Notes: generated by a model from the sequence alone, not told the origin. Counted from the stretch's first letter, positions 1 through 38,709 are shown. The stretch: 38,709 nt of DNA from Ilumatobacteraceae bacterium (GCA_025451395.1 JANWKM010000052.1:1-38709); one strand, 5' to 3'. A program made the numbers and translations.

Positions 1-24
1 GCCATTGCGAGGGCAGCGTAGGCG

Positions 25-2784
25 GTGGTCGATGGCGGTGGCAGACTGCCACCCGTGATATTCGACGGTTACGTCAACCAACTCCCCGACAGCGACCCTG
101 GCGAGACCGAGGAGTGGATGGAAAGCCTCCAGGCCGTCATCGATGTTCGCGGCAAAACTCGGGCCCGATTCCTGCTCGGCAAGTTGCTCGAGCACGCACA
201 CTCCGCGCAGGTGAGTTTCCCAGCAACCGTCAGCACACCGTACGTCAACACCATTCCGCACGAAGCCGAGCCGTGGTTCCCCGGCGACGAGTACATCGAA
301 CGCCGCATCCGCGCGTTCGTGCGTTGGAACGCAGCGATGATGGTGGTGCGCGCCAACAAGCACGCCGAAGGAATCGGCGGGCACCTCAGCACGTACGCGA
401 GTTCGGCGAGCCTGTACGAGATTGGGTTCAACCACTTCTTCCGCGGCAAGGACGACGGCAACGCCGGCGACCACATCTACTTCCAAGGCCACGCGACTCC
501 CGGCATCTACGCACGCGCCTTCCTCGAACGTCGCCTCAACGAACCCGATCTCGAACAGTTCCGCCGCGAGATCGGTCGCGGTGGTGCTGGACTGAGCAGC
601 TATCCGCATCCGCGCCTGATGCCCGACTTCTGGGAGTTCCCGACCGTCAGCATGGGTCTCGGTCCGATCTGCGCGCTGTACCAGGCCCGCTTCAACCGCT
701 ATCTGCTCAACCGCCAACTCGACGACACGACCGGCAGTCGCGTGTGGGCATTCCTCGGCGACGGTGAGTGCGACGAACCGGAAACGCTCGGCGCCATCAC
801 GCTGGCCAGTCGCGAGAAACTCGACAACCTTGTGTTCGTCGTCAACTGCAACTTGCAGCGGCTCGATGGCCCGGTGCGTGGCAACGGCAAGATCATCCAA
901 GAACTGGAAGCTGTCTTTCGCGGCGCCGGCTGGAACTGCATCAAGGTCATCCTTGGAAGCAAGTGGGACGAGCTGCTCGCTAACGACAAAGAGGGCGTCC
1001 TGCTCAACCAGCTCAACACGACAGTCGACGGACAGTTCCAGCGCTACAGCGTCGAGAACGGTGCGTACATCCGCGACGACTTCTTCGGCCCCGACCCGCG
1101 CCTGCGCCAACTGGTCGCGCACCTCAGCGACGAAGATCTGGTCAACCTGCCCCGTGGCGGCCACGACTACCGCAAGCTCTACGCCGCGTACAAGGCGGCC
1201 GTTGAGAACCTGGGCTCCGGCGCACCGACGGTGCTGTTGTGCAAGACGATCAAGGGATGGACGCTTGGCCCCGAGATCGAGGGCCGCAACTCGACGCACC
1301 AGATCAAGAAGATGAACGAGACGCAACTGATGAAGCTGCGCGATCGCCTGCATCTGCACGACGAGATCCCCGACTCGGCCTTTGCTGACGACAAGCTCCC
1401 GTACTTCCGCCCATCGCGCGACAGCGTCGAGTTCCAGTACATGATGGAGCGTCGCCGCGCACTCGGTGGCAGCATCCCCAAACGCATCGTGCGGCCGCGC
1501 AAAGTTGTCGGTCTACCGCTCGACAAAACGTTCGAAGAGTTGCGCAAAGGTTCGGCGAACCAAGCAGTCAGCACAACGATGGGCTTCACTCGCCTACTGC
1601 GCAACCTGGCGCGGGACGAGAACATCGGGCAATACGTCGTGCCGATCATTCCCGATGAGGGCCGCACGTTCGGTATGGACTCGCTGTTCCCCGAACTGAA
1701 GATCTACGCATCGCAAGGGCAGAAGTACGAGCCGGTCGATCACGACATGCTGTTGAGCTACAGCGAGAGCGCGCAGGGGCAAATCCTCGAAGAGGGCATC
1801 ACCGAGGCCGGCTCGCTGGCAAGCTTCATCGCCGCTGGCACGGCGTACGCCACCCGTGGCATTCCGACACTTCCCTTCTACACGTTCTATTCGATGTTCG
1901 GCTTCCAGCGCGTCGGCGACCTGATCTGGCAAGCAGCCGATGCACGCGTGCGCGGGTTTCTGCTCGGCGCCACGGCCGGCCGCACGACGTTGTCGGGCGA
2001 AGGTCTGCAACATCAAGACGGTCACTCGCTGGTGTTGGCCAGCACAGTGCCGCCGTGCCAGGCCTACGACCCGGCTTTCGCGTTCGAAGTCGCGGCGATC
2101 ATTCAGGCCGGCATCACCCGCATGTACGGCACCGACGACGAGCGCACCGCCGGCTTCGATCGCGACGTCTTCTATTACCTCACGCTGTACAACGAGAACT
2201 ATCTCATGCCGGCCATGCCCGCCGACCTCGACCCGGCGCACATCGTGCGCGGCCTCTATCGCTGGAAGGCTGCTCCTGCCGACACAATTCGCCACGCCAC
2301 CATATTGTTCAGCGGCTCCGCGCAAGGCGCCGCACATGCGGCGGCCGACGAGCTTTCCAAGCTCGGTATCGGTGTCGAACTTTGGTCGGCGACGTCGTAC
2401 AAGGCGCTGCGCGAAGACGCACTGGCCGCGGAGCGGTGGAATCGGCTGCACCCCAGCCATCCGACGCGCGTCCCGCTCGTGACCGAACTGCTCGCTGAGT
2501 CGAAAGGGCCAATCGTCGCAGTCACCGACTTCATGAAGATCGTCCCCGAGCAAATCGCACGCTTCCTTCCCGGGCGCACATTCGTGCCACTCGGAACCGA
2601 CGGTATGGGCCGCAGCGATACACGAGAAGCGCTGCGCCACTTCTTCGAGGTCGATACCGGTCACGTGGTGCTCGCCGTGCTCGACGCACTCGCATCGCAG
2701 GGATTGTCAGGACCAGCCGAATTGCACGCTGCAATGGAGCAGTTGGGCATCGACGCGGAAGCGTCGAACCCCGCAGTCGTATGA
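25..2784 (+). CDS. aceE: Pyruvate dehydrogenase E1 component, homodimeric type
   Basis: Thiamine-diphosphate-dependent decarboxylase that feeds acetyl groups from pyruvate into the pyruvate dehydrogenase complex; cytosolic. The 919-residue length fits the family (about 890-930). The ThDP/Mg motif is visible as GDGECDEPET from residue 245, followed by NCNLQRLDGPV from about 274. Other AceE blocks are STYASSA, YPHPRLMPDFWEFPTVSMGLGP and, in the second half, the pyrimidine-domain segment LSYSESAQGQILEEGITEAG. An in-frame TAG at 19-21 means translation must start at GTG 25 or GTG 55; family alignment begins around VIFDGYVNQLPD, which favours 55, but I keep the longer form. No E2 or E3 gene lies nearby. 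The stop overlaps the start of the next gene by 4 bp, an unexpected coupling of central metabolism to a glycosyltransferase. Identification is secure; the start is not. Confidence 0.97.
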   Translation: MVDGGGRLPPVIFDGYVNQLPDSDPGETEEWMESLQAVIDVRGKTRARFLLGKLLEHAHSAQVSFPATVSTPYVNTIPHEAEPWFPGDEYIERRIRAFVRWNAAMMVVRANKHAEGIGGHLSTYASSASLYEIGFNHFFRGKDDGNAGDHIYFQGHATPGIYARAFLERRLNEPDLEQFRREIGRGGAGLSSYPHPRLMPDFWEFPTVSMGLGPICALYQARFNRYLLNRQLDDTTGSRVWAFLGDGECDEPETLGAITLASREKLDNLVFVVNCNLQRLDGPVRGNGKIIQELEAVFRGAGWNCIKVILGSKWDELLANDKEGVLLNQLNTTVDGQFQRYSVENGAYIRDDFFGPDPRLRQLVAHLSDEDLVNLPRGGHDYRKLYAAYKAAVENLGSGAPTVLLCKTIKGWTLGPEIEGRNSTHQIKKMNETQLMKLRDRLHLHDEIPDSAFADDKLPYFRPSRDSVEFQYMMERRRALGGSIPKRIVRPRKVVGLPLDKTFEELRKGSANQAVSTTMGFTRLLRNLARDENIGQYVVPIIPDEGRTFGMDSLFPELKIYASQGQKYEPVDHDMLLSYSESAQGQILEEGITEAGSLASFIAAGTAYATRGIPTLPFYTFYSMFGFQRVGDLIWQAADARVRGFLLGATAGRTTLSGEGLQHQDGHSLVLASTVPPCQAYDPAFAFEVAAIIQAGITRMYGTDDERTAGFDRDVFYYLTLYNENYLMPAMPADLDPAHIVRGLYRWKAAPADTIRHATILFSGSAQGAAHAAADELSKLGIGVELWSATSYKALREDALAAERWNRLHPSHPTRVPLVTELLAESKGPIVAVTDFMKIVPEQIARFLPGRTFVPLGTDGMGRSDTREALRHFFEVDTGHVVLAVLDALASQGLSGPAELHAAMEQLGIDAEASNPAVV
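37..53. promoter_or_regulatory. Perfect 8-bp inverted repeat before the second possible aceE start
   Basis: GGTGGCAG, one base, CTGCCACC. The palindrome ends one base before GTG 55. If GTG 55 is the real start it would occupy the ribosome-binding or operator position; if GTG 25 is used it is coding sequence. A role as an operator or as an mRNA hairpin is inference. Confidence 0.3.
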
Positions 2785-4274
2785 CGACATTGTCGCGTCC
2801 GACTGCCGCGACGACGAAGACCGGTGCACTCGCGCTCGGAGTGCTGGTCGCCGGGTTAGTGCTGCGGTGGCTGGTGATGAGATCCGTGTTCGGAGACCTC
2901 AACGGCGACGAGGCCTACACGGGCTTGCAGTCGATCGGCGTGATACGCGACGGCCGCCTGCCGGTAGTGATCGACGGCAGCGTCTACTCCGCCACCATCG
3001 AGGCATATCTGTTCAGCCCTGTGCTCACTTTTGCCGGCGGCAGCGTCGCCATTCTCAAGTGGTTGTTCGTGGGTATGTGGGCTGTCGCTGCTGCCACAAC
3101 GTACGGCGCGACGCGCCAGCTTCTGAACCGGCGAGCGGCAGCGGCGGCCGGTGCGTTCGTGTGGCTCGCACCCGGTGCGCTGCTCGTCCTAAGCACCCGC
3201 GCCTATATGTGCTACGCGATCGGCCTCGCCGTCGTCGCTGGCACGGTGTGGGCAACGGCGGTCGTTGTCGACCAGCAAACACCTGCACCACGCGCTGCAG
3301 CGCTCGCCGGATTCCTCGCCGGTCTCGCGTTCTACATCCACCCGATGTTGGTGACTGTCGTCGGTCCCGTAATCGCGGTTGCGGCAGTCGTCCATCGTCG
3401 CGACTGGCGGCGGTGGTGGCTCCCTGCGGTTGGTGGCGCGATCGTCGCAAACCTTGCGTTCCTGGCTTGGAACGCAGTCAATAGCTGGCCGTCGCTAAAA
3501 GCGCAGGGCTACCAAATCGACGGGTCTCTGGATCGACTCAGCGGTTTCGTCGCGCGACTGTTACCGCGCGCTCTCGGGCTGCGCACGTTCGATGGCCGCT
3601 GGGTCTTGGGCCGGCCGATCGGTCTGCTCCTCTACGCGCTCATCGCCGCGGCAGTAGTTGTCGGGTGCGTCGAACTGCTGCGCACTGGTCGACCGAGCCG
3701 CTGGATAGTCCCCGTGGGTCTGATCTGCTGCTTGCCGTTGATGGCTCTCTTACCGAACTTGGCATACGTCGCCGATGGCAGGTACGGCATCATCCCGTTT
3801 CCGCTGATCGCGATCGCGCTAGGCGCGGCAGCATCAAGGGCGCTGCGCAACTGGAGCGTGGGCCGAGCGGTGGCAATCCTGGGCGTCGCGCTGGCAATCT
3901 GGATCGGGCTCACCTCGGTGGCATTCTTGGATCGCCAGCACGCACTCGAAAGCGCGCAACCGGGTGAGTGGCAGGACCGGACGATCAGCCGTTTGCACGA
4001 ACTCGGGATCGACAGCGTGGCCGGCAACTACTGGCTGGTCCTACCCCTCGAGTACCGCAGCGATCAGTCGATCCGCACGGCCGTTGCTGGCGCATATCCG
4101 ATTCGATTTCCCGAATCGCAGCGTCTCGTGCAAAACGCTCCCGCGGAGGAAGTTGCGTTCGTGTTTACGCCCGACGAGCTCGACCCAGATTTGTTCTACT
4201 TGCCGATCGATTCGTACCGCCGCGAAGATCTCGGTGGCATCATTCTCTACGTTCCGCTTGCAGTGGGCACGTAA
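2781..4274 (+). CDS. GT-C (PMT/ArnT-like) integral membrane glycosyltransferase
   Basis: A 497-residue polytopic membrane protein with roughly nine to ten hydrophobic segments. After the first membrane segment it carries GDEAYTG (about residues 39-45), the acidic first-loop motif of GT-C enzymes that take sugars from polyprenyl-phosphate carriers on the outer face of the membrane. The C-terminal ~110 residues (from about HALESAQPGEW) are soluble and probably extracytoplasmic. The ATG start overlaps the aceE stop (ATGA), so the two are translationally coupled. The next gene encodes a DPM1-like GT2, the usual maker of the lipid-linked donor, so the pair plausibly acts together. Acceptor and sugar cannot be read from the sequence. 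Family confidence is good, specific function unknown. Confidence 0.8.
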   Translation: MTTLSRPTAATTKTGALALGVLVAGLVLRWLVMRSVFGDLNGDEAYTGLQSIGVIRDGRLPVVIDGSVYSATIEAYLFSPVLTFAGGSVAILKWLFVGMWAVAAATTYGATRQLLNRRAAAAAGAFVWLAPGALLVLSTRAYMCYAIGLAVVAGTVWATAVVVDQQTPAPRAAALAGFLAGLAFYIHPMLVTVVGPVIAVAAVVHRRDWRRWWLPAVGGAIVANLAFLAWNAVNSWPSLKAQGYQIDGSLDRLSGFVARLLPRALGLRTFDGRWVLGRPIGLLLYALIAAAVVVGCVELLRTGRPSRWIVPVGLICCLPLMALLPNLAYVADGRYGIIPFPLIAIALGAAASRALRNWSVGRAVAILGVALAIWIGLTSVAFLDRQHALESAQPGEWQDRTISRLHELGIDSVAGNYWLVLPLEYRSDQSIRTAVAGAYPIRFPESQRLVQNAPAEEVAFVFTPDELDPDLFYLPIDSYRREDLGGIILYVPLAVGT

Positions 4275-4282
4275 CGTACGGC

Positions 4283-4288
4283 AGGAGG
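4283..4288 (+). promoter_or_regulatory. Strong Shine-Dalgarno (AGGAGG) for the DPM1-like GT2
   Basis: AGGAGG lies 7 bases before GTG 4296 and settles that start. It is notable because many genes in the window instead start from leaderless or stop-overlapping positions. Confidence 0.75.
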
Positions 4289-4295
4289 CGGCACT

Positions 4296-5006
4296 GTGTG
4301 GAACGGAAAGAGGTTGGCAGTGATCCTGCCCACCTATAACGAGGCGGACAGCATCGCGGAGTGCATCAACGCCTTCCACGAATTGGGCATCGTCGACGAC
4401 ATCCTCGTCGTCAACAACAATGCGCACCCCGATACGTCGCCAGCAGTGGCTAGAACGTTCGCGCGCGAAGTGTTCGAACCCACGCAGGGCTACGGCGCCG
4501 CAATCCGACGGGGCTTCAGCGAGACTGCCCTCTCCGATCTGGTGTGCGTGTGCGAGCCCGACGCGACGTTCGACCCGCGCGACATCTTGAAGCTGCTGCC
4601 GTTCACCGAAGACGTCGACCTGGTGCTCGGCTCGCGAACAGTGCAAACGTTCATTTTCAGCGGCGCCAACATGGGCGTCTTCCTACGCTGGGGTAACTGG
4701 GCAGTGGCGAAGTTCACCGAGGTGTTGTTCAACACCGTCTATTTGTCTGATGTTGGTTGCACGTTTCGCGTGATCACTCGCGCGGGGATCGATCGGATGA
4801 CGCCGGAGTTCCGTGGCAACGGCTCGTCGTTCGGTTTCGAGATGATGCTTCACGCTGCGCGCCTGCGTGTCCCGCTAGTGCAAGTGCCGGTCAAGTACCT
4901 TCCTCGCGTTGGCGAGAGTTCGGTGACCGGCGACCGCAAGAAGACATTTCGCTTAGGAATGGCGATGGTCGGTTTGCTCGTCCGCGAGCGTCTGCGTCGC
5001 AAGTAA
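4296..5006 (+). CDS. GT2 glycosyltransferase, polyprenyl-phosphate sugar synthase (DPM1-like)
   Basis: A 236-residue GT-A fold enzyme. LAVILPTYNEADSIAECI at the N-terminus is the nucleotide-binding start of family 2. CEPDATFDPRDI (about residues 86-97) replaces the usual DADGQHDP metal-binding segment, and GSRT and GCTFRVITR follow as in dolichol-phosphate mannose synthase-like enzymes. There is no C-terminal membrane anchor, so it resembles the soluble DPM1 type. The predicted job is to transfer a sugar from a nucleotide to polyprenyl phosphate on the cytoplasmic face, presumably for the GT-C gene just upstream (21 bp gap). The third aspartate position reads DATF rather than DGQ, so the donor may differ from the classical enzyme. 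Confidence 0.85.
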   Translation: MWNGKRLAVILPTYNEADSIAECINAFHELGIVDDILVVNNNAHPDTSPAVARTFAREVFEPTQGYGAAIRRGFSETALSDLVCVCEPDATFDPRDILKLLPFTEDVDLVLGSRTVQTFIFSGANMGVFLRWGNWAVAKFTEVLFNTVYLSDVGCTFRVITRAGIDRMTPEFRGNGSSFGFEMMLHAARLRVPLVQVPVKYLPRVGESSVTGDRKKTFRLGMAMVGLLVRERLRRK

Positions 5007-5010
5007 CCGG

Positions 5011-5925
5011 TTAACTGCGGATGCATTCCCACGTGACGAAGTGATACGGCGGTAGCCATCCCATCGCGGTGGCCTCCGCGTCGTCAGCCACAACCGTTAG
5101 GTCGTCGGGGCGGGCGCAGCGCACCATGTCGACGATGTCGAACACGTCGGTATTGAGTGGCATCTCACCTTCGCCGCGAAGCAAGCGGGCGAACGCGGCA
5201 GTGACAAGCACGGTCGTCGTGAAGCCGGCCTGACGCAACATCGCGGTGAGGTCCCATCCGAAGTTCCAATGCACGAGCGTGTTGTCGGCGTGATACTCCG
5301 GTTTCGAAGGCTTTGCGGTGTTGCCGCGCAGCAATGGCACCTGCAGGTACATCCGACCACCCGGCGAGAGGGCACGGTGAATCTCTCCGAGCGCGGCGGC
5401 GGTGTCGGGAACGTGTTCGAGCACGTGGGGCGTGAGCAGCAGGTCGATCGAGGAATCGGGCAGTGCCATGCTCTGCAGATCGATCTGGATGTCGGCTCGA
5501 TGGGCGCCAAGGTCGTAGTCGCTGGCCTGATAACGAAAGTGACGGTGCATCATTGCGCGATAGTCGGTTCCCATTCGAGGGCTGGTCTCGAGCACCCGCG
5601 CCCTGCGGGGCAGGCTCGACTGCGCTCGCGAACTGCACCACAGCAGAAAACGATCGCGTGCACAAGACTCACACACCGGGCAAATTGCAGACTCGGAATG
5701 TTCGATTCCGATAAAAGCTGCTCCCGACCAACCGCAAATGTTGCAGCGCCGTGGACCACCTGTATTCAGTCGGCCAACAGATCCGGTGCCTTGTGATATC
5801 CACCATTTGTCGGTCGGTAGCTCGAGGCCGACGCGACGCGCGATCGGCCTCAATCGCCAACGTATTCCGGCCGGCACCAACCTGCCGACGCGGCGTAGCG
5901 ACCGGACTACGAGGCGGCTCGACAT
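5011..5925 (-). CDS. SAM-dependent methyltransferase with N-terminal zinc ribbon
   Basis: A 304-residue protein. A four-cysteine cluster, CNIC and CPVCESC (about residues 60-88), suggests a structural zinc site. The methyltransferase core follows: VLETSPRMGTDY is a variant motif I, LQSMALPDSSIDLLLTPHVLEHVPD is the motif IV region typical of Methyltransf_11 proteins, and LSPGGRMYLQVPL is the later strand. The likely role is methylation of a sugar or a glycan end, given the neighbours. ATG 5925 is supported by TATACT 8 bases upstream with no Shine-Dalgarno, a leaderless arrangement. It converges on the GT2 gene with only 4 bp between the stops. The substrate is unknown. Confidence 0.8.
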   Translation of the reverse strand: MSSRLVVRSLRRVGRLVPAGIRWRLRPIARRVGLELPTDKWWISQGTGSVGRLNTGGPRRCNICGWSGAAFIGIEHSESAICPVCESCARDRFLLWCSSRAQSSLPRRARVLETSPRMGTDYRAMMHRHFRYQASDYDLGAHRADIQIDLQSMALPDSSIDLLLTPHVLEHVPDTAAALGEIHRALSPGGRMYLQVPLLRGNTAKPSKPEYHADNTLVHWNFGWDLTAMLRQAGFTTTVLVTAAFARLLRGEGEMPLNTDVFDIVDMVRCARPDDLTVVADDAEATAMGWLPPYHFVTWECIRS

Positions 5926-5933
5926 GTTGAGCG

Positions 5934-5939
5934 AGTATA
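5934..5939 (-). promoter_or_regulatory. -10 box TATACT for a leaderless methyltransferase mRNA
   Basis: TATACT read on the minus strand, 8 bases before ATG 5925. The match to the -10 consensus is excellent and there is no room for a 5' leader. No convincing -35 box is seen. Confidence 0.55.
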
Positions 5940-5959
5940 TGTGTGTGCAACCGGCCAGC

Positions 5960-5965
5960 TAACGT
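5960..5965 (+). promoter_or_regulatory. -10-like box TAACGT before the 92-residue gene
   Basis: TAACGT, 6 bases before GTG 5972. It is weaker than its divergent partner at 5934-5939, but the spacing matches the other leaderless starts here. Confidence 0.35.
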
Positions 5966-5971
5966 CGACGT

Positions 5972-6250
5972 GTGGCATCGATTTCCGGATTCGTCCGACG
6001 GTTGCGCGGGTTCAGCTCACTACCAGTCCAGGTTGCAGACTTGCGCGCGAAGGTCGACCAGATGCATAGCGTGCTGATGGCGTTGAACCACGAGGTGCAC
6101 AGTGGGTCCGAGGAAGCTCTCCCATTGTTCCTCGGTCATGCCGAGCGACTCCGGCTCGATGCCGACACCGCGATCGGTGCGGTGCAGGTGATCGAACGAC
6201 AGCTCGCCGAGCTGGAACAAGCGATTGCCGCGCTGCGCAGCAATGGCTGA
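5972..6250 (+). CDS. Small helical (coiled-coil) protein coupled to a GT4
   Basis: A 92-residue protein of unknown family. It has a basic N-terminus (MASISGFVRRLRGF) and then long alanine/leucine/glutamate-rich stretches with heptad-like spacing (VADLRAKVDQMHSVLMAL; IERQLAELEQAIAALRS). There are no membrane segments or catalytic motifs. Its stop lies 8 bp inside the following GT4 gene, so the two are translationally coupled and probably made together. A role as a scaffold, membrane-docking or length-control partner of the glycosyltransferase is only inference. The 80-residue protein at 13932-14174 occupies a similar position beside another glycosyltransferase. Confidence 0.65.
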   Translation: MASISGFVRRLRGFSSLPVQVADLRAKVDQMHSVLMALNHEVHSGSEEALPLFLGHAERLRLDADTAIGAVQVIERQLAELEQAIAALRSNG

Positions 6251-7616
6251 TGCACTTAGCCATCTCATCGTCGATGGCCGGACTGTTTGCCATCCCACCG
6301 GAGGGCCGCGCGGTATCGGCCGTTACGTGATCGGGTTGCTCTCCGGTCTTCGCCAAATTCACGCGCCCGTGATCGCGCTGTACGAGACGGAAGAACAGAA
6401 GTCGCTGTTGACCCGAGCCGTTCCCGACTTGGATCTGCGGCAATTGGAACCCGCAGTGATACGCGATCTCAGCGTGCCGGGCAGTTGGTATCTGGCTACA
6501 CAATTGATGCTGCACCCGATACCGCTCGACCCGGTGCCGCGCATCATCACCGACTCCGGATTGCCCGTGGCCGCCATCATGTACGACGTCATCAGGGAGC
6601 GGCACCCGGAGCTGTATCAGGTTCGCGCCGAGTCGCGCGCACAGGTCCTGATTCGCGGCATGCTGGCCCGCACACTCGATGCGCTGCTCGCCATCTCCGA
6701 CTTCGCCGCCGACACGGCCGCGGAGGAACTGCACTTCCCGCGTGATCGCATCACCATGATCGGTGCTGGCGTCGACCCGAAATTTGCACCCGCAGTCGAC
6801 GACCCGTGGCCACGGCTGCAGGGCGTCCTTCGCGCCGACCGGCGCCGCATCGTTGTCACTGTCACGGGCGAGGATCCGCGTAAGAACACCACTCGCCTGG
6901 CGCAGGCCTGGGCAACACTGCCTGCGACGCTGCGCCGTTCGCATCGGTTGGTGGTGATCGGTGATTCGGATGAGGTCGGGACTGCGGATGTCGATTTCAC
7001 TGGCCCGGTCACCGACGAACAGCTAGTAGCGATCTACCAATTCGCCGAGCTGGCGGTAATGCCGTCGACAGACGAGGGGTTCGGGCTGCCCGCGTTAGAA
7101 GCAGCAGCGTGTGGATGCGCAGTGATCACATCCAATGTGTCCGCACTTCCGGAAGTGCTTGCCGAACCCGCAGCACAGTTCGATCCCTACGACGTGACGG
7201 CAATAGCCGCAGCTGTCGAACGAGCGCTGATCGATTCAGCACATCGCGAGCTGCTCCTCGCCGCCGCGCAGCGCGCCTTGACGCGGTGGACGTGGACCAA
7301 CGTTGGGCGCGCCGTCGTGTCTTCGTTGGAAGAACTAGACCCCCGCCGAGTTCGCCAACTGCGCAAAGTTCCCTACCGCGTTGCTGTGACTGGCACGTTC
7401 GACGACTCGGTAATCGGGCGAGCGAACACTTCCCGAGTCCACGAGTTGGCGAAACAGTCACCGCTCGCGGAGATCACACTGCTCGTCGACAACTCCGCCA
7501 ACGACCATTCGACCAACGACCGTGCAACCAACGCGGGTCCACAGCGCTTCCCTGTGCGTGCCCTCGGACGATTCGTGCCGCGCTCACAATTCGATGAAGT
7601 GATCACGCTCGACTGA
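6243..7616 (+). CDS. GT4 family glycosyltransferase
   Basis: A 457-residue GT-B fold enzyme. The N-terminal Rossmann domain shows GGPRGIGRYVIGLL, the usual GT4 acceptor-side loop. The C-terminal domain shows TVTGEDPRKNTTRLAQAW (the conserved RKN region) and PSTDEGFGLPALEAAACGCAVITSN, the EX7E catalytic signature. The start is taken as ATG 6243, overlapping the upstream stop. About 85 residues after the GT-B domain (KVPYRVAVTGTFDD...FDEVITLD) look like the start of a further domain that stops abruptly. The same final segment recurs at 9821-9868, next to the following GT2 gene, so this 3' end appears rebuilt by the insertion at 7617-9820. Sugar specificity is unknown. Confidence 0.85.
   Translation: MADALSHLIVDGRTVCHPTGGPRGIGRYVIGLLSGLRQIHAPVIALYETEEQKSLLTRAVPDLDLRQLEPAVIRDLSVPGSWYLATQLMLHPIPLDPVPRIITDSGLPVAAIMYDVIRERHPELYQVRAESRAQVLIRGMLARTLDALLAISDFAADTAAEELHFPRDRITMIGAGVDPKFAPAVDDPWPRLQGVLRADRRRIVVTVTGEDPRKNTTRLAQAWATLPATLRRSHRLVVIGDSDEVGTADVDFTGPVTDEQLVAIYQFAELAVMPSTDEGFGLPALEAAACGCAVITSNVSALPEVLAEPAAQFDPYDVTAIAAAVERALIDSAHRELLLAAAQRALTRWTWTNVGRAVVSSLEELDPRRVRQLRKVPYRVAVTGTFDDSVIGRANTSRVHELAKQSPLAEITLLVDNSANDHSTNDRATNAGPQRFPVRALGRFVPRSQFDEVITLD
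7572..7616 (+). repeat. Direct repeat, copy 1 (3' end of the GT4 gene)
   Basis: The end of the GT4 gene, encoding FVPRSQFDEVITLD and stop. It matches 9821-9868 with about 38 of 44 aligned bases identical, including a run of 16. The two copies bracket the minus-strand surface-protein gene. Confidence 0.75.
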
Positions 7617-7618
7617 AA

Positions 7619-7630
7619 ACGCGTACGCGT
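7619..7630. repeat. 12-bp perfect palindrome at the insertion edge
   Basis: ACGCGTACGCGT is fully self-complementary and sits exactly between the GT4 stop and the stop of the minus-strand surface-protein gene. It lacks a loop and a U-tract, so it is not a normal terminator. It could be a protein-binding or recombination site; that is inference. Confidence 0.4.
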
Positions 7631-9693
7631 CAGATGACGTAACCAAAGACGTCGACAATGACGCCCGCATTTCCCGAGTCGTTATAAATCGAAAGTTGCC
7701 CATTGGCGCCCACTGCAACAATTGCCATATTCGGTACTGTGCGACCGGGGAACCAGTTGAGGGTCGACACGGTTGGCCGTGGTTGACCGGCCGGCCATAG
7801 CGTCAGCCACCCCCCAGCGCTCGGATCGGTGACGGTGATGTTGACGATGACGGCCTTGGCGCCGGAAGGAACGCCACCGAGACCGCCGATCTGGACATTT
7901 CGACTTTCGCCGGGACCGAGCTGCCCGATCGTCGTGTGCAGCCCATTGCGGGTGTCAAACACCCGGACTGGGTCCATGATCGTGGTGAAACCACCACCTG
8001 CACTGTAGTAGCCAAAGATGTCGACGATCAGGTCCATGTCGCTCTCGAACGCAGCCAACCGAATCTTGCCGTTCGTGCCCACCTTGACGACCGCCGAATT
8101 GGCGCGGGTTCCTCCCGCAAAGACGTTCAGGTTCGATGCAATCGGCAACGCCTCGCCGTCTGGATATGCCGTGACATAGCCGCCGAGTGGCGCATACGCG
8201 CTGGTGATGTTCACGACCACCGACTTCGCGTTCGCGGGTATCCCCTTCGTGCCGGCTACGAGCAGCGCCCGATTGTCTCCCGGATGAAAACGGCCGATTG
8301 TGTCACCAATCCCGTTGCGTGTATCCATCAAACGAACCGGTGGGATTCCGGTGAATCCCAATCCGCCGGGGGCCGTGAGTGCAGCACTCGTGTCGAAATA
8401 GCCAGCGACGTCGGCAAGCACGTGCATACCCGCGAAGCCCGAGTAGTTGAAGCGAATGGTGCCGCCAGCACCGACCTTCACCAAAACGAGGTTCGGTGTG
8501 ATCTCACCGAGCGCGAAGTTGAGATTCGACGTCCCCGGAATTACACCGAAGGTTGCTTGATCGGCGAAGATGCCACCCAACGCGTCTGTCGCCGGAGGGC
8601 GCGGATACGCAGAAAGGAACCCGCCGCTGGAAGACGCGATGGCAGTGACGTTGAGCAGCACCGCCGACACGCCGGCCGCTGGGATTCCGGCTACGCCCGT
8701 GACCTTCAATTGGTGGTTGAGCAGCGTTGCACGACGCGTATAACCGTTACCCGAACTCGAGCGACCGTCTCCTGGCGTCATCACCCCGGTGATTCCGATA
8801 TTGCTACGACTGTCGAGAATGCGAGTAGGAGTGAGCGGATGGAAACCACCCGGAGGCGCTGCGCCCGGTGCGCCGGACATGTAAACGCAGAGATACAGGC
8901 CAAAACATGACGCGTCGAGATCTATTGTTTGCACCTGACCTGGGGCAAGCTCCATATAGCCCTGGACCTTGCGGCCAGTTTGAGTGTCCGTTACGAACGC
9001 GAGGTAGTGCCCCGGCCATCCGACGCCGCCAGTCCACTGGTTGCCTTTGCTTTTTGAGTAAGTAAACGCTCCGACCTTTGCGCCCGTGCCCGTGACCTTC
9101 GGTTGGACGCACACGTCGGGAGGAATGCATTCGATTTGAAACAGAATGACTTCCACGCGGTTATTCGGCACCGCGGAGGACGAGACGATGTCGCCTGTTA
9201 TCCGAAATCCACCGTCGACACCGACAGTCGGGAGTGGAACAACTCCAAAGTTCGCGAAGCCAGCGCCGTCCTTGGCCGCTTCTCGCTGCGAGTGGGCCCC
9301 ACCGGCATTGCCAACCCAGGGGTCGTACCAGATGCCTTCCGGGTAGAGCTCGAGGCGGACCAAACTCAGCCCCGCGCCACCACAGCCAAGTCCGGGATTC
9401 GGGACTTGCGTGGGGTTCAACCCCACAAATACCGAAGGGTTCGCATTAGAGAATTGGCCGGCAGAATTCCAGTTGTACGAACCGTCGTATCCTGAACCAT
9501 CGGGCGAATTGCCCCCGCAGCCTCCGTAGTACGCATCGATGTCTGCCAGCCCGCCGGTACCGGGGTTCCCTATCGAGAAAGTGACGTTGGCAACTCCCGC
9601 GGACGCGGTCTGCACCCCAACAAGAGAGACGGTCGTGACGGCGCTCGCAAATAGCGCCAGCACACATGCTCCGCGTCGGATTTGGTGGGTCAT
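7630..9693 (-). CDS. Secreted cell-surface protein with three ~120-residue repeats
   Basis: A 687-residue protein. A Sec signal peptide is clear: a basic start (MTHQIRRG), a hydrophobic core and a likely cut after ASA near residue 32. Residues ~35-280 form a Gly/Asn/Cys-containing domain I do not recognise. Three homologous repeats follow at about 286-435, 450-570 and 573-687. Each opens with R(I/L/V)xD(S/T)RxxI/L, has an (A/V)VxxN(V/I)T strand and SxLN, and ends DVxGYx. Such repeats are frequent in exported proteins of Acidimicrobiia and related actinobacteria. No LPXTG or membrane anchor is present. A Shine-Dalgarno (AGGAG, 9700-9704) supports ATG 9693. The gene runs against its neighbours and splits a glycosyltransferase operon, so it was probably inserted. 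Its function may be adhesion or surface-layer association; unproven. Confidence 0.85.
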   Translation of the reverse strand: MTHQIRRGACVLALFASAVTTVSLVGVQTASAGVANVTFSIGNPGTGGLADIDAYYGGCGGNSPDGSGYDGSYNWNSAGQFSNANPSVFVGLNPTQVPNPGLGCGGAGLSLVRLELYPEGIWYDPWVGNAGGAHSQREAAKDGAGFANFGVVPLPTVGVDGGFRITGDIVSSSAVPNNRVEVILFQIECIPPDVCVQPKVTGTGAKVGAFTYSKSKGNQWTGGVGWPGHYLAFVTDTQTGRKVQGYMELAPGQVQTIDLDASCFGLYLCVYMSGAPGAAPPGGFHPLTPTRILDSRSNIGITGVMTPGDGRSSSGNGYTRRATLLNHQLKVTGVAGIPAAGVSAVLLNVTAIASSSGGFLSAYPRPPATDALGGIFADQATFGVIPGTSNLNFALGEITPNLVLVKVGAGGTIRFNYSGFAGMHVLADVAGYFDTSAALTAPGGLGFTGIPPVRLMDTRNGIGDTIGRFHPGDNRALLVAGTKGIPANAKSVVVNITSAYAPLGGYVTAYPDGEALPIASNLNVFAGGTRANSAVVKVGTNGKIRLAAFESDMDLIVDIFGYYSAGGGFTTIMDPVRVFDTRNGLHTTIGQLGPGESRNVQIGGLGGVPSGAKAVIVNITVTDPSAGGWLTLWPAGQPRPTVSTLNWFPGRTVPNMAIVAVGANGQLSIYNDSGNAGVIVDVFGYVI

Positions 9694-9699
9694 CTCAGG

Positions 9700-9704
9700 C
9701 TCCT
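9700..9704 (-). promoter_or_regulatory. Shine-Dalgarno AGGAG for the surface-protein gene
   Basis: AGGAG on the minus strand, 6 bases before ATG 9693. It shows this gene has a 5' leader, unlike most flanking first genes. Confidence 0.65.
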
Positions 9705-9809
9705 AGGGGACTTATGTACAGATTCTGTCGCAACATCATCGGCAGGTGGCCGCGGGGTCAACCGTGTGTTTATTGGCAAGATCTCGCAGGGCGAGCACGA
9801 GGCCTTCTG

Positions 9810-9815
9810 TACAAT
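9810..9815 (+). promoter_or_regulatory. -10 box TACAAT ahead of the downstream GT2
   Basis: TACAAT, 8 bases before GTG 9824, which opens a 14-codon reading frame ending in the GT2 start. The same hexamer and spacing precede GTG 23221. It could re-supply transcription to the GT2-GT4 pair cut off by the insertion. The nearest -35-like TTGGCA (9773-9778) is too far away (31 bases). Confidence 0.45.
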
Positions 9816-9820
9816 CCCGG

Positions 9821-9868
9821 TTCGTGCCGCGCTCACCGTTCGATGACGTGACCAGGCGCGACGGTTGA
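9821..9868 (+). repeat. Direct repeat, copy 2, forming a leader mini-ORF
   Basis: A second copy of the GT4 3' end. In the matching frame it reads FVPRSPFDDVTRRDG and stop (TGA 9866-9868). From GTG 9824 this gives a 14-residue leader peptide, MPRSPFDDVTRRDG. Its stop overlaps the TTG start of the GT2 gene (TTGA), so it may work as a translational coupler retained from the original gene junction. Confidence 0.6.
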
Positions 9869-11217
9869 ACACTCCCCTCATACGCGTCGTCGTGCTCACC
9901 TTCGACGGCGGCCAAATGACGCTGGACTGCCTGGATTCGTTGCTCGCCACCGATTGGCCGACCGACAAGCTGCAGATAGTCGTCGTCGACAACGGGTCTC
10001 TCGACGATGTGGCCGAGCGGGTGCGTGCCGAATACCCGCAGGTTGAGCTCGTCGAACCACTGGAGAATCTCGGATTCGCGGGTGGCTGCAACCTCGGGAT
10101 GCGCCCGCCGGGAGAGCACGAATTCATTGCGCTCGTCAATAACGACGCCACCGTCGAGCCCACCTGGTTGCGTCCATTGGTAGACGTCGCAAATTCGGCG
10201 CCTGACATCGGCGCGGTGAGTCCGAAGATGGTCTTCGCCGACCGCTTCCTCGGCGTCGATCTGGTCGTCCCCGGTGTCAGCACGTCCAAGAGCGGCAAGC
10301 CTGAAAAGGGTGTTCGAGTCTCTGGCGTACGTATCGATGGTGTGCGCGCCGACAATCGCGTCTCGTTCAATGAGGACTTCTACGGGGCCGACCAGCCCGA
10401 TCTCGAAATTGGCGAGGAGTTGGGACGTTGGACCTGCGGGCGCGGTTCAATCTTCATCTCGCTCGATCCCGGCGAAGCACGGCCACAGACGTTGTCGCTG
10501 CGGCTGAGCAATGTTGAACATCGGACCGTCACGCTCTCCTCTGCGACGGCGCAGCAGACAATCGAAACCGACATCGAGGCACAGTGGTTCGACATCGCCC
10601 TCGATGGCGAACCATTCGATGTCATCAACAACGCGGGGTCCAATCTCTATCGCGGTGGATTCGGCGGAGATCGTGGTTTTCTCGAACGCGACCTCGGCCA
10701 GTACGAACAACCAGCCGAAGTGTTCGCCTGGTGTGGTGGAGCCGTGTTATTGAAACGCGACTACCTCGAGCAGGTTGGCCTGTTCGACGAGCACCTGTTC
10801 CTGTACTACGAGGACACCGACCTCTCATGGCGTGGCCGCTTACGCGGCTGGCGTTACCTGTTCGAACCGACCTCGGTCGTGCGTCACCGTCACGCGCAAT
10901 CATCGGGTGTCGGCTCACCGACATTTCGCTTCTACACCGAACGAAATCGAATGCTGGTCCTGGCCAAAAATGCACCCGCGCGGGTGGCATTGCGCGCCGG
11001 GCTGGGCGAGATTCGCCGCTTCGTTCGCTCGACATTGAGCGGATATGTCGGAAGGCCGATACGACTGCAAATGCCCGAGCGCAGCGTTCCCGCGCACCGG
11101 CGTCGCGTGTTGACCAGTTACCTGCGTCTATTACCCGCCATGTTGCGCGATCGTCGCGCCACCGAGCCGGTGGTGAGCCGTCGAGATCTCATGACGTCGT
11201 GGGAAGTGACGAAGTGA
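9865..11217 (+). CDS. GT2 family glycosyltransferase with an inserted beta-rich region
   Basis: A 450-residue enzyme. IRVVVLTFDGGQMTLDCLDSL and VVVDNGS (to about residue 47) are the nucleotide-binding start, ALVNNDATVEP (about 89-99) carries the metal-binding position, and FDEHLFLYYEDTDLSWRGR with VRHRHAQSSG is the rhamnosyl/galactofuranosyl-type acceptor and catalytic end. Between about residues 125 and 275 is an extra segment rich in beta-type sequence (FISLDPGEARPQTLSLRL...), longer than the usual ~50-residue linker. TTG 9865 is taken as the start because the conserved N-terminus begins only a few residues later and it overlaps the leader mini-ORF stop. The stop shares one base with the next ATG (TGATG). 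Sugar and linkage are unknown. Confidence 0.85.
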   Translation: MNTPLIRVVVLTFDGGQMTLDCLDSLLATDWPTDKLQIVVVDNGSLDDVAERVRAEYPQVELVEPLENLGFAGGCNLGMRPPGEHEFIALVNNDATVEPTWLRPLVDVANSAPDIGAVSPKMVFADRFLGVDLVVPGVSTSKSGKPEKGVRVSGVRIDGVRADNRVSFNEDFYGADQPDLEIGEELGRWTCGRGSIFISLDPGEARPQTLSLRLSNVEHRTVTLSSATAQQTIETDIEAQWFDIALDGEPFDVINNAGSNLYRGGFGGDRGFLERDLGQYEQPAEVFAWCGGAVLLKRDYLEQVGLFDEHLFLYYEDTDLSWRGRLRGWRYLFEPTSVVRHRHAQSSGVGSPTFRFYTERNRMLVLAKNAPARVALRAGLGEIRRFVRSTLSGYVGRPIRLQMPERSVPAHRRRVLTSYLRLLPAMLRDRRATEPVVSRRDLMTSWEVTK

Positions 11218-12386
11218 TGGCAGCGCGGCCCAGGGTGGCGATCTACAACCTGTACTGGACGACTTACGGCGGCGGCGAGCAGGTCGCGGGTGCCATCGCG
11301 TTGGCGCTCCTCCCCGATCACGATGTCGTCCTACTCGGGCCCGAGCCGATAGACCTCGCAGCAATGCGCGACCGTCTTGGCCTCGACCTCTCGCAATGCG
11401 GTTACGAGCGCGTGATCGATGACGAGACCGCCTCGGCGGCGAGCGCCGGCTACGACTTGTTCGTCAACGCGACCTACCTCAGCTCGGCACCGAATCTCGC
11501 TAAGCGAGGCGGGTTCTACTACGTGTACTTCCCGGGCTCGCCAAGCACCCGTTATCAACGTGTCGGGCAGGCAATGGCGCGTGGGCTGGCCACATCATTG
11601 CGCCCAGTCGGCATCCCTCGGATTAGGCGAGTGCACGACGGTCTCGAGCGACGCGCGGCGCGCACCGACTGGACGCGCAACTACGCCACGTTCTGGTGCA
11701 CCTCGACGTTCACCGCGAAATGGATCGAGCGCCTATGGAAGGTGCGCGCGGAAGTCCTCTATCCGCCGGTCCGACCGGACGTACTGCCGGGGACAAAGGC
11801 GAACACGATTACTTCGGTCGGCCGTTTCTTCGATCCCAAGTTCGGCCATTGCAAGAAACAACTTGATCTCTTGCGCGCGTTCATCGAGCTCGAACATGTC
11901 GGTGCCGATGGATGGCGGCTGGAATTGATCGGCGGTGCCGACGCCCTGAGCCGCGACTACGCCCTCGCTGTTCGTCGCGAGGCTCGCGGTCACGCCGTCG
12001 GCGTTCACTTCAACGCACCCCGATCATTAGTGCGCAGCACTCTCGCCGCGGCAAGCATTTATTGGCACGGAACGGGCTACGGCGAGGGCCCCAACAAGCA
12101 CCCCGACCGCTTCGAACATTTTGGAATCGCAGTCGTGGAAGCGATGGCGGCCGGTGCCGTGCCCGTGGTCTTCGGCGTTGCCGGGCCAGCAGAGATTGTT
12201 CGCCACGGCATCGACGGCTTTCAATGGCGCACGATGGACGAGCTTGTGCACTACACGAGTCAGCTAGTGGCTGATCGAGATCTGCGCGTGAAGATGGCAG
12301 CCAGCGCTCAAGAACGAGCGAAGCACTTCTCGGACGAAGTGTTCGCGGCTCGCGTGCGCTCAGCCGTCGGTTGCTCCGCGCTGTAG
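11217..12386 (+). CDS. GT4 family glycosyltransferase
   Basis: A 389-residue GT-B enzyme. The N-terminus has YNLYWTTYGGGEQVAGAIA, the glycine-rich acceptor loop. TSVGRFFDPKFGHCKKQLDLLRAF opens the C-terminal nucleotide-binding domain. WHGTGYGEGPNKHPDRFEHFG followed by IAVVEAMAAGAVPVVF is the GT4 EX7E signature, with the extended loop seen in mannosyltransferase-like members such as ALG11. ATG 11217 shares one base with the GT2 stop, so I reject longer upstream starts that overlap the GT2 gene. The 3' end overlaps the opposite-strand membrane gene by 27 bp. It probably adds one residue of the glycan backbone in the cytoplasm. Confidence 0.87.
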   Translation: MAARPRVAIYNLYWTTYGGGEQVAGAIALALLPDHDVVLLGPEPIDLAAMRDRLGLDLSQCGYERVIDDETASAASAGYDLFVNATYLSSAPNLAKRGGFYYVYFPGSPSTRYQRVGQAMARGLATSLRPVGIPRIRRVHDGLERRAARTDWTRNYATFWCTSTFTAKWIERLWKVRAEVLYPPVRPDVLPGTKANTITSVGRFFDPKFGHCKKQLDLLRAFIELEHVGADGWRLELIGGADALSRDYALAVRREARGHAVGVHFNAPRSLVRSTLAAASIYWHGTGYGEGPNKHPDRFEHFGIAVVEAMAAGAVPVVFGVAGPAEIVRHGIDGFQWRTMDELVHYTSQLVADRDLRVKMAASAQERAKHFSDEVFAARVRSAVGCSAL

Positions 12387-13712
12387 CAGCGCGCGTGCGC
12401 GGGCTTGCACCTCGCCCCAACGAGCCCGCGGTGTGAGCTGCACGATCACACCAAGCGCGACGATGCCGATCAGGGTTCCGAACAGGATTTGCGAGGCGCC
12501 TGGCCACACCTCCCTGTCCCATGTCGGCGACAGCAGCGATGAGTACTCGCCGGAATACCAACAGAGCGGTACATAGCGGAAATTCTCCAAGCGGCAAAAG
12601 AGATCGGTGCGCGGCGTGATGTAGTACGCCGCACCGACAATCCCGACCCACGCAGTCCACAGCGTCAACAGGACAGCACCGAGCCACGTGCGCAACGACC
12701 GGCCAACCTGGAGTTGCGTGCATAACGCTGTGGCGGCAGGCACCACACCAATGAGGAAGAACCGGGGTCCGAACGACACACCCCCGTACCAAGCCCACCA
12801 CTTCGAGTAAATGGGAATCATCGCCACCACGATCAGCGTGAGGCACCAACGCCATTGGGCCACCGCGTCGTCGGGCTGCGGTGCGCGGCGGAAGAATCCA
12901 GGTTGATACCACAACAACCCGCGCCCGAGTGAGAAGAGAATGCCGACGAGACCGAACAAGAATGGGTAACCGAAACCCGCCACATGACCCCAAGGCAGCA
13001 GTTGAAAGTTGGTCTCATCCCCTGGGTCGCTGCCGTACTTGGACAGGCTGAGGTGGCCAGTCGTGATCGAGGCATCGACAACCATCCACGCCGCGGCAAT
13101 TGCGCACGAGATCAGCAGCGCAGAGTTGCGCCGGCGCCACCACAGCAACACGGCAGCGGCACCACACGCGACCGCGAGCACGGGGATGATGGCGATGCCG
13201 ATGCCGGTGACCACAATGCCCGACACCTTTTGCGCTCGGCTGCGGGCATCGACGATTAGCAGGATCCCCGCCGAAGCGATCATCATCGACAGCGCCTCAG
13301 CGTTGAACGATGTGACGTAGCCAGTGAACATCGAGCCGGTCGCAAGAGCCACCACGCCCACCCCGAAACGTCGACCTCTGAGCCGAGAGAGCCGGCTGCC
13401 GATCCAGAGCGACCACGGAATCCACACAAGGGTGACAAAATTGTCGAGCAGGAAACTTCCCATTCCGACGGCTCGGCCAAGTCGGTAGGGCAAGACGGCG
13501 AGCAGGGGCATGACCAGGGAGTACTTCACCGTGTGCCAATGCCCGGCGGCCAGATCAAGGGTGGCCAAGCTGCGTCGGTTGTCGTCGAAGGAAGGGTGCG
13601 CAGGCAGCCACACCATCAGCGCGGCCACGGCGACGACAGCGATCACGGCGGCTATGCGATTCTGGGTCGTTCGACCCACGATTGAACGACCCTGCCCCCA
13701 GAATTTCCGCAC
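12360..13712 (-). CDS. Polytopic membrane protein, GT-C/GT87-like
   Basis: A 450-residue protein with about ten to eleven hydrophobic helices. LGRGLLWYQPGFF and SKWWAWYGGVSFGPRFFLIG (roughly residues 275-345) match a pattern shared with the protein at 36353-37963 (GKGLLWYAP, GENAYGPRYLIP), so the two are relatives. This family of bacterial GT-C-like membrane proteins is assumed to use polyprenyl-phosphate sugar donors. The first loop has HPSFDDNRR, a plausible acidic motif. GTG 13712 is supported by a TACACT box 8 bases upstream. It has its own promoter, not one shared with the minus-strand genes upstream of it. The function is predicted only at family level. Confidence 0.7.
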   Translation of the reverse strand: MRKFWGQGRSIVGRTTQNRIAAVIAVVAVAALMVWLPAHPSFDDNRRSLATLDLAAGHWHTVKYSLVMPLLAVLPYRLGRAVGMGSFLLDNFVTLVWIPWSLWIGSRLSRLRGRRFGVGVVALATGSMFTGYVTSFNAEALSMMIASAGILLIVDARSRAQKVSGIVVTGIGIAIIPVLAVACGAAAVLLWWRRRNSALLISCAIAAAWMVVDASITTGHLSLSKYGSDPGDETNFQLLPWGHVAGFGYPFLFGLVGILFSLGRGLLWYQPGFFRRAPQPDDAVAQWRWCLTLIVVAMIPIYSKWWAWYGGVSFGPRFFLIGVVPAATALCTQLQVGRSLRTWLGAVLLTLWTAWVGIVGAAYYITPRTDLFCRLENFRYVPLCWYSGEYSSLLSPTWDREVWPGASQILFGTLIGIVALGVIVQLTPRARWGEVQARARALLQRGATDG

Positions 13713-13720
13713 GAACTGCG

Positions 13721-13726
13721 AGTGTA
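13721..13726 (-). promoter_or_regulatory. -10 box TACACT for the leaderless membrane gene
   Basis: TACACT on the minus strand, 8 bases before GTG 13712; no Shine-Dalgarno is present. Confidence 0.5.
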
Positions 13727-13732
13727 ATAGCG

Positions 13733-13744
13733 GGCAGTACTGCC
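13733..13744. promoter_or_regulatory. 12-bp palindrome inside a promoter spacer (possible operator)
   Basis: GGCAGTACTGCC is perfectly self-complementary and begins 6 bases upstream of the TACACT -10 box, filling the -35/-10 spacer. A repressor bound here would block RNA polymerase. Inference from position only. The rest of the 219-bp gap (13745-13931) shows no gene that I can support. Confidence 0.4.
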
Positions 13745-13931
13745 AAAACTCCGTCTGCCCTCTACGGCCCGGTTCGCATCGCGCGGTTTGGAACTAGTCC
13801 GCTGCGAGGCCCGCTTTCTGCCGTTGACAATGAAGTCGCGGCTGTCGTTCGGGCATCGGTTGGTTCCATTGTACCTGCGTCTTCCCTATCGACCGCTCGC
13901 GGGCCAGATGCTGGTAGTTGCGCAACGTCCT

Positions 13932-14174
13932 CTATGAACTCTTCTTGCGGTCCTCGAGCGCGGCAGACTCAAGAGCGGTCAGCCTGCTGCCGATCGATGC
14001 CGACATTTCGGTGATCAGGCGTTGCAGTACCGCGATCGGCTCCTCGAGTCCCCGCATGCGCTTCTCCAGCACTTCGTTGCGCCAATCGAGTTGCGCGTCG
14101 ACCCGCGCGCTGACCATTCTGTTCAGCAAGCCACGAATCGGACCGGTCTTCTTGCTCTCGATCAAGTTGTCCAA
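13932..14174 (-). CDS. Small coiled-coil protein coupled to a glycosyltransferase
   Basis: An 80-residue protein of no recognised family. It is highly charged, with heptad-like leucine and isoleucine positions (NEVLEKRMRGLEEPIAVLQRLITEM, then IGSRLTALESAALEDRKK), so it is probably one long helix or an oligomeric coiled coil. There is no signal or membrane segment. Its start lies 13 bp inside the end of the 792-residue glycosyltransferase gene on the same strand, indicating coupled translation. Together with the 92-residue protein at 5972-6250 it forms a pattern of small helical partners beside glycosyltransferases. Function unknown. Confidence 0.65.
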   Translation of the reverse strand: MDNLIESKKTGPIRGLLNRMVSARVDAQLDWRNEVLEKRMRGLEEPIAVLQRLITEMSASIGSRLTALESAALEDRKKSS

Positions 14175-16540
14175 ATCTCCTTTAGGCGATCACGCATCCT
14201 TGCGCCACACCGCTCAAGAGAGTAGTTCTCGCGCAGCCGAGTCTGGCCCGCAATGCCAAGTTGGCGCGCCTTCTGCGGTTCATCGAACATCGCGCGCATC
14301 AGTTCCGACGCGTGCCCCAGGTCGGGTTCCGCCCAAGTCGCTCCTGGCCGATAAGGATGAGCGGTTTTCGGAACGGTCGTCGGCTGCCAGCGCACTAGCC
14401 GGGCAACGTCGGGCGTTGTGAAATCGACGTTGCCGGAGTAGTCGGTAGCGATGACAGGCTTACCCAGCAACATCGCTTCGGCGATCGTCAGGCCGAGGCC
14501 CTCCGAGCGGTGCAGCGACACGTAGCAATCGCTGAGGTTCGTCAACGAGCCAGCGCTCACATTGTCGAACACTTCGTCGATGACGACGATGTCTGCCCGG
14601 TCGCGGCACGCCCATCGCAGACGCTCGACCTTTTCCAAATTTGACCGGCCATTCATCGTCTTCAGCACCAGACACGCGCCATCGGTCGGTGCGAAGGCAT
14701 CGCGGTACGCCGAAACCAGTCCATCGGGATTCTTGCGTTCGAACACACTCCTCATGTCCCAACTGAATAGGAACATGAAACCGTCCGGCAGACCGAACGA
14801 GGCTCGCGTATAGATCGGATCGACGACTGGAGCGGACATCGGGATCGGCATGTGGGTGACCGCAACCCTTCGCGGAGCCACTGCGGCAACGGAATCGCGC
14901 ACGAACATCGACGCCGCCCACACCTCGTCCACACATCTGAAGGCCCCGCGATACGCAGTCGGGAACTCGGCGAGCTCCCAGTACCACTGTGCAATCACAT
15001 AGCGACCATCGATGAACGCCGCACCCAAGTCATCTTGCACGATCGCGATCTGATCGGCGTTGACACCCATCATCACGGTGTCGTACCGCGCAATGTTGTC
15101 CGTCGCAAAAGCGACCTCTTGCCGGTTCAATGTGCGGCGCGTCGTAACGGTTGCAACCGGGACCTCACTCGCGACGAGTGCGGCACACGTCAGCCGGGCT
15201 GACTCGCCGACACCGAGCTCGGCATTCAAGTAGCCAACAAAGTTGACACCGTGCTCGGCGGTACCACCCTCGTGCCATTGCACACCCCCGGCTGGAGTCG
15301 ACGCGGGAAGCCACCCGAGGAATGCCAACATCTCGGACTCCGCACCGCCGAAGCTACGCACCCACGCGTGCAATGTCGAAAGGTCGCCGCTCGCGATTTC
15401 AGGCGTGCACTGCTGCACATCAGCCCGAGTTGACCAAAACGCCGCCAGATAGCGCGGAAGCGGCAGACGCTCGACGGGCGACTGCCCGGTCAGCCATTGC
15501 ATGAAGGCTTGCGTGTTCCCAGGCTTGAACGGCGACGGCGGCATGTCGCCTTTGCCGGCGTCGGCGAGCAGCACTTCGTCGCGGAACATGCGCCGCACTT
15601 CGTCGCTCAACGTTAAGCCCGGGATGACTTGCGACCATCCGTACGGCAGCGGTGAGGTTTCGGACGTGAGCGCAAGCAACTTTGCGCGATAGTTATTGAA
15701 CAATTCGACGAGCAGCGGCTGCTCGCTCAGCAGAACCCTCGGCAGCCACGTCTGGTGTTTGCTGATCCAGTGTGGTCGTTTCGGGTCATAGCCCGAGAAA
15801 TGGAAGAAACGCAGCGGCTCGTCGTCGACCCAATAGCGGCCTTGCTCGCGTCGTAACGTGCGTCGATCGAGGTTCCAGTATGCGACGTTGTAACCCGGGT
15901 TGGTCTCGATGTGCGGGCAGAACAACGGTATCGACAGGTCGATCCAGCGTTGGTCGGTGAATAGGTGATTCGCCGGATCGGTGATCGCGTCGCGTCGCAA
16001 TCGTGTGGACCACCAATCGAGAAACGGCTGGGCGCCCTGCGCGACCCCGATGTAACCCAGGTTGTAGACCCCCGCTGACATGATGCTGGCCTCGTCCGGC
16101 TGACAGCCGTCGCGTTCGATCGGTGCCGCGGTGTGCGGCGTCAACGAAATGCCCGCCTGCATGGTTGCCGCGACAATTGGATCCAACGTGTCGAACACCT
16201 CGATGTCGGGGTCGAGGTACAGCACGCAGTCCGCCGTCCGCAGGAAGTGACGAAGCACGAATGGCTTGCACGCCGTCGCAAGCTCGGTCACCTCGTAATA
16301 CGTCGCCATGTGCTCAAAGCCCTCGTCACCGAAGTCGATGTCGGAGATCGGAACCAGCCGGCAATCGTCGCGCTGTCGCAGTTTCACCTGCAGCGGGTAG
16401 TCGGTGACGACGATGTAAAAGCGAGAATTCGGGTGGTAAGCCAGAAAGGAGTCGGCGACGATGCTGGCTCGCGGGATGTAGTTGTGTGCGACGATCGTCA
16501 ACGCCACCAGGTCAGGTGAGTTGGTCCGACTGTCCGCCAT
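14162..16540 (-). CDS. Two-domain glycosyltransferase (GT8-like plus GT4)
   Basis: A 792-residue fusion. Residues ~8-290 form a GT-A domain: LTIVAHNYIPRASIVADSF, then VLYLDPDIEVFDTLD, where DPD is the metal-binding DxD, then YNLGYIGV and YNVAYWNLDRR, as in GT8-like and related enzymes. Residues ~440-790 form a GT4 GT-B domain: GYLNAELGVGESAR, SWDMRSVFERKNPDGLVSA (the RKN region) and HRSEGLGLTIAEAMLLGKPVIAT (EX7E). Having two active sites suggests sequential addition of two sugars. ATG 16540 follows a TAGAGT box by 6 bases. The 80-residue coiled-coil gene overlaps its 3' end. Donors are unknown, and the GT8 assignment of the first domain is less certain than the GT4 one. Confidence 0.83.
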   Translation of the reverse strand: MADSRTNSPDLVALTIVAHNYIPRASIVADSFLAYHPNSRFYIVVTDYPLQVKLRQRDDCRLVPISDIDFGDEGFEHMATYYEVTELATACKPFVLRHFLRTADCVLYLDPDIEVFDTLDPIVAATMQAGISLTPHTAAPIERDGCQPDEASIMSAGVYNLGYIGVAQGAQPFLDWWSTRLRRDAITDPANHLFTDQRWIDLSIPLFCPHIETNPGYNVAYWNLDRRTLRREQGRYWVDDEPLRFFHFSGYDPKRPHWISKHQTWLPRVLLSEQPLLVELFNNYRAKLLALTSETSPLPYGWSQVIPGLTLSDEVRRMFRDEVLLADAGKGDMPPSPFKPGNTQAFMQWLTGQSPVERLPLPRYLAAFWSTRADVQQCTPEIASGDLSTLHAWVRSFGGAESEMLAFLGWLPASTPAGGVQWHEGGTAEHGVNFVGYLNAELGVGESARLTCAALVASEVPVATVTTRRTLNRQEVAFATDNIARYDTVMMGVNADQIAIVQDDLGAAFIDGRYVIAQWYWELAEFPTAYRGAFRCVDEVWAASMFVRDSVAAVAPRRVAVTHMPIPMSAPVVDPIYTRASFGLPDGFMFLFSWDMRSVFERKNPDGLVSAYRDAFAPTDGACLVLKTMNGRSNLEKVERLRWACRDRADIVVIDEVFDNVSAGSLTNLSDCYVSLHRSEGLGLTIAEAMLLGKPVIATDYSGNVDFTTPDVARLVRWQPTTVPKTAHPYRPGATWAEPDLGHASELMRAMFDEPQKARQLGIAGQTRLRENYSLERCGARMRDRLKEIWTT

Positions 16541-16546
16541 GGCCGA

Positions 16547-16552
16547 ACTCTA
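16547..16552 (-). promoter_or_regulatory. -10 box TAGAGT, leaderless start at 16540
   Basis: TAGAGT on the minus strand, 6 bases before ATG 16540. It is one half of a divergent pair with 16607-16612. Confidence 0.4.
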
Positions 16553-16606
16553 CCGGCGCCGCGAATGGGCTCCGCTCCTCATCGTCTGAGGCACGGCCTA
16601 CCGAAC

Positions 16607-16612
16607 TACATT
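16607..16612 (+). promoter_or_regulatory. -10 box TACATT, leaderless start at 16620
   Basis: TACATT, 7 bases before GTG 16620, with no Shine-Dalgarno between them. It supports this start for the methyltransferase-like gene and probably drives wzm-wzt too. Confidence 0.5.
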
Positions 16613-16619
16613 CGGCGCG

Positions 16620-17318
16620 GTGGACAATCCTCGATACTCGTTAGCGGTGCGCAAATGGGATGTCATCGACACACTGCGGCGTCAGCACGGGTTGCACTCA
16701 CTCGCGCAAATTCTCACTCCGTCAACGGGCCGCGACATGCATGGGCGGCCCGAGTTGGCGCGGTTCGGCGCCGTGACCACCCTGATGTACGCGGGCGAAC
16801 CAATTCAACGCGATATCGAGGACACGAGACAACTGCCGACTCTGGACGAATTGATCGCGTGGAGGCGAGCCAACCCGCTCGAAGTTGAACTCGTGTTCAT
16901 CGACTGTTGGCATTCGTACGATGACTCGGTGCGCGTACTAGAACTCGCGCTCTCGATGCTGCCGCGCGGTGGATTCATTGTCATGCACGACTGCGATCCA
17001 CCCGACGCGGAAGTTGCGGGGCCAGCACCCGAACACGGCGGCGGCGAATATTGGTGCGGCGACTCGTGGCGAGCCTTCGTTGATGTCACTGCATCGCTCG
17101 TCGGATGTGAGTGGTTCGTGGTCGAATCCGACTTTGGCATCGGCGTCATCACAGTCGCGCCACCCCGACGCACGCTGCTGAAAAAACGACGTATACGCCG
17201 TAAGAAGCAAGCACCCGAAGGGCACGAGGCCGGGTGGAACTGGCTCGTAGAACATCGCAGCGATGTCTTGCACCCGATGTCGATCGCCGACTGGCAGAGG
17301 CGGGCAACAACCCCATAA
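16620..17318 (+). CDS. Class I methyltransferase-like protein (Methyltransf_24 type)
   Basis: A 232-residue protein. VELVFIDCWHSYDDSVRVLELALSMLPRGGFIVMHDCDPP (about residues 90-130) is the central and distal part of a Rossmann methyltransferase as seen in Methyltransf_24 proteins. The usual glycine-rich SAM loop is not obvious; HSLAQILTPSTGRDM (about 26-40) occupies its place. It may therefore be a divergent enzyme. A basic patch (LLKKRRIRRKKQ, about 182-193) lies near the C-terminus. The gene ends 18 bp before the exporter gene wzm, so it probably belongs to that transcription unit and may modify or cap the exported glycan. The catalytic claim is moderate. Confidence 0.65.
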   Translation: MDNPRYSLAVRKWDVIDTLRRQHGLHSLAQILTPSTGRDMHGRPELARFGAVTTLMYAGEPIQRDIEDTRQLPTLDELIAWRRANPLEVELVFIDCWHSYDDSVRVLELALSMLPRGGFIVMHDCDPPDAEVAGPAPEHGGGEYWCGDSWRAFVDVTASLVGCEWFVVESDFGIGVITVAPPRRTLLKKRRIRRKKQAPEGHEAGWNWLVEHRSDVLHPMSIADWQRRATTP

Positions 17319-17336
17319 CGGAACAACAGCAGCGAC

Positions 17337-18221
17337 GTGCAGGCTCAGTACAATCCGTGGGCCATGTCTCTTCGCCGTGCGATGGCCCATCGCAACCTCC
17401 TGTACCTGCTATCGCTCAAGGAGCTGCGTACCCGCTACAAGAAATCGGTGTTGGGTTGGGCTTGGAGCCTGTTCAACCCGCTCAGCCAGATGCTGATCTT
17501 CACGATCATCTTCACGTACGTGTTCGTTGCCAAGCCGGCCGCCGGCGACCCCAGCGGACTCACAAACTTCCCGCTGTATTTTCTCGCCGGCCTGCTGCCG
17601 TGGAACTTCTTCTCGATCACGACGAGCGTTGCGATGTCCAATGTGCAGGCCGGGTCTGGACTGATCAAGAAGGTCGCCTTCCCTCACGAGCATTTGGTGT
17701 TTTCGGTTCTGATCGCTCAGTTCGTCACGCTGCTGATCGAGACAGCGATCCTGCTGATCGCTCTGCTGATCGCCAGCCAGAACGTGCTAGTTGGCCACTT
17801 TCAGGGCGAGTCGTCCTCGACTGGCCACAACGTCTTGGTGTGGGTACCCGTCATTCTCCTCATCTATGGACTGTGGGCTTTTTTCACCGCTGGTGTGGCA
17901 TTAGCGCTGAGCGCCTTCAACGTGTTCTTTCACGACGTTCAGTATCTGTGGACGATCCTGTCGCAAATGATTTTCTATGTAACACCGGTGATCTACTTCA
18001 CAAGCCGGCTACCCGACGTGCTCGTCGGTCGCGTGTTGAAGACCGTCGCCAGCTGGGGGCCAACCGGGAGCTTCATCGTGGCATCTCACAATCTCTTTTA
18101 CGACGGCCGTATGCCTCCCGCCTTGCTCTTGTTGTACCTCGCGGGCTTGGCCATCGTTACGTTCACGCTGGGCATGTGGATCTTCGGGCGGCTGTCGCCC
18201 AGGTTCGCGGAGGAGATGTGA
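17337..18221 (+). CDS. wzm: ABC-2 type polysaccharide export permease
   Basis: A 294-residue inner-membrane protein with six hydrophobic helices. LKELRTRYKKSVLGWAWSLFNPLSQM (about residues 28-53) is the classic entry motif of O-antigen/teichoic-acid export permeases (Wzm/TagG). ALSAFNVFFHDVQYLWTILSQMIFYVTPVIYF is the conserved later part. It would form the channel that moves a lipid-linked glycan across the membrane with the ATPase encoded next; the stop shares one base with that ATG. The start is GTG 17337 or ATG 17364. A TACAAT box at 17349-17354 would fit a leaderless start at 17364 (9-base spacing), so the shorter form is possible. Confidence 0.92.
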   Translation: MQAQYNPWAMSLRRAMAHRNLLYLLSLKELRTRYKKSVLGWAWSLFNPLSQMLIFTIIFTYVFVAKPAAGDPSGLTNFPLYFLAGLLPWNFFSITTSVAMSNVQAGSGLIKKVAFPHEHLVFSVLIAQFVTLLIETAILLIALLIASQNVLVGHFQGESSSTGHNVLVWVPVILLIYGLWAFFTAGVALALSAFNVFFHDVQYLWTILSQMIFYVTPVIYFTSRLPDVLVGRVLKTVASWGPTGSFIVASHNLFYDGRMPPALLLLYLAGLAIVTFTLGMWIFGRLSPRFAEEM

Positions 18222-19420
18222 TGTCTGATCCAGCGATCATTCTCACCGTCGATCACCTCGTTAAGTCGTTTCGCATCCATCACCAAAAATCGAACTCGCT
18301 GAAATCACTGATCGCCGGCAAAGCTCGCAACAGGTTCGAGGACTTCACCGCCGTCGACGACGTCACGTTCGAGGTGCGTGAAGGCGAGGTCTTCGGCATC
18401 ATCGGGCAGAACGGCTCGGGCAAGAGCACGCTATTGAAATGCATGGCCGGCATCTTGCAGCCGAACTCAGGCAGCGTGCACGTGTTTCGTCGCATGGGCG
18501 CGTTGCTGGAACTCGGCGCAGGTTTTCACCCCGATCTCAGTGGGCGCGAGAACGTGTTCCTCAATGCGGCCATTCTCGGAATGGGCCGCAAAGAAATCAC
18601 GGCCCGCTTCGACGAAATTGTCGACTTCTCCGGGCTGCACACGTTCATCGATCAGCCAGCAAAGACCTACTCATCGGGCATGTACGTGCGACTTGCGTTC
18701 GCAGTTGCTATCAACGTCGATCCGCAACTGCTGATCGTCGACGAAATTCTCGCGGTCGGCGACGTCAGCTTCCAGCGGCGATGTCTCGAGAAGTTCGTCG
18801 AGTTCCGTAACGAGGGCCGAACGATCGTGCTCGTCACGCACGACATGACCGGCGTCAAGAGTTTGTGCGACCGGGCCATCTGGCTGGAACGCGGAAAGGC
18901 CATCGATGAGGGCGACCCCAGTGACCTGGTTGAGGCGTACACCGAGCGCATGCTCGGTGCCGAGGCACCCGCTGCCGATGGAAGCGTGCGCCGGGGTTCG
19001 GGCGAGATCAAGATCGTTCAGATCGAGATGTTCGTCAACGGTGAGACAACCTCGGTGAAGCGCTGTCGTACAAGCGACGACGTTGTCATTCGACTGCACT
19101 ACGAGGCAGAGAAGTCGATCCCGCAACCGGTGGTTGGCATCGAGATCGAAGCACTCGGAGGTGCCACGGTAACCGCACCGAACACACGAGATGTCGGACT
19201 GGTGCCGGCGACGATGTCGGGAACTGGTGTGATCGATATCGCCTTCGCCAACATTTCATTACTGCCGGGCACCTATGACATTCACACGAATATTTCTGAC
19301 TTCACGCGGGCGATCGTCTACGACAATCTGCACGAGGCGCTTCGGTTCGATGTTTTGACCGGAAAGCCATACGAAACCGGTGGCGCCATCACCATGCGCC
19401 CCGACTGGACGCTGCCCTAG
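18221..19420 (+). CDS. wzt: ABC transporter ATPase with C-terminal glycan-binding domain
   Basis: A 399-residue protein. The ATPase domain (residues ~5-245) has Walker A GQNGSGKST at 62-70, a YSSGM signature in place of LSGGQ as usual for Wzt/TagH, Walker B LLIVDEILAVGD and the switch histidine in VLVTHD. Residues ~260-399 form a beta-rich Wzt_C-like domain (IKIVQIEMFVNGETTSV...GTYDIHTNISD), known in other Wzt proteins to recognise the modified non-reducing end of the glycan. This implies that chain ends are modified before export. The start ATG 18221 shares one base with the wzm stop. The 3' end overlaps the opposite-strand gene by 4 bp (CTAG). Confidence 0.93.
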   Translation: MSDPAIILTVDHLVKSFRIHHQKSNSLKSLIAGKARNRFEDFTAVDDVTFEVREGEVFGIIGQNGSGKSTLLKCMAGILQPNSGSVHVFRRMGALLELGAGFHPDLSGRENVFLNAAILGMGRKEITARFDEIVDFSGLHTFIDQPAKTYSSGMYVRLAFAVAINVDPQLLIVDEILAVGDVSFQRRCLEKFVEFRNEGRTIVLVTHDMTGVKSLCDRAIWLERGKAIDEGDPSDLVEAYTERMLGAEAPAADGSVRRGSGEIKIVQIEMFVNGETTSVKRCRTSDDVVIRLHYEAEKSIPQPVVGIEIEALGGATVTAPNTRDVGLVPATMSGTGVIDIAFANISLLPGTYDIHTNISDFTRAIVYDNLHEALRFDVLTGKPYETGGAITMRPDWTLP

Positions 19421-20733
19421 TCCTTACATTCGTCGTCCTTACATTCGTGCAGCGCGGCCGCCTCAGGGGCAGCCGACGGCTCGCGATCGATGTCGACTTT
19501 TCGGTTCTCAGTCTTTGCAGTTAGCGAAGTCTTCGAAGTCCAACGATCAAGAATGCCCCGGCCGAGCCGGCCGGCTACCTTGCACACGTCGACGACACCA
19601 TTGGCGCTGTAGGCGAGCAACACGAAGGCGGCGGGCGCCACGAGTCGCGCGGCTTGGTAAAAGTACACGCTGGCAATCGCGACGTTGGTGGCGATCAACA
19701 ACGCGGCGAACTGTGCGGCGGCGCTAGATCTTCGGCGCCAGATCGCCCACAACCCGAACAGAGAAAACAGTGGCGGGTAGTAGATCCAATACAAACCCAG
19801 GATGACCGCCGGATAAAAGACGATGTTGCTCGCTTCACCGATTGGTCCGTATTCGTCGCATGGACAGGTCCACGTCATCAGTCGCCCGTCGAGTCGGTCA
19901 TCATGGATGAACTTGCGCTCACTCGGTGGATCGCTGAGCGTCAGGTAGTCCACTGAGACCAGCTTCAGGTCCGGGAAGTAGTAGTCGTAACCGGTCCGAA
20001 GCGGATGACCGAACTCGGTCCACTGGTAGGCGCCGAGAAAGACGAGGACTGGAAGGGCTCCAAGCGACGCGGCGCGGATCAGAGGCCAACGCCGCAGCGC
20101 AATCACGACACATATCAGTGTGAGACCTGCGCTGAACCGAGTGAGGATGGAATATGCGGTAACTAGTCCCGCCGCCGCTGCACACATCGTGCGCAGCCTG
20201 GTTCCGCACCACTCCGCTCGCGCGACAGCGACGGCAGCAAGGATCATTAGTGCGAGAGCGGCTCCAAAGGCGTCCGACATCACGATTTGAGCGGACTTGA
20301 GCGCAAACGGTGACCACGCAGCGACCAGAACCGCAATCGATGCTGCCAGTGGTCCCGCAAGAAACCAGGTCACAGCAAGGAGCATGATGATCAGCGCTAT
20401 CGCGATCATCTGGGAGCCACGTTGTGTGTCCTCGATCTTGTTGTCTCCAAGACGCACGAACGTTGCTAGGGCCAACGAGAAGCCCGGCGGATAACGGGAG
20501 GGATGGCGAACGCCGTCATGTGGCTGCAACTCCCGCCGCAGCGTGTCGTCGATCGAGATCTCGAAACCGTTGCCGTTGGCGATCTGGTATCCGCCGTCCG
20601 CATACGCGAACGCATCCGGAAAAGGTTGCTGGTCAAGGGGAACCAGCGTCGCGGTCCACATCGGCACCACGGCAATGGCAAGCGCGAGAATGGCACAGAC
20701 TGGTGGAACGACGGACCGCCACGACAGACGCAT
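19417..20733 (-). CDS. GT-C-like integral membrane glycosyltransferase
   Basis: A 438-residue protein with about nine to ten membrane helices. PFPDAFAYADGGYQIANGNGFEI (about residues 37-60) is the acidic extracytoplasmic first loop seen in ArnT/PMT-related GT-C enzymes, and HPSRYPPGFSLALATF follows it. The last ~55 residues are soluble and charged and end in HECKDDECKD. The final codons are a perfect tandem unit (ECKDD/ECKD) produced by a 15-bp DNA repeat. A possible TAGGTT -10 box lies at 20744-20749, 10 bases before ATG 20733, but the gene sits 13 bp behind another membrane gene and may simply be co-transcribed. The acceptor sugar is unknown. Confidence 0.72.
   Translation of the reverse strand: MRLSWRSVVPPVCAILALAIAVVPMWTATLVPLDQQPFPDAFAYADGGYQIANGNGFEISIDDTLRRELQPHDGVRHPSRYPPGFSLALATFVRLGDNKIEDTQRGSQMIAIALIIMLLAVTWFLAGPLAASIAVLVAAWSPFALKSAQIVMSDAFGAALALMILAAVAVARAEWCGTRLRTMCAAAAGLVTAYSILTRFSAGLTLICVVIALRRWPLIRAASLGALPVLVFLGAYQWTEFGHPLRTGYDYYFPDLKLVSVDYLTLSDPPSERKFIHDDRLDGRLMTWTCPCDEYGPIGEASNIVFYPAVILGLYWIYYPPLFSLFGLWAIWRRRSSAAAQFAALLIATNVAIASVYFYQAARLVAPAAFVLLAYSANGVVDVCKVAGRLGRGILDRWTSKTSLTAKTENRKVDIDREPSAAPEAAALHECKDDECKD
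19421..19450 (-). repeat. 15-bp tandem repeat at a gene 3' end
   Basis: Two adjacent copies of a 15-bp unit (tccttacattcgt followed by cg or gc) encode the C-terminal ECKDDECKD of the membrane protein. It probably arose by slippage. Confidence 0.7.
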
Positions 20734-20746
20734 TGCGCGATTGAAC

Positions 20747-22447
20747 CTATGGAGCCACGAAGAGGCTGAAGTGGGTGCCGTTCACGTCACGTTGACCAAC
20801 GTTTACAAACTCCTCGCCGGAGCTCAGCGACTCCAGAAACGCCGCGCTACCACTGTTCAGAAAGTCGATGAGCGACGTCGGTGCCGGCACGTCTAGCCCG
20901 TTCTCAGCATCGATGACCCTCACCACGAGCACACGCGATGGCTCGCTGACGCTCGACCGGATCGCCGACAAGAAGGAATCGTCTCGCGTCACGAACGCAT
21001 AATCCGCGGCGATCTGGTAGTCAGTTCCCAACGCAGCGCGCAGGGTGTTGCAAACCGAATAGTCGAGGCACACGATTTCGTGTCGACCTGAGGCCTTTAC
21101 CACCTCAGCAATTTCAAAGAGTGCCGGCGACGCCATACCTCGGCCGCCAGCGCGGAGAACATCGCGCTGCGCGACGAACGAACATGCCATCAACGTCAAC
21201 CCCAGGGCCGACCACAAGGTCAACACCGCGGTCGGCACGTGCCTTCCCAATGGACGCACTGCGCGACTCAGCTGAACCACGAAGCACACCATTCCAACGA
21301 AGAGCAACGGCAGCAGCGGCAAGAAATGCCAAGTCTGGTTCAAACCGCCAAACAGCGGAAAAAGTAAATCGGCGCCGACTGGCCACACGACAAAGAGAGC
21401 ACTTGCCGCCGGACGTCGATTGACCAACATCATCGCGACCCACGCCACAACCGACAAGCAGACGAGCCAGAGCACCGCGGTACCCAGTTCGGGCACCCCT
21501 GCCACCCGTCGCGAGGTCACGAAGGCGACCGACTGGGGATCCGTCGTGTTGAACAGGCCGCGGCGCAAGAGCGGGAGGTTGTGGGTCAGGCTTTCGAAGT
21601 ATCCGTGTCGTTCACCTCCATTTTCCGCTGTCATTCTCCGAAACTCACCAGTTCCCTCGCGGAGGAAGTAGATGACGGACGGAATAAGCGGAACAGTCGC
21701 TGCCGCGACACCAAAGCCAATCGGGCGCGGATGCAGGTAGGTCTGGCGTCGAAGCAGGATCAAGAAGCCAACGGCAAAGCAGCCAAACGCGACAATGGGC
21801 ATTGTGGTCAGCTTGTCCGCCGCGGCGAGACCAAGGAAGAACATCGATCCAATCAGCCACCGCTGCCGCGGCGAGCGCCACCCTCTGACGATGCATCCCG
21901 CTGCCATCACTAGGAACAGTGCTCCGAGCAGGAACGGTGCAGCGTCGCCTTGTACCGAGAAGCTGAAGTTTGTGAAGACCAACGGCATCAACAAACAAAC
22001 GCACGCCGCGCGGCGAGACACGACCGGTCTGATCGCCCAGAAACACGCGAGACCGAGTGCTATCCCAGCGACGGCGTTGAACAGCCTCAGAACCGCGGGA
22101 CTGGTACCGAACAGACCTACCCATGGGGCGAGCAGGTATGACTTGATCGCGCCGTGATACGGCCCGCCCACCAACGGCAGCACCCGGCCGAAAATCGAAA
22201 AGGTCCAACTGGACGGAATCGTCGACCCACGATCGAGAATCAACCATGCCTCGGGCACGTTCCACAGCTCGTCGTACGTTGGCGCGTACCTCGGCGCAAG
22301 CAGCAGCGTCGGCACGACAAGGCCGAGCACCAGGCTGCCGAACGCGAACCATTCCAACCGACCCCAGGCTGAAGCGGACCGTTCGATGTCAGAGAGACGC
22401 TCACGCTGCGACCGCATTCGACGGCGGAAAGCGTCGACTGCGGACAT
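20747..22447 (-). CDS. GT-C-like integral membrane protein (GT39/GT83-like)
   Basis: A 566-residue protein with about eleven membrane helices and a C-terminal soluble domain of ~120 residues. APTYDELWNVPEAW (about residues 55-68) gives the acidic DE motif of the first periplasmic loop of GT-C enzymes, and GGPYHGAIKSYLLAPW is a second conserved loop. The soluble tail (EIVCLDYSVCNTLRAALG...) resembles the extracytoplasmic domain of the protein at 2781-4274 in placement. ATG 22447 shares one base with the upstream methyltransferase stop (TGATG), so I prefer it to TTG 22450. It probably attaches a polyprenyl-phosphate-linked sugar outside the membrane. Confidence 0.75.
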   Translation of the reverse strand: MSAVDAFRRRMRSQRERLSDIERSASAWGRLEWFAFGSLVLGLVVPTLLLAPRYAPTYDELWNVPEAWLILDRGSTIPSSWTFSIFGRVLPLVGGPYHGAIKSYLLAPWVGLFGTSPAVLRLFNAVAGIALGLACFWAIRPVVSRRAACVCLLMPLVFTNFSFSVQGDAAPFLLGALFLVMAAGCIVRGWRSPRQRWLIGSMFFLGLAAADKLTTMPIVAFGCFAVGFLILLRRQTYLHPRPIGFGVAAATVPLIPSVIYFLREGTGEFRRMTAENGGERHGYFESLTHNLPLLRRGLFNTTDPQSVAFVTSRRVAGVPELGTAVLWLVCLSVVAWVAMMLVNRRPAASALFVVWPVGADLLFPLFGGLNQTWHFLPLLPLLFVGMVCFVVQLSRAVRPLGRHVPTAVLTLWSALGLTLMACSFVAQRDVLRAGGRGMASPALFEIAEVVKASGRHEIVCLDYSVCNTLRAALGTDYQIAADYAFVTRDDSFLSAIRSSVSEPSRVLVVRVIDAENGLDVPAPTSLIDFLNSGSAAFLESLSSGEEFVNVGQRDVNGTHFSLFVAP

Positions 22448-23196
22448 CAACGGAGTATGTCAGCCGACCGGCTCTTCAGAAAACAGAAGGCCCGCTGGTC
22501 GCGGTCCATGTTCGATGGATCCGAGTCAGTGTTGCATCCGACGAGGGAGAAGTCGAGAATCTCCCATCCCGTCCTATCGAGAAGCCTGCGCAAGCCCGGC
22601 TGGCTAAATATCCAATAGTTGGTCGGGTCGTTGTTGCACTCATTCGCGGCAAGGAGATATGCGAGGGGGGCAGCGCTGAGGCGGACCGACCCGTCCACCG
22701 TCACCTCTGCAATCTTCGTGCTCAGGAAGGCAAACTGGGTCGAGTCGGCGAGATGGCGCAACGCATAAAAGGGGTTCTGCAGGTGGTAAAGAGTTCCGAG
22801 GAAAAACGCGACCCCGTACTTGCGAGGGAGATGGAACTGCTCGTCAAGGTCCATCTCAAAGACCTCGACACCGCTGCCGACTTCCTCCGCCAATAGCCGC
22901 GCACCGCGCAATCCGTTGCAATTCGTTGAACCATTGTCGATGATGTCGACGTCGTAACCGATTGAGTGGAGCAGAAACGACATGTCGCCGTCCCCGGCTC
23001 CGATGTCGGCAATCGGCCCCAGCCTCAAGTAGTCGCTGAGATGGCGATGCTCGCCGGTAAGGAGAGCATCAAGCGCGAAAAAGTTGTTCAAAGAGTCGTA
23101 CGGATACCACGCCAAGTCTGGCGCGAGTCGATGCTTGCGGTCGAGCAGCTCGGGCTGAAAGTCGCGCGCGCGCTGCGAGAACTCATCGACGTCCAT
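22447..23196 (-). CDS. SAM-dependent methyltransferase (CmoB/DUF1698-like fold)
   Basis: A 249-residue protein. IADIGAGDGDMSFLLHSIGYDVDIIDNG (about residues 62-89) is a clear motif I with the acidic end of strand 2. AFFLGTLYHLQNPFYALRHLAD matches the GxLYHLxxP block of CmoB-like methyltransferases. WIFSQPGLRRLLDRTGWEIL is the late acceptor-side helix. I start it at ATG 23196, 7 bases after a TACCCT box, and not at upstream codons that would overlap the divergent gene. It heads a minus-strand unit with two membrane glycosyltransferase-like genes. The substrate is unknown, probably a sugar. Confidence 0.8.
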   Translation of the reverse strand: MDVDEFSQRARDFQPELLDRKHRLAPDLAWYPYDSLNNFFALDALLTGEHRHLSDYLRLGPIADIGAGDGDMSFLLHSIGYDVDIIDNGSTNCNGLRGARLLAEEVGSGVEVFEMDLDEQFHLPRKYGVAFFLGTLYHLQNPFYALRHLADSTQFAFLSTKIAEVTVDGSVRLSAAPLAYLLAANECNNDPTNYWIFSQPGLRRLLDRTGWEILDFSLVGCNTDSDPSNMDRDQRAFCFLKSRSADILR

Positions 23197-23203
23197 CCCG
23201 ACA

Positions 23204-23209
23204 AGGGTA
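23204..23209 (-). promoter_or_regulatory. -10 box TACCCT (minus), overlapping the divergent -10
   Basis: TACCCT on the minus strand, 7 bases before ATG 23196. It shares its last two bases with the plus-strand TACAAT at 23208-23213. Confidence 0.5.
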
Positions 23210-23213
23210 CAAT
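23208..23213 (+). promoter_or_regulatory. -10 box TACAAT (plus), overlapping the divergent -10
   Basis: TACAAT, 7 bases before GTG 23221. Only 24 bp separate the two divergent start codons, so both promoters cannot be bound at once. Confidence 0.55.
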
Positions 23214-23220
23214 CGTGACG

Positions 23221-24378
23221 GTGTCCAAGCGTCCTTGGTTGTCGATGGTGGTCATCTTGCACAACATGCATCGGGCGGCGCCACGAACTCTTTACTCGCT
23301 GTCTGCGGCGTATCAACGCGGGCTGCCTGCTGGTAGTTATGAAGTGATCGTGGTCGACAATGGATCAGACCGACCAGTACAGCGTGCAGAGGTCGAGCGT
23401 TTCGGGCCAGAGTTCAGACTCGTGACCATCTCCAGCGCCGAAGTATCACCGGTGAAAGCGGTGAACCAAACCGTCCAGTCGTCGAGCGGTGATCTCGTGG
23501 GAATTCTGTTCGATGGTGCTCGAATGGTCAGCCCAGGGGCACTCGCCGCTCTTCACGAGACCACGCGCTTAGGAGACCGCGGCTTCGTCAGCCTCTTGGG
23601 TTGGCACCTCGGACCTGACCACCAATCAAGATCCATTTCGCGGGGATACAACGAACAGGAAGAGGATCGCCTCCTCGCGTCAGTGGATTGGGAGTCGAAC
23701 GGCTACGGGCTGTTCACGATCTCGAGCCTCGAAACATCCAACCCAGCCGGATGGTTCGGGCCGGTTGCAGAAAGCACTTGCTTCGCGACAACGCGAGCGG
23801 TGTTCGAGGATCTCGGCGGGTTCGATGAACGGTTCATATCACCGGGAGGAGGTCTCGCGAACCATGAACTTCTCCGACGCGTCGCCAACCGTCACGATGT
23901 CCGGCTCGCCATCGCAATCGGCGAAGGAACGTTCCATCAACTGCACGGCGGGGTAACTACGAATAGCGGAACTGATCGATGGAGCGAGTTCGAGGCCGAA
24001 TACTCGCTGATTACTGGGGTGGCTTACTCGTGGCCGCCGATCGAACCTTGGTGGTTCGGCCGCGTAAGCCCAGAGGCAAGCCAATGGATCGGCGCGTCGG
24101 TCGAAGTGCAGCAGCTCGCCCTTGGGAACTCTGAGCTGGCCGCGCACGCGAGAGCACTCGAGTCCGAGGCCTCCCACCAACGTGCGGAACTGGAGAAGAG
24201 TGCTGAGCGCGAAGAGCGAGCTCGCGAGCAGTTGAGGAACACTGAGTCCGAGGTCTCCCGCTACCGTGCCGAGCTGGAGAAGAGTTCAGCGGCATTACGC
24301 GCCGGCGCAGAGCGAGAAGAACGAGCACGTGAGCAACTTGAGCGCGACCGGGTGGAGATCGACCGACTTCGTCAGTAG
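23221..24378 (+). CDS. GT2-like glycosyltransferase with coiled-coil tail
   Basis: About 385 residues from GTG 23221; GTG 23215 is an alternative because an AAGGG precedes it. Residues ~5-250 form a GT2 domain: LSMVVILHNMHRAAPRTLYSL, YEVIVVDNGSDRP and GILFDGARMVSPG, where DGA replaces the usual DxD, then FDERFISPGGGLANHELLRR. From about residue 300 to the end is a strongly charged coiled coil with a tandem repeat of 28 residues; the second copy has an extra 7-residue heptad (SAALRAG). The tail may oligomerise or bind the membrane or a partner enzyme. It stands alone between two promoters and converges on the 975-residue gene with a 9-bp gap. Donor unknown; the altered metal motif means activity should not be assumed. 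Confidence 0.77.
   Translation: MSKRPWLSMVVILHNMHRAAPRTLYSLSAAYQRGLPAGSYEVIVVDNGSDRPVQRAEVERFGPEFRLVTISSAEVSPVKAVNQTVQSSSGDLVGILFDGARMVSPGALAALHETTRLGDRGFVSLLGWHLGPDHQSRSISRGYNEQEEDRLLASVDWESNGYGLFTISSLETSNPAGWFGPVAESTCFATTRAVFEDLGGFDERFISPGGGLANHELLRRVANRHDVRLAIAIGEGTFHQLHGGVTTNSGTDRWSEFEAEYSLITGVAYSWPPIEPWWFGRVSPEASQWIGASVEVQQLALGNSELAAHARALESEASHQRAELEKSAEREERAREQLRNTESEVSRYRAELEKSSAALRAGAEREERAREQLERDRVEIDRLRQ
24160..24348 (+). repeat. Tandem coding repeat in the coiled-coil tail
   Basis: Two units start at 24160 and 24244 (84-bp period) and encode ESE(A/V)S, RAELEKS and AEREERAREQL. The second has a 21-bp insertion, exactly one heptad, which keeps the coiled-coil register. Confidence 0.75.
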
Positions 24379-24387
24379 GCACGCGAG

Positions 24388-27315
24388 CTACCGGGCAGAG
24401 CTGGCGGCAGCAACCGCTTCGAGCAGTTCGTCAATTCGCGCATTGGTCGCCTCGCGGCCGAATTGTTGATCGATCGCCTGCGCTCCATGCATTCGCAATC
24501 CATCCCAAACCGGCCGCGAGAGATACGCCTCGGCGACACGATCGGCAAACTGTTCTGGAGTGTCGCCGATCAAGATGTCGCGCCCCGGCAGAACATTCAT
24601 GCCCTCGATACCCAGCGTGGTGGTGATCGTGGGTAGGCCGAAGCTGAGTGCCTCGCCGATCTTGCCCTTGACGCCGGCGCCGAAGCGCATCGGCGCAACT
24701 GACACACGGGCGCGGTAGTACAGAGGGCGCAGATCAGGGAGCCAGCCCGTCACCGTGACTCCATCGACTCTCAATTCCGTGATCACAGGTGGAGGCCTAC
24801 TGCCTGCCAGAATGAGTTGCACCCCGCTGATTCGACAACGGATCATCGGCAGCACTTCGTGAACGAGATACAGCGCCGCGTCGACGTTCGGCGGATGCTC
24901 GAAACCGCCAACAAATAACAGCCCAGTCCGACCTTCGAAACCTGGGCCTTGCGATTGAGCGAAGTGAACTGTTGGAATGCAGACCGTCCTCAGCGGAGCT
25001 TTCGCAACCCCGGTGATGAATTCCGTCTCCTCCTGGGACACGGTGACGACAACATCGCTGATGCGCGCAGCTCGCGCCTCAATACGCTGGTATCGGTCGG
25101 CCTCCACTTCCAACTCGGGCCGACCTAGCAAGACAGCGCTGCGTCGCAAACGAAGAGCATGGGCATCGACCATGTCGAAGACCAACGGAACTGTTGGCAA
25201 GAGCGCGAGTGCCGTTGAAACCATCTGGGCAAATACATCCGGGCGTGAGAGCAGTATGAAGTCGGCCATCGTTCCGATGGCTGAAAGGTGCCGCCCGATA
25301 TCCTCGCCCGTCACTACTTCTACGCCGAGCAGTTCCAGATCACGCGCCGCGGGCTCAACCCTGGCGCCGTTCGCCGGCACGAAATGGACTACGTAATCAC
25401 GCTCGATCAGCCCTTCCAGCAAGCGAAACATACGGGCGGAACCTGCGTCGTGGTCGGGCATCGGCAATCGGTGGTCCATAACGATGGCGTGATGCGACCG
25501 GCGGCGTTCTCGAAGGCGGATCAGCGCTGAGCCGTCGTTCGGATCGAGAGGTTTGCTGTGAGACAGCAGAGCCACCTCCCACTTATTCCTGAAGCGCCCT
25601 TTGTTGCGATATTGATAATGCTTTGCGCCGCTTCCATCGGTTCCGTGACTCGTCCCCTCCATGTGGAACACGATCGACGCCGGTTCGACCACCACTGCGT
25701 AGCCACGTTCTCGCGCTGTGAAGCACAGATCAGCGTCTTCGTAGTACGCGGGGCTGAAGCGCTCGTCGAACCCACCCACGTCGTCCCACAACGCGCGCCG
25801 AACAAGCAGCGCCGCTCCAGAGCAGTAGTCGACCTCGCGCCGGAAGTTGTAGCGGAAGTCGAATGGACTTTGGCCCGAGCCGTACTGAAATGCGCTGCCG
25901 TCAGACCACACGATGCAGCCCGCCTCTTGAAGAAGAAGGTCACGCCGGACGATCTTGCAACCGACTACTCCGGTGCGCGGATGGGTATGCATCTCAGCGA
26001 CCAATGCATCGATCCAGCCGGGAAGGACCTCCGTGTCGTTGTTCAACAGCATGACGAACTCGCCAAGTGAACCCGCTAATCCGGCCTCGACGGCGCCGGC
26101 GAAACCACGATTCTTGTCGAGACGGACCGTGCGCGTCCCACGAATCAACGGCAGGCGCGACGCATCTAGATCTTCAGATGCATCGTCGACGATGATGACT
26201 TCGAGCGGCGTCGAGTCGCCTGCCCCGGCGATGCTCTCCATGCAACGAACGACGTCTTCGAAGTGATTGTGCGTCGGCATAACGACGCTCACCAACGGTG
26301 AGTCGCTTTGCGGTACGTCCAATGCCGCCAACCGACGTTCCCATTCGATCGTCGCGACATTGGTTCGCTGACCGACGTGGTCGGCGGTGACTGTTCCCGT
26401 AAAACTCGAACGCGATCGGCGGTCAGCCTGCAGTCGGTGCTTTGCCAAAGCCGCCGCGATCGGGTCCGGGTGGCTGTCCCGGCCGATGTGAGCTCCGGAA
26501 CGGACGAAATGAGTCAACGGATCCATCGAGCTGAGCAATGGATCCTCGGCGGCCCCGACAGAGTACCAAGCGCTGTCGAAGGTCGAAATCGCTACTCGTT
26601 GTTCCGAAAGGCCGTACCGCACGTAGTGCACAAACGAGTTGCGATTGGACTCCTCAATATCGGAGTGTCTGTTTCGATACGCCGACGGAATGAACATCGG
26701 CCCAGGCTCGGAGTTGTGAGACCCGCCGTGCTCGAGGAAGTGCTCATAGGGCGTAAGCGCGCCGAGGACGACGTGTGGGCTGCGCTCGATGTACCACGCA
26801 GAACTGAACAAAGGGTGCGGGTCCAGCCCACTCATCCACCCCAGCGTCATGTAGTGCTCAAGCGGCGTGCAGTGCGCAGGAAGGGCGGCACCGACTTGAC
26901 GCAGATACCACGCCGTGTCGAAGACGGGGCTGGGATCGGCGCCCTGAGCAGCTCCGATAGCGAGATAGTGGTCGATCGCGGATACGTGGCTACCCAAACC
27001 CGGGAACTGCGTGCGATACCACGCCGAGTCGAACAGCATGCAGATGTCGCGCCGTTGCGCGCGGCCGTAGTGCTTGTAGTGCTCGAAGGGCGTTCCAAGC
27101 CACTCAAGGCCGACATCCGGGTAAAGGGCAAGGTACGACGTGGGACGGAAAAGCGCGAGCACGCGAGCCCGAAGCTTTGGGTCGGGCTGCAGCGAAATTG
27201 CGGACAGCACGGTTCGAAGTTGTCGGGCCACCTGTATGGGGTACCGGAATACAGTGGCGCCGAGTTTGATAGTTGATCGCGCGCGGGCACGGATCCTGTG
27301 GATGGAACGTCTCAC
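24388..27315 (-). CDS. Bifunctional GT2-GT4 glycosyltransferase with N-terminal repeats
   Basis: A 975-residue, three-part protein. Residues ~55-285 hold about six ~40-residue repeats built on FDxAWY...P..HY...G...G..P.P.F, a module found ahead of GT domains in several polysaccharide synthases. Residues ~338-590 are a GT2 domain (SVVMPTHNHFEDV, IIVDDAS, MLLNNDTEVLPGW, SPAYYEDADLCFTARERGY). Residues ~608-970 are a GT4 domain (GLLFVGGFEHPPNVDAALYL, PMRFGAGVKGKIGEALSFGLP). It probably adds two different sugars in turn. GTG 27315 is fixed by AGGAGG 8 bases upstream (27324-27329). It is the last gene of the mazE-mazF-uxs-galE unit, 15 bp after galE, so its donors may include UDP-xylose or UDP-galactose (inference). 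Confidence 0.88.
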   Translation of the reverse strand: MRRSIHRIRARARSTIKLGATVFRYPIQVARQLRTVLSAISLQPDPKLRARVLALFRPTSYLALYPDVGLEWLGTPFEHYKHYGRAQRRDICMLFDSAWYRTQFPGLGSHVSAIDHYLAIGAAQGADPSPVFDTAWYLRQVGAALPAHCTPLEHYMTLGWMSGLDPHPLFSSAWYIERSPHVVLGALTPYEHFLEHGGSHNSEPGPMFIPSAYRNRHSDIEESNRNSFVHYVRYGLSEQRVAISTFDSAWYSVGAAEDPLLSSMDPLTHFVRSGAHIGRDSHPDPIAAALAKHRLQADRRSRSSFTGTVTADHVGQRTNVATIEWERRLAALDVPQSDSPLVSVVMPTHNHFEDVVRCMESIAGAGDSTPLEVIIVDDASEDLDASRLPLIRGTRTVRLDKNRGFAGAVEAGLAGSLGEFVMLLNNDTEVLPGWIDALVAEMHTHPRTGVVGCKIVRRDLLLQEAGCIVWSDGSAFQYGSGQSPFDFRYNFRREVDYCSGAALLVRRALWDDVGGFDERFSPAYYEDADLCFTARERGYAVVVEPASIVFHMEGTSHGTDGSGAKHYQYRNKGRFRNKWEVALLSHSKPLDPNDGSALIRLRERRRSHHAIVMDHRLPMPDHDAGSARMFRLLEGLIERDYVVHFVPANGARVEPAARDLELLGVEVVTGEDIGRHLSAIGTMADFILLSRPDVFAQMVSTALALLPTVPLVFDMVDAHALRLRRSAVLLGRPELEVEADRYQRIEARAARISDVVVTVSQEETEFITGVAKAPLRTVCIPTVHFAQSQGPGFEGRTGLLFVGGFEHPPNVDAALYLVHEVLPMIRCRISGVQLILAGSRPPPVITELRVDGVTVTGWLPDLRPLYYRARVSVAPMRFGAGVKGKIGEALSFGLPTITTTLGIEGMNVLPGRDILIGDTPEQFADRVAEAYLSRPVWDGLRMHGAQAIDQQFGREATNARIDELLEAVAAASSAR

Positions 27316-27323
27316 TCGTCTCG

Positions 27324-27329
27324 CCTCCT
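27324..27329 (-). promoter_or_regulatory. Shine-Dalgarno AGGAGG for the GT2-GT4 gene
   Basis: AGGAGG on the minus strand, 8 bases before GTG 27315, in the short gap after galE. It fixes the start. Confidence 0.75.
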
Positions 27330-27330
27330 C

Positions 27331-28317
27331 TCAGAAACCGGCGAAGCCTTCAGGGTGTGCGGAGTGCCAGCGCCACGCCGACCCGATGATGTCGTCGAGC
27401 GTACGCGTGGCTGACCAACCGAGTGTCGACCCTGCCTTGGTCGGGTCGGCGTAGCTGGCTACTGGATCGCCGGCGCGCCGCGGCGCGACTGTGTACGGAA
27501 CCGTCTGTCCGCTCGCACGCTCCGTGGCGTGGATGACCTCGAACACGCTGGTGCCAGTGCCGGTACCGACGTTGAGCGTGGTGCTGGCGCCGCCGTCGTG
27601 CAAGTAGTCGAGTGCACGCATGTGAGCGTCGGCGAGGTCGTCGACATGGATGTAGTCGCGGATGCATGTGCCGTCGGGAGTTGGATAGTCGGTACCGAAC
27701 ACCTGGACCGGCGGACTCTTGCCCAAGGCTGCCTTCATCACGAGTGGCACGAGGTTCTGCGCTCGGCTCCAGTCCTCTCCAATCGCCCCATCCGCGCTGG
27801 CTCCGGCGGCATTGAAGTAGCGCATGCTCACCGCGCGCAGTTCGTGGGTGACGCCGTACCAGTGAAGGATGCGCTCGACCATTGCCTTCGTTTCGGCGTA
27901 CACACTCTCCGGGGCAACCGGCGCACTTTCATCGACTGGCAATTTCGTTGGTGTTCCGTTGACCGAGCAACTGGACGAAAACACAAACTCGCGTACACCA
28001 GCCGCTAACACACCTTCAATCAGGTCGACCGAGCCGGCGACATTGTTGAGCCAGTAGCGATCGGGGTGCTCCATCGATTCGCCGACTGCTTTGTAGGCCG
28101 CAAAATGCACAACCTGCGTGACGTTGTGCGACTTGCAAAGTTCGGTCACCAGCGCTCGATCGCGAACGTTGCCGACCACCAGCTCGGCGTTGCCAACTGC
28201 AGAACGATGCCCGAACTCCATCGAGTCGAGCACCACTACCTTGCGGTCGTTGCTTTGCAAACTGCGAACAGTGTGCGAGCCGATGTAGCCGGCACCACCG
28301 GTGACGAGGATGCTCAT
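27331..28317 (-). CDS. galE: UDP-glucose 4-epimerase
   Basis: A 328-residue extended SDR. It interconverts UDP-glucose and UDP-galactose, or the N-acetyl or xylose/arabinose forms in some relatives, using bound NAD. MSILVTGGAGYIGSHTVRSL carries the GxxGxxG nucleotide loop, SSCSVNG contains the catalytic Ser region, and VYAETKAMVE has the YxxxK pair. RYFNAAGA and GTDYPTPDGTCIRDYIHVDDLADAH are GalE-specific blocks. ATG 28317 overlaps the uxs stop by 4 bp (ATGA). It sits directly after UDP-xylose synthase, so an activity toward UDP-xylose/UDP-arabinose cannot be excluded. Family call secure. Confidence 0.93.
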   Translation of the reverse strand: MSILVTGGAGYIGSHTVRSLQSNDRKVVVLDSMEFGHRSAVGNAELVVGNVRDRALVTELCKSHNVTQVVHFAAYKAVGESMEHPDRYWLNNVAGSVDLIEGVLAAGVREFVFSSSCSVNGTPTKLPVDESAPVAPESVYAETKAMVERILHWYGVTHELRAVSMRYFNAAGASADGAIGEDWSRAQNLVPLVMKAALGKSPPVQVFGTDYPTPDGTCIRDYIHVDDLADAHMRALDYLHDGGASTTLNVGTGTGTSVFEVIHATERASGQTVPYTVAPRRAGDPVASYADPTKAGSTLGWSATRTLDDIIGSAWRWHSAHPEGFAGF

Positions 28318-29276
28318 CCAAGATCTTCCTTCGTCCGGAACCAATCGATCATGCGCGAGAGTCCGTCGCGAAGCGAGATCGTTGGCTCCCATCCATAACT
28401 GTCGCGTACCAGGGAAATATCCGGGCAGCGTTGCAATGGATCTCCCTCGCGCTCGGCAGGAAGCGCCACCCTCGCGATCGAGCTCTTGGAGCCGGTGAGT
28501 TCGATCACCACTTCTGCCAGCTCGCGAATCGTGAACTCGTCGGGGTTACCGACGTTGATCGGCCCGGTCAGGTGGCCGTCGAGTACCGCGGCGAGACCGC
28601 GCACCTCGTCGGCAACGTGACAGAAGCTACGTGTTTGGGAACCATCACCGTGCAATGTCAACGGCTCGTTCCGCAACGCCTGCGTGACGAACGAGTTGCC
28701 CACGCGACCGTCGCGCGGCCGCATGCGTTCGCCATAGGTGTTGAAGATGCGCGCGATTCGAACCGCGACACCGTTGGTGCGGTGGTATGCCATCGCCAAC
28801 GCCTCACTGAAGCGCTTGGCTTCGTCGTAACAGCTACGCGGGCCGATGGGGCTGACGTTGCCCCAGTACGTCTCGGGCTGCGGGTGCACCAGCGGATCTC
28901 CATACACCTCGCTCGTCGACGCCAGAAAGAAGCGCGCGTTTCGCGCCAACGCGAGATCGAGAAGGTTGCGGGTGCCCGTCGAGCCAACAGCGAGTATCTG
29001 CAACGGCATCGTCTTGAAGTCGTTTGGCGAAGCCGGGCTCGCGAGATCGAGCACCACGTCGTACGCATCGTTGGTGATCGAAGTGGGCAGCGGTGTTGTA
29101 ATGTCGTGTTCAACCACCGTGACACTCTTGTTGTCAGCGAGGTGAGCGACGTTGCTGCGCCGCCCCGTCACGAAGTTGTCGACGATGGTGACCTTGTCGC
29201 CGCGACCCACGAGTAGATCGACCAGGTGCGAACCAACAAAACCACCACCGCCCGCAACGAGGTGATGTTGCGTCAT
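28314..29276 (-). CDS. uxs: UDP-glucuronate decarboxylase (UDP-xylose synthase)
   Basis: A 320-residue extended SDR that converts UDP-glucuronate to UDP-xylose with bound NAD. The diagnostic blocks are all present: GGGGFVGSHLVDLL, DNFVTGRRSNVAHL, DLASPASPNDF, STSEVYGDPLVHPQPE, YWGNVSPIGPRSCYDEAKR (SxxYDxxK) and IARIFNTYGERMRPRDGRV. ATG 29276 overlaps the stop of the toxin gene by 4 bp (ATGA), so its translation is likely coupled to mazF. Its substrate comes from Ugd, encoded just beyond the toxin-antitoxin pair. It has no promoter of its own that I can see, so it probably depends on the mazE promoter. Confidence 0.93.
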   Translation of the reverse strand: MTQHHLVAGGGGFVGSHLVDLLVGRGDKVTIVDNFVTGRRSNVAHLADNKSVTVVEHDITTPLPTSITNDAYDVVLDLASPASPNDFKTMPLQILAVGSTGTRNLLDLALARNARFFLASTSEVYGDPLVHPQPETYWGNVSPIGPRSCYDEAKRFSEALAMAYHRTNGVAVRIARIFNTYGERMRPRDGRVGNSFVTQALRNEPLTLHGDGSQTRSFCHVADEVRGLAAVLDGHLTGPINVGNPDEFTIRELAEVVIELTGSKSSIARVALPAEREGDPLQRCPDISLVRDSYGWEPTISLRDGLSRMIDWFRTKEDLG

Positions 29277-29614
29277 GGTTGGTCCAGCCCGAGAGCGATA
29301 GTCAGTGCGGCATCCAGTTCAGCAAGTTTGAATGGTGGCAGCCGGCCGCGACGCTTCGACAAGACCTCGACCGGAAGTGTGAACACGTTGTCGCAATTCG
29401 CGGCAGATTCATGCGCGAGTCCGTGCTCAGGCCCAACTGACACTTCTGCTACGTGATGGTGATAGGTGCTCGTGACGAGCACGCAAACGAGCGAGGACAA
29501 GATCGGAATTGCTGTGTCCCGAGTGACGATCACGACGGGATGCACCCCGACACCGGGGATCGTCGCATCCCAAATGTCTCCGCGTTGGATCAGCGTTCGT
29601 CGTGAGCGAGGCAA
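29273..29614 (-). CDS. mazF: MazF/PemK-type endoribonuclease toxin
   Basis: About 113 residues if TTG 29614 is used. The conserved protein begins at IQRGDIWDATIPGVG, and a CTG at 29593 overlapping the mazE stop is the other option. RGDIW, HPVVIVTRD, LVTSTYH and the late NCDNVFTLPVEVLSKRRGRL are the landmarks of MazF-fold mRNA interferases. The usual RPV of the first strand reads HPV, a change near the active site that could lower or alter activity. It overlaps mazE upstream and the uxs start downstream (ATGA), so it sits inside a biosynthetic operon. Cleavage specificity is unknown. Confidence 0.82.
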   Translation of the reverse strand: MPRSRRTLIQRGDIWDATIPGVGVHPVVIVTRDTAIPILSSLVCVLVTSTYHHHVAEVSVGPEHGLAHESAANCDNVFTLPVEVLSKRRGRLPPFKLAELDAALTIALGLDQP

Positions 29615-29847
29615 GCTGCGGTCGCGAATCGAGAAATGGCCTCGACCAGTTGGTCGTGGTCTGGATCGGGTTGGCCGTAGCGATTTTGGTAGGACATCGC
29701 GATGGAGTCTTCGGAGTGGCGGGCGAGCCACTCGTTGACTGCCGTCGCAATAACGGACCCGCGGTTCGGCGCTAGTCCAGCCGCAACCGCAGAGTCGACC
29801 GCGGTAACGACCGACTCGTCAAGCCTGGTGGTGACAGGAATGCTCAT
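29590..29847 (-). CDS. mazE: Ribbon-helix-helix antitoxin of the MazF pair
   Basis: An 85-residue protein. SIPVTTRLDESVVTAVDSAVAAGLAPNRGSVIATAVNEWL (residues ~2-41) is a ribbon-helix-helix DNA-binding domain with the strand then two helices. The acidic, flexible tail (PDPDHDQLVEAISRF) is the likely toxin-binding segment. ATG 29847 is chosen because TATTCT lies 6 bases upstream; an in-frame GTG at 29883 would run through the promoter. It is expected to neutralise MazF and repress its own operon through the palindrome at 29866-29882. The operon continues into uxs, galE and a glycosyltransferase gene. Confidence 0.83.
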   Translation of the reverse strand: MSIPVTTRLDESVVTAVDSAVAAGLAPNRGSVIATAVNEWLARHSEDSIAMSYQNRYGQPDPDHDQLVEAISRFATAACLAHDER

Positions 29848-29853
29848 CACTTC

Positions 29854-29859
29854 AGAATA
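29854..29859 (-). promoter_or_regulatory. -10 box TATTCT of the mazEF-uxs-galE operon
   Basis: TATTCT on the minus strand, 6 bases before ATG 29847, so probably leaderless. With a 17-base spacer the -35 position falls on the right arm of the adjacent palindrome. Confidence 0.55.
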
Positions 29860-29865
29860 CCACTC

Positions 29866-29882
29866 TGTACACGATTCGTACA
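29866..29882. promoter_or_regulatory. Inverted repeat TGTAC-N7-GTACA, likely MazE operator
   Basis: Perfect 5-bp arms with a 7-base centre cover the -35/spacer region of the mazE promoter. This is where an autoregulating ribbon-helix-helix antitoxin would bind. The binding claim is inference. Confidence 0.5.
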
Positions 29883-29907
29883 CACCGCCAACGATCGTGA
29901 TGATGCG

Positions 29908-31188
29908 TCATCGCCCAATTCCGACGAGAGTGAAGCCGGCGTGCTGCCACGCGGTGCGATCGAGCAGGTTGCGACCATCAACCACGCTGCGCCCGGGCAT
30001 TGCAGCGGCAACGTCGGCGGGCGCGATCCATCGGAAGTCGTCCCACTCGGTCAACACAGCCAACACGTCCGCACCAACTATGGCACCTATTGCATCGGGG
30101 CTGATTGTGAGGTCGCCGGGAAGACCGGGCTTGGCAGCGTTGACCGTCGGATCGAATGCCCGAACAGTCGCGCCGGCCGCGATCAGTCTGTTGATAATGG
30201 CGATCGCCGGCGAATCGCGTAGGTCGTCAGTTCGAGCTTTGAAAGTGAGACCCCACACCGCGACGGTCTTACCGCCCAGCGAACCTCCGGCCGCGACGCG
30301 AATCTTGTCGGTGACGCGATCGAACTGTTCGTCGTTGACCGCGATCACGCCCGCGAGCAGATCGAACTCATAACCAGCCTCGGTCGCGATGTTCAACAAC
30401 GCGCGCGAGTCCTTCCCGAAACAGCTGCCACCCCAGCCGGGGCCGGGTCGTAGGTATTCGCTGCCGATGCGCTTGTCGTAACCGATGCCCACCATTACGT
30501 CGTCGACATCGGCGCCGACGCCTTCACAGATTGCAGCGATCGCGTTGACGAAGCTGAGTTTGGTTGCCAGGAACGCGTTGGCCGCGTACTTGATGGTCTC
30601 GGCGGACGCGGGGTCGGTGATGAGGACAGGCGGCCGAATCTCGTCGTACAGCGCAGCAACAGCGATGCCCGCCGCTCGGTCTTCGCAGCCGACCACGACT
30701 CGGTCGGGCCTCAAGAAGTCGTCGACCGCCGAGCCTTCGCGAAGAAACTCAGGATTGCTAACGACTCGCACGTCGGGACGCCGCAACACGCGCTCGACCA
30801 CACGCGTACTTCCGACGGGCACGGTGGACTTGTTGACGACGATGGCTTCGTAGGCAAGTGACTTGGCGATCTCGGCGCACGCTGCTTCCACATAGCTGAG
30901 GTCAGCGGAACCATCTTCGCCCTGAGGTGTGGGAACGCACAGGAAGACGATCTCGGCGTCGGTGACCGCTGCAGCCCCACCGACGACGAAGCGAAGGTTT
31001 CCTTTGTGCAGACCCTCCACCAACAACTCGTCGAGTCGGTGTTCGACGATCGGTACCTCGCCGCGGCTGAGCCGCGCCACCTTGTCGGCATCGGTATCGG
31101 CACACACCACTTCGTGACCGAGGTGCGCGAAGCACACGCCCGTCGTCAGGCCGACGTACCCTGTGCCGATGATTGCGAGACGCGTCAT
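29908..31188 (-). CDS. ugd: UDP-glucose 6-dehydrogenase
   Basis: A 426-residue enzyme that oxidises UDP-glucose to UDP-glucuronate with two NAD. LAIIGTGYVGLTTGVCFAHLGHEVVCAD is the N-terminal NAD loop, STVPVGSTR and NPEFLREGSAVDDFLRPDRVVVG are standard blocks, and GGSCFGKD places the catalytic cysteine at residue 256. AVWGLTFKARTDDLRDSPA opens the C-terminal domain. ATG 31188 overlaps the deacetylase stop by 4 bp (ATGA). The product is the substrate of Uxs, encoded on the other side of mazEF. Its expression seems tied to the deacetylase gene, which has lost its normal 5' end. The 60 bp after the stop hold the mazE promoter. Confidence 0.94.
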   Translation of the reverse strand: MTRLAIIGTGYVGLTTGVCFAHLGHEVVCADTDADKVARLSRGEVPIVEHRLDELLVEGLHKGNLRFVVGGAAAVTDAEIVFLCVPTPQGEDGSADLSYVEAACAEIAKSLAYEAIVVNKSTVPVGSTRVVERVLRRPDVRVVSNPEFLREGSAVDDFLRPDRVVVGCEDRAAGIAVAALYDEIRPPVLITDPASAETIKYAANAFLATKLSFVNAIAAICEGVGADVDDVMVGIGYDKRIGSEYLRPGPGWGGSCFGKDSRALLNIATEAGYEFDLLAGVIAVNDEQFDRVTDKIRVAAGGSLGGKTVAVWGLTFKARTDDLRDSPAIAIINRLIAAGATVRAFDPTVNAAKPGLPGDLTISPDAIGAIVGADVLAVLTEWDDFRWIAPADVAAAMPGRSVVDGRNLLDRTAWQHAGFTLVGIGR

Positions 31189-32087
31189 CGAGACGCGCCC
31201 CTTTCTGCACCGACGGGAGTGAAGCAACGCAGCTCATCGGTGAAGTCGGGGTCGCTCGCGAGCGCCGCCAGCGTGCGGACATCAGGACCCGACAGACGAC
31301 GAACCCTTTCAAGCATCAGCGCCCTACGAGCAAACAACAGCTTGGTGACGACGAGCGAGTGGCCCGCCGACCGATTGAACGGCTCGTCGACATCGAAGTC
31401 GTAAGGATGGGCATACACCCATCGACCGTCGGTGCGGGTGACGCGCTCCGCCAGGTTCACGACCATAGAGGGAACTAAGCGTAGGTACGCACCACCCAGA
31501 ACTGGTAGCCCGAGCGATCCAACAGCGAGAACGGGAGAGGGAAACTCGATCAATCCATTCGACCATTTGAAGGGCCGCTTGGGTGCGCCCCTGTAACCCG
31601 CCTGCGGATTCCACACCGGAAGCACACTCGAGGAATAGGTGAAGCCTGCGTCCTTGATCACATCCGGAGCCCACGGAGTCTTGCGCGTGAGTCCAAAGTA
31701 CGGGGCCCGAAAACCCACGGGCGGAGCGCCGAGTACGTCGGTCAGCACCTTGCGTCCTTGAGCTAGCTGCTCGGCCAAATTCGCTGCGCCCAGATCGCTG
31801 AGGAACTCGTGGGTTTGCCCGTGCAGTCCGATCTCATGGCCGGCGGCGGACAACTCACGCAGTTCATCAGCCCACGAATCAGCGAGTTCGCCTACAACAA
31901 AGAACGTTGCCTTGGTCCCCTGCTGCTCAAGCATCTTCAAAAGAGGTTGCAATGCCTCCCTGAAACGCGAGCTCTCCATCGCGGAGCCGTGATCCTCGAC
32001 ATCGACGGGATCATTGTTGCCACGTCCACGCCCGAGTTGACTGCCCCGGCGACGGCTTGTCTCGTCCAGGACATCATCGGTGCACAT
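31185..32087 (-). CDS. Polysaccharide deacetylase (NodB fold), 5' end rearranged
   Basis: The conserved part starts at DVEDHGSAMESSRFREAL, where DVED holds the metal- and base-binding aspartates. It continues with GTKATFFVVGELA, GHEIGLHGQTHE (HxxxH metal ligands), VGFRAPYFGLT and YSSSVLPVWNPQAG, all of the xylanase/chitin deacetylase family. Normal members begin about ten residues before DVED with a beta strand ending LTF. Here the sequence upstream is the antisense of a ketoacyl synthase gene. The 300-residue frame from ATG 32087 keeps DVED; the next ATG (31979) would remove it. No promoter-like box is seen. It may be crippled. The downstream ugd start overlaps its stop. Confidence 0.72.
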   Translation of the reverse strand: MCTDDVLDETSRRRGSQLGRGRGNNDPVDVEDHGSAMESSRFREALQPLLKMLEQQGTKATFFVVGELADSWADELRELSAAGHEIGLHGQTHEFLSDLGAANLAEQLAQGRKVLTDVLGAPPVGFRAPYFGLTRKTPWAPDVIKDAGFTYSSSVLPVWNPQAGYRGAPKRPFKWSNGLIEFPSPVLAVGSLGLPVLGGAYLRLVPSMVVNLAERVTRTDGRWVYAHPYDFDVDEPFNRSAGHSLVVTKLLFARRALMLERVRRLSGPDVRTLAALASDPDFTDELRCFTPVGAERGASR

Positions 32088-32726
32088 AACGGCGCGTTTG
32101 CCTTCGATGTGCAGGCCGTGTGCAGTGGGTTCATCTACAGCCTCGGTATCGCGGCCGCGGCGATTACTGCAAGCGCTGCCGATCGAATTCTTGTCATCGG
32201 CGCGGACACTTTCTCAACGATCACGGATTGGAACGATCGATCATGTGTGTTCTTCGGCGACGGAGCTGGTGCGGTCGTGGTCGGTCGCGACGAACTCAGG
32301 ACCGGACTGCTATCCCTCGTACTGCACGCTGACGGCCGCGGTCGGGAGGGATTCTCCGTTCCGAAGGGATCCCCAACCTTCGTGATGAACGCGCAATCGG
32401 TCTACAAGACGGGTATTGATGTTTTGCCTGAAGCCATCGGGGAAGCCCTCGCCCTCGCTGAGCTCGCCATCGACGATGTCGACTGTGTCATTCCCCACCA
32501 ACCATCACGCCGTGTCCTTGATGAGACGGCCTCTCGTCTCGGTATCGCGACCCACATGGTCCGCAAGAATATGGATCGGTTCGCGAACACGGCAGGTGCA
32601 ACAGTGCCTTTGCTTTTGGACGAAACCGTCAGAGGCGGTGAGATCAGCAACGGCGACACCGTCGTTATGGCCGCGGTGGGTAGTGGCTGGACCTGGGGAG
32701 CGGCTGTGTATCGGTGGCAGTCATGA
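31989..32726 (+). pseudogene. 3-oxoacyl-ACP synthase III, N-terminally truncated
   Basis: Homology to FabH-like enzymes starts abruptly at ILDIDGIIVATSTPELTAPATACLVQ. Then come DVQAVCSGFIY with the nucleophilic Cys (residue 45 counted from GTG 31989; normally near 112), IPHQPSRRVLDE with the His and FANTAGATVPL with the Asn. The catalytic triad is intact, but about 67 N-terminal residues are missing, including one strand-rich half of the fold. The open frame continues upstream only through the antisense of the deacetylase gene. No promoter or Shine-Dalgarno is evident. The stop overlaps the SDR start (ATGA), showing it was once the first or middle gene of an operon. Probably inactive. Confidence 0.75.
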
Positions 32727-33466
32727 CCGAGCAACGCCGTCGTGTGCTCGTTGCTGCTGGCAACAGCGGTCTGGGCTTGGGCCTTCTCGATCGACTCTTT
32801 GACGACGGCACATACGACTTGTTCGCAACCTACCGCAGAGGGCCAAACGGACTGATCGAGAAGTTCGCCGCTCACGGACTCGATCCCGAGCGCACGGTAT
32901 TGCGAGCCGATCTCATCAACTACGACGATGTTCAGACGGTCGTCGATCAGGCTGCTGCTGGTGGCCCGCTGTGGGGAATCGTGAACATGGCGGGCACCGC
33001 ATCGGCGCAACGCCTCGCCAAGATGGACCCGACGGAAATTCGCACTGTCCTGCTCGACAACTGCCTCTCCGCGATGTATCTCACCAAGGCCGGAGTCAAT
33101 GCGTTCCAGTCGAACGGAATTGGCGGCGGCCGAATCATTCACCTCTCCTCCGTCACCGTGCGTCGCGTCGTTCCAGGCGTCGCTGCGTACAACGCTGCCA
33201 AGGGCGCGGTCGAGGGACTTGTCCGCGGTGCGGCCGAAGAACTTGGGCGGTCGGGCAGCACGATCAACGCGTTGCGACTCGGGTACTTCGACGCGGGGAT
33301 GTCCGCGCATGTTCCACCGGCAATTCTCGAACGGGTCGTTGCTGGAACCGCGTCGCATCGCCTCGGTTCCTCCAACGACTTGGCATCGGCGGTTCGACAT
33401 CTACTGAGTGCCGAGGCGGCATTCATCAACGGCGCCGTCATCGAACTCGACGGTGGACTGATGTGA
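32723..33466 (+). CDS. SDR-family reductase (FabG-like)
   Basis: A 247-residue classical short-chain dehydrogenase. VLVAAGNSGLGLGLLDRL replaces the typical TGxxxGIG loop, GIVNMAGTA stands for NNAG, HLSSVT carries the catalytic Ser near 142, and YNAAK gives Tyr156 and Lys160. NALRLGYFDAGMS and INGAVIELDGGLM close the fold. Placed right after a ketoacyl synthase and before an acyltransferase, it probably reduces a short 3-oxoacyl-ACP or -CoA to the 3-hydroxyacyl form (inference). ATG 32723 overlaps the upstream stop (ATGA) and its own stop overlaps the next start (GTGA). The gene itself looks intact even though the synthase is truncated. Confidence 0.85.
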   Translation: MTEQRRRVLVAAGNSGLGLGLLDRLFDDGTYDLFATYRRGPNGLIEKFAAHGLDPERTVLRADLINYDDVQTVVDQAAAGGPLWGIVNMAGTASAQRLAKMDPTEIRTVLLDNCLSAMYLTKAGVNAFQSNGIGGGRIIHLSSVTVRRVVPGVAAYNAAKGAVEGLVRGAAEELGRSGSTINALRLGYFDAGMSAHVPPAILERVVAGTASHRLGSSNDLASAVRHLLSAEAAFINGAVIELDGGLM

Positions 33467-34512
33467 CGTTCACTTTTCGGCCGCTTCGACTTCCGGACGA
33501 CGAGAAAATTTTGCTAGATCTGTTGCTGCTCGGTTTTCCGGAACTCGCAGGGACGGTTGCGGGCACGCTCGAACACGTTCGGTGGAAGTTTTCTCGATCG
33601 ACGCAACACGATCTTTGTCTCGTCGGTTTCGACGGCGAGCGCGCCGTGTCGTTCTACGGCGTGATTCCACAGACTTACAAGATCGACGGCAAAGAACGTC
33701 AGATCGGGCTCGTAGTAGACGTGATGTCGCATCCCGAGGTTCGCCGACAGGGTCTGTTCGAGCTAACAGGTCGCGCGGCCATGCACAACCTTGCCGCACG
33801 ACCAATCGAGGGCGTGGAGGGATTTCCCATACGTGACGACGTGATGCCCGGTCACCTCAAGGTCGGCTGGGCAGTTGGGTTCCCGTTGCCGGTCTACGTG
33901 TTGCCCACCGGGTGGCGCCCGGCCACATTCGATGGCGCGCCTCGTTGGTTGGCCGCCTTCGCGCTCTGTGGACTCGCGTACCGGAGCCTCACCAAGCCGT
34001 TGCGCCGGCACAACCTTGGAACAACACGACGACTGACCGTCGAGCAATTTGTCGGCGACTCAGCGGCACAACGCTTGAGCACACTGCAACGCGGCTCCCG
34101 CCTTGTCCGCTCGGCGGACTTCATGCGATGGAGACTCTCGCGACCGGGTGCCGAGTACGCGTGCCTCGTGTGCGAATCCCAGCATGCCGAGGGTTACGCC
34201 ATCATGCGCAATCTTCCCTTGCGAGGAATACCCACCGCCGTCGTGCTGGACATGGTCGTGACCGGAAAACAGGGGATCCGAATGATGGCCGATGCATTGG
34301 TCGAGTATGCACGGGGTGAGCGTCTAACTACGATCGCGATGTGCGCCAATCCGGCACACGCAAAACAGCTACGTCTCGGTCGTGTCGGGTTTCTACGTGC
34401 GCCAATGAAGTTCACGTTGATTCACCGGTCCACATCGGAGCAACCCGTCAGTATGTGGTTTCAGGATGAGTCGAAATGGCAAATGTCGTGGATTGACAGT
34501 GACACCACGTGA
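33463..34512 (+). CDS. GNAT-type acyltransferase
   Basis: A 349-residue protein. The first ~170 residues form a GNAT domain: FRPLRLPDDEKILLDLL at the start and IGLVVDVMSHPEVRRQGLFELTGRAA, the VxxHPxxRRxG acyl-CoA-binding loop, at about 80-105. A second region (~200-349; LVRSADFMRWRLSRPGAEYACLV, then GIRMMADALVEYARGERLTTIAM) looks like a further GNAT-like lobe. GTG 33463 overlaps the SDR stop by 4 bp. With the KAS III and SDR neighbours, the likely reaction is N-acylation of an amino sugar with a hydroxyacyl group, as proposed for viosamine-type modification loci. No aminotransferase or acyl carrier protein is in the window, so this remains inference. Confidence 0.75.
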   Translation: MTFTFRPLRLPDDEKILLDLLLLGFPELAGTVAGTLEHVRWKFSRSTQHDLCLVGFDGERAVSFYGVIPQTYKIDGKERQIGLVVDVMSHPEVRRQGLFELTGRAAMHNLAARPIEGVEGFPIRDDVMPGHLKVGWAVGFPLPVYVLPTGWRPATFDGAPRWLAAFALCGLAYRSLTKPLRRHNLGTTRRLTVEQFVGDSAAQRLSTLQRGSRLVRSADFMRWRLSRPGAEYACLVCESQHAEGYAIMRNLPLRGIPTAVVLDMVVTGKQGIRMMADALVEYARGERLTTIAMCANPAHAKQLRLGRVGFLRAPMKFTLIHRSTSEQPVSMWFQDESKWQMSWIDSDTT

Positions 34513-34525
34513 CGGTGCAGTCGCC

Positions 34526-34909
34526 TTATTCACGGCCGCGTCGCGGGGACGGATTGGGATCTGCAGCGCGAAGCGCCTCGATGCGTTGCTCAAGCAACGC
34601 GTTTCGTTCCGCCAGTGTACGGGTCCGCTCGAGGAGGCCCGAGACCGTGATCGATAGTTGCACCGTCAGCGCCAGAAATGCAATCGCGGCTACGGCGATG
34701 ACTAAGGCATTTGACGAGACACCGATGAAGTCGGCGATCGGTCCGACGAGACCGGTAAGCAACCCGCCGATCATGATGCAGACACCAACGAACAACCATC
34801 CAAGCGTGTAGCGCATGGTGAGCCAACCATTACGACTGATCAGGAGAATGCCGGCACAGAAGGAGAGACCACCGACAATCAACACCGCTACCTGCGTGAT
34901 TTGATTCAC
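34526..34909 (-). CDS. DUF2304-family membrane protein
   Basis: A 127-residue protein with three hydrophobic helices: one at the N-terminus, a second around WLFVGVCIMIGGLLTGLVG and a third around LVIAVAAIAFLALTVQL. A charged helix follows (LLERTRTLAERNALLEQRIEALR). This is the layout of DUF2304, which is commonly encoded beside DPM1-like GT2 genes and may anchor the transferase or help handle its lipid product. ATG 34909 overlaps the GT2 stop by 4 bp (ATGA). It ends 13 bp from the convergent GNAT gene. Confidence 0.82.
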   Translation of the reverse strand: MNQITQVAVLIVGGLSFCAGILLISRNGWLTMRYTLGWLFVGVCIMIGGLLTGLVGPIADFIGVSSNALVIAVAAIAFLALTVQLSITVSGLLERTRTLAERNALLEQRIEALRAADPNPSPRRGRE

Positions 34910-35625
34910 GACCGAAACTCGCGGTATTGATGGCTCGACCCGATGACCAGCGCCAGTAGCGCCCGAACTAGATAACGCATCGATGCGCTCGTGCCAGCCG
35001 AGGCGGTTCCCCCTGCGCGCTCTCGCATGATGACGGGCATCTCACCGATGCGGTAACCCTGTCGTCCAGCCTGCACCAACACCTCGAAAGTATCGCCGAG
35101 ATAGTGGGTGGGGTATGCCCTGGCAAACTCGGAAAGCAAAGGCTCGCGGATGACCCGAAAGCCCGACGATGCATCAGTCATCCGAGTTCCTGCTGCTTTG
35201 GTAGCAATTCTCGATAGCAACCGCATCGGAATTCGTCGCAAGAACGTCGATCGATATCCGCTGTTCGAGGCGAAGCGACTACCAACGAGCAGGTGGACGT
35301 CGAGTTTCTCCGCTTCGCCGATCATTGCTTGAAGTTCTGCCGGATCATGCTGCCCGTCGGCGTCGCACTGAATTGCCGTGTTGTACCCATTCTCAACGGC
35401 CCAGCGAAAACCGCATCGCAGGGCTCCACCGACACCGAGATTGAACGGCAATTTCAGAGTGGCCGCACCCGCCTCGCGAGCGACTCGCTCCGTTTCATCA
35501 CCCGAGCCATCGTCGACCACGACAACAGGTAGTCCGCCGCTGACAATCGCCCGCACCACAGCGCCGACTGTCGCAACCTCGTTGAACGCCGGAACGATCA
35601 CAACAGACCGTGATTGCGTCGTCAT
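34906..35625 (-). CDS. GT2 glycosyltransferase, polyprenyl-phosphate sugar synthase type
   Basis: A 239-residue DPM1-like enzyme. VVIVPAFNEVATVGAVVRAI, VVVVDDGSGDET, IQCDADGQHDPAEL (the DADG metal site, about residues 87-100) and GSRF with DASSGFRVI are all canonical. Unlike the GT2 at 4296-5006, the metal motif is complete. It would charge polyprenyl phosphate with a sugar for the GT-C enzyme encoded at the head of this unit. ATG 35625 overlaps the methyltransferase stop (ATGA), and the DUF2304 start overlaps its own stop. Four genes are thus linked by 4-bp overlaps. Confidence 0.9.
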   Translation of the reverse strand: MTTQSRSVVIVPAFNEVATVGAVVRAIVSGGLPVVVVDDGSGDETERVAREAGAATLKLPFNLGVGGALRCGFRWAVENGYNTAIQCDADGQHDPAELQAMIGEAEKLDVHLLVGSRFASNSGYRSTFLRRIPMRLLSRIATKAAGTRMTDASSGFRVIREPLLSEFARAYPTHYLGDTFEVLVQAGRQGYRIGEMPVIMRERAGGTASAGTSASMRYLVRALLALVIGSSHQYREFRS

Positions 35626-36356
35626 CGTTCAGAATCAGCGACAGTTTCGCCGGGCTCGGTCACCGACTTCGTAATTTGAAAGGTGTAGTAGAGGTTGAAA
35701 TTCCAGCTCGGCAACGGTTGCGCCGGGAAACGGTGAACGCGCACCGAATCGTGACGAAATACAGCGTTGATCATCGCGGCAATAGACGCCACATGATTGC
35801 GATGATCACGAGCGTTGAGGTACCGGATGTCGGTCTTGCTCATTCCGAGGCGTTTCGCGGCTCGGAACGTTGTCACCAACCGACCTGCGCGCCAAAGCAC
35901 ACCCGGATCGCACGGCAAGAAAATGGAGAGCACGCCGCCGGGTTTCACAACGGCGCGCCAACGATCCAATGCCTGATCGGGGCCGGGCAGGTGGTGCAAC
36001 AAGCACATTGAGATGAGGCGGTCCACTGAGCTGTCCGCAACGTTCGTCAAGAACTGTGCGTCGCTAACGAGAAACTCCACGGGTCGGTCGGGTCGGCTTG
36101 CCTGGCCCGCCGCGTCACGAGCCGATTGGGAGTCGTTGATATCGAGCATCACGTAGCGCTTGAAGTTGTGGCGTACGTGCTTCAGGTGCTCGGCATTCGT
36201 CGCCCCGAGTTCCAGAACGTTGGCGAAGTAACCGGTAGTCCACGGACGCTCCAGCGAACGATGAAATTGTCGCTGCATCGCACCCCCAGCGCCCTGATAC
36301 ACAACCTCGTCGTAGTGGTCTGCGTAATACGCAGATAGGTCGCTCGGTAGGCTCAC
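35622..36356 (-). CDS. SAM-dependent methyltransferase (Methyltransf_11 type)
   Basis: A 244-residue protein. NVLELGATNAEHLKHV (about residues 45-60) is motif I with alanine replacing one glycine. YVMLDIND supplies the acidic end of strand 2, and VDRLISMCLLHHLPGPDQALDRWRAVVKPGGVLSIFLP contains the motif IV to post-III region. I use GTG 36356, which overlaps the stop of the membrane gene (GTGA), not longer frames that run inside that gene. Substrate unknown; the context suggests a lipid-linked sugar or glycan. Confidence 0.8.
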   Translation of the reverse strand: MSLPSDLSAYYADHYDEVVYQGAGGAMQRQFHRSLERPWTTGYFANVLELGATNAEHLKHVRHNFKRYVMLDINDSQSARDAAGQASRPDRPVEFLVSDAQFLTNVADSSVDRLISMCLLHHLPGPDQALDRWRAVVKPGGVLSIFLPCDPGVLWRAGRLVTTFRAAKRLGMSKTDIRYLNARDHRNHVASIAAMINAVFRHDSVRVHRFPAQPLPSWNFNLYYTFQITKSVTEPGETVADSER

Positions 36357-37963
36357 GGCACGCGCAACTTCTTGAGGAGCAACACAGCCGCGATCAACGC
36401 ACCCGCCGGTACGAGCAGGAAGAGGTAAGCCCACGGTGAGGTTCCGGTCGTTGGCCACCATGCCCACCACATGTCGAGTTCGACAGAACGTCCGTACCAG
36501 TGAATTCGTTCGTCGTACGGCACGGGCAACGGCGTTATGCCACCATCCTGACCCTGCAAGCGATCGATCGTGTTGTTGAACAAGTCGGGAATGCTGCGCA
36601 CGTGCAGTATCAGGGGTGACGATCGTGGTTGAAAGTCCCACGCTACATATTGCTGCACCGGCGTCAGGGTCTCCGTCGAGTCCATGTTGTGCGTTACCGC
36701 GAGCGCCTGGTCCCAATACACACCGTTGAAGTACATCGTGCTACCGAGCAAGGCAGGGACGAGGAACCCGATCGCTGCAGCAACCTTCACTCCACGGAAC
36801 CACTCGCGACCGGAGTCGATGACGGGAGCAAGCAGCGCGACGAATAGGGGCAACACAGGGATGAGGTATCGCGGACCGTACGCGTTCTCGCCCGACCAGA
36901 TCTGGAACCGCGCGTAAACGGCCAGGTGAGCAACCACAATTCCAGCGACGAATAACACGTAACGCCGACTTGCAATGAAAGACCGGCGCAACGCGAAGAA
37001 ACTGACGATGCACACAGGTGCATACCACAGCAAGCCCTTGCCAGGACTGAGGAAGAGTCCGAAGAACCCCTCGTAAATCGGTGTGGCATATGACATGTTG
37101 CTGTAGCCGTTGTCGAGCACACTGCCGAAACGGATGTACGCGTTGACGGCGAAAAGTAACGCCGGGATGATCCCTCCGACGAGGAACGCAATCGTCTGAC
37201 GCACGCGACTTGGCGCACCTTCGGGTTGCGTGAATGCGAGACCCACCACCAAGAAAACGGGAACGAACAGCATCGTGCTACTTCGCGTCAGTACAACCGA
37301 GCCAGCGAGTGCGCCGACGAGCGCCGCTTTTCGCAATGTCGGCGCGCGCCACCAGTGGACGGCCGCGAGCGTTGCTGCCGTCAGCATCAATGCCGTTCCC
37401 GGCTCGCTGAAATCAGTCTGCGAGTGCGGCCACGCCCATGTACCTACTCCGAACGCGAGGGCGAGCAGGGCCGCCGATCGGCGCGATGCTCGCAACGAAC
37501 GACACAGCAGATACAGAAGTCCCCCAGTCAGCGCCGTCATCACCGAATTGGCGGAGAGATAAACAAGCCTCAGCACAGCCTCCCGGCTCTCGGCGGGGAA
37601 TGGAGTTGACACAATTCGACCCGCGACGTATCCCGGGAGGAAGAGAAGCAACGTGCCAATTGGTGCCGCCGTGGTGCCATTCCCGTTCTTGTTCGGAACG
37701 GTGAACACGATGTCGTCCATGTCGGGCTCGGGATCCAAAATCGTCGTACCATGCGCAAGTGCTCGCGTGCCGGCGAGATAGATCTCGCCGTCGACGGAAT
37801 AGGTGTGGCCGCCCATCGTGAGCAGGTATACGCCGAGCAGAAACAGCACGATCATCGTCGCGATTCGACGGTCTCGATGCTCGAATATCGGTAGACGACG
37901 ATTCGCGGTCGACTCGTCAACGTCGTCGTCGATGGAAGCGGTCTGAAGATCCCCGGTCGTCAT
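36353..37963 (-). CDS. GT-C-like integral membrane protein
   Basis: A 536-residue protein: a ~35-residue charged cytoplasmic start, then about eleven membrane helices. GGHTYSVDGEIYLAGTRAL (about residues 51-69) provides the acidic first-loop DGE motif. FLSPGKGLLWYAPV and IWSGENAYGPRYLIPVLPL (about 300-375) are shared with the 12360-13712 protein. It is the first gene of the methyltransferase/GT2/DUF2304 unit, whose DPM1-like enzyme could make its donor. ATG 37963 is preceded by TAGTCT at 8 bases. Catalytic role inferred from family features only. Confidence 0.75.
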   Translation of the reverse strand: MTTGDLQTASIDDDVDESTANRRLPIFEHRDRRIATMIVLFLLGVYLLTMGGHTYSVDGEIYLAGTRALAHGTTILDPEPDMDDIVFTVPNKNGNGTTAAPIGTLLLFLPGYVAGRIVSTPFPAESREAVLRLVYLSANSVMTALTGGLLYLLCRSLRASRRSAALLALAFGVGTWAWPHSQTDFSEPGTALMLTAATLAAVHWWRAPTLRKAALVGALAGSVVLTRSSTMLFVPVFLVVGLAFTQPEGAPSRVRQTIAFLVGGIIPALLFAVNAYIRFGSVLDNGYSNMSYATPIYEGFFGLFLSPGKGLLWYAPVCIVSFFALRRSFIASRRYVLFVAGIVVAHLAVYARFQIWSGENAYGPRYLIPVLPLFVALLAPVIDSGREWFRGVKVAAAIGFLVPALLGSTMYFNGVYWDQALAVTHNMDSTETLTPVQQYVAWDFQPRSSPLILHVRSIPDLFNNTIDRLQGQDGGITPLPVPYDERIHWYGRSVELDMWWAWWPTTGTSPWAYLFLLVPAGALIAAVLLLKKLRVP

Positions 37964-37971
37964 CGGGCCTC

Positions 37972-37977
37972 AGACTA
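37972..37977 (-). promoter_or_regulatory. -10 box TAGTCT, leaderless start at 37963
   Basis: TAGTCT on the minus strand, 8 bases before ATG 37963, with no Shine-Dalgarno. It is divergent from 38005-38010. Confidence 0.45.
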
Positions 37978-38004
37978 GGTCACCGTTGATCTCGGCCCCC
38001 TGTG

Positions 38005-38010
38005 TAACCT
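38005..38010 (+). promoter_or_regulatory. -10 box TAACCT, leaderless start at 38018
   Basis: TAACCT, 7 bases before ATG 38018. It supports the start of the last, partial gene. Confidence 0.4.
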
Positions 38011-38017
38011 CGGCCGA

Positions 38018-38709
38018 ATGGCTCGCCCCACCCGTCCGCTGACGGTGTTGACGTGCCTGTGCGCCGCTGGCGTGATCCTCGCGCCCGCCCTCGCGCTAAT
38101 TGTCCACGGACCTGGGCACAACACAGAGAATCGCGAGCAGGTGAGCTACCGCGGACTGGACGCGGGCTGGGACTGGTTTGGTTCATTCGGCAACTACATC
38201 GCAGATCGCCTGCCGCTGAAGTCGAGGGCCGTGCGCGCCGACGCATGGGTCGATGAACATTTCTTCCACGAGGACCCAGCGTTTGGAGGCGCGGCCAGCC
38301 CGCGCGTGCTGCGCGGCGAACAAGGCTTTTTGTTCATCGCCGACGCAATAGAGGCTGCGTGTAATCCTCATGCGCCGCCAGCTGCGACTGCCGCCAACCT
38401 GAAGGAATTGGCCCGCGTCATCACGGAGTCGGGACGCGACATGCTCGCGATGGTCGCGCCGGACAAGAGCACGATTCATCCGGAGCTGTTGCCAGCTGGT
38501 CTGGCTCAGCGCGACTGTTTCGACACCTACACCGACGAGCTGTGGTCGGATCTGGACAACGCACAAATCGATGGCTTCGTTGATCTGCGCGCGGCATTGA
38601 CCGCGGAGAGCAGAGCCACTCGCGAACCGCTATACCTGCGCAAGGACAGCCATTGGGATACCGCGGGCTCATTGGTGGCGGTACACGCGATGGTCGACCA
38701 CTTCGCCCC
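38018..38709 (+). CDS. AlgJ/AlgX-like SGNH acetyltransferase, partial
   Basis: The reading frame is open from ATG 38018 to the window end (230 codons). An N-terminal hydrophobic segment (LTVLTCLCAAGVILAPALALIV) is a signal anchor or signal peptide. RGLDAGWDWFGSFGNYIADRLPLKSRAVRADAW, GEQGFLFIAD and VAPDKSTIHPELLP match the start of AlgJ/AlgX-type proteins. YLRKDSHWDTAGS (about residues 206-218) is the DxHW catalytic motif of their SGNH-like domain. Such proteins O-acetylate exopolysaccharide outside the membrane, working with an MBOAT partner (AlgI-like) that would have to lie downstream, beyond the window. Its presence implies the glycan is acetylated (inference). Confidence 0.82.
   Translation, partial: MARPTRPLTVLTCLCAAGVILAPALALIVHGPGHNTENREQVSYRGLDAGWDWFGSFGNYIADRLPLKSRAVRADAWVDEHFFHEDPAFGGAASPRVLRGEQGFLFIADAIEAACNPHAPPAATAANLKELARVITESGRDMLAMVAPDKSTIHPELLPAGLAQRDCFDTYTDELWSDLDNAQIDGFVDLRAALTAESRATREPLYLRKDSHWDTAGSLVAVHAMVDHFA

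Follow-up and report, generated by a model that had tools for sequence, protein, structure and literature searches.

The window, as the whole analysed stretch of 38,709 nucleotides is called here, derives from a single MAG of the Ilumatobacteraceae (G000), which is 63%-complete and comprises 177 contigs. Its plus strand carries the glycosyltransferase gene GT4a (MADALSHL..., 6243..7616), whose product matches Pfam Glycos_transf_1 (1.2e-23) and lacks the C-terminal second domain of the wider family. On the minus strand follows S (7630..9693), encoding a secreted protein of 687 aa with DTR...DVxGY repeats and preceded by the Shine-Dalgarno motif AGGAG at 9700-9704, as the preliminary description of this DNA had reported for an oppositely oriented gene at this place. 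The plus strand then continues with two further glycosyltransferase genes, GT2 (9865..11217; Pfam Glycos_transf_2, orthologues), which starts with TTG, and GT4b (11217..12386). Positions 12360..17318 harbor genes for the membrane protein D450 (-), M (-) and a Methyltransf_24 protein (+), and are followed by K (17364..19420, +), which encodes an ABC-2 permease and an ATPase of the polysaccharide exporter type (Pfam ABC2_membrane and orthologues; the ATPase part was recognized by sequence).

For S an all-beta structure was predicted (pLDDT 81). A whole-chain search of the PDB with this model returned no meaningful match (TM about 0.1), and a Pfam search of S gave no match. The family to which S belongs is a large one of secreted, all-beta proteins with DTR...DVxGY repeats, for which there is no Pfam model and which has 8-58 matches per genome in the genus.

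The preliminary description had pointed out that the end of GT4a recurs in front of GT2, and this was borne out. Copy 1 of the repeat (7569..7613, +) is the 3' end of GT4a and copy 2 (9818..9862, +) adjoins GT2, with 38/45 identical bases, whereas the second-best match of the 45-mer, slid over both strands of the whole window, reached 26/45. Both copies are in the same reading frame: FVPRSQFDEVITLD and a stop codon terminate GT4a, FVPRSPFDDVTRRDG and a stop codon terminate copy 2, and the TGA of copy 2 overlaps the start codon of GT2 as TTGA, again as described before. At the 9 residues common to both copies all codons are identical (9/9), while 46-52% of conserved-residue codons are identical between the window and its closest relative, G004, in the genes around the repeat. 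Moreover, a shortening by 6 nt relative to G004 is common to both copies. Because of this codon identity and the shared shortening, the duplication probably postdates the split between the window lineage and G004. Every base difference between the copies alters an amino acid, as expected if one copy was freed from the old protein sequence.

In the wider family GT4a is ~780 aa long and carries a second domain ahead of GT2 (frames in L056, L058, L065 and L069), into which it runs via the same motif (...GRYVPMHDFDEVVVALGSS...). Sequence comparison indicates that this second domain was lost in the clade formed by the window together with G001, G004 and G011, leaving a stub, and what had been noted as the end of GT4a is that domain-loss stub. 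A GT4a shortening of a similar kind is present in L070-type loci.

To place the repeat in context, the window was compared with 15 genomes of the genus and 222 of the family, the named relatives of the locus being Ilumatobacteraceae and other Acidimicrobiia MAGs. The closest relative was G004 (locus L054, JAIOPC010000014), and G001 and G011 were the other close relatives compared. The incomplete genome of the window lacks rpoB, secA, recA and a full alaS; with substitute markers (dnaE-type polymerase, ppdK, nuoL) the window was marginally nearest to G004, tree support being weak or none. In the relatives GT4a leads straight into GT2 with no S between them: in G004, GT4a terminates with ...GACGCGTGAACACTCC and overlaps the GT2 start as GTGA, and in G001 and G011 the two genes are adjacent. 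Window positions 1-7605 align to L054 2295-9984 and positions 9818-12402 to L054 9948-12531, so that both alignments include L054 9948-9984, a 37-bp stretch of G004 that corresponds to both repeat copies. S (7630-9699) aligns to L054 13591-15648. Homology to G004 thus stops at 7605 and restarts in S at 7630, and the junction (7614..7629) that connects the end of GT4a with the 3' end of S, and that lacks GT2-GT4b, lies within this gap. S between GT4a and GT2 was seen in no relative among the 15 genus and 222 family genomes, and the derived gene order is known from one genome, that of the window. The repeat is tied to the event, and neither the repeat in the absence of S nor S at this place in the absence of the repeat was found in any relative.

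Where S is located in the relatives was incompatible with the earlier proposal that it is a captured cassette. In G004, G001 and G011, S lies directly downstream of GT4b and beside K, with the same strand orientation as in the window, and it follows GT4b in about ten further Ilumatobacteraceae loci (L057-L062, L069, L074, L075, L077, L083, L098). It had been suggested to look for the same gene elsewhere with other flanking repeats; the orthologues were instead found at the same neighboring site next to GT4b. In the S tree the window and G004 group together (100/99 support), followed by G001 and the more distant G011. Since the orthologues occupy a neighboring site and the tree agrees, S is, on the evidence of synteny and phylogeny, a resident and vertically inherited gene of the cluster. 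Absences are complementary in the window, as GT2-GT4b is not found between GT4a and S, and S is not found between GT4b and K. Orientations are the same in the ancestral and the derived state (S minus, GT2-GT4b plus). Gene order thus indicates that, in the lineage of the window, S and GT2-GT4b exchanged positions while each kept its orientation.

The other end of the relocated piece was found to be duplicated as well. The conserved -10 region of K forms the end of the S-K intergenic region in the relatives (CTGTACAATCCCTGATTCCCATG in G004, CAGTACAATCCCTGCCCGCATG in G001, AAGTACACTGCCGCGCCGATG in G011), and the -10 region of K in the window itself is CAGTACAATCCGTGGGCCATG, with the TACAAT box at 17349..17354 (+). 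The same -10 region, TCTGTACAATCCC, is present at 9806-9818, where it directly abuts repeat copy 2 and places a second TACAAT box (9810..9815, +) ahead of GT2. The novel junction 9817/9818 joins the copy of the K -10 region to the GT4a end, with TACAATCCC at the junction. Hence both segment ends are doubled, the GT4a end at 7569 and 9818, and the K -10 region at 9806 and 17345. The 13-mer TCTGTACAATCCC and the element TCATCGGC, both in the intergenic region 9694..9817, are common with the K promoter of G004. In a full-length alignment of the S-K intergenic region with that of G004 the score was reached by 7% of shuffles and thus fell short of significance, in line with weak similarity beyond the 13-mer, short conserved elements excepted. 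These comparisons indicate that the moved piece consists of S and its whole upstream intergenic region, and that the K promoter is present twice.

A sequence common to positions 9795 and 17222, GCACGAGGCC, was judged to be a chance match. A TACAAT on the minus strand at 13873, upstream of D450, is followed by an ATG 11 nt later, the same layout as that of the K promoter. Elsewhere TACAAT is rare, with 2 occurrences in 800 kb of G004.

Independent origin of the repeat or of the promoter 13-mer, by chance or convergence, might be considered, given that -10 boxes are short and that a displaced GT2 needs some promoter. However, the repeat copies match at 38 positions against 26 for the next best 45-mer, and the 9-mer GTACAATCC occurs in the window at 9809 and 17348 only, both on the plus strand, once each in the G004 and G001 loci, and nowhere on either strand of 800 kb of other G004 DNA. 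As in addition the flanking GT and CCC lie outside the -10 consensus, we regard coincidence as extremely improbable. A chimeric assembly is scarcely more credible. The locus comes from one incomplete and fragmented MAG, but an assembler would not be misled by two copies that differ by 16%, the two junctions coincide with biologically meaningful positions (the GT4a end; the K -10 box), and all frames are intact.

The doubled promoter also bears on the reading put forward in the preliminary description, in which S transposed as a cassette and its insertion produced a long target-site duplication. S does lie exactly between the two 45-bp copies, and relatives do show empty sites, just as in a target-site duplication. 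Unlike in such a case, no terminal inverted repeats are present at the ends, and no transposase-type ORF was found between the repeats, which confirms the earlier remark that no transposase is visible. The repeat is diverged, and target duplications as long as 45 bp are unusual. The gene is a local resident whose orthologues sit after GT4b and do not vary in their flanks. Finally, the far-end promoter is doubled too; cut-and-paste movement is disfavored because it would have stripped K of its promoter, yet K retains its own copy. A short flank duplication upon insertion is thus disfavored, and transposition of S appears very unlikely.

We consider a tandem duplication followed by reciprocal loss to be the likely course of events and the best explanation of the locus, with GT2-GT4b equipped with the duplicated K promoter and a leaderless leader stub. 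The ancestral order, common to G004, G001 and G011, would have been GT4a-GT2-GT4b-S(-)-K promoter-K. A segment that begins with the final ~45 bp of GT4a and ends shortly beyond the K -10 box would have been duplicated in tandem; of the inferred tandem intermediate, the first copy would then have lost GT2-GT4b and the second S. The outcome would be the order GT4a-S(-)-K promoter-[GT4a end]-GT2-GT4b...K promoter-K, in which S appears to have moved 2.5 kb upstream with unchanged orientation and is flanked by the repeat of the GT4a end. This path is favored because it predicts the two doubled ends, the novel junction 9817/9818 and the unchanged orientations. None of the 15 genus and 222 family genomes showed an intermediate that retains the two copies in full; such a state would be short-lived.

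The old S site shows no clean scar. It is filled by D450, M and the methyltransferase gene, and therefore further events happened. In G004 this site holds an FkbM-like gene and S. M (14162-16540) and a small downstream ORF lie before K in the window and after K in G004, and are found beside T353 in G004 and G001. A search around M for duplicated flanks, which could account in the same way for the swap of M and K, found none.

The new genes at the old S site would be accounted for by a single event if a block from a sister lineage (GT4a end, GT2, GT4b, D450, M and the methyltransferase gene) had been inserted after the K promoter and the resident GT2-GT4b deleted, the repeat then representing two alleles of the GT4a end. 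In line with such an import, the trees of GT2, GT4b and M unite G004 and G001 with the window outside, whereas by S, MT and most housekeeping proteins the window is nearest to G004. Protein identity for GT2, GT4b and M is 81, 75 and 77% between G004 and G001 vs 70, 68 and 68% between the window and G004, and the only good relative of D450 in the genus is found in a distant member, G014. However, the 9/9 identical codons and the shared 6-nt shortening make the two repeat copies each other's closest relatives. The codon identity of GT2, GT4b and M to G004 is, in addition, no lower than that of the resident genes, so that faster protein change suffices, and import followed by loss seems unlikely to us. 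The window versions of GT2 (residues ~100-250) and GT4b are far more divergent than those of G004 and G001 are from each other, which possibly reflects a changed specificity or import.

Under tandem duplication and reciprocal loss, GT2-GT4b was severed from GT4a and would have retained a promoter because the duplication junction fused the K promoter to the GT4a stub. At this junction a GTG located 8 nt after TACAAT opens a frame of 14 codons (fMPRSPFDDVTRRDG; predicted leaderless leader ORF, 9824..9868, +), whose stop overlaps the GT2 start. To see how common such an arrangement is, TANNNT was scanned upstream of 151 G004 genes with free upstream DNA (L178-L197). At 6-9 nt before the predicted starts 16 matches were obtained, vs 14 across positions 10-49 together, and because of this peak leaderless promoters seem common, and normal, in the lineage of G004 (Acidimicrobiia). 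A generic sigma-70 scan, which does not cover TANNNT promoters, gave one promoter-like hit and none at the junction, and a terminator scan found fewer terminators than in shuffles. GT2-GT4b probably now runs from the duplicated K promoter.

Since GT2 has a TTG start and no clear Shine-Dalgarno motif, initiation at the leader GTG and coupling through TTGA are the natural reading of this arrangement. The stub would be read as a short leaderless ORF that delivers ribosomes to the overlapping TTG of GT2. The duplication junction may in this way be a working expression device, composed of a K promoter copy and a scrap of GT4a that serves as a leaderless leader, with a GTG that works without a Shine-Dalgarno motif and passes ribosomes to the TTG; the remnant would then be kept because translation needs it. 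We put this forward as plausible, though somewhat short of probable.

Duplication followed by reciprocal loss is a known route to changes of bacterial gene order, described as the SNAP hypothesis, in which duplication can also put a gene under another promoter (PMC7055797), and a duplication-loss process (TDRL) is known from mitochondria (PMC5122201). The path proposed here resembles both in the tandem duplication, the different losses from each copy, the new order with orientation kept and the remnants at the boundaries. It differs in that a gene-scale segment of ~5 kb with no end repeats is involved, whereas in those systems repeats bound duplicated stretches of tens of kilobases or more, and in that the junction itself apparently became the regulatory region of the displaced half of the operon. 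In Actinobacteria, leaderless genes carry a TANNNT box a few bases ahead of an ATG or GTG start, and in mycobacteria short ORFs are common at the 5' ends of mRNAs (PMC3160421, PMC3898074, PMC4633059). The TANNNT a few nt before the GTG at 9824 matches this pattern; unlike in those cases, the predicted ORF would be the remnant of a glycosyltransferase gene that had been duplicated.

While the process is known, this instance is new and unusually complete. Changes of bacterial gene order are usually inferred from the before and after states alone. Here the duplicated segment has left both of its ends, so that the path, in which a segment is duplicated, a promoter is joined to a stub and opposite parts are lost, can be read in one sequence, and a flanking repeat need not signify an insertion element. 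The interest of the case lies in the junction, possibly reused as promoter and leader ORF, which would show how a promoter and a translation start can be gained together by one half of an operon that has been interrupted.
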